Assembly: GCA_027064585.1 (NCBI GenBank)
Contig: JAMOPI010000017.1
Coordinates: forward strand, 1 to 47,368
Length of the DNA stretch: 47,368 bases
Source: Candidatus Desulfofervidaceae bacterium
GTDB taxonomy: Bacteria; Desulfobacterota; Desulfofervidia; Desulfofervidales; Desulfofervidaceae
Reading direction: 5' to 3'
Of this stretch, positions 1 to 47,368 are shown one piece after another (position 1 is the stretch's first letter; each line of letters opens with the position of its first letter). The notes below the pieces were generated by a model. The model was not told the origin of the DNA. It did not search any database and was given only the letters and a program-made list of their open reading frames with translations. Made by a program: the position numbers and the translations under genes.

Positions 1-2101
1 CCTTTTTAAAGACATCCTTAAGCATCTCCTCTGCCTTTTTTTCTATATCCAGAAATACCTGATACACTCCTAGCCATTCTTCCTTTTCTTGTTCTATCTC
101 TTTTAGCCTCTGCTCAACCAGGTAAAGACGATTCAACAAGGCAGATTCAGGCATAGAAATGCGCTTTTTTAACTGCCGTAATTCTCCTTCTAACTGGTTA
201 AGTTTATCAGACACGGTCTTTAAATCCTGCCGTAAGGCCTTTACCTTTGTTTTTATCTCTGTTTCTTCTGGCAATCTTTCTGGCACATCTTCTAGAAGCA
301 AAAGTTCCTTTTTTAAGGCCGAAATTTCACTTCCTATATCCTTAATTTCACTTTCTTCAAGGGATGTCCGCAGGGCATTTATTTGGGCCATAAGCTCCTT
401 TTTTTCCTGCCATTTGGCCTGATAGATGCTTATGGCCTCTACTCCTACCCTTTGTAATATTCTTGAAATTTCTGCCTTTTTCTCTTCCAACATTTGGGTA
501 AGTCTTTCTTTTTCAGTCTGCAGATGTTCTTTTTTCTCTTTAAGGACCTCTAGCGTTTGCTTTATCACCCTTAAGCCTTCTTCCTTTTGTTGCCACTGCT
601 GTCTTAGTCTTTCAAGTCCTTTATTTAGCTCTTCCTTTTCTTTTAAGGCCTGGGTATACGCCTCTTCATCTCTTACCCCTGCCTCTTGATACATTTGACG
701 CAAGCGTTGTGCACATGTCTCTAATTGTTGGGCTATTTGCGCCAATTCTTTTTCCTCTTCGGCCAAGATAAGATTTTTTTGTTCGTACTCTGTTTGTTTT
801 TGTGCCTCTAGCATTCTAAGTTTATTAAGCTCTTTTTTCCCCTGCCACCACTTATACCCCCCAAATCCTACCCCCAGGACAGAAACAGGTATCACCCACA
901 AGATAGGCTTAAAGTATATTCCTAAAATACCCAAACCAAGTCCTAGGATAAGACAGAGGGAAAAAAGGTTTTTTGCCCTTTTATTTTCTTTTTTTCTCCG
1001 TTTAATCTCTTCTTTTAGGTCTTCAGTTTCGGCCTTAAGCTTGGTATATGCCGTTTTATATGCCTTACATTTATCTTCTATCTGGATCTTTCTCTTTTTT
1101 AAATAGTCCTGCTCTTTAAGTAGCCCTTTAAGAATTTCCCATCTTTCTATCGTAATGTGCCCATAGGCTTGAAGTTTTATCTTTTCTCTTTCCCAAGAAA
1201 GCTTGAGTTTGGTAATAAGCGATTCCAATCCAGCCATCTTTTCTTTTTTTTCTTCTATTTCTCTTAACACCTCTTTTAACTGTTGCTGCACGGCCTCTAT
1301 CTTTTGTCCTATCCTTTGTACCTGTTCTTGCAGGAGGTTCAATTGCCCTGCCTCTTCTTCTTTAAATTCCTTAAGGACGGCCAGTTCTTTTTCTAGCTGT
1401 TTTAACCGGTGCCTTTGAGTATCCAATTCCTCACACCGCCTCAGCCGTTCTAACAAACTACGCTTTTTTAAGACCTTCTCTAAAAGCTTCTCCTTTTCCT
1501 CCCATTGGGCAAGGACATTTTTTAACTCTTCTTCGGTCTGAAAGAGCCTTTTTTTCTCTTCTTCTAAATGTCTGATTTCCAGATAAATTTCCTTTTGTTC
1601 TTCCAAAGCAACCTTTTCCTGCTCCAGCCCTTCTTTTTCTTCTAGCAATTTGCCCTTACTTCTGATGTTTTTCTCACCAATCTGTCGCAATTCCTTTCCG
1701 ATAAATTCCTTTATTCTTTCTTTGGCAAGACCTAAGGCAGAGGCATCCAAAAGCTTTGCCTTTAAGTGGGATAAAAATTGAGAGCGTCTTTCAAATTCAA
1801 GTTCACCGGTGCGGACAAAAAAGATGTTTTCAAAAAGAAAAAGAGACATATCCATTATAGCTGGTTTCCCGTTTTTAATGTTTATTTCCTTCCCATCAGG
1901 AAGGACTAATACTACCTCTGCCTGAACCTTTTTATCTAGACGAGCCTTGGAAGTACCAAACAAGGCCAAGGTAATGCTACTCAAAAGGGTTGTCTTGCCG
2001 GCTTCATTTGGTCCATAGATAAGATTAAGACCAGGGGCAAAATAAAATGTAGAGTCAGAAAAACTGGGATAATGGCAGAGTCTAATGCTCTTTATACGCA
2101 T
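1..2101 (-). CDS. SbcC/YhaN-like AAA ATPase with membrane-anchored coiled coil (3' end outside window)
   Basis: Reading from an ATG at 2101 the frame stays open to the window edge, so at least 700 residues are seen and the C-terminal ATPase half is missing. The N-terminus has a Walker A P-loop (GPNEAGKTT, about residue 31). The rest is mostly charged coiled coil rich in Glu, Lys and Gln. At about residues 375-415 two hydrophobic stretches sit inside the coiled coil, which suggests a membrane hairpin as in Bacillus YhaN rather than soluble SbcC. The start overlaps the end of the upstream nuclease gene by 20 nt, so the two are translationally coupled. Expected role: ATP-driven partner of the nuclease in DNA end processing at the membrane (inference from the YhaO/YhaN family). 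Confidence 0.8.
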   Translation of the reverse strand, partial: MRIKSIRLCHYPSFSDSTFYFAPGLNLIYGPNEAGKTTLLSSITLALFGTSKARLDKKVQAEVVLVLPDGKEINIKNGKPAIMDMSLFLFENIFFVRTGELEFERRSQFLSHLKAKLLDASALGLAKERIKEFIGKELRQIGEKNIRSKGKLLEEKEGLEQEKVALEEQKEIYLEIRHLEEEKKRLFQTEEELKNVLAQWEEKEKLLEKVLKKRSLLERLRRCEELDTQRHRLKQLEKELAVLKEFKEEEAGQLNLLQEQVQRIGQKIEAVQQQLKEVLREIEEKKEKMAGLESLITKLKLSWEREKIKLQAYGHITIERWEILKGLLKEQDYLKKRKIQIEDKCKAYKTAYTKLKAETEDLKEEIKRRKKENKRAKNLFSLCLILGLGLGILGIYFKPILWVIPVSVLGVGFGGYKWWQGKKELNKLRMLEAQKQTEYEQKNLILAEEEKELAQIAQQLETCAQRLRQMYQEAGVRDEEAYTQALKEKEELNKGLERLRQQWQQKEEGLRVIKQTLEVLKEKKEHLQTEKERLTQMLEEKKAEISRILQRVGVEAISIYQAKWQEKKELMAQINALRTSLEESEIKDIGSEISALKKELLLLEDVPERLPEETEIKTKVKALRQDLKTVSDKLNQLEGELRQLKKRISMPESALLNRLYLVEQRLKEIEQEKEEWLGVYQVFLDIEKKAEEMLKDVFKK

Positions 2102-3161
2102 CTTGACATTGCCTTAAAAGTCCAATTCCCCGATAAAATACTCGCCACCAGTAATCTTTATCTGGGCTTTTTTTCCCACGCTGTCGGCAACTTTCCAGAA
2201 ATTGCTTGGCAAGTGTATTCTCTTCAATCCAGCCTAAATCTACTGTTTCATCCTGCCAAAAGACCTTAATCTGTCTTTTTTCCAAAAAGGCACTCACCTG
2301 AGACTGCCAGTGCTGACAACGCACAGTTTCAGCCATCCCCCTTAAAGTTAACCGCAAAAAACACGGGCCTAAATGGGCAGAAAGCTCCTCTATCTTTGCC
2401 CAAAGGGCATCTAATCCTTGAGGACCTATCTGTAATATCCTTTCTGCATAAAAACGCTGGCAACCAATAGGAATGGAAGTTACCTTTAGTTTCTCTCCAC
2501 ACTCCACTAAAAATACGCAGCGTTTTTCTTTTTCTTTAAAAGAAAGTGGCTCTATGCTCCCAGGATAGACACATTGGGTATTCCCAACCTGCCAGTGTTT
2601 GGCGTTATGATAGTGCCCTAAGGCAAAGTAATCAAAATTAAGGGCCATGATATCTTCTCTTGTAAGGGGAAGATGAATGGCCTGGCTGTCTCCTAGATCA
2701 GCAAATATTTCTGGCAAGGCCACATAACTAGCATGGGCGGCTCCGATTTGATAACGGGCCTTTACTTCCTTTTTCATTTTCACCAAATCTTGACCGGTCC
2801 AGTTAGATGCAAAGGGAAAAAGATGAAAGGCCACCTCAGAAATAAAATAAACATCGTATTGGTAAAAAACCTTAAGTCCTGCCTTTTCTAGGCCAGCTAA
2901 GGCATTACCCTGTCTTAAATCATGATTACCAGGAATAATGAGAACTTCTGTCCCCTGTTCTATTACAGGCTGTAAAGAACAGCAAAAAGTCTTTTTTAAC
3001 TCTACATCCGCTTCTCCATTATCAAATACATCTCCTGTAATCAAAAATACCTCTGGTCGTTCTTCCAAAGCAATATCTACAACCTTTTTCCACTGTCGCC
3101 AGATGTCTTCTTCTCGTCCCTTACGCCCAAGGTGAAGATCAGAAACATGCAAAAAGCGCAT
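2082..3161 (-). CDS. SbcD/YhaO-like DNA repair exonuclease (metallophosphoesterase)
   Basis: A 359-residue calcineurin-like metallophosphoesterase of the SbcD/Mre11/YhaO group. The di-metal motifs are visible in order: SDLHLG at residues 7-12, GDVFDNG near 43, GNHD near 98 and GHYH near 182. These ligate the Mn ions of the nuclease. The C-terminal part is a capping/partner-binding region with little recognisable motif. It is about the length of YhaO and shorter than many SbcD proteins, and it is coupled to the ATPase gene downstream. The product is expected to resect or clear DNA ends and hairpins with that ATPase. Confidence 0.88.
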   Translation of the reverse strand: MRFLHVSDLHLGRKGREEDIWRQWKKVVDIALEERPEVFLITGDVFDNGEADVELKKTFCCSLQPVIEQGTEVLIIPGNHDLRQGNALAGLEKAGLKVFYQYDVYFISEVAFHLFPFASNWTGQDLVKMKKEVKARYQIGAAHASYVALPEIFADLGDSQAIHLPLTREDIMALNFDYFALGHYHNAKHWQVGNTQCVYPGSIEPLSFKEKEKRCVFLVECGEKLKVTSIPIGCQRFYAERILQIGPQGLDALWAKIEELSAHLGPCFLRLTLRGMAETVRCQHWQSQVSAFLEKRQIKVFWQDETVDLGWIEENTLAKQFLESCRQRGKKSPDKDYWWRVFYRGIGLLRQCQDAYKEH

Positions 3162-3203
3162 AAGATAAATGTAACAAACTCATCTAAGGGAAACAAGATG
3201 GTT

Positions 3204-3965
3204 TCATTTAATTTTTCCAAATGCTCCTAAAAAGCCTTCTTTATCCTGCTTAAAAACAATCTCTTTTAGGGCCTCTATTTCTTTTAAAAAAACAGGTAAG
3301 ACCTCTTCTTTATAAAAAACATTATCAAATTGCATATTGGCATATATCTCTGCATTTTGTGAAGCCATTTTTAAAAGTCGCTCCCATAAGGGACGAAAGG
3401 TAGGAGTGGCATAGCGAATTAAAGTTTCAGATGAAAAAGGAAGCCTTTTTAAAGTAAGACCAAAGGAAAGGAGGATAAAATGCGTTAAGGCCTGAATAAC
3501 AGCCATAATTTTATCATGCTCCTCTGGTGTTGTAACCTCCAAATGGGCTTCTTTAAATACCTCCTTTACCCAAGGTAACCATTTATCTCCCCGGGCTGGA
3601 CAGAGGACAATCGTCTGCCCTTTTAAATCTTTTACCCCTGGGCCAAAAAGGGGATGGGTACCTATGACTTCGGCCTGACTAAATTTTAACATGGCCTCTA
3701 CCGGGGCCTTCTTTAAGGAAGTAACATCCATAAATAAGGCCTCTTTGCGCACATAAGCCCCTACTTCCTTTATAACGTCCACCGTGATACTTATAGGCAC
3801 AGAAACAATAACTACATCACTTTTTTGGCCTAAAGCCTGATTGGTCAAAGCAGTATGTCGTCCAGACACAAGCACCTCATAGCCCTTTTTTTCAAAGAAG
3901 GCCTTAAACCACTGGCCCATCCGGCCTGTTCCACCAATGATACCGATTGTCTTTGGAATTTTCAT
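3204..3965 (-). CDS. tyrA: Prephenate dehydrogenase
   Basis: A 253-residue NAD(P)-dependent dehydrogenase that oxidatively decarboxylates prephenate to 4-hydroxyphenylpyruvate in tyrosine synthesis. The N-terminus is a Rossmann fold with the glycine motif [10 protein letters not shown] (residues 8-17). The family motif GTHPLFGP, containing the catalytic His, lies near residue 142. There is no chorismate mutase domain and no ACT domain, so this is a minimal monofunctional enzyme. Its ATG overlaps the aroC stop by 4 nt (ATGA), so it is translationally coupled to chorismate synthase, two steps earlier in the pathway. An arogenate-specific dehydrogenase cannot be ruled out. Confidence 0.86.
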
Positions 3966-5011
3966 GCAATTGCCCTCTGTCTTAACAGATGATCGGCCAA
4001 AACCAACCTGACCATAGCAGCACAGACAGGTACAATCCTAGGAATGGCAGCAATATCATGTCTGCCTTTTACCGAAATGGTGGTTGGATTACCATTTTTA
4101 GTAATTGTGCGTTGTTCCTTCTCAATGGAAGGAATAGGTTTTATTGCTGCCCTGATGATAATTTCCTCACCATTGGAAATCCCAGCCAGAATACCGCCAG
4201 CGTTATTGGTAACAAATCCTTCTGGCGTAAGCTCATCGTTACATTCAGAGCCAAGCATATCTGCCACCTTAAAGCCAGCCCCTATTTCTACCCCCTTGAC
4301 CGCACCAATAGACATTAAGGCCTTAGCCAGGTCGGCATCAAGTTTATCAAATACAGGTTCACCCAGCCCTGGCGGGCAGTTTCTAACCCGCACTTCCACA
4401 ATCCCTCCTAAGGAATTTCCCTGTTTTCTTACCTCTACAATTCGCTCTTCCATCCTTTGATATGCTTCTTTATCACAACAAAAGAGAAAATTTTTTTCAA
4501 TAAAATCCAAGTCACACTCCTTGGCATAAATACCTCCAAGGGCCACTGTATAGGCATAGACCTTAATTCCGACCGTATCTAGCACCTTCTGCGCCACGGC
4601 CCCAGCAGCCACCCTGGCCACAGTTTCTCGACCAGAAGAACGCCCTCCCCCACGCCAATCCCGAATGCCGTATTTATGCCAATAGGTAAAGTCTCCATGG
4701 CCAGGCCGAAATATGTCTTTAATTGTCTCATACTTGCTGCTATCTACATCTCGGTTGTAAACAATCAGGGCAATAGGAGTACCTGTGGTTTGTCCTTCAA
4801 ATACGCCTGAGAGGATTTCCACCTTATCTGGCTCCTTGCGAGGTGTAGTCAACCGGCGACCAGGACGACGTTTGTCCAGTTCTTTTTGAATATCTGCTGC
4901 TGTCAATGGTAACCGCGGTGGACAACCATCAATGATTACACCCAAGGCCACTCCATGGGATTCCCCAAAGGTCGTTACCCGAAAGGTCTGTCCAAATGTA
5001 TTACCTGGCAT
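3962..5011 (-). CDS. aroC: Chorismate synthase
   Basis: A 349-residue chorismate synthase, which converts 5-enolpyruvylshikimate 3-phosphate to chorismate using reduced FMN. The conserved N-terminus ([18 protein letters not shown]) contains the first active-site His. The motifs [14 protein letters not shown] and [18 protein letters not shown] follow near residues 103 and 121, and the C-terminal GRHD motif is present near 316. Length is normal for the family. An AGGAGG ribosome site precedes the ATG. It is the first gene of a unit continuing into tyrA, with a candidate sigma-70 promoter about 65 nt upstream. Confidence 0.97.
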
Positions 5012-5070
5012 TCAAGCCTCCTAAAACCCACTAAACTTTATAAACACAACTCATACATAAACAATGCATT

Positions 5071-5099
5071 AATGTAATGGGTTTAAACACAAGTGTCAA
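5071..5099 (-). promoter_or_regulatory. Candidate sigma-70 promoter for aroC-tyrA
   Basis: On the minus strand TTGACA (5094-5099) is followed after exactly 17 nt by TACATT (5071-5076). This gives a leader of about 50 nt before the aroC ATG at 5011. It is read from sequence only; the -35 is perfect and the -10 matches four of six positions. Confidence 0.5.
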
Positions 5100-5106
5100 T
5101 GGAGCA

Positions 5107-5381
5107 ATGAGGCTGTTTGAAAATCAAACATTGATCCAAATTTCTCTTCCCTCCTTACTTAAAGGAAATTATACGCCAAGGCCTCGTTAGGTGGTCAAGA
5201 GGCTACGCTCGCTTCGCTCGCTCTGACTTGTGCCTAAAGCTGCAGACTGCGCCCTGCGGGCCTGGCCTTGACCGCGCTAAGCGAGCGGAGGCGCTATAAT
5301 TACGATTGGGCCTTGGAAGGAAAAAGTCTCCACAAATTATATAGAATCATGCGGCTAACTATATTTTTCAAACAGCCTCAT
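5107..5381 (+). repeat. Structured intergenic repeat, copy A (MITE-like, 275 bp)
   Basis: One of five related elements in the window. The ends are a perfect 17-bp inverted repeat (ATGAGGCTGTTTGAAAA at 5107-5123 and its complement at 5365-5381), which resembles insertion-sequence termini. The GC-rich core holds inverted arms: TTATACGCC against GGCGCTATAA, and GTGGTCAAG against CTTGACCGC. Between them lie REP-like runs of CGCTCGCTTCGCTCGCT. Compared with copy B it lacks the internal segment carrying CCGCGATTG. It encodes no credible protein. The 5012-5454 gap otherwise holds only the aroC promoter region and about 70 featureless bases. Confidence 0.85.
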
Positions 5382-5454
5382 GGTAAAGAGATTATCCCAT
5401 CAAGGAAGAACAAAATAGACAAACCCAACCTGGCGGGCAGGGCAAAAGGGTGAA

Positions 5455-6102
5455 TTAATAAAACTTAACATCCTTTCCATTTACTACTTCCATGGTTTCA
5501 TCTCCCATGCACATAATAAGAATGCCTTTTTTACTGGCATACTGCACAATACTTTCGTCCACATAAAGGCTCGCCAGAATGCCAACGAGCTTCTTTTCTT
5601 TATATTCAGGGAAAAATGTTCTAAACTCTTCAAGCATCTCTATCATCTCATCCACATGCGCGGTCTTTAATTTGGTTTTGGTTTCATTTATCAACACATA
5701 GTCACCGCAGACAACAATGACATCATATTCTCTGTTTTCAGACCCTTTTCTTTTTTTAATCCTCACTCCCCAAAAGTCTGGTTTCTCACACCCAAAAAGT
5801 TCCTTTGCCACTCTTGGCATGTTTGGAGCAACCATATCCTCTGCCAAGGTGCCCATTTTGTTTGAAACTTCTCCGATCCGCCGATTTAACTGTTTAAGTT
5901 CCCACCGCACCTCATCCTTAAATGTTCTCATTTCATTTTTAAATGCTAACATTTCATTTTTAAATGCCTTCATTTCATTTTTAAACTCCCGCATTTCCCT
6001 GCTGAGACGGGCCAATTCCATTTCGGTTTTCATACCCTGATAAGCCAGTTCCATCAGGGCTTGTTCCAACTCACTCAATTTTTGCGCCGTAGCTTCAGAC
6101 AT
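5455..6102 (-). CDS. Coiled-coil protein with PD-(D/E)XK nuclease-like C-terminus (DUF3782-like)
   Basis: A 215-residue protein. Residues about 5-85 form a coiled coil containing four near-identical 7-residue units (REFKNEM, KAFKNEM, LAFKNEM, RTFKDEV), visible in DNA as 21-nt repeats. The C-terminal half has EYDVIVVCGDYVLINETKTK spaced like the D...(D/E)XK signature of restriction-endonuclease-like folds. Proteins with this layout (DUF3782-type) are frequent in thermophiles and often multicopy; their function is unknown. A second member lies at 43119-43907. Whether it cuts DNA is not known, and the ETK triad is a loose match. Confidence 0.65.
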   Translation of the reverse strand: MSEATAQKLSELEQALMELAYQGMKTEMELARLSREMREFKNEMKAFKNEMLAFKNEMRTFKDEVRWELKQLNRRIGEVSNKMGTLAEDMVAPNMPRVAKELFGCEKPDFWGVRIKKRKGSENREYDVIVVCGDYVLINETKTKLKTAHVDEMIEMLEEFRTFFPEYKEKKLVGILASLYVDESIVQYASKKGILIMCMGDETMEVVNGKDVKFY

Positions 6103-6187
6103 TTTTCCCTCCAGCGCTTTTACCTTAAACTATTACATTTCTTAGGCAGTGTCAATTCCAATCAGACAACCCTATGTAAAGGCCAAT

Positions 6188-7108
6188 CTAAAAGGATAAT
6201 TCTAAGCTGCCAATAAGTTCATGGATGTCTTTTAGCTGACAATCCTCAAGATAATGCCTAATACCAGCAATTACCTCTATGGCCGTTTGCGGGTTGACAA
6301 AGTTGGCTGTACCAATCTGAATGGCCTTGGCGCCAGTAATAAGAAATTCAAGGGCATCTTCGGCACAAGTAATGCCTCCTATGCCAATGACAGGTATATC
6401 CAAGGCCTTTACTACTTCCCACACCAGTTTTAAGGCGATAGGCTTAAGGCAGGGGCCAGAAAGTCCTCCAGTAACGTTGCCCAGTTTAGGTCGGCGGGTA
6501 TGGATATCCACGGCCATGGCCGGAATGGTATTGATCATGGATACCCCATCTGCCCCAGCTTCCATTACTGCCTTGGCAATGGCTACGATGTCTGTTACCT
6601 GTGGGGATAATTTGACAAATACAGGCAAATGGGTATGTTCACATACACTTTTGGTAATCAGGGCTGCCGTCTGGGGATCGGTACCAAAAAGCCGTCCCCC
6701 TTCTTTAATATTGGGACAGGAGATGTTTACCTCTATGGCGTCTATGCCAGTAGGGCTAAGAATTTCAGCCAGTTGGGCATATTCTTCTGGAGAATAGCCG
6801 AAGATGTTGACGATAATCTTGGCTTTAAACTGCTTTAAAAAGGGTAGCTTTTCCTTGATAAACCGCTCTACTCCTATGTTTTCAAGGCCAATGGCATTGA
6901 TAAGACCACAAGGTACCTCCACTAGGCGTGGCGGGGGATTGCCAACCTTTGGTTTTAAAGAAAGCCCTTTGACGACAATACCTCCCAGTTGGTTTAGATC
7001 CACAAGCTGGGTATATTCCTCACCATAGCCAAAGGTGCCAGAGGCGACCATAACAGGATTTTGTAAAACAAGCCTTCCTAGTTTGACCTGCAGATTTACT
7101 TCTCCCAT
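6188..7108 (-). CDS. pyrD: Dihydroorotate dehydrogenase, class 1B catalytic subunit
   Basis: A 306-residue FMN-dependent TIM-barrel enzyme that oxidises dihydroorotate to orotate in pyrimidine synthesis. It has the N-terminal signature NPVMVASGTFGYG, the substrate and active-site segment NISCPNIKEGG with the class 1 catalytic Cys, and the C-terminal FMN-phosphate motif GIGGI. The pyrK gene immediately upstream, overlapping by 13 nt, marks it as the NAD-linked 1B type, a heterotetramer of PyrD2 and PyrK2. A GAGGAA ribosome site lies within the pyrK end. It is cytoplasmic. Confidence 0.95.
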   Translation of the reverse strand: MGEVNLQVKLGRLVLQNPVMVASGTFGYGEEYTQLVDLNQLGGIVVKGLSLKPKVGNPPPRLVEVPCGLINAIGLENIGVERFIKEKLPFLKQFKAKIIVNIFGYSPEEYAQLAEILSPTGIDAIEVNISCPNIKEGGRLFGTDPQTAALITKSVCEHTHLPVFVKLSPQVTDIVAIAKAVMEAGADGVSMINTIPAMAVDIHTRRPKLGNVTGGLSGPCLKPIALKLVWEVVKALDIPVIGIGGITCAEDALEFLITGAKAIQIGTANFVNPQTAIEVIAGIRHYLEDCQLKDIHELIGSLELSF

Positions 7109-7875
7109 TTTATTTCCTCGGCGTTAAAGACCGGTCCATCTTGACAGACCTTTTTATATCCACTTGTTGTCTCCACCACGCATCCCAGACACGCCCCCAC
7201 ACCACAAGCCATGTGGGCCTCTAAAGAGACTTGGAGGGGAATGTTTTCTTTTTTTGTCCAGGCATAAAGGGCCCTTAACATCGGCATAGGTCCACAGGCA
7301 TAGATAACTTGTGGCCGCTCTTGCTGAGACAAATGTTCTACCCCTTCTGTAACTAGCCCCTGATAACCCAGGCTACCATCTTCGGTATAAATGGTAAGAT
7401 TGTCTAAATGTTGTTTTAAAAAGGCAATTAGCTCCTGCGCAACGCGGTAGCGCAATCCCCAAAGGAGCTGAAAAGAAATGTTCTTTTGGCTTAATTGCTT
7501 AGCTAAAAAAAATAAAGGGGCAATTCCAGTCCCACCGGCCACTAACCAGTGGGGAGAACCTGAAATAAACGTAAATCCCTGTCCTAATGGTCCAAGGATA
7601 TTTACTTCTTGTCCTGCCCGCCACTGAGTCATTAGGTGCGTGCCTTTACCTATTACTTTATATAGCAAAGAGATGGTTTTTCCCTCTTGCCAAAAGATAG
7701 AAAAGGGCCGGCGCAAAAGGGGATCTAGCTGGGTTCCGATTCTCAGCATTATAAACTGGCCTGGCTTAACCTGAGCCGCAATCTCAGGAGAAAGGAAGGT
7801 AAGTAGGTGGAAATGCTCTGCTTGAGGAATAATAAAGTGTCTGTGTTCAATTACCCTCGCCGTTTCTAGAATCAC
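7096..7875 (-). CDS. pyrK: Dihydroorotate dehydrogenase electron-transfer subunit
   Basis: A 259-residue ferredoxin-reductase-like protein that passes electrons from PyrD to NAD+. An FAD-binding barrel contains RRPFSI (about residues 55-60). A nucleotide-binding domain with VAGGTGIAPL follows near residue 112. The C-terminal 2Fe-2S site reads CGVGACLGCVV with a fourth Cys in the VCQDGPVF segment. The start is a GTG at 7875 with an AAGGAG ribosome site seven bases before it, inside the end of the upstream YfiH gene (29-nt overlap). It works as a complex with PyrD. Confidence 0.93.
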   Translation of the reverse strand: MILETARVIEHRHFIIPQAEHFHLLTFLSPEIAAQVKPGQFIMLRIGTQLDPLLRRPFSIFWQEGKTISLLYKVIGKGTHLMTQWRAGQEVNILGPLGQGFTFISGSPHWLVAGGTGIAPLFFLAKQLSQKNISFQLLWGLRYRVAQELIAFLKQHLDNLTIYTEDGSLGYQGLVTEGVEHLSQQERPQVIYACGPMPMLRALYAWTKKENIPLQVSLEAHMACGVGACLGCVVETTSGYKKVCQDGPVFNAEEIKWEK

Positions 7876-8635
7876 CTTCGTCTCCTTTAAGCATAATTAT
7901 AGCGCCAAACCGTCCGGTCTTTTTGCCATCACGACGGTAGGAAAAAAAGCGCTTATCACAGACCGTGCAAATCCGTGCCACCTCAATTTGGTGTTCAGGT
8001 ATGCCTGCTTCTTGTAATTGCATGCAAGAAATGGCCCACCAGTCAAAATAACTATTTTTTGTTTTATATCGCCAAAATGTCTTCGGCAATAAGGTTTGAT
8101 AATCACGAAATTCTGCGCAACAAGGGCCAAGAGAAGGGCTAATACCTGCCCAGATGTTCTTTGGTTCAGATCCAAATTCCCTTTGCATGGTTTTTACCGT
8201 TTCCCCAATCACATTGACTACATTTCCTCGCCAGCCACAGTGAATAGCGGCAATGACCTTCTTTTTAGGATCACAAAGTAAAATGCCCTGACAGTCGGCT
8301 AGTTTTACCAAAAGGGCAATGCTTGGCTGGTTGGTAACCAGGGCATCAAAGCCTGTGTAGGAAGAAGTAGGTCGTTCATTTTTTATGACTAAAACCTTTT
8401 TATCGTGCACCTGATGTGTCCAGACAAGCCATCTAGCCTTGAAATAATTTTTAACCTTTTCTAAATTTTTACTTACATTTTCCGCTATATCCCCTACCGT
8501 GTAGCTTAAGTTTAAACTAGCATAAGCCTCCTGACTATATCCCCCTTCGCGGGTAAAAATGGCGTGTTTTAAAAAGGGGAATTGGGAAAAATTGCTAAAC
8601 GCAAAAAATGGCAGATTTCCTCTAATAAAAGGCAT
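7847..8635 (-). CDS. YfiH/LACC1-family (multicopper-polyphenol-oxidase-like) purine nucleoside phosphorylase
   Basis: With a start at the ATG at 8635 this is a 262-residue YfiH/PgeF/DUF152-family protein. The zinc-binding signature residues are present: AIHCGWRG with the first His and the nearby KLADCQG, and the later GPCC. Family members studied elsewhere cleave purine nucleosides, and the older name laccase-domain protein is misleading. The frame stays open upstream through the tRNA-Val gene, so a longer start at 8740 is possible on paper. Residues encoded there are just translated tRNA and should not be annotated. No strong ribosome site is visible before 8635. Confidence 0.85.
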   Translation of the reverse strand: MPFIRGNLPFFAFSNFSQFPFLKHAIFTREGGYSQEAYASLNLSYTVGDIAENVSKNLEKVKNYFKARWLVWTHQVHDKKVLVIKNERPTSSYTGFDALVTNQPSIALLVKLADCQGILLCDPKKKVIAAIHCGWRGNVVNVIGETVKTMQREFGSEPKNIWAGISPSLGPCCAEFRDYQTLLPKTFWRYKTKNSYFDWWAISCMQLQEAGIPEHQIEVARICTVCDKRFFSYRRDGKKTGRFGAIIMLKGDEGDSRNGEGN

Positions 8636-8657
8636 ATACCAAAAAGGAATAAAAAAA

Positions 8658-8733
8658 TGGTGGGCGGTGCTGGATTCGAACCAGCGACTTCCACCGTGTG
8701 AGGATGGCACTCTAACCGCTGAGTTAACCGCCC
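8658..8733 (-). tRNA. tRNA-Val(CAC)
   Basis: The cloverleaf reads cleanly on the minus strand. The acceptor pairs GGGCGGT with ACCGCCC. The D stem is ACTC/GAGT and the anticodon stem CCATC/GGTGG has a CTCACAC loop, giving anticodon CAC (codon GUG, valine). The variable loop is 5 nt and the T arm is GCTGG-TTCGAAT-CCAGC. The discriminator is A and the CCA end is encoded (8658-8660). A run of seven Ts follows at once and could end transcription, yet the yfiH ATG begins only 22 nt downstream. Confidence 0.96.
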
Positions 8734-8742
8734 ACTGCATTT

Positions 8743-8771
8743 AAAATAGCAAATTTATTCTTGTTTGGCAA
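8743..8771 (-). promoter_or_regulatory. Candidate promoter of tRNA-Val
   Basis: On the minus strand TTGCCA (8766-8771) and TATTTT (8743-8748) are separated by exactly 17 nt. This places the transcription start a few bases before the mature tRNA 5' end at 8733. Confidence 0.5.
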
Positions 8772-8894
8772 GGGGGTTACAAGACATGAGTTATTAGGAA
8801 TGGTAGAAGAGGTATATCTTACGCCTTCCCTAGAGAGATGAGTTTGAGTGTTCTTAAGTGCTCAGGAAGTTGTAAAAAATAGAAGGTAGAGGGC

Positions 8895-8923
8895 TTGACA
8901 GCCTTAAGAAGAGATGAGATATT
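8895..8923 (+). promoter_or_regulatory. Candidate promoter for small secreted protein
   Basis: TTGACA (8895-8900), a 17-nt spacer and GATATT (8918-8923) lie about 33 nt before the ATG at 8957. The -35 is a consensus match; the -10 matches four of six positions. Confidence 0.45.
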
Positions 8924-8956
8924 TGGTAATAGGTATAGGCATTTATGGAGGTTAAA

Positions 8957-9352
8957 ATGAGCAAGGCAGTAAAGGTTTTGGCTTTGGTTATTATAGGGGT
9001 ATTTTGTGCTATTTTAGAGGCTCAGGCAAGTGTATTGGCGCAAAAGACGCAAAGATTATATGGAGCTCACTTTTGGTTTTACAAAAGGAAATTTCCTACC
9101 CAAACTGGTTATGTGATGACGGATTTTGGTCCAGGGAACATCAAGTTTTTAGAAAGGATAGATATTGTCGTAGATAAGGATCAAACGGTTAATGGTATTC
9201 TTATTGTTTACAAGACCCCTGACGGCATTCAAAGAAAGGTCTTTCTTAGAAATGTCCAGGGATGGACATTTGAATTTCCACCTAGTCCAAACGCAGTCTC
9301 AAAGGACGTCCTCATTCGGGTGGTTAATCCAGAAATGTTAATTGAACCATAA
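8957..9352 (+). CDS. Small secreted protein of unknown function
   Basis: A 131-residue protein with a typical signal peptide: positive N-terminus (MSKAVK), a hydrophobic core and an Ala-Gln-Ala-Ser region near residue 25 where cleavage is likely. The mature part is about 105 residues with alternating hydrophobic positions, suggesting a small beta-rich domain, and it has no cysteines. The ATG at 8957 is chosen over an in-frame ATG at 8945 because GGAGGT sits six bases before it and spans the earlier ATG. I do not recognise the family. It is probably periplasmic or surface-attached and is transcribed alone or with the polyamine genes. Confidence 0.7.
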   Translation: MSKAVKVLALVIIGVFCAILEAQASVLAQKTQRLYGAHFWFYKRKFPTQTGYVMTDFGPGNIKFLERIDIVVDKDQTVNGILIVYKTPDGIQRKVFLRNVQGWTFEFPPSPNAVSKDVLIRVVNPEMLIEP

Positions 9353-9372
9353 ATTTAGTGGAGTGAAAGGGA

Positions 9373-9401
9373 TTGACGTTCTATGATGAAAGATGAAGAA
9401 T
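9373..9401 (+). promoter_or_regulatory. Candidate promoter of polyamine operon
   Basis: TTGACG (9373-9378), 17 nt and AAGAAT (9396-9401) lie just after the stop of the secreted-protein gene and about 30 nt before the decarboxylase ATG. The -10 is weak, so read-through from upstream is also possible. Confidence 0.4.
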
Positions 9402-9431
9402 GCGCAACAACTATGAGATAGGTAGGTTTCT

Positions 9432-10604
9432 ATGGTCAGAAAATTTAGAATAGAAAATTGGCACCGCAAGATTGTCACCAAAAGAACACTCCTTAAGGCC
9501 TTGTCCTTTGTTGATGCGCATCCGGATTTACGTACGCCCGTGCTTTTAATGGACAAGGAAAAGATTTTAGAAAATGCCAGTCTGGTTGGTAAGACCATTC
9601 CTAATAGCCATGTATTTTATGCGGTAAAGGCCAATGCAGATAAGGCGGTGTTGAGCCTTTTAAAAGATAAAGAAATTGGCTTTGAGATTGCCTCTGAAGG
9701 TGAGTTGGATTTGTTGATAGACTTAAACATCTCGCCAGAACGCATTATTACCAGCAATCCCATTAAGTCTGTCCCCTTTATCCAAAAAGCCTATCATTAT
9801 GGTGTGCGCTACTTTGCCTTTGACTCGTTAACGGAGTTGAGAAAGCTTGAAAAATACGCCCCTGGCTGCGAGGTATATGTAAGACTAGCCGTGCCCAATG
9901 AAGGTAGTGAGTGGCCTTTAAGCAAAAAATTTGGCGTAGAACTGGATGAGGCCTTTATCCTTTTGCAAGAGGCAAAGAAAAAGAATAAGGTCAATCCGAC
10001 AGGTATCACCTTTCATGTTGGCTCACAGTGCTTAAATGTATATAACTGGTATATCGCCATAGAAAAGGCCAAACAGCTTTGGCAAAGGTGTGCAGAGGCG
10101 GGAATTGAGCTAAAGATGTTGAATATTGGCGGGGGATATCCTATAAATTACACCCGCGTTGCCCCGGATATTAAAGAAGTAGAGGCGTACATTAGCCGGT
10201 TTTTAAAAGAAAAGTTTTCTGATAAAATAGAAGTCTTCATTGAACCAGGCCGGGCTATTGTAGGCGATGCGGGTATTATGGTGGCAAGGGTATTGGGTAA
10301 GGCCGTGCGCAATTATGAAAATTGGCTTTATTTAGACGTAGGGGTGTTTAACGGCTTGATGGAGAGCTTGGGCGGTATTAAATATACGTATATTCCAGAA
10401 GAAGCTACTCATGCGTCTTCTTCATATAAAAAGTGGACTGTTGCCGGGCCAAGTTGTGATAGTATGGATGTGATCGCCAAGCATGTAGATTTGCCAGAGG
10501 TAGATGAGGGTATGTTGGTGCTTATTCTTTCGGCTGGTGCTTATACGGTGTCTTATGCTTCAGAGTTTAATGGGTTTCCTATTCCAGAAGTGATTTTAAT
10601 ATAG
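9432..10604 (+). CDS. Fold-type III ornithine/lysine decarboxylase
   Basis: A 390-residue PLP enzyme of the alanine-racemase-fold decarboxylase group. The PLP lysine lies in YAVKAN (about residue 61). A glycine-rich phosphate-binding loop (IGGGYPI) and an EPGR motif follow. GPSCDSMD near residue 341 carries the Cys and Asp that ornithine decarboxylases contribute across the dimer interface. It should make putrescine from ornithine, or cadaverine from lysine, for the spermidine synthase encoded next. The sequence does not settle the substrate, and diaminopimelate decarboxylase is unlikely given the neighbours. Confidence 0.85.
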   Translation: MVRKFRIENWHRKIVTKRTLLKALSFVDAHPDLRTPVLLMDKEKILENASLVGKTIPNSHVFYAVKANADKAVLSLLKDKEIGFEIASEGELDLLIDLNISPERIITSNPIKSVPFIQKAYHYGVRYFAFDSLTELRKLEKYAPGCEVYVRLAVPNEGSEWPLSKKFGVELDEAFILLQEAKKKNKVNPTGITFHVGSQCLNVYNWYIAIEKAKQLWQRCAEAGIELKMLNIGGGYPINYTRVAPDIKEVEAYISRFLKEKFSDKIEVFIEPGRAIVGDAGIMVARVLGKAVRNYENWLYLDVGVFNGLMESLGGIKYTYIPEEATHASSSYKKWTVAGPSCDSMDVIAKHVDLPEVDEGMLVLILSAGAYTVSYASEFNGFPIPEVILI

Positions 10605-10614
10605 GAGGCTATAA

Positions 10615-11448
10615 ATGATCAAATTTATAGAAAACGAACCCTTTTCTCCGGTGCAATATATGTATGAGGTGGAAAAGGTTTTGTTTAAAGGCAAAAGCCC
10701 TTATCAGGAGATTATTGTTTTTGAAAGCCCGGACTTTGGCCGGATTTTGGTTTTAGATAACATTGTGCAGCTAACGGAAAAAGATGAGTTTTTTTACCAT
10801 GAGATGCTTACCCATGTAGCCATGCATGTCCATCCAAATCCGAAGCGAGTGGTAGTTATTGGTGGAGGTGATGGTGGTACGGTAAGGGAGGTCTTAAAGC
10901 ACGACACGGTGGAGAAGGTCTATCTGGCCGAGTTGGACAAAAAGGTAATTGAGGTATCTAAGGAATACCTGCCATTTGTTGCCTGTGCCTTTGATGACCC
11001 TCGCCTTGAGATTCACATTACCGATGGCTCTGAATTCATCAAAGAGGCCAAAGACATAGATGTGATCATCGTGGACTCTACTGATGCCATTGGCGTGGCC
11101 CGCAGTCTTTATGCCGAGGAATTTTTCAGGCATGTAAAGAAGGCCTTAAAAGGTGATGGGCTTTTTGCTACCCACAGTGAGTCCCTGTGCTTTCATAAGG
11201 ATGTTACCATTGAAATTCAAGAAACCCTTAAAAAGGTCTTTCCCATTGTAGACCTATACTCCATTCCCATTGCCACCTATCCTGGCAATTGGTGGAGTTT
11301 TTCCATTGCTTCTATAAAATATAACCCTAGGAAACCACAGCGTCCGCCGGTAAAGGGATTAAGGCTCTATGATGCTGAAGTGCATACTTGGAGCTTTTTG
11401 CCCAAGTCCCTTTATGAGCGGATTATGAACAAAACCTTGCATTGGTAA
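10615..11448 (+). CDS. speE: Polyamine aminopropyltransferase (spermidine synthase)
   Basis: A 277-residue enzyme that transfers aminopropyl from decarboxylated S-adenosylmethionine to putrescine or a related diamine. The aminopropyl-transferase signature VVIGGGDGGTVREVLKH (about residues 80-96) forms the nucleotide pocket. The catalytic aspartate segment VIIVDSTDAIG lies near 150, and the gatekeeper loop follows. An AGGAGG site lies 7 bases before the ATG. It sits 10 nt after the decarboxylase gene, in a three-gene polyamine unit. Thermophiles sometimes use such enzymes for longer polyamines; that cannot be told here. Confidence 0.93.
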   Translation: MIKFIENEPFSPVQYMYEVEKVLFKGKSPYQEIIVFESPDFGRILVLDNIVQLTEKDEFFYHEMLTHVAMHVHPNPKRVVVIGGGDGGTVREVLKHDTVEKVYLAELDKKVIEVSKEYLPFVACAFDDPRLEIHITDGSEFIKEAKDIDVIIVDSTDAIGVARSLYAEEFFRHVKKALKGDGLFATHSESLCFHKDVTIEIQETLKKVFPIVDLYSIPIATYPGNWWSFSIASIKYNPRKPQRPPVKGLRLYDAEVHTWSFLPKSLYERIMNKTLHW

Positions 11449-11471
11449 AAATAAAGGAAAGGAGGGGAGAA

Positions 11472-11954
11472 ATGAGTGTAGTCCACAATCCTAGAGGTTT
11501 TCACCTTATCATTGATGCCTTGGAGTGTGATTTGGGCCGGATTGCTGATGACGGTTTTATTCACCGCTTTCTTGATACCTATCCGGCTGAAATCAACATG
11601 ACAAAGATTTCTACCCCTTATGTACGTAGATACTTCTTAAACGGAGCAGAAAGGATTTTTGGCTTTGTCATGATTGCCGAGAGCCATATAAGTGTTTCTA
11701 CCAATATTACTGAGACCAAGATGGATCTGGACATCTACTCCTGTAAGGAGTTTGACATTAACAAGGCCATCAATGATTCTATTGAACTTTTTGGTATTAA
11801 AAAGGGGACGATAAAAGTTATCATACGAGGGCAGCAGTATTTAAAAGTCATAGAAGACATGCTGGCAGGAGGAAAGGAGTTTGAGCAGCGAAGACAACTT
11901 AATCTATCGCAACTTAAAAAGGATTCTTACTTATCTATGGGAAAAGGAGCTTAA
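11472..11954 (+). CDS. speD: S-adenosylmethionine decarboxylase proenzyme
   Basis: A 160-residue pyruvoyl enzyme that makes decarboxylated S-adenosylmethionine. The self-cleavage site is seen in VMIAESHIS, where Ser71 should become the pyruvoyl group; the conserved Cys follows in IYSCKEF near residue 90. The start at 11472 is chosen because GGAGG lies just before it; an in-frame start at 11442 would overlap speE and lacks a site. It completes the decarboxylase-speE-speD set. The last 74 nt overlap the CorC-like gene in another frame. Confidence 0.9.
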   Translation: MSVVHNPRGFHLIIDALECDLGRIADDGFIHRFLDTYPAEINMTKISTPYVRRYFLNGAERIFGFVMIAESHISVSTNITETKMDLDIYSCKEFDINKAINDSIELFGIKKGTIKVIIRGQQYLKVIEDMLAGGKEFEQRRQLNLSQLKKDSYLSMGKGA

Positions 11955-12768
11955 AAGAACAGCCCAATTTGAGGCCACTTTTTACTGGTTCTTAGAAAAA
12001 GGGAAGGAAAGGGGCTTCTTATCAGACGAAGATATCAAGATTATCATAAGGGCTTTTAAATTTAAAGAGAAGACGGCCAAGGAAATTATGGTGCCGGCGC
12101 CTGAGGTAGTGTGTGTTGAGGTAAATACGCAAATAGAAGAAATTGTGAAGATAGTAGTAGAGAAAGGACACACACGGCTACCCATTTATGAGGACAATTT
12201 GGATAACATCATTGGCATCTTACATGCCAAAAATCTCTTACGTTTCTGGCCAAAACATGGGGAGGAAAAGATAGAGCTTAAAGAGATTCTTTTGCCTCCC
12301 CTTTTTGTGCCAGAAACAAAAAAGATTGGGGCCCTTTTAAAAGAAATGAATGCTAGGCACATGCATCTAGCTATTGTTGTAGATGAATATGGTAGTACCG
12401 TGGGTATTGTGTCTTTGGAAGACATCGTGGAAGAAATCTTTGGTGAAATTCAAGATGAATACGACAAAGAAAGCGTAAAAATCATTCATCTGGATGGAAA
12501 TTGCTGGCGAGTTAAGGCCAACATAGACATTGAAGAGTTGGGAGAGGCCATTGGGGTGAAGTTCCCAGAGGGGAAATACGAAACCCTCGCCGGTTTCTTG
12601 ATCAACCTTACGGGCAAGGTGCCCAAACCCAAAGAGGTCATTTCTTATAATGGCCTTGAATTTGTTATTACAAGTGCTACGCCTAGACGGGTGCAAGAAG
12701 TTATCATTAAAAAAATTCTTCCTAAAAAAGAGGAACCCTCAGACCCTCAATCCTTTAGTAAAGGCTAA
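11881..12768 (+). CDS. CorC/HlyC-like protein with paired CBS domains
   Basis: A 295-residue soluble protein related to CorC. The front is a short helical segment, then two CBS domains (about residues 65-185, including VPAPEVVCVE and HTRLPIYED) that usually bind adenine nucleotides. A C-terminal CorC_HlyC domain (about 205-285) includes ETLAGFLI. There is no DUF21 membrane domain. The start is TTG at 11881, preceded by AGGAGGAAAGGAG, so it begins 74 nt inside speD. CorC relatives are linked to Mg/Co transport; the polyamine context might reflect shared cation balance (inference). Confidence 0.82.
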   Translation: MSSEDNLIYRNLKRILTYLWEKELKRTAQFEATFYWFLEKGKERGFLSDEDIKIIIRAFKFKEKTAKEIMVPAPEVVCVEVNTQIEEIVKIVVEKGHTRLPIYEDNLDNIIGILHAKNLLRFWPKHGEEKIELKEILLPPLFVPETKKIGALLKEMNARHMHLAIVVDEYGSTVGIVSLEDIVEEIFGEIQDEYDKESVKIIHLDGNCWRVKANIDIEELGEAIGVKFPEGKYETLAGFLINLTGKVPKPKEVISYNGLEFVITSATPRRVQEVIIKKILPKKEEPSDPQSFSKG

Positions 12769-12775
12769 ACAAGTT

Positions 12776-13128
12776 CCAAAATCCGTGATTGCCCTCCAAG
12801 AAACTCCAGAAGTATGGCATAATAAAACAATTTTTTTAAAAACATCTTTCACCTAAAAGGTGAGAAAACATTTATCTTTTCCTCAAACCCAATCATAATT
12901 ATAGCGCCTCCGCTCGCTCATGCGGTCAAGGGCAAACCCGCAGGGCGCAGCCTGCGCCAAAGGCGCAGGTCCACAGCGAGCAAAGCGAGCGTAGACCCTT
13001 GACCACCTAACGAGGCCTTGGCGTATAATTTTCTTCAAGTTAAGGAGGAAGGGAAATTCACCAATTTTTGCGGAATACTATAAATCAATCGCGGATTTTG
13101 GGTCAATGTTTAATTTTCAAACAGCCTC
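12776..13128 (-). repeat. Structured intergenic repeat, copy B (about 353 bp)
   Basis: The longest copy, in the opposite orientation to copies A, C and D. The left end CCAAAATCCGTGATTG (12776-12791) pairs with CAATCGCGGATTTTGG near 13086-13101. Beyond that the element extends to TTTTCAAACAGCCTC (13114-13128), the same terminus as in copy A. The core (about 12890-13030) has the complete palindromic arms and the CGAGCGAAGCGAGCG-type runs. Inside is a small hairpin TCACCT-AAA-AGGTGA near 12850, which might terminate the speD-corC transcript. The element starts only 8 nt after the corC stop. Confidence 0.85.
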
Positions 13129-13139
13129 CCTCTTTACCA

Positions 13140-13167
13140 TTTACATTGTTAGCAAAAGAGTTATAAT
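13140..13167 (+). promoter_or_regulatory. Candidate promoter of alaC-hom-apgM
   Basis: TTTACA (13140-13145), 16 nt and a perfect TATAAT (13162-13167) lie about 35 nt before the alaC ATG. A GGAGAGG ribosome site follows at about 13186. The promoter sits directly outside repeat copy B. Confidence 0.55.
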
Positions 13168-13201
13168 CCTTTTTTGAAATTGTTAGGAGAGGGTAAAGAT
13201 T

Positions 13202-14392
13202 ATGACTGAATGCTTAGAAGATGTCTTTCCCCGAATTAAGAGGTTACCTCCTTATGTGTTTGCCGTGGTTAATCAGTTGAAGATGGAAGCGAGACGGCGG
13301 GGAGAGGATATTATTGATTTAGGCATGGGTAATCCAGATTTACCTACCCCTAAACATATTGTAGATAAGCTAATAGAAGCCGCACAAAAACCCAAAAACC
13401 ATCGTTATTCTGCCTCTAGGGGTATAAAAAAACTGCGCATGGCCATTGCCGATTGGTATAAACGTCGTTATGATGTAGATATTGATCCAGAAACCGAGGC
13501 GGTAGTGACTATCGGAAGCAAGGAAGGATATGCCCATTTAATGCTTGTTATGCTTGGACCTGGAGATTTGGCCCTTGTCCCTAATCCGACTTATCCTATT
13601 CATACTTACGCCGTTGTCATTGCCAACGCCGATGTGCGTAGTATTCCTTTAACCCCAGAACATGATTTTTTTGAAGAATTAACTAAGGCCACCAGAGAGG
13701 CCTGGCCACGGCCAAAGCTATTGGTCCTTTCTTTTCCCCACAATCCTACTACCAAGATAGTTGACTTAGACTTCTTTCAAAAGATAGTAGATTTTGCCAA
13801 AGAACATAAAATGTGGGTGATCCACGACTTTGCCTACGCCGACCTCGCCTTTGACGGTTATAAACCTCCAAGCTTCCTACAGGCAAAGGGGGCCAAGGAT
13901 GTCGGTGTAGAGTTCTTTTCTATGTCTAAAAGCTACAATATGCCAGGATGGCGGGTAGGCTTCTGTGTGGGCAACGAAAAGATTATCGGCGCCTTAACCC
14001 GTATCAAAAGTTATTTGGACTATGGCATCTTTCAGCCCATTCAAATTGCCTCTATCATCGCCTTAAACGGCCCACAGGATTGCGTTCAAGAGACGGTTCG
14101 CATCTATCAAGAACGGCGTGATGTTTTGGTAGAGGGGTTAAACCGCATTGGCTGGCAGGTAGAAAAGCCCAAGGCAACGATGTTTGTCTGGGCAAAGATT
14201 CCAGAGCCGTTCAGACACTTGGGTTCAGTTGAATTTTCCCTTAAGCTCATTCGTGAGGCAAAGGTAGCCGTCTCACCGGGAATTGGTTTTGGGGAATATG
14301 GTGATGAGTATGTCCGTTTTGCCCTGGTGGAGAATCCGCACCGGATCAGACAGGCCATCAGGGGCTTGAGAAGGCTCTTTCAGAGGGGATAG
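13202..14392 (+). CDS. alaC: Class I aminotransferase, AlaC-like
   Basis: A 396-residue PLP aminotransferase that closely follows E. coli AlaC (YfdZ): RLPPYVF near residue 14, [13 protein letters not shown] near 38, the ASRGIKKLR segment, and the PLP lysine in [12 protein letters not shown] near residue 243. AlaC catalyses glutamate-pyruvate transamination. Located first in a unit with homoserine dehydrogenase, it may also serve aspartate-family synthesis, and an aspartate or LL-diaminopimelate role is possible. Only 3 nt separate it from hom. Length is normal. Confidence 0.88.
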
Positions 14393-14395
14393 GAG

Positions 14396-15712
14396 ATGGA
14401 AGCAGTTAAGATCGGACTTATCGGTTTGGGCACTGTAGGCACAGGTGTAGCCAAGATCTTAATTGAACAGAAAAAACTTTTAGAAAAAAAAGTAGGAAAA
14501 CCTCTCATCTTAAAAAAGATTGCAGACCGCGATCTTAAACGACCACGTCCGGTAGATCTTACAGGAATTGAACTCACCACCAACGCAGAGGAAGTGATTG
14601 AGGATCCAGAGATTGATATCCTCATTGAATTGATTGGTGGTTATGAGCCTGCCAAGACCTTCATCCTAAAGGCCATTAAAAACGGCAAGCAGGTAGTCAC
14701 GGCCAACAAGGCCCTTTTGGCCTTACACGGTGAGGAAATCTTTAAGGCCGCGGCTAAACATGGAGTAGATGTGGCCTTTGAGGCCAGCGTCGGGGGAGGT
14801 ATTCCCTTAATTAAAGGCATAAAAGAAGGTTTAGTAGCGAACAACATTCTTCATCTGTTTGGTATCTTAAACGGCACGGCCAATTACATTTTGACCAAGA
14901 TGACCAACGAAGGCATGCCCTTTAAGATTGTCTTAAAAGAGGCGCAGGAAAAGGGTTATGCCGAGGCCGATCCGACCTTTGATGTAGAGGGTATTGACAC
15001 GGCCCATAAACTGGCCATCTTGGTAGCCCTGGCCTATGGTGTGCCGATTAACTTTGACGCCATTTACATTGAGGGAATAAGTCAGATTGAGCCCATTGAC
15101 ATTGAGTTTGCACAGGAATTTGGATATAAAATCAAGCTCTTGGCCATTTCACGATCTACTGAAGCAGGTATTGAAGCAAGGGTACATCCAACGATGATTC
15201 CGGCCGAACACCTCTTAGCTAATGTTAACGGGGCCTATAACGCCCTTTTGGTCAAGGGAGATGCGGTAGGCAATGTGCTCTTTTACGGATTAGGGGCAGG
15301 TATGATGCCTACAGGCAGTGCGGTTGTAAGTGATGTGGTAGATCTGGCCAGAAATTTGATCAAGGGCATTAATCAACGTACCCCTGCTCTGGCCTTTATG
15401 TTAGAGAAGAGAGGGGCCAAACCTATTTTGAGCATGGATGAGCTGGAATTTAAGTATTATTTCCGGTTTGCCGCTATAGATCAGCCAGGAGTACTTTCGT
15501 CAATTGCTGGCATTTTAGGCAAATACAATATCAGTATTGAATCAGTTGTGCAAAAGGGCAGGGAGTTGAATGGGGCTGTGCCTATCGTCATGCTTACGCA
15601 CGAGGCCAAGGAAGCCAATGTCAAACAGGCCTTAAAAGAAATTGAGGGCTTAGATGTCGTTAAGGGTAAGCCCATCTTTATACGAATAGAAGACAGCTTA
15701 AGGGTAGAATAA
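14396..15712 (+). CDS. hom: Homoserine dehydrogenase
   Basis: A 438-residue NAD(P)-dependent enzyme converting aspartate semialdehyde to homoserine. It has the N-terminal Rossmann motif GLIGLGTVGTGV, the catalytic core (VTANKALLA near residue 102 and the GGGIPLIK segment near 131) and GTANYILTKM near 160. A C-terminal ACT domain (about 355-430, PGVLSSIAGIL) probably provides threonine feedback control. It overlaps the next gene by one base (TAATG). No separate homoserine kinase of the thrB type is visible nearby; see apgM. Confidence 0.95.
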   Translation: MEAVKIGLIGLGTVGTGVAKILIEQKKLLEKKVGKPLILKKIADRDLKRPRPVDLTGIELTTNAEEVIEDPEIDILIELIGGYEPAKTFILKAIKNGKQVVTANKALLALHGEEIFKAAAKHGVDVAFEASVGGGIPLIKGIKEGLVANNILHLFGILNGTANYILTKMTNEGMPFKIVLKEAQEKGYAEADPTFDVEGIDTAHKLAILVALAYGVPINFDAIYIEGISQIEPIDIEFAQEFGYKIKLLAISRSTEAGIEARVHPTMIPAEHLLANVNGAYNALLVKGDAVGNVLFYGLGAGMMPTGSAVVSDVVDLARNLIKGINQRTPALAFMLEKRGAKPILSMDELEFKYYFRFAAIDQPGVLSSIAGILGKYNISIESVVQKGRELNGAVPIVMLTHEAKEANVKQALKEIEGLDVVKGKPIFIRIEDSLRVE

Positions 15713-16905
15713 TGGCTAAATTTATTGTGCTGGTTGGTGATGGCATGGGGGATTACTCCCTAGAGACATTAGGCGGAAAGACACCTTTAGAGGCAGCCCA
15801 CACACCTAATATGGACTTTATTGCCTCCCATGGCACTTTAGGTTTGGTGCAGACCGTGCCTGAGGGCATGCCCCCTGGCAGCGATGTAGCCAACATGAAC
15901 CTAATGGGTTTTGACCCTAGGCGTTATCACACCGGCAGAGGACCTATAGAGGCTGCTAGTTTGGGCATAAAAACAGCAGCTGATGATGTCATCTTTCGCT
16001 GTAATCTCGTCACTCTAGGCAAAAGAGACGGCCGGGTCTTTATGGAAGACTATAGTGCCGGCCATATCTCTTCAGAAGAAGCAAGGGAAATCATTTTTAG
16101 CCTAAAGGAGAAATTACCGGCCAATTTCTCCCTTTATCCTGGAATAAGCTATCGGCATATCCTTATCTGGCATAAGGGGAAAGAGGACTTTGTAACCACA
16201 CCTCCTCACGACATCACTGGACAGGAAGTAGCTCCGTATCTGCAAGGACTGCCTGTGGAGATTAAGGAGTTAATGGAGCTCGCTAAGGAAGTGTTGGCAG
16301 TACATCCGGTAAACCAAAGGCGTCTAAAAGAAGGTAAAAGGCCGGCCAATAGCATTTGGCCCTGGGGACAAGGTAAAATGCCTGCCATGCCTTCTTTTGA
16401 GGGAAAATATGGCCTTAAAGGCGCTGTTATCTCAGCGGTGGATTTAATCAAGGGTATTGGCGTATTGGCTGGGCTAAAGGTCATAAATGTGCCCGGGGCA
16501 ACGGGTTATTTGGATACAAACTATAAGGGCAAGGCCGAATATGCCCTTAAGGCCTTAGAGGAATGTGATTTTGTCTATGTACATGTAGAGGCACCAGATG
16601 AAGCCGGGCATGAGGGCAATCTGGCCGCCAAGATAGAGGCGATAGAACGGTTTGATCAAGAGGTAGTAGGCACGATCCTTGCGGCCGCTCAAGAAAAGGA
16701 TATCCATATCCTTGTAACCATGGATCATTATACACCCATTGAAGTAAGAACCCATGTGGCCGAGCCAGTGCCATTTGCCATTCTCTGTAAGATCAATTCC
16801 GAAATAAACGTTCAAAGGGGTTTTTGTGAACGTACGGCCAAGGAAAATGGCATCATTATTGATGCAGGATATAGGCTTTTAGAACTGTTTTTAAAAACAG
16901 CATAA
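15712..16905 (+). CDS. apgM: Cofactor-independent phosphoglycerate mutase-like protein (possible homoserine kinase analog)
   Basis: A 397-residue alkaline-phosphatase-superfamily protein of the archaeal-type aPGAM group. The metal-binding starts VGDGMGDY, SDVANMNLMG (with the phospho-acceptor serine) and the later HVEAPDEAGHEG and TMDHYTP are all present. The general activity is 2- to 3-phosphoglycerate interconversion in glycolysis. Because the ATG overlaps the hom stop by one base, this subfamily member could instead be the predicted homoserine-kinase analog reported in comparative genomics where hom lacks thrB. Sequence alone does not decide. Confidence 0.85.
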   Translation: MAKFIVLVGDGMGDYSLETLGGKTPLEAAHTPNMDFIASHGTLGLVQTVPEGMPPGSDVANMNLMGFDPRRYHTGRGPIEAASLGIKTAADDVIFRCNLVTLGKRDGRVFMEDYSAGHISSEEAREIIFSLKEKLPANFSLYPGISYRHILIWHKGKEDFVTTPPHDITGQEVAPYLQGLPVEIKELMELAKEVLAVHPVNQRRLKEGKRPANSIWPWGQGKMPAMPSFEGKYGLKGAVISAVDLIKGIGVLAGLKVINVPGATGYLDTNYKGKAEYALKALEECDFVYVHVEAPDEAGHEGNLAAKIEAIERFDQEVVGTILAAAQEKDIHILVTMDHYTPIEVRTHVAEPVPFAILCKINSEINVQRGFCERTAKENGIIIDAGYRLLELFLKTA

Positions 16906-16993
16906 CTGCTCTTCTACCCATCTACACATAGACACTTTATTCTCAAGCAATATTGATTGTTGGGTAGTAGTTTCTAAAATAAATGGTAAAAAT

Positions 16994-17265
16994 CCAAAAT
17001 CCGCGATTGATTTGTACCATTCCGCAAAAATTGGTGAATTTCCCTTCCTCCTTAACTTAAAGAAAATTATACGCCAAGGCCTCGTCAGGTGGTCAAGGGT
17101 CTACGCTCGCTTTGCTCGCTGTGGACCTGCGCCTTTAGCGCAGGCTGCACCCTTCGGGCCTGGCCTTGACCGCTAAGCGAGCAGAGGCGCTATAATTATG
17201 ATTGGGTCTTGAAAGGGAAAATCTCCACAAATTACATAGAATTATGCGGTTAACTATATTTAGCA
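16994..17265 (+). repeat. Structured intergenic repeat, copy C (about 272 bp)
   Basis: Same orientation as copy A. It starts with CCAAAATCCGCGATTG (16994-17009) and keeps the shared segment with TTCCTCCTTA. The complete GC-rich core is at about 17064-17195, with TTATACGCC and GGCGCTATAA as outer arms. It ends in the tail seen in copy A but without the final TTTTCAAACAGCC terminus. The rest of the 16906-17434 gap shows no gene; a loose inverted pair CTACCCA/TGGGTAG flanks 16916-16966. Confidence 0.82.
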
Positions 17266-17434
17266 ATTACTGATGGCTTTAAAATCAATTGTCCAACATT
17301 CCCTGCTAAACCCTGCCGTTAGGTGCAAAGGAAATGAATTCATAGATTGGGAAGGAATTTTTTGGGCACCAGAAAAAGCAAAGAAATAAAAGTTAGGTAG
17401 GGGATATCTTTAACCGTCTTTTCATTTGATAATT

Positions 17435-18478
17435 TTAAGGCAAGATTTTTATCTTGCCGTGTTCACTATCTGCGCAGACGCAACCGACAATGGCTGCCTC
17501 CTCCACACCTTCATCTTTAAGCTGCTGCAAACAGACTTGGGCCTCTTTTTCAGGAAGGGCAATGATGAGACCACCAGAAGTCTGGGCATCAAAGAGAAGG
17601 TCAAGGGTAAGGGATGGAATTTCTCCCTTAACTTCTACCAGTTGTTCACAAAAGTTTTTGTTGGCATAGCTTCCTGCTGGAATAAGTCCCATAGAAGCAT
17701 ATTCTATGGCCTCAGGGATAATGGGTACCTTACTTGTCCAAATTTCTATCTCTTTTCTAGATCCCCTTGCCATTTCCAGCAAGTGCCCTCCCAGGCCAAA
17801 ACCAGTCACATCGGTGCAGGCATGGACATGAAACCTGGTCATTACTTCGGCTGGCTTGGCGTTTAGGGTAGCTGTAATTTTGACAAGCTTTTTTAATGCC
17901 TCTTCACTCGCCATATTTCCCTTTACGGCTGTCGCTAATACCCCTGTCCCTAAAGGCTTGGTGAGGATAAGAAAGTCGCCTACCTGCGCACCTTTGTTGG
18001 TTAAGATCTTTTCTGGATGCACAATGCCAGTAACTGAAAGTCCATATTTGATCTCTGGATCCTCTACACTGTGTCCCCCTATCAAAATAGCCCCTGCCTC
18101 TTGAACTTTATCCATACCTCCTTGCAGGATGTCTTTTAATATTTCTTTAGGCATGTCTTTAATAGGAAAACAAACGATATTCATGGCGAGAAGTGGTTTT
18201 CCACCCATAGCATAGACATCACTTAGGGCATTGGCAGCCGCAACCTGGCCAAAGGAATAAGGATCGTCTACAATAGGGGTAAAGAAATCCAGCGTTTGGA
18301 TAAGGGCAATTTCTTCTGTCAGTTTATATACACCAGCATCGTCGGCCGTCTCATATCCCACCAGCAAGTTGGGATGAGACAGCCTGGGCAGTTGCGCCAT
18401 TATCTCTGCCAGGTCCCCTGGACTGAGTTTGGCCGCTCAGCCAGCAGCCTTTACCTTTTCAGTTAACCGGTAAGCCAT
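17435..18478 (-). CDS. selD: Selenide, water dikinase, selenocysteine-containing
   Basis: A 347-residue enzyme making selenophosphate from selenide and ATP, the selenium donor for selenocysteine. It reads from the ATG at 18478 through an in-frame UGA (18437-18439) at residue 14. This is the catalytic Cys/Sec position in the SelD N-terminus, giving A-A-G-U-A-A-K before LSPGDLAEIM. A start at 18400 after the UGA would remove the catalytic loop, so it is rejected. ATP-site motifs TADDAG, VYAMGG and GGHS follow, then TDVTGFGLGGH. The ATG lies 20 nt inside the end of the upstream selenoprotein gene, with AGAAGGGG before it. A GGCAAGAT-TTTT-ATCTTGCC hairpin overlaps its last codons. Confidence 0.95.
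18409..18439 (-). promoter_or_regulatory. bSECIS-like element in selD with UGA codon
   Basis: The UGA is at 18437-18439. Fifteen bases later a stem CCAGG/CCTGG (18417-18421 and 18409-18413) closes a GGA loop. The loop starts 20 nt after the UGA with G first, within the published range for bacterial SECIS elements (loop 16-37 nt away, a G in the first two loop positions). Confidence 0.75.
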
Positions 18479-18974
18479 ACCCCTTCTCTTTTAATTGTTG
18501 AAGCAATGGTTGCATTTTTTGAAGATCAAGCCCCATTCCCACAGGGGCATAATCTTTGGCCAAGGCCAGTCTTTTTTTAAAGCATAGCATTAACTCACAG
18601 GGTAAACAATAATTATTGTTCTGTTTATGTCGTTGCCAAAAGGTATCTAAATCAAGTTCACTCTCTTTTAAGCCTAAAAAGCTTGTTTTTTGGTCTTTAT
18701 CATAAAGATACACATATGTCTGATTGTTAAACACAAGTTCTATTAACAAATAACGCTCGTCTTCAAGCCGTTTTTTTATTTCCATCTCACTACTATGCTC
18801 TTCTAAAAATTCACAAATCCACCGCTCTTTTAACGCCTCTATATCGTCTCTATACTCTTCTATCGGCTGTGCTAGCCCGCAATCACGGCAGACTACCTTG
18901 GCCTTGGCTCAGCGTCCTTTAATCTCCGCCCTACCTCCACAGATATGACATTTAAGAAATTCCTTTTCTTTCAC
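18459..18974 (-). CDS. Unrecognised zinc-ribbon selenoprotein encoded upstream of selD
   Basis: A 171-residue protein when read from GTG at 18974 through an in-frame UGA at 18909-18911 (Sec22). Residues 9-32 look like a zinc ribbon with Sec in the middle: C9-x2-C12, U22, C29-x2-C32. The region 40-115 is charged and helical then beta-like, and a CLPCELMLC cluster lies at 123-131. Reading only from the ATG at 18785 gives a 108-residue fragment without the ribbon, which is unlikely to be the real gene. The end overlaps the selD start by 20 nt. I do not recognise the family. A redox or selenium-handling role linked to SelD is an inference; a regulator with a redox-active Sec is an alternative. 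Confidence 0.72.
18873..18911 (-). promoter_or_regulatory. bSECIS-like element in the new selenoprotein gene
   Basis: The UGA lies at 18909-18911. Thirteen bases later an 8-bp stem (TAGTCTGC at 18888-18895 with GCGGGCTA at 18873-18880, including three G-U pairs) closes a 7-nt loop CGTGATT. The loop starts 21 nt after the UGA and has G second, satisfying the usual bacterial SECIS rules. Confidence 0.68.
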
Positions 18975-18980
18975 AATGTT

Positions 18981-19009
18981 ATTATAAATAACTTTTTCTA
19001 AACTGTCAA
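18981..19009 (-). promoter_or_regulatory. Perfect consensus sigma-70 promoter of selenoprotein-selD unit
   Basis: TTGACA (19004-19009), a 17-nt spacer and TATAAT (18981-18986) match consensus at all twelve positions. Only six bases separate the -10 from the GTG at 18974, so transcription should start at or within a base or two of the start codon and the message would be leaderless. No ribosome-binding sequence precedes the GTG. Confidence 0.75.
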
Positions 19010-19028
19010 ATAACCTTTCTTAATCTTT

Positions 19029-19403
19029 CTATCCCTTCCACAAACCATGTAAATTGCAATAGGCCCTCGCTATAACCTTTTCTGCCTCCACTTTAAAGAC
19101 TGCCTCTGGCGCTTCTCCCGGATGTAAAAACTGGCGGTAAGTCTTACCATCGGCAATAAGCTCAATCCACTCAATGTAATGCTTTTCTTCCATCGGATGG
19201 GTTGCACTGCCTACCTTTATTTTATACCCACCTTCTATCTTCTCTATCACCGGCACATGTTTTTCCTTAGCCGCATCCATAGTGTTTTCTTCATAAAGCT
19301 TCATGGGCTGTCCACAGCAGACAAGTTCACCCTTACCCTCATGCAGCACTTCTACTATGTTTCCACATACCTCGCATTTGTAAATTTGCAACTTCTTTGG
19401 CAT
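19029..19403 (-). CDS. dfx: Desulfoferrodoxin (superoxide reductase)
   Basis: A 124-residue two-iron protein that reduces superoxide to peroxide without making oxygen. Residues 1-38 are the desulforedoxin domain with Cys ligands at C9-x2-C12 and the CC pair near 29. The catalytic Fe(His)4Cys site follows: [14 protein letters not shown] and CNLHGLW at the C-terminus. The ribosome site GGAGG lies eight bases before the ATG. It follows the octaheme cytochrome gene after 63 nt and probably belongs to the same redox-defence unit. Its peroxide product is a plausible substrate for the selenoperoxiredoxin encoded at 22091-22705. Confidence 0.95.
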
Positions 19404-19466
19404 TTTTACACACCTCCTTTATTTTTTAAAAAAAGCACCAAGGCTTAGAACTTCCCAAATATGTTC

Positions 19467-20957
19467 CTACTTTTTCTGTAAGGCATTTCCTTTCACACGC
19501 AACCAGTCACGCATTTGCTGGATGTTTTTGGTTGCATACCAGCGACCAAAAGCAAAAGTACCGTAGTCATAACCCATCATCGCGGCGCTATAACGAATAG
19601 AGTTTTCAAAGAAAAGCCATTGTTCAGCCCACATTCTTTCTATAGGTTCATCAAAGAGTAAACCTTTTTGCGGTAGTCCTTTTTCTACCCCTGTCTGCCA
19701 TGCCTTTAAGAGGATTTTTGTGGCGGTCAGGGTGCGTTTATTCGTTTCTTTTATTGTCTGGTCTAGGCGGCGAAAGTGGCCTGCTACCCAGTTTTGGCTA
19801 TGGCAGCTTTGGCAAATTTTCATCATTCTCTGTCTTCTTTTCTGCATTTCGTCTTTTGAAATGAGAAATTTTACGGCAGGTTCACCGGTTAAACTCACGG
19901 GCAAGGGTAGGCCTTGCTCATTTCTGACCACGCTTGTATCTGGAAATTTGGGCTGAGGATGGGCATAGATGCCAAAAATCCTTATTGCCAAACGGTCGTT
20001 AAACTGATGCGTGCGTGGGGCAATCATATTACCGTTTTCATCTACCAAAAGGCTGGCATGACAGGTAGCACAAGTAGGGGCAGTAAAGTCTTTGCCAATG
20101 ACCCAAGGCGTGTGGTTGAAATTCCAGGATTTAGCTTGCGATTTAAAGATCGCCCCATGTGGGCTGACGCTATAAACTTTATATGCTGGCACATCTGGCC
20201 CTTTATGACATTGAACGCAGGTATAGGGCTTACGGGCCATGGCGATAGAAAAGCTATGTCTGGTATGGCAAGAGGCACAACTACCCACAGAACCATCAGG
20301 GTTAACCCGCCCTACGCCCTGGTTAGGCCAGCCCGTTAAGACAGGAAAGCTCATCTTTCCTAGCTCAGTTTCTTTTTTCCTTAGGCCCTTTACCTGGATA
20401 ATCGTGCCATGACAGGCAAGACAGGCATCTGCCTGGGCTTCTTGGCCCAATGGACTTTGTCTTAGTTTTCCCTCTTGTATTTGGGGCATGGCTATTACTG
20501 TTTCTACCAGCTGTTTATAGACAGGATTACCCATTAAATCTTGATAGGCATGGGCCATTTTGTTTTTGCTATACTGAGAAGTCTCCTTAGCATGACAGGT
20601 AACACAATCTCTGGGCGTAACAATTACATGCACTTGAAAGCCGTTATGGGCAAAGGTGTCTTTATGTATCTGGGGATTAAGGGTATGGCATTCAGCACAT
20701 CCAATGACATGCTTGGCTAGTTTTGCTGGCACTTTGTTTACAGAGATTTTTCGTGCAAGTTTGTCTTTTTTTAGGGCCTCTTTTGGGGTTATCTGGGCGT
20801 GTCTGCTTTTTTCCCAGTTAGCCACAATGCCAGGGGTAACTAGGCGATGACAGTCCAGACATGTTTCTGTCTCCTCACTCACCGGAGCGGCCATACCCAA
20901 AACAGGCCAACTCAAAAGGAAACAAAAAAGTAAAATTAAAATGCGCATCGTTTTCAT
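19467..20957 (-). CDS. Periplasmic octaheme c-type cytochrome, HAO-related
   Basis: A 496-residue secreted cytochrome with a signal peptide (residues 1-23) and eight CXXCH sites starting at C33, C87, C118, C179, C227, C247, C296 and C382. Spacing and the segments TRHSFSIAMARKP and TAPTCATCH match the hydroxylamine-oxidoreductase family and the second octaheme protein at 25749-27110. The C-terminal region reads GYDYGTF: the Asp-Tyr pair remains but the WHGF that follows in the relative is absent, so its chemistry may differ. It overlaps the ferritin-like gene by 4 nt, unlike typical HAO operons. Likely substrates (nitrite, hydroxylamine, NO, sulfite) cannot be told apart from sequence. Confidence 0.88.
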   Translation of the reverse strand: MKTMRILILLFCFLLSWPVLGMAAPVSEETETCLDCHRLVTPGIVANWEKSRHAQITPKEALKKDKLARKISVNKVPAKLAKHVIGCAECHTLNPQIHKDTFAHNGFQVHVIVTPRDCVTCHAKETSQYSKNKMAHAYQDLMGNPVYKQLVETVIAMPQIQEGKLRQSPLGQEAQADACLACHGTIIQVKGLRKKETELGKMSFPVLTGWPNQGVGRVNPDGSVGSCASCHTRHSFSIAMARKPYTCVQCHKGPDVPAYKVYSVSPHGAIFKSQAKSWNFNHTPWVIGKDFTAPTCATCHASLLVDENGNMIAPRTHQFNDRLAIRIFGIYAHPQPKFPDTSVVRNEQGLPLPVSLTGEPAVKFLISKDEMQKRRQRMMKICQSCHSQNWVAGHFRRLDQTIKETNKRTLTATKILLKAWQTGVEKGLPQKGLLFDEPIERMWAEQWLFFENSIRYSAAMMGYDYGTFAFGRWYATKNIQQMRDWLRVKGNALQKK

Positions 20958-21391
20958 CCTTCAATCCCCTCTTCTAGTATCTTCTTTATTTCGGCAAAAA
21001 GTTTGTGATGGCGCTCTTCATCGGCAAGAATATCTTCATAGATCGCCTTTGTCTCTGTATCCCCTTCTTCCTCACATATGGCAATGTGACGCTTATACAT
21101 AGCAATGGCCTCATCTTCAATGGCCATATCTAACTTTATCATTTTTGAAAAATCTGTTTCCCAAATAACTTTACTTGACTTTATGCTCTCCTGTCCACCC
21201 AAGGCCACAATCCGTTTAGAAAAGGCCTCTATATGCTTCATCTCTTCTACCGCAATACGTTCCAACATCTCACGGGCAATAGGATGTGTCTTTTTGGGAA
21301 AGCGATAATGTTGACCCATATATTGAAAAACAGCCCCAATCTCCCGCTCTACGGCTTCGTTAAGAATACCAATAATTCTTTCTTTATTCAT
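20954..21391 (-). CDS. Ferritin-like diiron protein
   Basis: A 145-residue four-helix protein of the ferritin/bacterioferritin-like superfamily. Diiron ligands fit EREIGA (first helix), EEMKHIE (second), AIEDEAI (third) and DEERHHK (fourth), giving the E...ExxH repeats of this fold. It has no C-terminal rubredoxin domain, so it is not a classical rubrerythrin. It should oxidise or store iron, or remove peroxide. It overlaps the HEAT-protein gene by 8 nt and the octaheme cytochrome gene by 4 nt, a strong sign of one transcript. Confidence 0.82.
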   Translation of the reverse strand: MNKERIIGILNEAVEREIGAVFQYMGQHYRFPKKTHPIAREMLERIAVEEMKHIEAFSKRIVALGGQESIKSSKVIWETDFSKMIKLDMAIEDEAIAMYKRHIAICEEEGDTETKAIYEDILADEERHHKLFAEIKKILEEGIEG

Positions 21392-22046
21392 TTCTCCCTC
21401 TCCTTATTTTATCTTTGGCCTCTTTAGCCCATTCGCCTAAGGTCTTTTCACAAAAATCTCCCAGATAAATCCTTACCTTCTCTGAGCGTGCGGTCAAATT
21501 TTCTAAATACGGCAACGCAGGTGCAAAGCCTACTTCCCCCATTGCCCAGGCGGCAAGACCAAGCACTTCAGGGGCATCGCTTTGAAACACCTCTAATACC
21601 TTATCTTTAAAAAAGGCTACATCCTCTTTTAAACGCTTACCCAAACGGCCTATTCCCCATAGACCCCCTTTAACCAAGGGAGGCTCTTCTAAGGCATGAT
21701 AAAGCATCATACTACCATAAGGAGTTATTAGCTCTGGAATGTTAACGATAATTTCCGCAATTGTTTGGGGAGAAAACCAACCGACACCGCCAGATTCATC
21801 ATTCATAGACCAAAAAAGATTGCGTATAAACTCGCGCACCCTATCTTTTTTGCCATCTTGCCACCAAATCTGCATCAATTTGCCGATAGCTTCTACCGCG
21901 GCCCAACAGATCCTCTCATCGGCGTCATAAAGGCAAGAGCGTAAGACCTTCCATCTACGCGGATGGTCTCGGCATAAAGAAATTATTTGCGCATGGTCTT
22001 TTTGTAACAGTAAATTTTTTATTTCTTGTTTAATTTGTCTTTTCAT
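21384..22046 (-). CDS. HEAT-repeat-like protein (DVU0298-like)
   Basis: A 220-residue soluble alpha-helical protein with HEAT/PBS-lyase-type repeats, for example DADERICWAAVEAIGKL (about 42-58) and DAPEVLGLAAWAMGEVG (about 157-173). It resembles a small family known from sulfate reducers (DVU0298-like, from memory). Its function is unknown; such repeats usually form protein-protein scaffolds. No ribosome site precedes the ATG, which lies 9 nt beyond a terminator-like hairpin, so it may depend on read-through from the peroxiredoxin gene. It is the first of a coupled set with the ferritin-like and cytochrome genes. Confidence 0.72.
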   Translation of the reverse strand: MKRQIKQEIKNLLLQKDHAQIISLCRDHPRRWKVLRSCLYDADERICWAAVEAIGKLMQIWWQDGKKDRVREFIRNLFWSMNDESGGVGWFSPQTIAEIIVNIPELITPYGSMMLYHALEEPPLVKGGLWGIGRLGKRLKEDVAFFKDKVLEVFQSDAPEVLGLAAWAMGEVGFAPALPYLENLTARSEKVRIYLGDFCEKTLGEWAKEAKDKIRRGRNE

Positions 22047-22054
22047 TCATAAGC

Positions 22055-22084
22055 AAAAAGGGCTGCCATTTTATGACAGCCCTT
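22055..22084 (-). terminator. Hairpin terminator or attenuator after the peroxiredoxin gene
   Basis: On the minus strand GGGCTGTCA pairs with TGGCAGCCC around a short loop, followed by CTTTTTG. The U-run is short and the next gene starts 9 nt later, so partial read-through is likely. Confidence 0.7.
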
Positions 22085-22090
22085 ATCTAA

Positions 22091-22705
22091 TCAATCCTTA
22101 AAGGCCTCTTCTGGCCTCCAGACCTTCCATACATTGCCTACAAGCGCAGGTCCTGGTTTAAGCACTGTCTTCCCTGGACGCCAGCCAGATGGACATACTT
22201 CTTTGGCACCCGTTTTACGCACATGCTGGTATGCCTGGAGTTGGCGAATAAGCTCACTTACATTTCTGCCTACAGGTGGGGATAAGATTTCTATTGCCTG
22301 GATGACACCATCAGGATCAATAATAAACCTTCCCCGGACATTAATGCCTGCACTTTCATCATAGACACCATATTGTTTCCCAATCTTCCCGCCAGGATCA
22401 GAAAGCATGGGATAAGGCACCCCACCTTCTACCATCTTAGAAAGTTCGCCCTCTTGCCAAATCTTATGGGCAAACTGGGTATCAGTGCTAATGGCTAATA
22501 CCTCTGCCCCTAACTCTTTAATCTCATTGTATTTTACGGCAACCGCCGTAAGCTCTGTCGGTCAGACAAAAGTGAAATCCGCCGGGTAGAAACACAAAAC
22601 TACCCATTTGCCTTTATAATCAGAAAGTTTGACCTTTTTAAACTCTCCGTTAACAAAGGCCATTGTTTCAAAGTCTGGTGCGGGTTGACCTATCATTAAT
22701 GCCAT
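22091..22705 (-). CDS. Peroxiredoxin with selenocysteine at the peroxidatic position
   Basis: A 204-residue AhpC/Prx1-type peroxiredoxin read through an in-frame UGA at 22562-22564. Sec48 occupies the peroxidatic site in DFTFV-U-PTEL, where the family normally has Cys. The resolving Cys is kept in [11 protein letters not shown] near residue 173, so it is a 2-Cys-type enzyme with a Sec-Cys couple. It reduces peroxides in the cytoplasm. The ATG at 22705 has AAGGAGG before it. Translation from the internal methionine at 22435 would lose the active site and is rejected. The promoter carries a PerR/Fur-like palindrome. Confidence 0.95.
22534..22564 (-). promoter_or_regulatory. bSECIS element in the peroxiredoxin gene
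   Basis: Ten bases after the UGA (22562-22564) a perfect 7-bp stem TTACGGC/GCCGTAA (22545-22551, 22534-22540) closes the tetraloop GGTT. The loop begins 17 nt after the UGA. A GGU loop is also the hallmark of the E. coli fdhF SECIS. Confidence 0.85.
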
Positions 22706-22736
22706 TTCTTATCCCTCCTTCTTTATTTTTATTTAC

Positions 22737-22770
22737 ATTTAGAACTATTCTAAATTTTAAATTTTGTCAA
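22737..22770 (-). promoter_or_regulatory. Peroxiredoxin promoter with PerR/Fur-like operator
   Basis: A perfect -35 TTGACA lies at 22765-22770 (minus strand). The 19-bp palindrome ATTTAGAA-3 nt-TTCTAAAT (22737-22755) covers the place expected for the -10, so a bound repressor would block it. Length and half-sites resemble PerR/Fur boxes. The -10 itself is poor. No perR gene is in the window. Confidence 0.55.
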
Positions 22771-22830
22771 GGGTAAATCTGTAGTAGTCTGAACATTAGC
22801 AGCATTAAAAGTAGAAAAATATAGGTAAAA

Positions 22831-23526
22831 TTATTCATCAGGTGGGTGAAAGCGATAGCCTATGCCTGGATGGGTAATGATAAGAGATGGCTTTTCGGGG
22901 TTTAGTTCTATTTTCTGCCGCAGTCTTTGGATGTGAACATCTACGGCACGGCTCCAACGGTAAAGCTTTTTATCAGGCCAAAGCTGCTTTTTAATAAACT
23001 CTCGTCTGAGAATTTCATCTGGATGTGTAGCTAGAAGTTCTAAAAGTTCGTATTCCTTTTGGGTCAATTTAATGAGGTTTCCTTTGAGATATACTTCTCT
23101 TTTCGGCCGCAAGATTTTTAATATACCAAAATCAAGTACTTCTTTAGAGGAAAATGATTTTTGGCTGCGCCGCAAGCAGGCCTTAACGCGAGCGAGGAGT
23201 TCCAGATATTCAAACGGTTTGACCACATAGTCATCTGCCCCACTTTCAAAGCCGCGCAATTTGTCAGAAATGGCATCCCTGGCGGTAAGGATAATAATAG
23301 GCACATCTGATCGCTCCCTTAACTGCTTACAGACCTTAAATCCATCAATATCAGGCAGATTGAGATCAAGGATGACCAAGTCAGGCCGTTTTTTTTCTAC
23401 GGCCTTAATGCCCGCTTCCGCGGTCGTTACACCATAGACCGAAAATCCATCTAATACAAATTGATCTTTTAAAATGGTAAGGATGTCTTCATCATCTTCA
23501 ATGATAAGGATGGTCGTTTCGCTCAT
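22831..23526 (-). CDS. OmpR/PhoB-family response regulator
   Basis: A 231-residue regulator. The receiver domain (about 3-118) has the acidic pair IIEDDED near residue 10, the phospho-acceptor Asp in LDLNLPDIDG (about 55), the switch Thr in ILTARD and Lys in VVKPFEY. A winged-helix DNA-binding domain (about 130-228) ends with RGVDVHIQRLRQK-like spacing and GIGYRF. The sensor kinase gene downstream in the map (upstream in transcription) overlaps it by 29 nt. It probably controls the divergent cytochrome operon, whose promoter has 11-bp-spaced repeats. Confidence 0.93.
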   Translation of the reverse strand: MSETTILIIEDDEDILTILKDQFVLDGFSVYGVTTAEAGIKAVEKKRPDLVILDLNLPDIDGFKVCKQLRERSDVPIIILTARDAISDKLRGFESGADDYVVKPFEYLELLARVKACLRRSQKSFSSKEVLDFGILKILRPKREVYLKGNLIKLTQKEYELLELLATHPDEILRREFIKKQLWPDKKLYRWSRAVDVHIQRLRQKIELNPEKPSLIITHPGIGYRFHPPDE

Positions 23527-25048
23527 TTTCCTCTCCCAAAGGTAAACTTACATTAAACACAATTCCCTCATGCTCTGGCCTACTAATCCAGATTTTGCCG
23601 CCGTGGACCTCAATAAGCCCTTTGCAAATAGCAAGTCCTAAGCCAATACCTTCTTTTTCTTTGCCCCGATAGAATTTTTGAAAAACCAGGTCCCATTCCT
23701 GTTCAGGAATACCAGGGCCAAAATCCTCTATGCTAATGATAACTTGATCCTCTTGCGGCTTGACCTTAACCCACACTTCTTTACCTGGAGGTGAAAATTT
23801 AATGGCGTTACTTAGCAAGTTTAAAATTACCTGCTGTATGCGTTCTTTGTCAAAAGCAAGCATAATATTTTGTTTAGGTGGATGAAAAAGAATTTTTATC
23901 TTCTTTTTCCAAGCTAGAGGAGTGGCCATAAAGATGGCTTCTTCAATTGTTTTTAAAAGGTCATTTTGCTCTTTTTTTAATTCCAGTTGGCCACTTTCTA
24001 ATTTGGCACAGTCAAGCAGATCTCTGATCATCTGAGAGAGTTTATTTACATTTTTCTGGATAATGGCCAAATAAAGTTTATTTTTGCCATCTTTATCTGT
24101 CCGCAAAAGCAACTCTACGGCGCCTTTAATGGCTGTAACCGGTGTCTTTAAATCATGCGTAATATTTGAAAAAAATTCTGATTTAAACTGCTCTGTCTTT
24201 TTCAACTCTTCATAGGCCCTAGTCAATTCAGCCGTAGCCTCTTTTACCTTTTTTTCCAATCCCCTTTGATGCGTGGCCAACCTTTCCACCATCTGGTTGA
24301 AGCTTTGGGCCAGTCTTTCCCATTCATCTTTGGTCTGAAGCTCTACACGTATATCCAAATCTCCCCTTTCAATTTCTTGAGAGGCTTGAATAAAGCTATT
24401 TAAAGGTTTCAAGATGAATACGCGCAGCCAATAGCATAAAAGGAAGAAGACAACGAAAAGGGTACTCATCAAGCCCATAATGAGGAAAAATTGATTTCTC
24501 TTAAATTCGGCAAACACAGAGGCTGCCGAAAAAGAAATACTGATACAACCTGGTATCCTTTGCTTTCTCATCTGCCAATGACAGTTTGCACATTCTCTTT
24601 TGACCACCAATGGGGCAGCATAACGAAACAGAGGACCTGTAGGTGTATAGACAATCTTCCATACCTCCTTGGCCTTGCTTTTTTGAAACTTTAAGATCGC
24701 CTCTTTTTCAAAATTATCTGGTTGATGTATGGACTGATGCGCGTTAATAACCGCAATTTTTATCTGATAAGGAAGCTTTTTTTGAGCAAAATCGGCAATT
24801 TCTCTTGTAAAATGAGAGGGGGTTAAAAACAAATAGCGTTCATTTTTTTTAAGATAAATGCCTCCGTGCAAAGATATCCATTGGCGTGTAAGGGCGATAT
24901 AATGATAAATACCTTCTGCCTGATACCGCAGTTGTTCTATAAAAAACTGTTTCTGTTTTTGGGAAAGCCAGAAAAAGAAGACCAACCAAAATAGGGCCAA
25001 AACGAGAAAGAAACAGAGGATGATTTTTTTGCCTAAAGTAGAAAGCAT
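23498..25048 (-). CDS. Sensor histidine kinase with periplasmic c-type heme (DUF3365/Tll0287-like) domain
   Basis: A 516-residue membrane kinase from ATG 25048; a TTG at 25096 would add 16 residues. TM1 is about residues 8-28 and TM2 about 187-208. The periplasmic part holds RECANCHWQ at 151-159, a c-type heme site, ending in RIPGCISISFS as in DUF3365 sensor domains. HAMP is about 211-263. The dimerisation helix has the phospho-acceptor His298 in ITHDLKTP. The ATPase domain has NLLSNAIKFSP, DFGPGIP and GIGLGLAICKG. It should sense redox state or a small ligand at heme (inference) and phosphorylate the coupled regulator. Confidence 0.9.
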   Translation of the reverse strand: MLSTLGKKIILCFFLVLALFWLVFFFWLSQKQKQFFIEQLRYQAEGIYHYIALTRQWISLHGGIYLKKNERYLFLTPSHFTREIADFAQKKLPYQIKIAVINAHQSIHQPDNFEKEAILKFQKSKAKEVWKIVYTPTGPLFRYAAPLVVKRECANCHWQMRKQRIPGCISISFSAASVFAEFKRNQFFLIMGLMSTLFVVFFLLCYWLRVFILKPLNSFIQASQEIERGDLDIRVELQTKDEWERLAQSFNQMVERLATHQRGLEKKVKEATAELTRAYEELKKTEQFKSEFFSNITHDLKTPVTAIKGAVELLLRTDKDGKNKLYLAIIQKNVNKLSQMIRDLLDCAKLESGQLELKKEQNDLLKTIEEAIFMATPLAWKKKIKILFHPPKQNIMLAFDKERIQQVILNLLSNAIKFSPPGKEVWVKVKPQEDQVIISIEDFGPGIPEQEWDLVFQKFYRGKEKEGIGLGLAICKGLIEVHGGKIWISRPEHEGIVFNVSLPLGEENERNDHPYH

Positions 25049-25053
25049 TTTAT

Positions 25054-25091
25054 TGTTACAAAAAATTAACAAAAAATTAACAAACTTTAAC
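25054..25091. promoter_or_regulatory. 11-bp direct repeats between kinase and cytochrome operon
   Basis: TTAC/TTAAC units recur near 25055, 25066, 25077 and 25087, with spacing 11, 11 and 10 bases and A-rich gaps. Direct repeats once per helical turn are the usual sites of PhoB/OmpR-type regulators. They sit in the shared upstream region of the two-component genes and the NapC-octaheme genes. Confidence 0.5.
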
Positions 25092-25169
25092 CGCAATTTT
25101 ACATCTTTTTATGCTAAAAGCAAATAAAGACAGAATAATTTTAAAGAAATCAGCCAAAGGAGTAAAGAT

Positions 25170-25745
25170 ATGCATTGCCGAGAACAAAAAGGGGGAACGT
25201 TCATTGGCCTTCTCATCGGCATATGTATCACCATCATCTTAGCCCTTTTAGCCGGTGCACAAGTCAGGTCTACCAATAAAATAAGCTTTTGTGCCTCCTG
25301 CCATGAAATGCAACCTTTCTATAAAACATGGCAGATGGCTGCCCATGGTACATCAAAAATGGGAGTAATAAGGGCCAAATGTGCTGATTGTCATCTCCCT
25401 CATAAAAGTTTTATGGGTTACCTCATCGCTAAGGTCAGATTTGGGATTAATGACTATTGGGCGCATTATTTTAGAAAAACAGAAACCTTGCCATCAACCT
25501 GGATAGCTGAATGGGAAGGAACAAAACCTAAGGCCCATAAAGGTTATGAGTCAGGATGTAAGGAATGTCATAAAAATTTAGTGGCACCTAATATTCCTTT
25601 AAAGGCATTTAAGGCGCATCGGGCTTATACATTGGGGGAAACGGATAAAACCTGTATTTCTTGCCACCATATGGTGGGACATGGCGATTTACTTGCCTTT
25701 ATGAGGGAGAAAGTAAAGAAAGAAAAAACAAAAATTAGGAGGTAG
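25170..25745 (+). CDS. NapC/NirT/NrfH-family membrane tetraheme cytochrome c
   Basis: A 191-residue membrane quinol-oxidising cytochrome. One N-terminal anchor spans about residues 10-30 and four CXXCH sites start at C41, C71, C130 and C162. The segment CASCHEMQPFYKTWQMAAHG is typical of the NapC/NrfH group. It passes electrons from menaquinol to a periplasmic partner, here most likely the octaheme protein encoded 3 nt downstream. This pairing occurs in epsilonproteobacterial HAO systems. An AAAGGAG site lies before the ATG. Confidence 0.92.
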   Translation: MHCREQKGGTFIGLLIGICITIILALLAGAQVRSTNKISFCASCHEMQPFYKTWQMAAHGTSKMGVIRAKCADCHLPHKSFMGYLIAKVRFGINDYWAHYFRKTETLPSTWIAEWEGTKPKAHKGYESGCKECHKNLVAPNIPLKAFKAHRAYTLGETDKTCISCHHMVGHGDLLAFMREKVKKEKTKIRR

Positions 25746-25748
25746 GAG

Positions 25749-27110
25749 ATGAGGGTGAAAAAGAAGCGTTTGGGCATTAGCCTCTTAATTGCTTGTTTGG
25801 CTGTTTTGGTAAGCGTATCCCTTTGGGCAGATACGCCAAAGGTTGGTTATCCCAATTTAGCTAAGACAAAAGAAATTGTGATTAAGCGGGGGTTTTCACC
25901 TGAAGCGATAAAATGTATTGAATGTCATGCCCAAAAGACGCCTGGTATTGTAGAGAGCTGGAAGAAAAGTCGCATGGCCCATGCAGGTGTTTCTTGTTAT
26001 GATTGCCATGTGGTTCCTAAAAGCTCTCCGATGGCCAGTCAATGTGAGGGTGTAAAAAATACCAATATTTATACTTCCCCTATGGTATCACCAAAGACAT
26101 GTGCAAAATGTCATCCCACCGAGGTAGAGCAATTTGAAAAGAGTGGTCATGCAAGATTAGCCGGTAAACCAACAGAAAAATTAGTTAAGTTAATCTATGA
26201 CCTTGAAGGCGGAGGATTTATTGGGATCCCTAAAAGGGATACCAGAAATTGGGCCTCACGGGCGGTAAGTTGTCAGATGTGTCACGGAGGTAAAATTGAA
26301 CTTGGTCCTGATCACAAGCCGATTAAAAATACCTGGCCCCAAAGTGGTATCGGTACCAGGTATCCAGATGGTGGTATAGGTAACTGTACAGTCTGCCACA
26401 CCCGGCATACCTTTAGTATCGCTGAGGCCAGAAAACCAGAGGCATGCGCCTCTTGCCATTTAGGACCCGATCATCCTGACATTGAAATTTACTACGAAAG
26501 CAAACACGGACAGATATTCCTTGCTGAGGGAGAAAAATGGAAATGGAACAGCGCTCCTGAAACGTGGGAACCAGGAGATTACACTGCCCCTACCTGTGCT
26601 ACATGTCACATGAGCGGCATTGGCGCCTTAAAGACAACGCATAATGTTAACGAACGTTTAAAGTGGGATCTGGTACATAAGAAGAGCGTAGTGAGAAGTG
26701 GTGAAAGAGGAGACGGAGAAAAAGGACGTAAGTTAATGGTCCAGGTATGCGCCAACTGCCATAGCACTTTACATACTCAACAGTTTATGTCTTCCCTAGA
26801 CAATGCAGTTGCCCTTTACAATACATATTGGGACGGCGCGGTGAAGATGTTTAATGACTTAAAGGCTAAAGGTTTACTTAAGAAAGACAAGTGGTCTGAC
26901 GGATATCAGGAACTTATGTATTACCTCTGGCATCATGTAGGACGCCGGGCAAGACACGGTGCGGCGATGAACGGGCCTGACTACGCCCACTGGCACGGTT
27001 TCTTCCAGATCTTTCAGGTTTATAAGGATATGCAAGCCATTTATCAATACCGCATAAAGCACAATAAGATAGAAGAACTGAGCACGGTTATGTCTAGTGC
27101 ACCGTATTAA
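25749..27110 (+). CDS. Octaheme hydroxylamine-oxidoreductase-like cytochrome c
   Basis: A 453-residue secreted cytochrome with a signal peptide ending near residue 27 and eight CXXCH sites starting at C56, C83, C118, C175, C213, C233, C283 and C334. Near the end, [12 protein letters not shown] (409-420) corresponds to the HAO active-site region with Tyr412. With the NapC-type partner it most resembles epsilon-HAO (HaoA), proposed to work reductively, for example nitrite to hydroxylamine or ammonium. Nitrite, NO or hydroxylamine detoxification is an alternative. It is a paralogue of the cytochrome at 19467-20957. It ends at a strong terminator. Confidence 0.92.
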
Positions 27111-27124
27111 TCCTTACCCTAAAG

Positions 27125-27150
27125 GCCGCCACTAAGTGGCGGCTTTTTTT
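27125..27150 (+). terminator. Rho-independent terminator of the NapC-octaheme operon
   Basis: GCCGCCAC-TAA-GTGGCGGC (27125-27143) is a perfect 8-bp stem with a 3-nt loop followed by TTTTTTT. It starts 14 nt after the cytochrome stop. Confidence 0.93.
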
Positions 27151-27166
27151 ATCCCTTGTAGCCAGC

Positions 27167-27655
27167 TTACCCATGTGTATATCTCCTTATGATTTCCTCA
27201 ATAATCCTAGTCGTAGACACGCCTTCAGCCAAGGGAATACGCTTAACTCTCCCCCCTTTTTTTAACACAACTTCCTTACCTACGATCTTTTCCTCTGGCC
27301 AGTCTGCTCCTTTTACCAAGATATCTGGTTGTAAAAAGGTAATGAGGCGTAAGGGGGTAGGTTCATCAAAGATAACTATCCTATCCACGCAGCTTAAGGC
27401 CGCCAATACCTCGGCCCTTTGTTCTTGGGGAATGATAGGCCGTTTTTCACCTTTGATTTTTCTCACTGAAGCATCGCTATTTAATCCAATAATCAACCTA
27501 TCACCACATCGCTTTGCCTCTTGTAGATAGCGGACATGGCCTATGTGCAAGATGTCAAAGCAGCCATTAGTAAAGACAACTTTTAATCCCTGTCTTTGCC
27601 ACGCCTCTACTTCTTTTTTTAGGAACTCCCAATCAACGATCTTTCCCTTACTCAT
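27167..27655 (-). CDS. rfaE2: D-glycero-beta-D-manno-heptose 1-phosphate adenylyltransferase
   Basis: A 162-residue nucleotidyltransferase equal to the C-terminal half of HldE. It has the cytidylyltransferase-like motifs TNGCFDILHIGHVRYL (residues 30-45) and, near the end, EGVSTTRII, corresponding to the ISSST site. It activates heptose 1-phosphate to ADP-heptose for lipopolysaccharide core. The kinase half (rfaE1) is not in the window. It overlaps the nitrilase gene by 8 nt and is the last gene of a long minus-strand run. Confidence 0.93.
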   Translation of the reverse strand: MSKGKIVDWEFLKKEVEAWQRQGLKVVFTNGCFDILHIGHVRYLQEAKRCGDRLIIGLNSDASVRKIKGEKRPIIPQEQRAEVLAALSCVDRIVIFDEPTPLRLITFLQPDILVKGADWPEEKIVGKEVVLKKGGRVKRIPLAEGVSTTRIIEEIIRRYTHG

Positions 27656-28424
27656 GATAGACCTCAGACCTTCTGTCTTGAAGGCAGGGAATGGACCTGC
27701 GTGCCTCTTCTACCTTTTCCAAATCTATTTCTGCCATCAATACTGTTTCTTCCTTCCCTGCCTTGGCCAGCACTTCACCCCAAGGAGAGATAATGGCTGA
27801 GTGCCCACCCATTTTTAACCTTCCTTGTTGGCCACAGGCATTTGCGGCCAAAATAAATACCTGGTTTTCAATCGCCCTTGCCCTTAAAAGTATCTGCCAA
27901 TGTTCAATGCGCATTTGCGGCCAAGCTGCACAAACAATTAATACTTCCGCTCCCTCTAATACTAACCGTCGGGCCAATTCAGGAAACCGAAGGTCATAGC
28001 AAATAAGCAGGCCTATCTGACCAAGAGGCGTAGAAACCACTACCCATCTCCTTCCTTTAGCAAAGTGTTTGTCCTCTTGCATCGGGCTAAAAAGATGAAG
28101 CTTTTGATAACGGGCAAGGATATCTTTATTGCTCACTAAAAAGGCCGTGTTATAAATATGCCTTCCCTCTTGTTGCGGTAAGGTGCAGGCAACCACAACT
28201 CCTTCTGGTAATAGACCTTGAATTTCTTTTATAAGTTCAGGGGTCAAATTAGCTAAGGCAGGTAGTTCCTTATAGGCAAACCCAGTCGCCCAAAGTTCTG
28301 GCAAAATAATAAGCTGTGTATTTTCTTTCACTAATTGTTTTATTTTCTCAAACGCTACCTGTTTATTGACTTCTATCTCTCCGCGTTTAATTGCTAATTG
28401 GATAATTCCTGCCTTATACCGCAT
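27648..28424 (-). CDS. Carbon-nitrogen hydrolase (nitrilase superfamily, omega-amidase-like)
   Basis: A 258-residue hydrolase. The Glu-Lys-Cys catalytic triad is seen as the Glu in ILPELWATGF (about residue 43), the Lys in RYQKLHLF (about 108) and the Cys in LICYDLRFPE (about 141). The closest familiar group is omega-amidase/Nit2-like proteins that hydrolyse alpha-ketoglutaramate or related amides. The substrate is not fixed by the sequence. It overlaps comF by 11 nt. Confidence 0.85.
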   Translation of the reverse strand: MRYKAGIIQLAIKRGEIEVNKQVAFEKIKQLVKENTQLIILPELWATGFAYKELPALANLTPELIKEIQGLLPEGVVVACTLPQQEGRHIYNTAFLVSNKDILARYQKLHLFSPMQEDKHFAKGRRWVVVSTPLGQIGLLICYDLRFPELARRLVLEGAEVLIVCAAWPQMRIEHWQILLRARAIENQVFILAANACGQQGRLKMGGHSAIISPWGEVLAKAGKEETVLMAEIDLEKVEEARRSIPCLQDRRSEVYHE

Positions 28425-29163
28425 CGGTTGCCCTCGCTAAGGTAATGACAAATACTGCCTTTGCCCCGGCCTGCATTAAAACCCGTGCACACTCGTTGAC
28501 GGTGCTGCCCGTAGTAAAGACATCGTCTATAAGAAGCACACATTTGCCTTTAATTCTCTCCTTCTTTTTTACTGCAAAACTGCCTCGCACATTTCGTTCA
28601 CGCTCAGCCGCAGTTAGACCCACTTGTGGCGGTGTAGCTTTAACCTTCCGTAAAACGCGGGCCTCACACCTTAACCCCAACTTCGCCGCTAAATCTTTCG
28701 CAATAAGCAGACTTTGATTATATCCCCTCTGCCGTAACCGCTTAATGTGTAAGGGCACAGGGAGGATGACTTCAGGTTTTATCTTTTGAAGAAAGCTCCC
28801 TAAAAAAAACAATATTTCTCTTACCCAAAATTTCCGTAGGGCTATATTCTCTTTAAATTTAAAGCTAATGATGGCCTCTCGTACCGGCCCTTCATAAAAA
28901 AATACAGACCGGGCAGCCTTAAAAAAGGGCGTATCTTTAAGACATTCTCCACAAAGATGCATTTCACCCAAATGGTAAGGTCGCCCACAAAGAGGACAAA
29001 ACGGAGGTAAAACCGGTTTTATCTTACTTTCACACTCAAGGCAAAAAAAACGATTACCCTTTACATACCCTCCACAGCCAGAACAAAGAGGAGGGAAAAA
29101 AAGATCAACTATTTGAGAGATCGATGATATTAAGCCCTTACTTACCCAGGCCTTTATGGACAT
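28414..29163 (-). CDS. comF: ComF-family phosphoribosyltransferase-like protein
   Basis: A 249-residue ComF-like protein. The N-terminal part has a double zinc finger with CxxC pairs at CSGCGG, CLECE, CPLCGR and CGECL (about residues 24-80). The C-terminal part has a phosphoribosyltransferase fold with the PRPP loop LLIDDVFTTGSTVNECA near residue 215. In naturally competent bacteria ComF helps in DNA uptake across the inner membrane; here no other competence gene is adjacent. It overlaps the GGDEF gene by 10 nt. Confidence 0.9.
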   Translation of the reverse strand: MSIKAWVSKGLISSISQIVDLFFPPLCSGCGGYVKGNRFFCLECESKIKPVLPPFCPLCGRPYHLGEMHLCGECLKDTPFFKAARSVFFYEGPVREAIISFKFKENIALRKFWVREILFFLGSFLQKIKPEVILPVPLHIKRLRQRGYNQSLLIAKDLAAKLGLRCEARVLRKVKATPPQVGLTAAERERNVRGSFAVKKKERIKGKCVLLIDDVFTTGSTVNECARVLMQAGAKAVFVITLARATDAV

Positions 29164-30098
29164 CGCCTCCGGTTCACCATATACATACTCTTTTCTTTAA
29201 ATTTTTTAACATATTCCTTTAACTCCGTGGCAATCTTTACTACCTCACCATAGTGTCTAAGCCGAAACCCCTCACAATTTTTCACAATGGCAATAGCTAC
29301 GGTCATGATAGGAAATTCTCTTATATTACCTTGTCTATCTTTAGAAATAATCTTACCCCTTTCTCTGTCTTCTTCGTCATAAAAGGAGGGAATAATTTCA
29401 TCAAAATAAGAAATAATCTGCTCGGCTAACGTTTCTGCCTTATCCGGAGGCACGATAAAAACAAAATCGTCTCCCCCTATATGTCCCACAAAGGCAAGTT
29501 CTCCTGGAATTTCATTAACCAGATTGGTCAACACCCGAGCAAGCATCTTGATTACTTCATCCCCCCGGGAAAATCCGTATTTGTCATTATAAGCCTTAAA
29601 ATTATTGAGATCCACATAGCCTAAGGCAAAATCCTTTTTTTCTTCTATCAAGGTCTGGATGATATAAATGATGCTTGTATTTCCTGGAAGTTTAGTCAAA
29701 GGATTTGCGTCTAGGGTGCGGCTAGTTCTAAGCTTTATCAACTCCAACCGTTTGATACAGGTTATTTCTTCTAAAGGACGTAAGAGAAAATCGTCTATAG
29801 GTATTTTTTTAAAATCAAGCTTTTTTAGACCTTTATGGGTGCATATAATCACGATAGGAATTTCTATCAAAAAGTTAGTCTTTTTAATGGATTTAATCAC
29901 CTTTTCAACCGGAACAGAAAAGGGGAAATCCAGGTCCAGGATAATCGCATCAGGAATGCTAAGATAGAGGCTTTCCATAAATGCCCTCTCGTTTTCGTAA
30001 AAACAGAGATCACATCCAAGTTTATTCAGACACTGGTGAAAAAAGGATCTGTCTTCTTTTTGCACAAGAAGAAAGGCCTTTCTTTTATTCCCTTCCAT
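29154..30098 (-). CDS. GGDEF protein with receiver-like N-terminus
   Basis: A 314-residue protein from ATG 30098, just after the stop of the HDOD gene; the frame runs further upstream but that part would overlap HDOD. Residues about 3-120 look like a receiver-type domain with DAIILDLDF, perhaps carrying a phospho-acceptor Asp. The GGDEF-type domain (about 140-300) has FVGHIGGDDFVFIV, so the active-site signature is GGDDF. The RxxD inhibitory site is absent. Cyclic di-GMP synthesis is possible, but it may be a binding or degenerate form. It is part of a cyclic-di-GMP-related operon. Confidence 0.78.
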   Translation of the reverse strand: MEGNKRKAFLLVQKEDRSFFHQCLNKLGCDLCFYENERAFMESLYLSIPDAIILDLDFPFSVPVEKVIKSIKKTNFLIEIPIVIICTHKGLKKLDFKKIPIDDFLLRPLEEITCIKRLELIKLRTSRTLDANPLTKLPGNTSIIYIIQTLIEEKKDFALGYVDLNNFKAYNDKYGFSRGDEVIKMLARVLTNLVNEIPGELAFVGHIGGDDFVFIVPPDKAETLAEQIISYFDEIIPSFYDEEDRERGKIISKDRQGNIREFPIMTVAIAIVKNCEGFRLRHYGEVVKIATELKEYVKKFKEKSMYMVNRRRCP

Positions 30099-30100
30099 GA

Positions 30101-30928
30101 CTAAACTTCGCCCCAATCTGATGTATATAGCGTGCGGTCCATTTCTGTAATAATGTTTTCTAAAACTTCCGGGGTAAGATTTAAATATTGGCAAACTTCA
30201 CTCTCTATCGTAGGAATAACATTCCCCTTTTTTAACCGATAAATATGCACCAGCATATCTGCTAACTCTATAACTGCTGCTAAAATTGGGTAATGTTTTG
30301 CCCGCTTCACCCGATGGTGATAAACAAGAGGCTCTTTCAACACTAAAGGAAAATGCCAACGTTCTACCATCCATTCGTTAATGGTATCGTGCGCCAGGCC
30401 TAATACTTCCATTTCGGCCTCATAATCCGTACAATGTCTTTGTCTTTTCACTGCCTCTATCTTAGCGGCAAATTCAGGGAAATAATTCTTGATGACTACC
30501 TTACCCATATCATGTAAAAGCCCAGCTACCGTCATTTCATCCTTTTCCTTAATATTTAGTACTTTCGCCACAATCCCTGCCGTCGTGGCACAGTCACAGG
30601 CATGATACCAAAGGGCCTCTATTTCGGGTGTAATTTCACCAAAGACCACTGTACTAATCAAAAGTCCTCTAATAACATCTATTCCTAACAGCACAATTGC
30701 ATGTTTAAGTGAGCCAATCCTGTTGGGAAAGCCATAAAAAGGTGAATTGACCAAACGCAGCACCTTCGCACTTAAGGTCATATCTTTACCTATGACCTCA
30801 CTGATTTTTGCCGGTGATACATCTTTTTTTTCTGTTAACTTCCACGCCTCATGCACAACTTTAGGAATAGCTGGCAATCTTTCTAAAACCTGTTCTTTAA
30901 ACAACTCTGGATTTATTTGAAATTTCAT
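30101..30928 (-). CDS. HDOD domain protein
   Basis: A 275-residue signal-output protein. An HDOD fold (about 15-210) begins with LERLPAIPKVVHEAW and includes MTLSAKVLRLVNSPFYGFP, and the later LLHDMGKVVI keeps an HD pair. HDOD proteins act in regulation of motility, biofilm or cyclic di-GMP systems, usually as binding rather than catalytic modules. The start at 30928 is chosen because GGAAGG lies before it and it begins just after the preceding stop; an in-frame start at 31009 would overlap. Confidence 0.88.
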   Translation of the reverse strand: MKFQINPELFKEQVLERLPAIPKVVHEAWKLTEKKDVSPAKISEVIGKDMTLSAKVLRLVNSPFYGFPNRIGSLKHAIVLLGIDVIRGLLISTVVFGEITPEIEALWYHACDCATTAGIVAKVLNIKEKDEMTVAGLLHDMGKVVIKNYFPEFAAKIEAVKRQRHCTDYEAEMEVLGLAHDTINEWMVERWHFPLVLKEPLVYHHRVKRAKHYPILAAVIELADMLVHIYRLKKGNVIPTIESEVCQYLNLTPEVLENIITEMDRTLYTSDWGEV

Positions 30929-30939
30929 TCCTTCCCTCG

Positions 30940-31260
30940 CTATTTCACAGGTAGACTGTACTTCTTTTCCCAAAAGTTGAGAAAGGCATGTTTTAACATA
31001 CGCATACAAGCCGTGTTTTTCCCTTTAAATGCTTCTTCTACAAGCATTCTTTTCTCCTCAAGCAATTGACGTGTCTTTTCGGCTGACATAGGTTCTTCAA
31101 TAAGAACCTTTTCCACCCCCATATTTTCTAATCGCTGGATAAGGGCCTCGGTCAGTTCTGTACCACTGCGGCAAAGAACCATTCCGGCCGTATTAACCAC
31201 ATCTTCAGCCAATTTCATCCCTGGTTTTGCCTTTTCCAAAGGAATACATGCAGTAGGCAT
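30940..31260 (-). CDS. Small protein resembling the N-terminal module of HD-GYP proteins
   Basis: A 106-residue soluble protein. Residues 1-55 follow a pattern often found in front of HD-GYP/HDOD domains: a conserved run with KPGMKLAEDV, then GMVLCRSGTELTEALIQRL and GVEKVLI. The C-terminal 45 residues are helical and charged. Here the module is encoded alone, 9 nt after the large diguanylate cyclase gene and 11 nt before the HDOD start. It may associate with the HDOD protein as if the two halves had been split (inference). Confidence 0.6.
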   Translation of the reverse strand: MPTACIPLEKAKPGMKLAEDVVNTAGMVLCRSGTELTEALIQRLENMGVEKVLIEEPMSAEKTRQLLEEKRMLVEEAFKGKNTACMRMLKHAFLNFWEKKYSLPVK

Positions 31261-31269
31261 AATTACTCC

Positions 31270-33696
31270 TTAAGAATTTAGTTTCAAAGAGGTATTATAG
31301 GCTATAACTCTGTTACGGCCCTGCTGTTTAGCCATATAAAGGGCCTTATCTGCCAATCTTATTACCTTATTAAGATCATCGCTGTCTTCAGGATAGGCTG
31401 CTACTCCTATGCTAACTGTAATTCTAATCTTTTTTTTATCCAAGGTTTCAAACTCCGCCATCTCCACTGCTCGGCGTAACTTTTCGGCCACCTTTATTGC
31501 ATCCTTTTTACTAACCTCTGGGAGAAAAACCAATATTTCTTCTCCACCATAACGGAAAACCAAATCAGAAGCCCTTAAGTTCCTCACCAAAACATGAGCT
31601 AACTTCTTTAATACCAAATCCCCCGTTTGATGTCCATAAGTATCGTTGATTTTTTTAAAGTGATCCAAGTCAAGCATCAATACCGCTGCCTTTCCTTGTT
31701 GTCTTTTTAAGAAAAGATTCCACTTATTAAGATATTCGTCCATAAATCGCCGGTTATATAAACCAGTTAGTTGGTCACGCAAGGCTTGCTGCCTTGCTAC
31801 GGCTATAGCCCGCTTGGCCTCAAGAATTGGGGCTACTTCTTCTAGATATTTTTGAATAAAAGGTATCTTATGTAAAAATTCTTCTTGGTGTTCCTTTTTC
31901 TCTATAATCTTTAATACTGCCCCTACACGTTCTCCCATCATAATGGGTAGGCAATAATGAAAATATCTATCTAGGTCAATATAGGCGTAGCTACACACAT
32001 AAGGATAATCTAGAGAGGACAAGGCCTCACTATTTCTCTTTACTGGACAAAGATTACAATCAATGAGCAAATCAGGGAAAATCTTGTTTTGAATCTCTTG
32101 ACTTTCATTAACCATAAGCTCAAACCGATTTTCACTATTATTGACTTCATAGATTAAAAAATTCTTTATCCCAAAATGAGCTTTTAAAAACCACTTTAAA
32201 TATTCGTATATTTCTTCTTTGTCTCCAAATGTTTCTAAAATTTCCCGAAAGCGCGTCATTTCCACTAATTCATTTACTATCCGTTCTACACGTAAAATAA
32301 GGGACTCACCTGGTTCCTCTCTTGGATTATTTAACATCTCTGAAAGTTTGGCATTAACTTTATGGAAAAAGTTACTTAAGATCTCAAAAAGATTGTCATA
32401 CCAACAGATAAGACCGTTTATCTCGTTACGAGTGCGCCTTTGCATTACCGGACAAGATTGGCAAGTACCATATTTACTTAAAAAAACACAGCTTCCCCGG
32501 TAAGGAGAGGCTAAGGCAAGATCACCAGTAACCATAAAACAAATTTTATCACGCCTACCATAGACTGGACATGCCTTGTTGGTACAACCAAGTATTTCCC
32601 AACACTGAAGTTTATACGAAATGGGTAAGGGTTTAGAAAAATCACCCCTTAGCACCGAAGCGATACTTTCTTCTAATCCCGCAATCTTTTTAACAATGTG
32701 ATTTAATCCTCCCCATATAATCAAGCCTGTTACAACAAAGGCGGAGAAGAACATAAAACTCAAGATAAGAAGGATATAATTCCGTTTATGAATGAGAGAA
32801 TAAAGGTTTTTAACCAAAAAAACCTGCGCAATCTTTTCCCCTTGAAAATCAAAAAGGGGAAAAGACAAAAAAAGATAGTTTCCCTCTCTAATTATATCTT
32901 TATTGTTTTTATTTACCTCTTTTTTAAATTTAGAATAAAAAGAAGAAGGAAAGTATAAAGTTGTTATATACGAACCTTGCTGATTTACCTCTCCTTTCTC
33001 TAGGATTGCTTTTTGAACATTAGGGGTTAAAAGGGTAATGATTCCTTCATTTTCCGTAAAAGGATATTTTTTAACTACTTCTTTAAAATCTATAACCGCC
33101 TCTACTAAACCAATCCATTCTATTTCCCCATTAGAACTAACTTTAGAAACAGGAGCAACAGCCCTAAGTTTTACTCCGGTTGGACTAACTTCAATGCCAC
33201 TTAAAAAGGTATGGGTCTTGCTTACAGTAGTAACAATTTGGGGGATATTGCCTTTTTGAGGCTCAGTGCCTTTGACATTAAGAAAAGATTCCAAGGGGTA
33301 TAAAAAAAAACCAAGTGAGAAACTATAATTTTCTTCCTTTTCCCTTAATTCATTTAAAAGAAAAATCGCATATTTATCTAATGCTTGCTTATCTTTATGG
33401 TAAATATATTCCTTAACTTTCTCATTATGAGAAATTAAAATGACTATCTGCTCTAGCATTCTTCTTTTTTCATTAATAGCATTTAAAAATCTAATTTTTT
33501 CGGCTGTAAGTTTATCTAAAGCCAATTTTTCAATAAAATAATTACCTCCAAAATACAAAATGGCCACTGAAACAGAAAAACCTAAGACAAAGAGTAAGAT
33601 AAGAGGATAAAAAATTTCTTCTTTTATAGACCGATGGTAAAAAAGCAGTTTTAAGCGGCGAAGAAAGTAATTAAAATTTTGTTGGAAGCTAAACAT
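31270..33696 (-). CDS. Membrane diguanylate cyclase with Cache-like sensor, Cys-rich (two-CW-like) and GAF-like regions
   Basis: An 808-residue protein. TM1 is about residues 28-52, a periplasmic sensor of about 250 residues follows that looks like a double-Cache domain, and TM2 is about 305-330. The cytoplasmic part begins with a Cys-rich region: CWEILGC, ACPVYG, KICF, GSCVF and CQSCP (about 360-415), as in two-CW-type proteins. A GAF-like stretch (about 470-640) has its own CNLCP. The GGDEF domain (about 650-800) has RYGGEEILVF with an RASD inhibitory site five residues before it. It should make cyclic di-GMP in response to a periplasmic ligand and possibly a metal or redox signal. Confidence 0.87.
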   Translation of the reverse strand: MFSFQQNFNYFLRRLKLLFYHRSIKEEIFYPLILLFVLGFSVSVAILYFGGNYFIEKLALDKLTAEKIRFLNAINEKRRMLEQIVILISHNEKVKEYIYHKDKQALDKYAIFLLNELREKEENYSFSLGFFLYPLESFLNVKGTEPQKGNIPQIVTTVSKTHTFLSGIEVSPTGVKLRAVAPVSKVSSNGEIEWIGLVEAVIDFKEVVKKYPFTENEGIITLLTPNVQKAILEKGEVNQQGSYITTLYFPSSFYSKFKKEVNKNNKDIIREGNYLFLSFPLFDFQGEKIAQVFLVKNLYSLIHKRNYILLILSFMFFSAFVVTGLIIWGGLNHIVKKIAGLEESIASVLRGDFSKPLPISYKLQCWEILGCTNKACPVYGRRDKICFMVTGDLALASPYRGSCVFLSKYGTCQSCPVMQRRTRNEINGLICWYDNLFEILSNFFHKVNAKLSEMLNNPREEPGESLILRVERIVNELVEMTRFREILETFGDKEEIYEYLKWFLKAHFGIKNFLIYEVNNSENRFELMVNESQEIQNKIFPDLLIDCNLCPVKRNSEALSSLDYPYVCSYAYIDLDRYFHYCLPIMMGERVGAVLKIIEKKEHQEEFLHKIPFIQKYLEEVAPILEAKRAIAVARQQALRDQLTGLYNRRFMDEYLNKWNLFLKRQQGKAAVLMLDLDHFKKINDTYGHQTGDLVLKKLAHVLVRNLRASDLVFRYGGEEILVFLPEVSKKDAIKVAEKLRRAVEMAEFETLDKKKIRITVSIGVAAYPEDSDDLNKVIRLADKALYMAKQQGRNRVIAYNTSLKLNS

Positions 33697-33800
33697 AATT
33701 CTACTTTTATTTGTTTTTCATGCCCTTTATTTAATATTAAATAATACTTTCGTCAATGTCAAAAGAAGGCTTTGACTTTCTTAAAAAGCAACAATTTTCC

Positions 33801-33829
33801 TTGCTCTACCCTTTTTTTAGTGCTATCAT
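33801..33829 (+). promoter_or_regulatory. Candidate proC promoter
   Basis: TTGCTC (33801-33806), 17 nt and TATCAT (33824-33829) lie about 37 nt before the proC ATG. They are four- and five-of-six matches. Confidence 0.4.
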
Positions 33830-33865
33830 AGACTTTGTTTTATACGTTAATCAAAGGAGGAAGCA

Positions 33866-34675
33866 ATGGTTAAGGAGAATATAGGGTTCATTGGTGGTGG
33901 GAATATGGGTGAAGCTATTATAAAGGGCCTTTTAAAGGCAAATGTAGTTAGGGCAAACCAAATTCATGTTTGTGATATAAGGAAAGAAAGACTGGCATAC
34001 CTGCAGAAAACCTATCATATTCAGACAACAGAAAAAATTGGTGATCTTGTAGGCAATGTTCATATTATCGTCCTTGCCGTGAAGCCTCAAGATTTAGGTT
34101 CTGTTTTAGAAGAAATAAAGGATAAAATCACTCCTCAGCAACTTTTGATTTCTATTGCAGCTGGTATTAGCACCCAATACATTGAAAGCTTTTTGCCAGA
34201 AGAAATACCGGTAGTAAGAGTCATGCCTAATACTCCAGCCCTTGTTTTGGCCGGCATGAGTGCCTTAACACCTGGAGAATTTGCTACAGAGGAGCACTTA
34301 AAAGTGGCCGAAACTTTGTTTAAGGCTATCGGTGAGACGGTAATTGTCCCTGAAAAGTTAATGGATGCTATAACTGGACTAAGTGGAAGTGGACCGGCCT
34401 ATGTGGCCGTGATGATTGAAGCCATGGCTGATGGGGGAGTCAAGATGGGACTGCCTCGGCCAGTCGCTCTTAAACTGGCTGCCCAAACTGCCTTGGGCAC
34501 TGCCAAGTTGCTTTTAGACACAGGAATGCATCCAGGCCAGTTAAAGGATATGGTAAGCTCTCCTGGCGGAACAACCATTGCGGGACTCCATATTATGGAA
34601 ATCGGAGGGATAAGAGGTATTATCATGGAGGCCATAGAGCGGGCCACGCAGCGTGCCCAGGAGTTGGAAAGTTGA
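33866..34675 (+). CDS. proC: Pyrroline-5-carboxylate reductase
   Basis: A 269-residue enzyme that reduces pyrroline-5-carboxylate to proline with NAD(P)H. It has an N-terminal Rossmann motif IGFIGGGNMGEAI (about 5-17). The C-terminal family signature, including AALTGLSGSGPAY-like and PGGTTIAGLH, lies at about residues 165-245. AAAGGAGG lies seven bases before the ATG. It is a single gene, convergent with amiC with only a 2-nt gap. Confidence 0.96.
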   Translation: MVKENIGFIGGGNMGEAIIKGLLKANVVRANQIHVCDIRKERLAYLQKTYHIQTTEKIGDLVGNVHIIVLAVKPQDLGSVLEEIKDKITPQQLLISIAAGISTQYIESFLPEEIPVVRVMPNTPALVLAGMSALTPGEFATEEHLKVAETLFKAIGETVIVPEKLMDAITGLSGSGPAYVAVMIEAMADGGVKMGLPRPVALKLAAQTALGTAKLLLDTGMHPGQLKDMVSSPGGTTIAGLHIMEIGGIRGIIMEAIERATQRAQELES

Positions 34676-34677
34676 GT

Positions 34678-36234
34678 TTAACCACCCTTACCAGCTTCTA
34701 TGGGAACATACCGATAGGCTTGTTCTGTTCTTTTAATGTAATTGACTATGCCTCTGTAAATCCCCTCGGCCAGAAGGTTAAGATATCTGGGATCACGAAA
34801 GCGCCGTCCCTCTTTGCGGTGATCAATAAAGCCAGTCTCTATCAAAATAGCCGGCATTTTTGTTCCCACAAGGACATAAAAAGGAGCCTGTTTTACGCCT
34901 AGATCGGTCACTGGATTGTATCTGCCCTTTAGCGTAGTTACAACTCCCTCCTGCACATCTGCAGCTAAATAGGCCGATTCCTTTATCTTGGCATGCACCA
35001 AGAGCTCTTGCAGGATCCGATCCAGTTCACTCATTCTCCTGTTAACAGTAGCATTCTCTCGCATGGCCACTTCTAATGCTCGTTTGTCATTAGTAAAACC
35101 CAAGAAGAAGGTCTCTATTCCATGCAGGCGGTGACTAGGACAGGCATTGCAGTGGATGGAAACAAACAAATCGGCTTTGACCTTATTGGCCAATTTGGCA
35201 CGATCTTCAAGGGACACAAACCGATCGGTTGTACGAGTAAGAATAACCACACAACCTAAACGTTTCTCAAGTTTCTCTTTGACCAACTTGGCCAATTTTA
35301 AGGTTATATCCTTTTCTTTTAAACCCCGATAACCAATTGCCCCTGGATCTTTACCCCCATGTCCTGGGTCAAGGACAACCTTGCGAATTTTAAGGCCAAA
35401 GACCTGAGGTAAAGAAACAGGGGTCTGTTTAAGGTTAGTATTTATTTTTAAGGCAGTTTTCTGACTGGATTTATCCCTTGTAGTTAAACAAAGCTCATTG
35501 TTCAAAAATGTAATTTCATAAGATACTGTTTTTTGCTTTAAAATAATAACAAGACGTACTGTCTGTTTGTTGAACTGGGCAATTTTTATTTTTTTTATCG
35601 CCGTGTGTTGGATTTTTGAACTGTATCTAAATCCTTTGGGCAAATAAGCCGGCCATATATCTACGACTAAACGAGAGGGAAGATGTTCAGAGGCTATAGC
35701 AGGCAAGATAAAATCTTTATAATAAGGCCTACCATTTGTTTTTAAGACAATCTGTAGTCCTCCAGTCAGTTTACGCACCTTTAAATCTTTGATACAGACC
35801 TTTTGGTTAAGTTTGGCCTTCTCTAACTTTTTTGCGGGTATAGATAAGGTGAGAATAAGATCGCTTTTTTGCCTTTTTGCTTGATACAATACCCTTTTAT
35901 CTAAATAAACCACCGCCCGCACGGTGCGAGGATTATATTGGGCTACTTTTATAAGCTTTAAGTGAGCGTTTTGAAAATAAAACCGGGTCTTAGATCCCTT
36001 TGGCAAATACACTGGCCATATATCTACAACAAGGCAATAAGAAGATTTCTTCTTCTTAAGATAAAAGGTCTTATACCGGAACCAACCCGTCGTATGAAAC
36101 ACAACCTGAAGGAGATCTTTTTTGGGCTTAAGTTTAATATCTTTAAAGGCCGTAGAAGGCAGATAGCCCCAGCCGGCAAAGGATGTTAGGGGAAGAAGGA
36201 AGAAAAGAAAAAAGAAAAACACCTTCTGTTTCAT
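34678..36234 (-). CDS. amiC: N-acetylmuramoyl-L-alanine amidase with AMIN domains
   Basis: A 518-residue secreted zinc amidase that splits peptidoglycan during cell separation. A signal peptide covers residues 1-20. Two AMIN-like repeats (about 30-130 and 145-255), each with VVDIWP(A/V)YLPKG, probably target septal wall. The Amidase_3 catalytic domain (about 285-505) has LDPGHGGKDPGA and the second ligand region, then SIHCNA and IETGFI with the catalytic Glu. No LytM partner is nearby. Confidence 0.93.
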   Translation of the reverse strand: MKQKVFFFFLFFLLPLTSFAGWGYLPSTAFKDIKLKPKKDLLQVVFHTTGWFRYKTFYLKKKKSSYCLVVDIWPVYLPKGSKTRFYFQNAHLKLIKVAQYNPRTVRAVVYLDKRVLYQAKRQKSDLILTLSIPAKKLEKAKLNQKVCIKDLKVRKLTGGLQIVLKTNGRPYYKDFILPAIASEHLPSRLVVDIWPAYLPKGFRYSSKIQHTAIKKIKIAQFNKQTVRLVIILKQKTVSYEITFLNNELCLTTRDKSSQKTALKINTNLKQTPVSLPQVFGLKIRKVVLDPGHGGKDPGAIGYRGLKEKDITLKLAKLVKEKLEKRLGCVVILTRTTDRFVSLEDRAKLANKVKADLFVSIHCNACPSHRLHGIETFFLGFTNDKRALEVAMRENATVNRRMSELDRILQELLVHAKIKESAYLAADVQEGVVTTLKGRYNPVTDLGVKQAPFYVLVGTKMPAILIETGFIDHRKEGRRFRDPRYLNLLAEGIYRGIVNYIKRTEQAYRYVPIEAGKGG

Positions 36235-36245
36235 AAGTGCTGTCC

Positions 36246-36587
36246 TTATATCTCTAATAAAAGCTTAATTTTATTTAACACATCCCTTACTGCCTCTTTA
36301 GGCAAGGTACAAATCAACTCTGCTCTTCTTGCCTGCCAATCTAAGCTTTTCACCTGATCGGCCAAAACCACTCCTGTTACAGGCAGACCTTCAGGAATCA
36401 ATACCTCAAAGGGATAACCCTTTACTTGATTAGTAATAGGACACATAAGGGCTAATCCTACCTTTTTATTATACACCAACGGAGAGACCACTAAAGCTGG
36501 TCGTCTTCCTGCTTGTTCATGCCCTGCTTGTGGATTCAGCGTAATCCAAACCACATCTCCCCGTGCAGGCACATAATTGGTCACCAT
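36246..36587 (-). CDS. mazF: MazF/PemK-family toxin (mRNA interferase)
   Basis: A 113-residue PemK/MazF toxin. The characteristic RGDVVWITLNPQAGHEQAGRRPALVVSP segment (residues 9-36) forms the sheet with the catalytic Arg. The later CPITNQVKGYPFEV loop and DQVKSLDW helix with the Thr/Ser-equivalent residues are typical. It cuts mRNA at short motifs when freed from the antitoxin. It overlaps mazE by 7 nt. A single copy lies just downstream of mutS. Confidence 0.92.
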   Translation of the reverse strand: MVTNYVPARGDVVWITLNPQAGHEQAGRRPALVVSPLVYNKKVGLALMCPITNQVKGYPFEVLIPEGLPVTGVVLADQVKSLDWQARRAELICTLPKEAVRDVLNKIKLLLEI

Positions 36588-36820
36588 ACCTCCCTTCCTA
36601 CTTTAGGACCTATATCAATTTCTTTATGCCTGTTTTCTTCCGTAACCTTAGCTAAAAGTTGCTCCAGGCTAGTTGTTTCTTTAATCGGGGTAATAACCAA
36701 TCGCCCCTTTTCTAAAGACATCTCTACTTCCGTGTCTTTTTTCAACCCCACTTCTGAGGCAAACACCTTAGGAATACGTAAGGCCAAACTATTTCCCCAT
36801 TTCTGGATGCGTGTACGCAT
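36581..36820 (-). CDS. mazE: MazE-family antitoxin
   Basis: A 79-residue AbrB/MazE-type antitoxin. The start at 36820 gives MRTRIQKWGNSLALRIPK, the normal MazE N-terminus with the DNA-binding loop, and has AGGAGG five bases before it. An in-frame ATG 54 nt upstream is less likely. The C-terminal 30 residues should wrap MazF. It probably represses its own operon. Confidence 0.9.
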   Translation of the reverse strand: MRTRIQKWGNSLALRIPKVFASEVGLKKDTEVEMSLEKGRLVITPIKETTSLEQLLAKVTEENRHKEIDIGPKVGREVW

Positions 36821-36878
36821 TTTTTCCTCCTTTGTATCTACAAAAAAGATACGGTAACTTACCTCTTCTGTCAATATC

Positions 36879-39464
36879 TTATTCTCCCAACATTCTTTTC
36901 AATTTATGCAAGAGGTTAAGGGCCTCTAAAGGGGTAATGCGGTTAATATCAATGCCTTGCAGTTTTTTAATTACCCGTTGCGTATCAGGCTCAAATAAAG
37001 ACATCTGGTAGCGTTTAACCTTATATCTTTGTTCACTAATGCGCTGTGTTTCGCTGTTTTCTAGGGTGGTAAGGATTTCTTTTGCCCGCTCTATTACCTC
37101 CTTGGGTAAGCCGGCCAGTTTGGCTACCTCAATGCCATAGCTCCGACTGGCCCCACCTGGCAAAAGCTTGTGCAGAAAGATAATTTCTCCCTGCCACTCC
37201 CGTACCGCAATGTTATAGTTGCGTACTTTGGGCTTGATCTGGCTCAACTCAGTTAATTCATGGTAATGCGTCGCAAAGAGGGTCTTTACTCCCTTTTTAT
37301 AAACATCGTGCAGATACTCCACGACGGCCCAGGCAATGCTCATCCCATCAAAGGTGCTCGTGCCCCGGCCAATTTCATCTAAGATGACCAGACTTCTAGG
37401 GGTTACCTGGTGTAAGATACGGGCCGTTTCTTCCATTTCTACCATAAAGGTAGACCTACCCTCTGGTAAGGCATCAGAGGCACCCACGCGGGTAAAGATG
37501 CGATCTACTACTCCGATTTTGACCTCCTTAGCTGGAACAAAACTTCCCATCTGGGCCATAAGGACAATTAAGGCCACCTGCCTTATAATCGTAGATTTAC
37601 CGGCCATATTAGGACCAGTAATAATTAAAATGCGCTGCTCTTCGTCCAAATGGATGTCGTTTGGGACAAAGGGAATCTCTTTAACTGTTTGCTCAATGAC
37701 CGGATGACGCCCATCTTTAATGATAATCTCGTCTTTTTCTGTCACCTTTGGGCGCACATAGTTATTTTGCACGGCCACCTCAGCCAAGGCGGCCATAACA
37801 TCCAGCCAGGCCAACACCTTGGCCAAGGTAAGCAACCGATTACTGGCCGCAGCAACTTTATTTCTCACCTCCAGAAATAACTCATATTCCAAGGCATTGC
37901 GTTTTTCTTCAGCCCCTAAAATCAGACTTTCATATTCTTTAAGGGCTGGGGTAACAAAGCGTTCGGCACTCACTAATGTTTGCTTGCGGATGTAATCGGA
38001 AGGCACCTTGTTCAGTTGGGCCTTAGAGACCTCAATGTAATAGCCAAATACCTTGTTATAACCGACCTTTAAGTTGGGGATACCTGTTCGTTGTCTTTCC
38101 TTTGCTTCAAGATTGGCAATCCAGTTTTTGGCTTGAGAGGCCTTCTCAATCAGCTCGGCCAGAAGTTGGTTGTAGCTAGGTTTGATCAACCCACCCTCTT
38201 TTAAGGTCAAAGGTGGATCATCTACAATCGCCTCTTCTATTAAGCTCCATATATCGGTAAGGGGATCAATTTTTTTCTCCCTTTCTTTTAAAAAGGGAAA
38301 CTGGCTAGAGGCAAGGAGTGTTTTTATCTCTGGCACAACTCTTAAGGAATTTTTGAGATTTATAAGATCGCGGGCATGGGCCTTACCCAAAACGATGCGG
38401 CTGTTAAGTCTTTCTAAATCACCAACTTCTTTTAGCAGATTCCGCAACTCTGTGCGTAAAAGTCCTTCATGCACCAGGGCATCAACAAAATTAAGCCTCT
38501 CGTTTATTGCCTTCACATTTTTTAGTGGACGCAAAAGCATTTCTCTTAATAAGCGTCCCCCCATAGGGGTCAAGGTTTTGTTTAAAACGCTCCAAAGGGT
38601 GCCTTCTTTTTGACCGTGCCAGCGTTTAAAAAGCTCAAGGTGGGTAATGGTTGTGTGGTCAAGAAACATAAATTCCTCGCTTGTATAGGTCTGCAAGCGG
38701 GTGATATGGGGTAAAATACTCTTTTGGGCATTGGCAGCATAGTCCAAAAGCCAGGCGGCTGCTCTCATAGCCGCCGGCCATTGTTTCAGGCCCAAGGTAT
38801 CTAGGGAAGAGATACTAAAGTGTTCTTTTAATTTAAGCTCAGCCGCTTCTAATGACAATAATGGATGGTCAGTAATGGTTAAAACCTTCTCTTTTAAGTC
38901 AAGTTTTAAGGACAAACCCGGCTCTATAAGCAATTCTTTAGGTTCAATCTTACTGATTTCTTCTTTAATCTCTTCTAGGGTCTTTACCTCTGTTGCTTTA
39001 AACTCGCCGGTAGAGATTTCAAGATAAGCGAGTCCGTATTTGTCGGCCCAACTTGCTACTGCGGCCAGATAGTTACCTTTGGTGGCTTCAAGGAACTCTG
39101 GTTCAAGGATCATGCCAGGGGTTACAACCTGCACTACCTCCCGCCGCACAATCCCTTTAGCCTGCTTAGGATCTTCTACCTGCTCACAGATGGCCACCTT
39201 ATAGCCCTGCTCTATCAGCTTAGGCAGATAGGAAGAAAGGGCGTGATAGGGAATGCCACACATGGGAATGGGATCAGGTGTATCTTTATTGCGCGAAGTG
39301 AGGGCAATGTCTAAAATCCTAGAGGCAATCTCTGCATCCTCAAAAAACATTTCATAAAAATCGCCCATGCGGAAAAACAAAATGGCGTCAGGATATTGTC
39401 GTTTGATTTGCAGATACTGCCGCATGGCCGGGGTAAGTTCTTTTGCCTTTGCCATAATGTTCAT
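36879..39464 (-). CDS. mutS: DNA mismatch repair protein MutS
   Basis: An 861-residue MutS1. The mismatch-recognition motif FFRMGDFYEMF (about residues 30-40) holds the Phe-x-Glu wedge. Connector, lever and clamp regions follow, then the ATPase domain with Walker A GPNMAGKST (about 616) and Walker B VILDEIGRGTSTFDG. It finds mismatches in DNA and recruits MutL (not in the window). Two ATG codons (39464 and 39455) are possible starts and neither has a ribosome site. It is convergent with nothing and followed by mazEF after 58 nt. Confidence 0.97.
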   Translation of the reverse strand: MNIMAKAKELTPAMRQYLQIKRQYPDAILFFRMGDFYEMFFEDAEIASRILDIALTSRNKDTPDPIPMCGIPYHALSSYLPKLIEQGYKVAICEQVEDPKQAKGIVRREVVQVVTPGMILEPEFLEATKGNYLAAVASWADKYGLAYLEISTGEFKATEVKTLEEIKEEISKIEPKELLIEPGLSLKLDLKEKVLTITDHPLLSLEAAELKLKEHFSISSLDTLGLKQWPAAMRAAAWLLDYAANAQKSILPHITRLQTYTSEEFMFLDHTTITHLELFKRWHGQKEGTLWSVLNKTLTPMGGRLLREMLLRPLKNVKAINERLNFVDALVHEGLLRTELRNLLKEVGDLERLNSRIVLGKAHARDLINLKNSLRVVPEIKTLLASSQFPFLKEREKKIDPLTDIWSLIEEAIVDDPPLTLKEGGLIKPSYNQLLAELIEKASQAKNWIANLEAKERQRTGIPNLKVGYNKVFGYYIEVSKAQLNKVPSDYIRKQTLVSAERFVTPALKEYESLILGAEEKRNALEYELFLEVRNKVAAASNRLLTLAKVLAWLDVMAALAEVAVQNNYVRPKVTEKDEIIIKDGRHPVIEQTVKEIPFVPNDIHLDEEQRILIITGPNMAGKSTIIRQVALIVLMAQMGSFVPAKEVKIGVVDRIFTRVGASDALPEGRSTFMVEMEETARILHQVTPRSLVILDEIGRGTSTFDGMSIAWAVVEYLHDVYKKGVKTLFATHYHELTELSQIKPKVRNYNIAVREWQGEIIFLHKLLPGGASRSYGIEVAKLAGLPKEVIERAKEILTTLENSETQRISEQRYKVKRYQMSLFEPDTQRVIKKLQGIDINRITPLEALNLLHKLKRMLGE

Positions 39465-39496
39465 TTTTTAGCATTAAAAAAGAGAGAAGAAAAGGC

Positions 39497-39796
39497 CCAA
39501 CATCCGTAATTATCCTGCAAAAAATCTGCAAGTATGCCATAATAAAACAATTTTGAAAAACATCTCTCACTTAAAAGATGACCCAAAATCCGCGATTGAT
39601 TTATAGTATTCCGCAAAAATTGGTGAATTTCCCTTCCTCCTTACTTAAAGTAAATTATACGCCAACGCCTCGTTAGGTGGTCAAGGGTCTACGCTCGCTT
39701 CGCTCGCTCTGACCTGCGCCAAAGGTATTTTTTAAAAAATTGCTTATTACAGCACACTTACGGGATTTCTTGTAGGGTAATCGCGGATTGTGGGTG
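39497..39796 (+). repeat. Structured intergenic repeat, copy D (rearranged)
   Basis: Two modules are joined. Bases 39497-39582 match the tail module of copies B and E (CATCCGTAATT, then GTATGCCATAATAAAAC). At 39583 the front module begins with CCCAAAATCCGCGATTG. It includes the TTCCTCCTTA stretch and the first half of the GC-rich core (TTATACGCC, GTGGTCAAGG, CGCTCGCTTCGCTCGCT) and then breaks off near 39725 in A/T-rich sequence. Its far end TAATCGCGGATTGTGGG lies near 39778-39794. It fills most of the 39465-39836 gap and abuts the next gene's upstream region. Confidence 0.78.
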
Positions 39797-39836
39797 ATTT
39801 TTGGTCCTTGACAGTAACTCAAGAAATTTTTAAGTT

Positions 39837-41543
39837 ATGCCAATTATTCAAAATAGACGGCAAACTCTTATGAAGCTAGATTTGACCAAACCCATAGAGA
39901 TAGCAGAAGATATTTTCTGGATAGGCTATGTTGTCCCTAATGACCCTTTCCAGTGCCACGTTTACCTCATAAGAAACGAAGAAGAAAGTATCCTAATTGA
40001 CCCTGGAAGTATGATTACTTTTCCTGTCGTTTTAGAAAAGCTGTTTCAGGTTACACCCCTTAGAAACATAAAGTACATAATACTGCACCATCAAGATCCA
40101 GATATTGTGGGTTGCTATTCAACCTTAGAGTCTTTATTTCCAAAGGGTGAAAGGTTCATTGTTACTCACTGGAGAACAAAAACTCTTCTTAAGCATTACC
40201 AATGGAAAACTCCTTTTTACTTGATAGATAGGCACGACTGGAAGCTAAAAGCAGGAAATAGAGAACTGGAGTTTGTTTTTACTCCTTACGCTCATTTTCC
40301 TGGAGCGTTCTGCACGTTTGATAAAAAAACAAAAACTCTCTTTTCAAGCGATATTTTGGGAGCTATTTCAGATAAATTCTATCTATTCGCTAAGGATGAC
40401 GAAGAATATTATAAGGGCGTTGAACTTTTCCATAAACACTACATGCCAAGCAAGCTAATACTCAATCAAGCTTTAGACAAAATAGAAGAAAAAAATCCTG
40501 AATTAATAGCACCTCAGCACGGAAGTATTATCAGAAAAGAAATGATAAAACCGATAATTAACCGTTTGAGATTACTTGACTGCGGCCTTTATATGCTTGA
40601 TGATAAAGAAAGCAATATCTTTATCTTAAATAACATTGATGAAATCCTTAAAAGATTGTTTAAATCAATTATTTCTTCCTCTGAGTTTAGTGCAATTATT
40701 GAAAAGCTCTACAAAAATATTAAACAAGAAATACCAGAAGTCAAAAAGATTGTCATCGTTGGAAAGGCCAAACGGCTGTCAAAAAGCAATACCTTAGTTC
40801 TGGAAGTGGACGAGCATGGAGTTGACGAAAAATTTGTAGAGGGGAAAGTGAGGTTATCCGACTTCACTTACAAGGAAAATCTGGAAACTGAAGAAACACA
40901 AGTAGGAAGTATCTATATATTTTCCCCACAACTATCTAAAAAGAAATTAGAGTTTTTCCGTCTCCTTTTCAAACATATAAAATATGCTTTGGCTGTAAGT
41001 CTTGAAAAAGAAATAAATTACGCACTCCTTGAAAGAGAGAAAGAAAAACTTCAAGAACAGGTAATAATTGACCCTCTAACTAAGCTACATAATAGACACT
41101 ATCTATTTGATTACCTAAGAAAAACTGTGAAAAAGTCTATCAAAAGCGGCTTTCCCCTTTCTTTAGCCGTTATAGCTATAGATTTTTTCAAAAAAATAAA
41201 CGACATCTACGGACACTTAATAGGCGATTGTGTTTTGAAAGAACTTGCTGAAATCTTAAAGAAATCTTTCAGGACTTTAGATTGTGTTGCAAGGTATGGG
41301 GGAGAAGAATTTATTGTGGTTTTACCGTTTTCACCGTTAAAGTATGCATGTAAAAAGATGGAAAAAATCAGAAAAGTTGTAGAACAACATGAATTTTGTG
41401 GAAGAAAAAAACTTAAATTCACCATTAGTGCTGGAGTTACAGAATATAAGTACAATGAACCTATAAGAACATTTATAAAAAGAGCAGATGAAAATCTATA
41501 TAAGGCTAAACATAATGGAAGGAATAAAGTTGTATGTAGGTAA
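39837..41543 (+). CDS. ODP (diiron, metallo-beta-lactamase-like) diguanylate cyclase
   Basis: A 568-residue cytoplasmic protein. The N-terminal domain (about 15-260) is a metallo-beta-lactamase fold of the flavodiiron/ODP type: the ligand run is HHQDPDIVG near residue 82 and later His/Asp residues include the DIL segment and PQHGS near 243. ODP domains of this type can bind oxygen at a diiron site. A linker of about 140 residues leads to a GGDEF domain (about 405-565) with ARYGGEEFIVV and an RTLD inhibitory site five residues before it. It lacks a flavodoxin domain, so it is a sensor rather than a reductase. Codon use is AT-rich compared with neighbours. The start may be 39870. Confidence 0.83.
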   Translation: MPIIQNRRQTLMKLDLTKPIEIAEDIFWIGYVVPNDPFQCHVYLIRNEEESILIDPGSMITFPVVLEKLFQVTPLRNIKYIILHHQDPDIVGCYSTLESLFPKGERFIVTHWRTKTLLKHYQWKTPFYLIDRHDWKLKAGNRELEFVFTPYAHFPGAFCTFDKKTKTLFSSDILGAISDKFYLFAKDDEEYYKGVELFHKHYMPSKLILNQALDKIEEKNPELIAPQHGSIIRKEMIKPIINRLRLLDCGLYMLDDKESNIFILNNIDEILKRLFKSIISSSEFSAIIEKLYKNIKQEIPEVKKIVIVGKAKRLSKSNTLVLEVDEHGVDEKFVEGKVRLSDFTYKENLETEETQVGSIYIFSPQLSKKKLEFFRLLFKHIKYALAVSLEKEINYALLEREKEKLQEQVIIDPLTKLHNRHYLFDYLRKTVKKSIKSGFPLSLAVIAIDFFKKINDIYGHLIGDCVLKELAEILKKSFRTLDCVARYGGEEFIVVLPFSPLKYACKKMEKIRKVVEQHEFCGRKKLKFTISAGVTEYKYNEPIRTFIKRADENLYKAKHNGRNKVVCR

Positions 41544-41671
41544 TTTTTGCCGTAAGGTCTTACAGTGAATGAGAAAACTTCCGAAAAAATCAACCTTGCT
41601 CTTTATCTCCTTTAGAGAAGGAAATAAGGATTATCTTCGTTAAAAATCAATCGCTGCCTTTAATAAGCCTA

Positions 41672-41701
41672 TTGCCCTTCTTCTTTAACCTATGTTATAA
41701 C
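41672..41701 (+). promoter_or_regulatory. Candidate promoter of DUF2905 gene
   Basis: TTGCCC (41672-41677), 18 nt and TATAAC (41696-41701) lie about 31 nt before the ATG at 41733. A GGAGGG site lies just before that ATG. The rest of the 41544-41732 gap shows nothing clear. Confidence 0.4.
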
Positions 41702-41732
41702 AGCTTTACATCTCCATATAAGGAGGGAAAAG

Positions 41733-41954
41733 ATGCCTATGCAACAGGTGGCTAAGTTTTTGATATTCACCGGTTTGATTATTGTTCTGTTTGGTTTAAT
41801 TTTACTTTTTGCCCATAAGATTCCTTATCTGGGCAGATTGCCTGGAGATATTATCATTCAGCGGAAAAATTTTACCTTTTATTTTCCCCTTGTCACCTGC
41901 TTGATCTTAAGTGTAGTGCTTACAATTATTTTAAATTTAATTTTTAGGAAATGA
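41733..41954 (+). CDS. DUF2905-family small membrane protein
   Basis: A 73-residue protein with two transmembrane helices (about 6-26 and 48-69) joined by the conserved DUF2905 stretch IPYLGRLPGDIIIQRKNFTFYFP. Function is unknown. The family is a frequent neighbour of ruvB/queA in other genomes, which are absent here. AAGGAGGG precedes the ATG. It is followed by the peptidase gene after 60 nt. Confidence 0.88.
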   Translation: MPMQQVAKFLIFTGLIIVLFGLILLFAHKIPYLGRLPGDIIIQRKNFTFYFPLVTCLILSVVLTIILNLIFRK

Positions 41955-42014
41955 TTGCCTTTCAGTAACTTTCCAACTTAACACCGTAAAAAATTATGTA
42001 AAAGAGGTTAAAAC

Positions 42015-43115
42015 ATGCGTCTAATTCGTCTGCGTCAGGCAATGCAAAAAAAGGGCTTGGGGAGCTTATTGATTTCCCGTCCATCTAACCGGCGGTATTT
42101 AAGTGGTTTTAAGGCCGATGACCCGCAAGAGGGTGAAAGTGCAGGTATGCTCTTTATTTCGCAAGACAAGGCCTTTTTGGTCACCGATCCAAGATACGCC
42201 GATCTAGCTAAAGAAGAGGCCAGGGGTTTTGAGGTCTTTGTTTATAAGGGCAATTTTTTTGAACAAATTACTGAAATATTAAGACAAATACCCTCTCCTC
42301 TTGGCTTTGAGGCCATACATCTAAGTTATGGCCTTTATAAAAGGTTTTCCCAAACAATTGAGCAAAATCACCTCTCTCTTGACATGGTCCCTACTGAATA
42401 CCTGGTAGAAGGGTTAAGAGAGATAAAAGATGCAGATGAAATTTCCCTTTTAAAAGAAGCCTTACGTTTAACAGAAAAGGTATTCTTATGGGTCAAAGAC
42501 TATCTTAAGCCAGGTCTTACCGAGAAAGAGGTAGCCTGGCAGATAGAAGCCTTTATCAAGCATGATCTAAAGGCAGAACTTTCCTTCCCTCCTATTGTAG
42601 CCAGTGGTCCTAATGCCGCTATTCCTCACGCTGTACCTACCGAAAAAAAGATTCAGACACAAGAACCCGTTATTATTGACTGTGGCGTTAAATGGGAAGG
42701 GTATTGCGCTGACATGACCCGCACCTTTTATATCGGAACACCGGATGCACAATATAAAAAGGTATATAATCTTGTCCTAGAAGCCCAGCAAAGAGGAATG
42801 AAAGCTGTTAGGGCTGGAATAACGGCCGTTGAGGTAGACGCAGCCGCCAGGGAGTTTTTAAAGGACAATGGTTATGGCAAGGCCTTTTTACACTCCCTTG
42901 GTCATGGTGTAGGCCTTTTAGTGCACGAACCTCCTAGTCTTTCTCCACGTCGGCCAAGTAAGGTCTTAAAGTCAAACATGGTTGTAACTATAGAACCAGG
43001 GCTTTATCTCTCTGGCTGGGGTGGGGTAAGGATAGAAGACATGGTGTTAATTAAAGAAAATGGCGGTGAGCGTTTAAACCAATTATCCGCAAGATTGGAT
43101 AATTGGGTGCTATAA
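42015..43115 (+). CDS. Xaa-Pro aminopeptidase/dipeptidase (M24 family)
   Basis: A 366-residue creatinase/aminopeptidase-P-like peptidase. An N-terminal creatinase domain (about 1-130) precedes the pita-bread catalytic domain. The five dimetal ligands can be assigned to DCGVKW, ADMTRTF, LGHGVGL, IEPG and RIEDM. It should cleave N-terminal Xaa-Pro bonds in the cytoplasm; PepP and PepQ cannot be told apart safely by length alone. An AGAGG-like site lies eight bases before the ATG. It ends 3 nt from the convergent coiled-coil gene. Confidence 0.92.
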   Translation: MRLIRLRQAMQKKGLGSLLISRPSNRRYLSGFKADDPQEGESAGMLFISQDKAFLVTDPRYADLAKEEARGFEVFVYKGNFFEQITEILRQIPSPLGFEAIHLSYGLYKRFSQTIEQNHLSLDMVPTEYLVEGLREIKDADEISLLKEALRLTEKVFLWVKDYLKPGLTEKEVAWQIEAFIKHDLKAELSFPPIVASGPNAAIPHAVPTEKKIQTQEPVIIDCGVKWEGYCADMTRTFYIGTPDAQYKKVYNLVLEAQQRGMKAVRAGITAVEVDAAAREFLKDNGYGKAFLHSLGHGVGLLVHEPPSLSPRRPSKVLKSNMVVTIEPGLYLSGWGGVRIEDMVLIKENGGERLNQLSARLDNWVL

Positions 43116-43118
43116 GGG

Positions 43119-43907
43119 CTAAAAAAGAGGAAATTCATAAGAAAAATAAAGTTTAATCCCTTTTTCTTTTATATACTCTTGAATAGGAGGAGATGTTTGA
43201 TAGGTCACAGCAATTAAAATCATGTCCTCAGAAATCACTTTTTTTAGCCTATCCACATTCTTTAAAAAATCGTTTATATGCCTTTTCTTAAGCTGAGATT
43301 TACATTCACCTACTATCCAGACCTTTTTTCCATTCCTTTGCCCACATCCGATGATATTTACCTCTATATACTTACCAGGTCCGATCTTTATATACTGCCG
43401 TCGCAGCGGTTCTAACAGTTTTACCCCAAAATCTCGCTCAAGTAATGGTGGAAGTCCCTTATATGCCCTATCTTCTAAAACATAACCAACTGTATGTTGA
43501 AGACCTCCTAGGTTATCCCTCGTTTTTCTGTGTTCTTTAATAAGTTTACAAAGCTCTTCTTCTGTGCGCTTTTGCGCCTCTTCTGTCCGTTTTTGTGCCT
43601 CGGCAAGCTCTTTAAGTGCTTCTTCTGTCTGTTTTTGTGCCTCGGCAAGTTCATTAAGTCTTTCTTCTGTGCGCTTTTGCGCCTCTTCTGTCCGTTTTTG
43701 TGCCTCGGCAAGCTCTTTAAGCTTTTCTTCTGTCCGTTTTTGTGCCTCGGCCAATTCTTGAACGATCTTTTTTAACTCATTAAACTCACTCCTCGTAACA
43801 GACTCTTCCCTATGCTTTTCAATTTCTTCCAAAATAGCAATGAGTGCCTCCCGGATATGGGGCTCAATATTCTGGAGAATTTTAAACAGAGATACACTGT
43901 AACGCAT
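43119..43907 (-). CDS. Coiled-coil protein with PD-(D/E)XK-like C-terminus, long heptad repeats (DUF3782-like)
   Basis: A 262-residue protein related in layout to the one at 5455-6102. Residues about 45-130 are coiled coil built from 14- and 7-residue units ([21 protein letters not shown] and variants). In DNA a 105-nt unit is repeated, starting near 43558 and 43663. The C-terminal domain (about 140-260) has IEVNIIG and [14 protein letters not shown], where an E-x-K resembles the PD-(D/E)XK signature; the Asp is not obvious. Function is unknown. Its promoter places transcription start at the ATG, so it may be leaderless. Confidence 0.66.
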
Positions 43908-43915
43908 ACTTGCGT

Positions 43916-43943
43916 TTTATATCCAATTTTTATCAAAATGCAA
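43916..43943 (-). promoter_or_regulatory. Candidate promoter of the coiled-coil gene (leaderless spacing)
   Basis: On the minus strand TTGCAT (43938-43943), 16 nt and TATAAA (43916-43921) leave only 8 nt to the ATG at 43907. Transcription would begin about at the start codon; no ribosome site is seen. Confidence 0.5.
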
Positions 43944-43967
43944 GGGAAAATTTTTGTCTTAAGGCTA

Positions 43968-43996
43968 TTGACTTGGGTAAAAGTACTTAGTATAAA
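43968..43996 (+). promoter_or_regulatory. Promoter of purC
   Basis: TTGACT (43968-43973), 17 nt and TATAAA (43991-43996) are five-of-six matches each. The predicted start is near 44003, about 33 nt before the purC ATG. No ribosome site is evident. Confidence 0.6.
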
Positions 43997-44035
43997 CAGC
44001 TTTCAGAAATTAAATTCCAAAATAAGTTTTTTAAA

Positions 44036-44911
44036 ATGGTTGTTTATGAAACTAACTTCCCTATAGGCAAAAGGTATCAGGGTAAGGTAAGGGACATCTA
44101 TTTACTGGACGGTCATTTGTTAATCGTCGCCACTGACCGCGTTTCGGCCTTTGATGTAGTGATGCCTAACCCTATTCCAGACAAGGGTTATGTGCTTACC
44201 CAAATTTCCCTTTTCTGGTTTAAAGAAAAAGAAGACATTGTGCCTAATCACCTTATCACAGCTGAACCCACAGAGTTTCCCTCTATCTGTCAAAAATATG
44301 CTCATCTCCTTGAAGGACGCAGCATGCTTGTTAAACGCACACAGCCTTTGCCAGTAGAATGTATTGTGCGGGGTTATATTACTGGTTCAGGGTGGAAGGA
44401 ATATCAAAAGACGGGTAAAGTCTGTGGCATTACCCTCCCGCCGGGATTAAAAGAGGCCGAAAAACTACCAGAACCCATCTTTACCCCTTCTACAAAGGCC
44501 AAACAAGGACATGATGTCAACATCACCTTTGAGGAAATGGTTTATATCCTTAAGGACAGAAAACTGGCTGAACAGCTTAGAGAAATTAGTTTGGCTATTT
44601 ATAAACAGGCCGAGAAGATAGCTTTAAAAAGCGGAATTATCATTGCTGACACCAAGATGGAGTTTGGTTTAGATGAAAAGGGGCAACTCATCTTGATTGA
44701 TGAACTTTTAACACCTGACTCTTCTCGTTTCTGGCCCCTTGATCAATACAAACCCGGAGGACCCCAAGTAAGCTTTGATAAACAGTATTTGCGGGATTAC
44801 TTAGAAAGTATTGGTTGGGATAAAAAACCCCCTGCCCCTGAGTTACCTTTAGAAGTTATTAATAAAACGAGAGAAAAATACTTTGAGGCCTTAAACCGCT
44901 TAGTAGGATGA
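44036..44911 (+). CDS. purC: Phosphoribosylaminoimidazole-succinocarboxamide synthase
   Basis: A 291-residue SAICAR synthetase of the purine pathway, joining aspartate to CAIR with ATP. It has [11 protein letters not shown] near residue 14, then [13 protein letters not shown], the substrate segment [17 protein letters not shown] near 105, and the late [10 protein letters not shown] and [13 protein letters not shown]. Length is typical of the longer yeast-like form. Its stop overlaps the next ATG by 4 nt. Confidence 0.97.
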
Positions 44912-45411
44912 AGGGAATTATCGGCGTCATTGGGGCTGGTGATTGTGATGAAAAGACCTATCAGATGGCCATAGATGTAGGCCGAGGTATTGCTCGCCAT
45001 GGTTATGTCTTGGTCTGCGGCGGCCTGGGAGGAGTAATGGAAGGAGCGGCTAAAGGGGCAAAGGAAGCTGGAGGGCTTACGGTAGGTATTTTACCGGGTT
45101 TTAGTCCAGAAGACGCTAATCCTTATATTGATATTCCTATTGTTACGGGCATTGGTCATGCCAGAAATATTCTTATTGTGCGCACCGCGGCTGTTTTGAT
45201 CGCCATTTCTGGTAGTTATGGCACATTGTCTGAAATTGCCACTGCCTTAAAACTGAAAAAACCTGTTATTGGCCTTAAAACCTGGCCAGGTTTTGATAAA
45301 ATTCATTATGTAAACACAGCACAAGAGGCCGTAGAAAAAGCCGTATCCCTTATGCCAAGTTTACCTGTTCGTTCTCCCTATGGACCTCGCCATAGGGGCT
45401 TTTGCCCTTAA
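44908..45411 (+). CDS. TIGR00725-type LOG-like protein
   Basis: A 167-residue Rossmann-fold protein of the LOG/TIGR00725 group, often misnamed lysine decarboxylase. Visible motifs are [28 protein letters not shown] (about residues 38-58), ILPGF and [10 protein letters not shown]. Related enzymes release cytokinin-type bases or bind nucleotide; the exact activity is unknown. It overlaps purC by 4 nt and shares its last 62 bases with rsmE on the other strand. Confidence 0.88.
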
Positions 45412-46147
45412 TGCCTTCTCCCTTTACGGCTTGGATGACACTCAAACCCGCTAAGACAGCGGTTTCGGCCCTTAGGATATAAGGGCCAAAGGATATAGGA
45501 ATAAACCCAAAGGCATTGGCCTGCTTAATCTCCTCTGGACTAAACCCTCCTTCTGGCCCAATAAAAAGCCAGATATCTGTTTCTTTGGTATCTTTAACGG
45601 CCCTATATATAGGGATAGTTTCTGCCCATTCTCTTGGTCCAACGGCCATTAGCTTTAGCCCTTGGGCCCTCTTAAGGATGTCTAAAAAATTAGCTAAGTC
45701 TATTGCCGGCAGATAATCACGACCACATTGTTTAAGGGCCTCTAAGGCAATCCGTTGCCAACGTTCAACCTTACATTTTCTATCTTCTACCCGTGGCACC
45801 GCATGAGCAGTCAAGCATACCTTAATGTCCCATACGCCAAGCTCGGTGGCCTTTTGGATGACCAAATCCATTACTTTATTTTTAAGTAAAGAAACAACAA
45901 GATGGATTTTAAGCTCAGGCGGGGGAGTAAACTCTTTTTTAACAATCCTGGCCTCAGCCCTGTCTTTTTTTAACCGGACAAGCTCTGCCAAATATCTATG
46001 CCCTTGCCCATCTGTAAATTCAATCTTGTCTCCTTTCTTTAAACGCAAAACCTTAAGGTGATGATATTCTTCACCCTCTATGAGAACAACACCTGAAACT
46101 GGTGGTTTAAAGAGAAAAAAACGTCTTAAAACACCAGACACGCCCAC
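45350..46147 (-). CDS. rsmE: 16S rRNA (uracil-1498-N3) methyltransferase
   Basis: A 265-residue SPOUT methyltransferase. The front (about 10-75) is a PUA-like RNA-binding domain. The knot region has IGPEGGFSPEEI near residue 206 and LGPYILRAETAVLAGL near 225, which form the SAM-binding trefoil. GTG at 46147 or the in-frame GTG at 46141 could be the start; the latter spaces better from AAGGGGAG. It follows prmA with a 22-nt overlap, a common pair in bacteria. It converges on the TIGR00725 gene with a 62-nt coding overlap. Confidence 0.93.
   Translation of the reverse strand: MGVSGVLRRFFLFKPPVSGVVLIEGEEYHHLKVLRLKKGDKIEFTDGQGHRYLAELVRLKKDRAEARIVKKEFTPPPELKIHLVVSLLKNKVMDLVIQKATELGVWDIKVCLTAHAVPRVEDRKCKVERWQRIALEALKQCGRDYLPAIDLANFLDILKRAQGLKLMAVGPREWAETIPIYRAVKDTKETDIWLFIGPEGGFSPEEIKQANAFGFIPISFGPYILRAETAVLAGLSVIQAVKGEGIKGKSPYGEVHRENEQVNLA
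45376..45397. terminator. Hairpin inside the convergent coding overlap
   Basis: CCCTATGG-ACCTCG-CCATAGGG is a perfect 8-bp stem with a 6-nt loop, lying within the last codons of both the TIGR00725 gene and rsmE. It could act as a bidirectional transcript end, but it has no long U-run on either strand. Confidence 0.45.
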
Positions 46148-46974
46148 TCCCCTTCGGTAAACACCTCCCGACAGGAACGTTTAATCTTGCTTTTAATCTC
46201 TTCTATCTCCTTAGTTAAAATACCTGAGAGGATTAAGGTTTTACATGCACAAGATGTAAGAATTTCGGCTATGGGTAAGATAATCCTCGTCTCTAAATTG
46301 GCTACAACCCAATCAAAGGAACCTATGTTCTTAGTAACACTATCCTCAATCAATTTAATGTTTTCTACTTTATTAAGCTGACAATTCTTTTGCGCCGCCT
46401 CTATCGCCAAAGGGTCTGTATCCACAGCCACAATTTTTTTAATACCCAGCTTTGCTCCATAAATGGCCAAGATACCAGTGCCAGTACCAACATCCAACAA
46501 ACTTTGGGGATGTTCTAAGGGGAAAAATCTCTCCATAGCCTTTAGGCAAAGTCTGGTCGTTTCATGTGTGCCAGTGCCAAAGGCCGTGGCCGGCTCAATA
46601 AAAAGGGCAATCTCTCCCTTTTTAGGTTCATATTTCTCCCAAGCAGGCAAAATAATAAGTTTGGGTGAAACACGGATAGGGCGAAAGTATTTACGCCAAT
46701 TTTCTTGCCAGTTTTCTTCAAGAAATTCCTCCCACTGACATTCTACCTTTGCCTCTGGAAAGAGGCTTAAGATTAAAGCTACCTGCGTCTCTAAGGCTAC
46801 CTTTTCTTTTGCCCAAGAAGCGGCTGGATGATAACTGGAAAATTCACATTCTCTTTCTTCCTCTTTTTTTATCTCAATCCCTCTTTTGCTTATTATATGC
46901 ACGGCCTCTATGACCAGAGAGGCTACATTCGCACTTACCTTCCATCTGCCCCGATACCATTTTTTTGCGCTCAT
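46126..46974 (-). CDS. prmA: Ribosomal protein L11 methyltransferase
   Basis: A class I SAM methyltransferase that trimethylates ribosomal protein L11. It is 282 residues from ATG 46974, with an alternative GTG at 46995 adding seven. The N-terminal domain has NWRKYFRPIRVSPKLIILP near 100-118. The SAM domain follows with AFGTGTHETTRLCL, LLDVGTGTGILAIYGAKLG and VANLETRIIL. It is followed by rsmE. Length and motifs are normal for the family. Confidence 0.93.
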   Translation of the reverse strand: MSAKKWYRGRWKVSANVASLVIEAVHIISKRGIEIKKEEERECEFSSYHPAASWAKEKVALETQVALILSLFPEAKVECQWEEFLEENWQENWRKYFRPIRVSPKLIILPAWEKYEPKKGEIALFIEPATAFGTGTHETTRLCLKAMERFFPLEHPQSLLDVGTGTGILAIYGAKLGIKKIVAVDTDPLAIEAAQKNCQLNKVENIKLIEDSVTKNIGSFDWVVANLETRIILPIAEILTSCACKTLILSGILTKEIEEIKSKIKRSCREVFTEGEWACLVF

Positions 46975-47027
46975 TTTGAGTTTTAAAACTATCACCCTTT
47001 AATAGCAGCGTCAAGGCAGTTGGTGAA

Positions 47028-47301
47028 AAACCCAAAATCCGTGATTGCCCTCCAAGAAACTCCAGAAGTATGCCATAATAAAACAATTTTTTTAAAAAAC
47101 ATCTTTCACCTAAAAGGTGAGAAACATTTATCTTTCCCTCAAGCCCAATCATAATTATAGTGCCTCCGCTCGCTCAGCGGTCAAGGGCAAGCCCGCAGGG
47201 CGCAGCCTGCGCCCTTGGCGTATAATTTACTTTAAGTAAGGAGGAAGGAAAATTCACCAATGTTTGCGGAGTACTATAAATCAATCGCGGATTTTGGGTT
47301 T
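47028..47301 (-). repeat. Structured intergenic repeat, copy E (274 bp)
   Basis: The cleanest copy in the window. Its termini are 20-bp inverted repeats with one mismatch: AAACCCAAAATCCGTGATTG (47028-47047) and the complement of AAACCCAAAATCCGCGATTG (47282-47301). The order of modules is as in copy B but the core is shortened by loss of one CGAGCG-rich arm. No clear target duplication is seen at the edges. The last 67 bases after it, and the 46975-47027 stretch, show no gene. Confidence 0.87.
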
Positions 47302-47368
47302 CAACTTTACATTGACATTTCTCTGGAATCGTGTTAAAGATGATTTTAACAGCAAATTTGTTCAAAAA

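Follow-up and report, generated by a model that had tools for sequence, protein, structure and literature searches.

The window analysed here, a stretch of 47,368 nucleotides from a Candidatus Desulfofervidaceae bacterium, carries on its forward strand a gene (39837..41543) that encodes, in a single open frame of 568 codons without interruption, a protein of 568 amino acids. The order of its domains is ODP, then GAF-like, then GGDEF, and there is no obvious membrane part. As to the frame, a pseudogene reading is unsupported, since all 568 codons are open. The ATG at 39870 (Met12) may be the true start of the gene; residues 1-12 had a pLDDT below 50 in the AlphaFold2 model, and nine of the 11 homologs in the alignment start at residues 11-14, at Met codons that we chose ourselves. 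The full-length model reached a mean pLDDT of 86.4 with a pTM of 0.58, so that the relative placement of the domains in it is untrustworthy. An earlier note on this DNA had described a flavodiiron-type metallo-beta-lactamase domain without flavodoxin joined to a GGDEF domain with an intact inhibitory site, and this was confirmed by Pfam and by the RTLD sequence at residues 479-482. While the anatomy and the transfer proposed in that note stood, its account of catalysis proved incomplete, and the GAF-like domain, Ala447 and the breadth of the family had been overlooked.

The sensor domain (PF19583, residues 38-229, positions 39948..40523, + strand) was identified by Pfam with an E value of 1.7e-60 and a score of 204.7 bits, against a curated cut-off of 27.2. 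This profile is necessary and not specific, as it matched 12 of 14 well-known control genomes, nine of them above the cut-off, and thus does not by itself make an ODP sensor. Similarly, the fold by itself does not decide the assignment, since in the AlphaFold2 model the matches to ODPs (Z 26.6-27.8; among them 6qwo at Z 27.8, rmsd 2.8 over 240 aligned residues, and 6r9n, whose title names a peroxy diiron species, at Z 27.5) were nearly tied with those to flavodiiron proteins (Z 24.4-26.3). At the level of sequence, what decides is the predicted ligand pattern together with the domain company, and the closest solved sequences agree, these being the ODPs 6qrq (E 8.7e-31) and 6qnm (E 1.3e-21), while the best flavodiiron chain gave 1.3e-11. 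By alignment, the putative ligands lie in the motif H85-x-D87-x-D89 (HQDPD, 40089..40103) and at H153 (40293..40295), D172 (40350..40352) and H228 (in PQHG, 40518..40520), all on the + strand. These six residues have identical counterparts in both solved ODPs and are invariant across the 12 rows of the alignment (the query protein and 11 homologs), and the ODP domain departs at none of the 95 columns that are invariant in 14 relatives. The same ligands, HxDxD, H, D and H, are those of the ODPs of Treponema denticola (TDE2498) and Thermotoga maritima (6qnm, 6r9n, 6qrq, 6qwo), and the likeness of the sensor half to this type, as proposed earlier, was borne out. The solved ODP chains are of 253-255 aa, and the protein of T. 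denticola is described as an oxygen sensor for chemotaxis (PMC7666581), whereas the present ODP is fused to a GAF-like and a GGDEF domain. By analogy with these relatives, it would bind iron and O2.

The middle domain (about residues 255-400, 40599..41036, + strand) belongs to no Pfam family: over residues 252-409 of six members, Pfam gave no plausible family, and no GAF family at E values up to 5. Folded alone, it was modelled with a mean pLDDT of 82.5. Its best fold match was to residues 220/226-399/400 of DosP (Z 11.3-11.8, rmsd 4.6-5.0 over 137-140 residues), followed by the GAF domain of ptsP (3trc, Z 10.5, rmsd 3.3 over 133) and by 4g3k (Z 10.4), and GAF chains at Z 8-10.5 made up a large share of the list. 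Foldseek likewise returned eight chains at E values of 4.2e-4 to 9.9e-4, mostly from GAF-containing proteins. We consider the domain to be GAF-like on these moderate scores, which suggest no ligand. E. coli DosP, of which residues 226-400 gave the match at Z 11.8, is itself a c-di-GMP enzyme that senses oxygen and contains a GGDEF part; its sensor is a haem-PAS domain and its output an EAL phosphodiesterase. In the AlphaFold2 model, a predicted long helix (residues 368-410, 40938..41066, + strand) leads from the middle domain into the GGDEF domain.

The GGDEF domain (PF00990, residues 410-564, 41064..41528, + strand, E 2.3e-41) is 44-45% identical to that of Caulobacter PleD over 162-163 residues, and has in common with it the RxxD and GGEEF motifs. 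The former is the I-site R479-T-L-D482 (41271..41282, + strand), intact and five residues before the GGDEF motif, and the latter, also intact, spans residues 488-492 (41298..41312, + strand). By alignment, PleD D327, K332, N335 and D344 correspond to A447, K452, N455 and D464. The features of an active cyclase are thus present as to GGEEF and the guanine-binding N455 and D464, but the metal-binding Asp is absent: PleD has D327, and the query copy has an Ala encoded by the codon GCT at 41175..41177 (+ strand) at the position of this catalytic Mg2+ ligand. D327 of PleD is stated to coordinate magnesium ions (PMC12943098), and a review (PMC7288161) counts it, together with N335 and D344, among the residues essential for activity.

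The loss of this Asp is isolated, the rest of the GGDEF domain being as conserved as in sister proteins. The domain departs at only two of 32 columns invariant in 14 relatives (A447 and I457), while for each of the relatives 0-6 departures were counted over 30-36 columns of this kind. The GGEE motif is intact in 34 of 42 aligned ODP-GGDEF proteins, and all 33 besides the query carry Asp at the D327 site. Similarly, a set of 118 distinct GGDEF rows held 108 canonical ones, 106 with Asp and two with Ala, both of the latter being pieces of the query gene. These two sets (33 proteins and 106 domains) overlap. Because some of the 118 rows come from loci retrieved through the peptide DFFKKIND, which lies only two residues away from the site, and because the number of loci was limited, the constancy of Asp is valid only for the domains fetched. 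Since Ala447 stands in place of the catalytic Mg2+ Asp, little or no c-di-GMP synthesis is expected, and we predict from the sequence that the query copy is impaired or dead as a cyclase. A single substitution in a conserved domain also fits a recent inactivation or some residual activity, and, the Ala codon being one base from an Asp codon, it could be a sequencing error. As regards the name diguanylate cyclase given to this half, the motifs behind it (GGEEF and RxxD) are kept, while cyclase activity is doubtful for the query copy because it lacks the Asp. Three PilZ matches above the cut-off and six other places matching the GGDEF part make a c-di-GMP circuit likely in the genome. Two GGDEF-type genes lie nearby in the window, one for a protein of 808 aa (31270-33696) and one of 346 aa with a GGDDF motif (29154-30194).

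The ODP-GGDEF architecture is not unique to this bacterium and occurs in at least six phyla. In the ODP-profile searches, the best 6-8 candidates per genome were taken in the large phyla and domains were assigned on up to 30 loci per search. Within the phylum of the query, matches at E <= 1e-30 were present in at least 33 of 395 genomes and the fusion in at least four (G000, G034, G196 and G282), and nine matching places without a fetched locus held open frames of up to 399 aa. At least 36 of 298 Campylobacterota genomes had ODP matches; the 30 loci assigned in that search comprised nine ODP-GGDEF proteins with intact motif (one being the query locus, L160), 12 ODP-kinases, six solo ODPs, two degenerate ODP-GGDEF proteins and one frame-split copy (L193). 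Of 136 Aquificota genomes, at least 21 gave matches at E <= 1e-60 and at least 14 had a GGDEF domain downstream, one of them partial (L228). Of 296 Spirochaetota genomes, at least 21 had ODP matches, two with a canonical GGDEF domain and three with a degenerate one. Going by the record titles, fusions were also seen in Acidobacteria (three loci), Actinomycetota and Fibrobacteria (degenerate). The outputs confirmed by Pfam after an ODP included, besides GGDEF, HisKA/HATPase (L177, L181), SpoIIE with TPR (L243, L247), class III cyclase (L263, L264) and a degenerate GGDEF with a response regulator (L250, L253), and ten further kinase-type rows (L177-L188 group) were assigned from ATPase motifs only.

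Among the 42 ODP-GGDEF proteins, 39 keep the six ligands; of the 34 whose GGEE motif is intact, 30 have RxxD. Three Campylobacterota copies (L168, L191 and L192) have lost their diiron ligands, with NEDY[ED]Y in place of these, together with the GGDEF motif, and have kept RxxD; genome G397 also carries an intact copy (L010). When the flanks of 11 loci were compared at E 1e-10, they showed no conserved gene neighbourhood that might hint at function: neighbours were shared only by L010 and L013, by L011 and L012 and, in the case of a single gene, by L008 and L009, a GGDEF piece of L016 aside. In this last locus, an Actinomycetota ODP-GGDEF gene is split at 4605-5717 by an opposite-strand ORF of 370 aa, transposase-like by eye, and a GGDEF piece follows at 5762.

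That the gene was acquired horizontally from an Aquificota-type donor, and so from another phylum, is well supported by its place in the trees together with its patchiness and codon usage. A tree of full proteins with 41 rows placed the query inside ten Aquificota sequences (a group of 11 rows, 100/99, with an inner one of seven rows, 100/99), its pairing with L219 being weaker (89/89), and an earlier tree, of ODP domains in 69 rows, joined it to the single Aquificota row then included (100/98). The label Aquificota derives from the record title of L008 and from the search of the phylum to which its genome belongs. The Aquificota and Nautiliaceae proteins L219, L222, L008 and L009 have the same domain order and ODP parts 70-86% identical to that of the query, but they keep the catalytic Asp that the query is without. 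The gene was not found in any of the five nearest relatives (four of the same family and one of the same order, two being 81-82% complete), and G001 and G002 gave weaker matches, the one in a frame of 393 aa and the other in one of 402 aa (L155), which has a flavodiiron pattern. The GC content of the gene, 0.339, lies below the mean of 0.425 (sd 0.031) for 39 window ORFs, itself included, and it is more AT-rich than its neighbours, as had been remarked. The codon-usage distance that the earlier note had proposed was computed with these 39 author-chosen ORFs as the reference, and its ratio of 4.18 ranked first among them, well ahead of 2.22 for the next ORF. With the nesting, the absence from those relatives and the first rank among codon outliers, the suspicion of transfer is upheld.

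The adjacent genes, which we take to be mutS, a peptidase gene, a DUF2905 gene and the like, inform on the contig. Since mutS and the peptidase gene match a same-genus genome at 76% and 73%, the contig itself is not foreign. In the relatives, mutS on the one hand and the peptidase gene and the small gene preceding it on the other sit in different surroundings, so that an empty site is not readable. Plasmid carriage was considered and rejected: the ODP part matched 39 plasmid records, and those listed (20 of the 39) were all below 60% identity. As claimed earlier, the gene does adjoin a repeat, of which a copy with inverted arms lies within the upstream 300 bases. It occupies 39496..39802, the outer limits being approximate, with the arms at 39574-39597 and 39779-39802, its ends being inverted (CCCAAAATCC...GGATTTTGGG) and its core about 140 bases long. 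Further copies lie in the window at 12776-13113, 16994-17133 and 47030-47299, and across the genome (1.92 Mb) the core is matched at >=84% in no fewer than 40 places, this copy included, a lower bound because the scoring covered 40 of the 143 first-look candidates. Further places match the arms. The repeat, which may be a MITE or an element of another kind, is not specific to the ODP-GGDEF gene.

We believe that the ODP-GGDEF family most likely senses O2 or iron via its diiron site and drives GGDEF dimers. In such a mechanism, the six-ligand site would bind iron and then O2, the resulting change would pass via the GAF-like domain and the long helix (368-410) to the GGDEF pair, and the pair would thereby set the rate at which c-di-GMP is made, RxxD serving for feedback by the product. 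In the query copy, the GGDEF domain would have been kept as an output that binds c-di-GMP at the I-site, or GTP, under ODP control, and the protein may read c-di-GMP through this site rather than make it. Starting from the observed domain order, ligands, I-site, missing Asp and donor clade, we give somewhat better than even odds (about 55%) to the reading of the protein as an ODP-GAF-GGDEF sensor of Aquificota-type origin whose output is now c-di-GMP or GTP binding or, less likely, a silenced cyclase. For the query protein we infer metal and O2 binding, dimerisation, the direction of the response and the receptor role.

Among the other readings, an active oxygen- or iron-gated diguanylate cyclase, with Ala447 as a sequencing or assembly error or as a tolerated change, seems rather unlikely. 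Although K452, N455, D464 and GGEEF are all present, the GGDEF domain is not drifting and 33 relatives are canonical at the D327 site, the constancy of Asp, found in the 33 other intact-motif ODP-GGDEF proteins and in every one of the 106 other canonical domains, counts against this reading, as does the inclusion of D327 among the essential residues in a review (PMC7288161). Less likely still is a recently acquired gene that is being lost, its cyclase killed by one mutation after the transfer and serving no selected role. The open frame across 568 codons and the near absence of departures from invariant columns (0/95 in the ODP, and only A447 and I457 among 32 in the GGDEF domain) argue against such decay, even if the foreign codon usage, the single catalytic loss, the lack of the gene in the five nearest relatives and the repeat copy directly upstream would be in keeping with it.

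A flavodiiron-type enzyme reducing O2 or NO, and not a sensor, is hardly credible here, although the fold is shared at Z scores nearly tied with those of ODPs. We take a flavodiiron protein to be defined by a flavodoxin domain and a seven-ligand site, HxExDH. The five Pfam families listed for the ODP-GGDEF protein include neither a flavodoxin nor a rubredoxin, Asp replaces the Glu, and residue 90 is Ile, so that there is no His at the next flavodiiron position; the flavodiiron-like L155 has Glu and His where the ODP-GGDEF family has Asp and a hydrophobic residue. Moreover, the ODP is followed by the GAF-like and GGDEF domains, and its relatives precede kinases, SpoIIE and cyclases. Returning to the sensor with a binding output, it can be extended, tentatively and at less than even odds, to a view of the ODP as a general oxygen or iron input in bacteria of several phyla, which has been coupled to no fewer than four kinds of output (a GGDEF domain, a histidine kinase, a phosphatase of the SpoIIE type and a class III cyclase), in which the query would be a natural conversion to an oxygen-gated c-di-GMP receptor by the loss of one Asp with RxxD kept, and the Campylobacterota copies without ligands and motif would be a further step.

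The hemerythrin fold is unrelated to the ODP fold. Nevertheless, the hemerythrin-GGDEF protein Bhr-DGC of Vibrio cholerae resembles the query in having a diiron oxygen or redox domain N-terminal to GGDEF and, unlike it, is catalytically active, the diferrous form being ten times more active than the diferric one (PMC9388753). In the literature found, oxygen-controlled c-di-GMP enzymes use haem or hemerythrin domains. The ODP diiron site would be a third chemistry, spread over at least six phyla, and would extend oxygen-to-c-di-GMP signalling. A copy without the Asp and with nearly all else conserved offers a natural test of whether a GGDEF domain may pass from making to reading c-di-GMP. An ODP-GGDEF protein appeared in none of the titles or abstract beginnings of the open-licence literature searched, to which the main ODP paper does not belong, and the fusion may be in print.

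As to the remainder of the window, a search with Rfam at gathering thresholds found as structured RNA only a tRNA, away from the gene, and a promoter scan gave 10 sites against 7.7 (sd 3.1) in shuffled sequences, a difference within the scatter that supports no claim. By eye, the region 19467-27110 holds multihaem cytochrome-like genes with repeated CxxCH motifs around a two-component pair (22831-25096), and a MazF/MazE-like pair (36246-36874) lies between an amidase-like gene and mutS.
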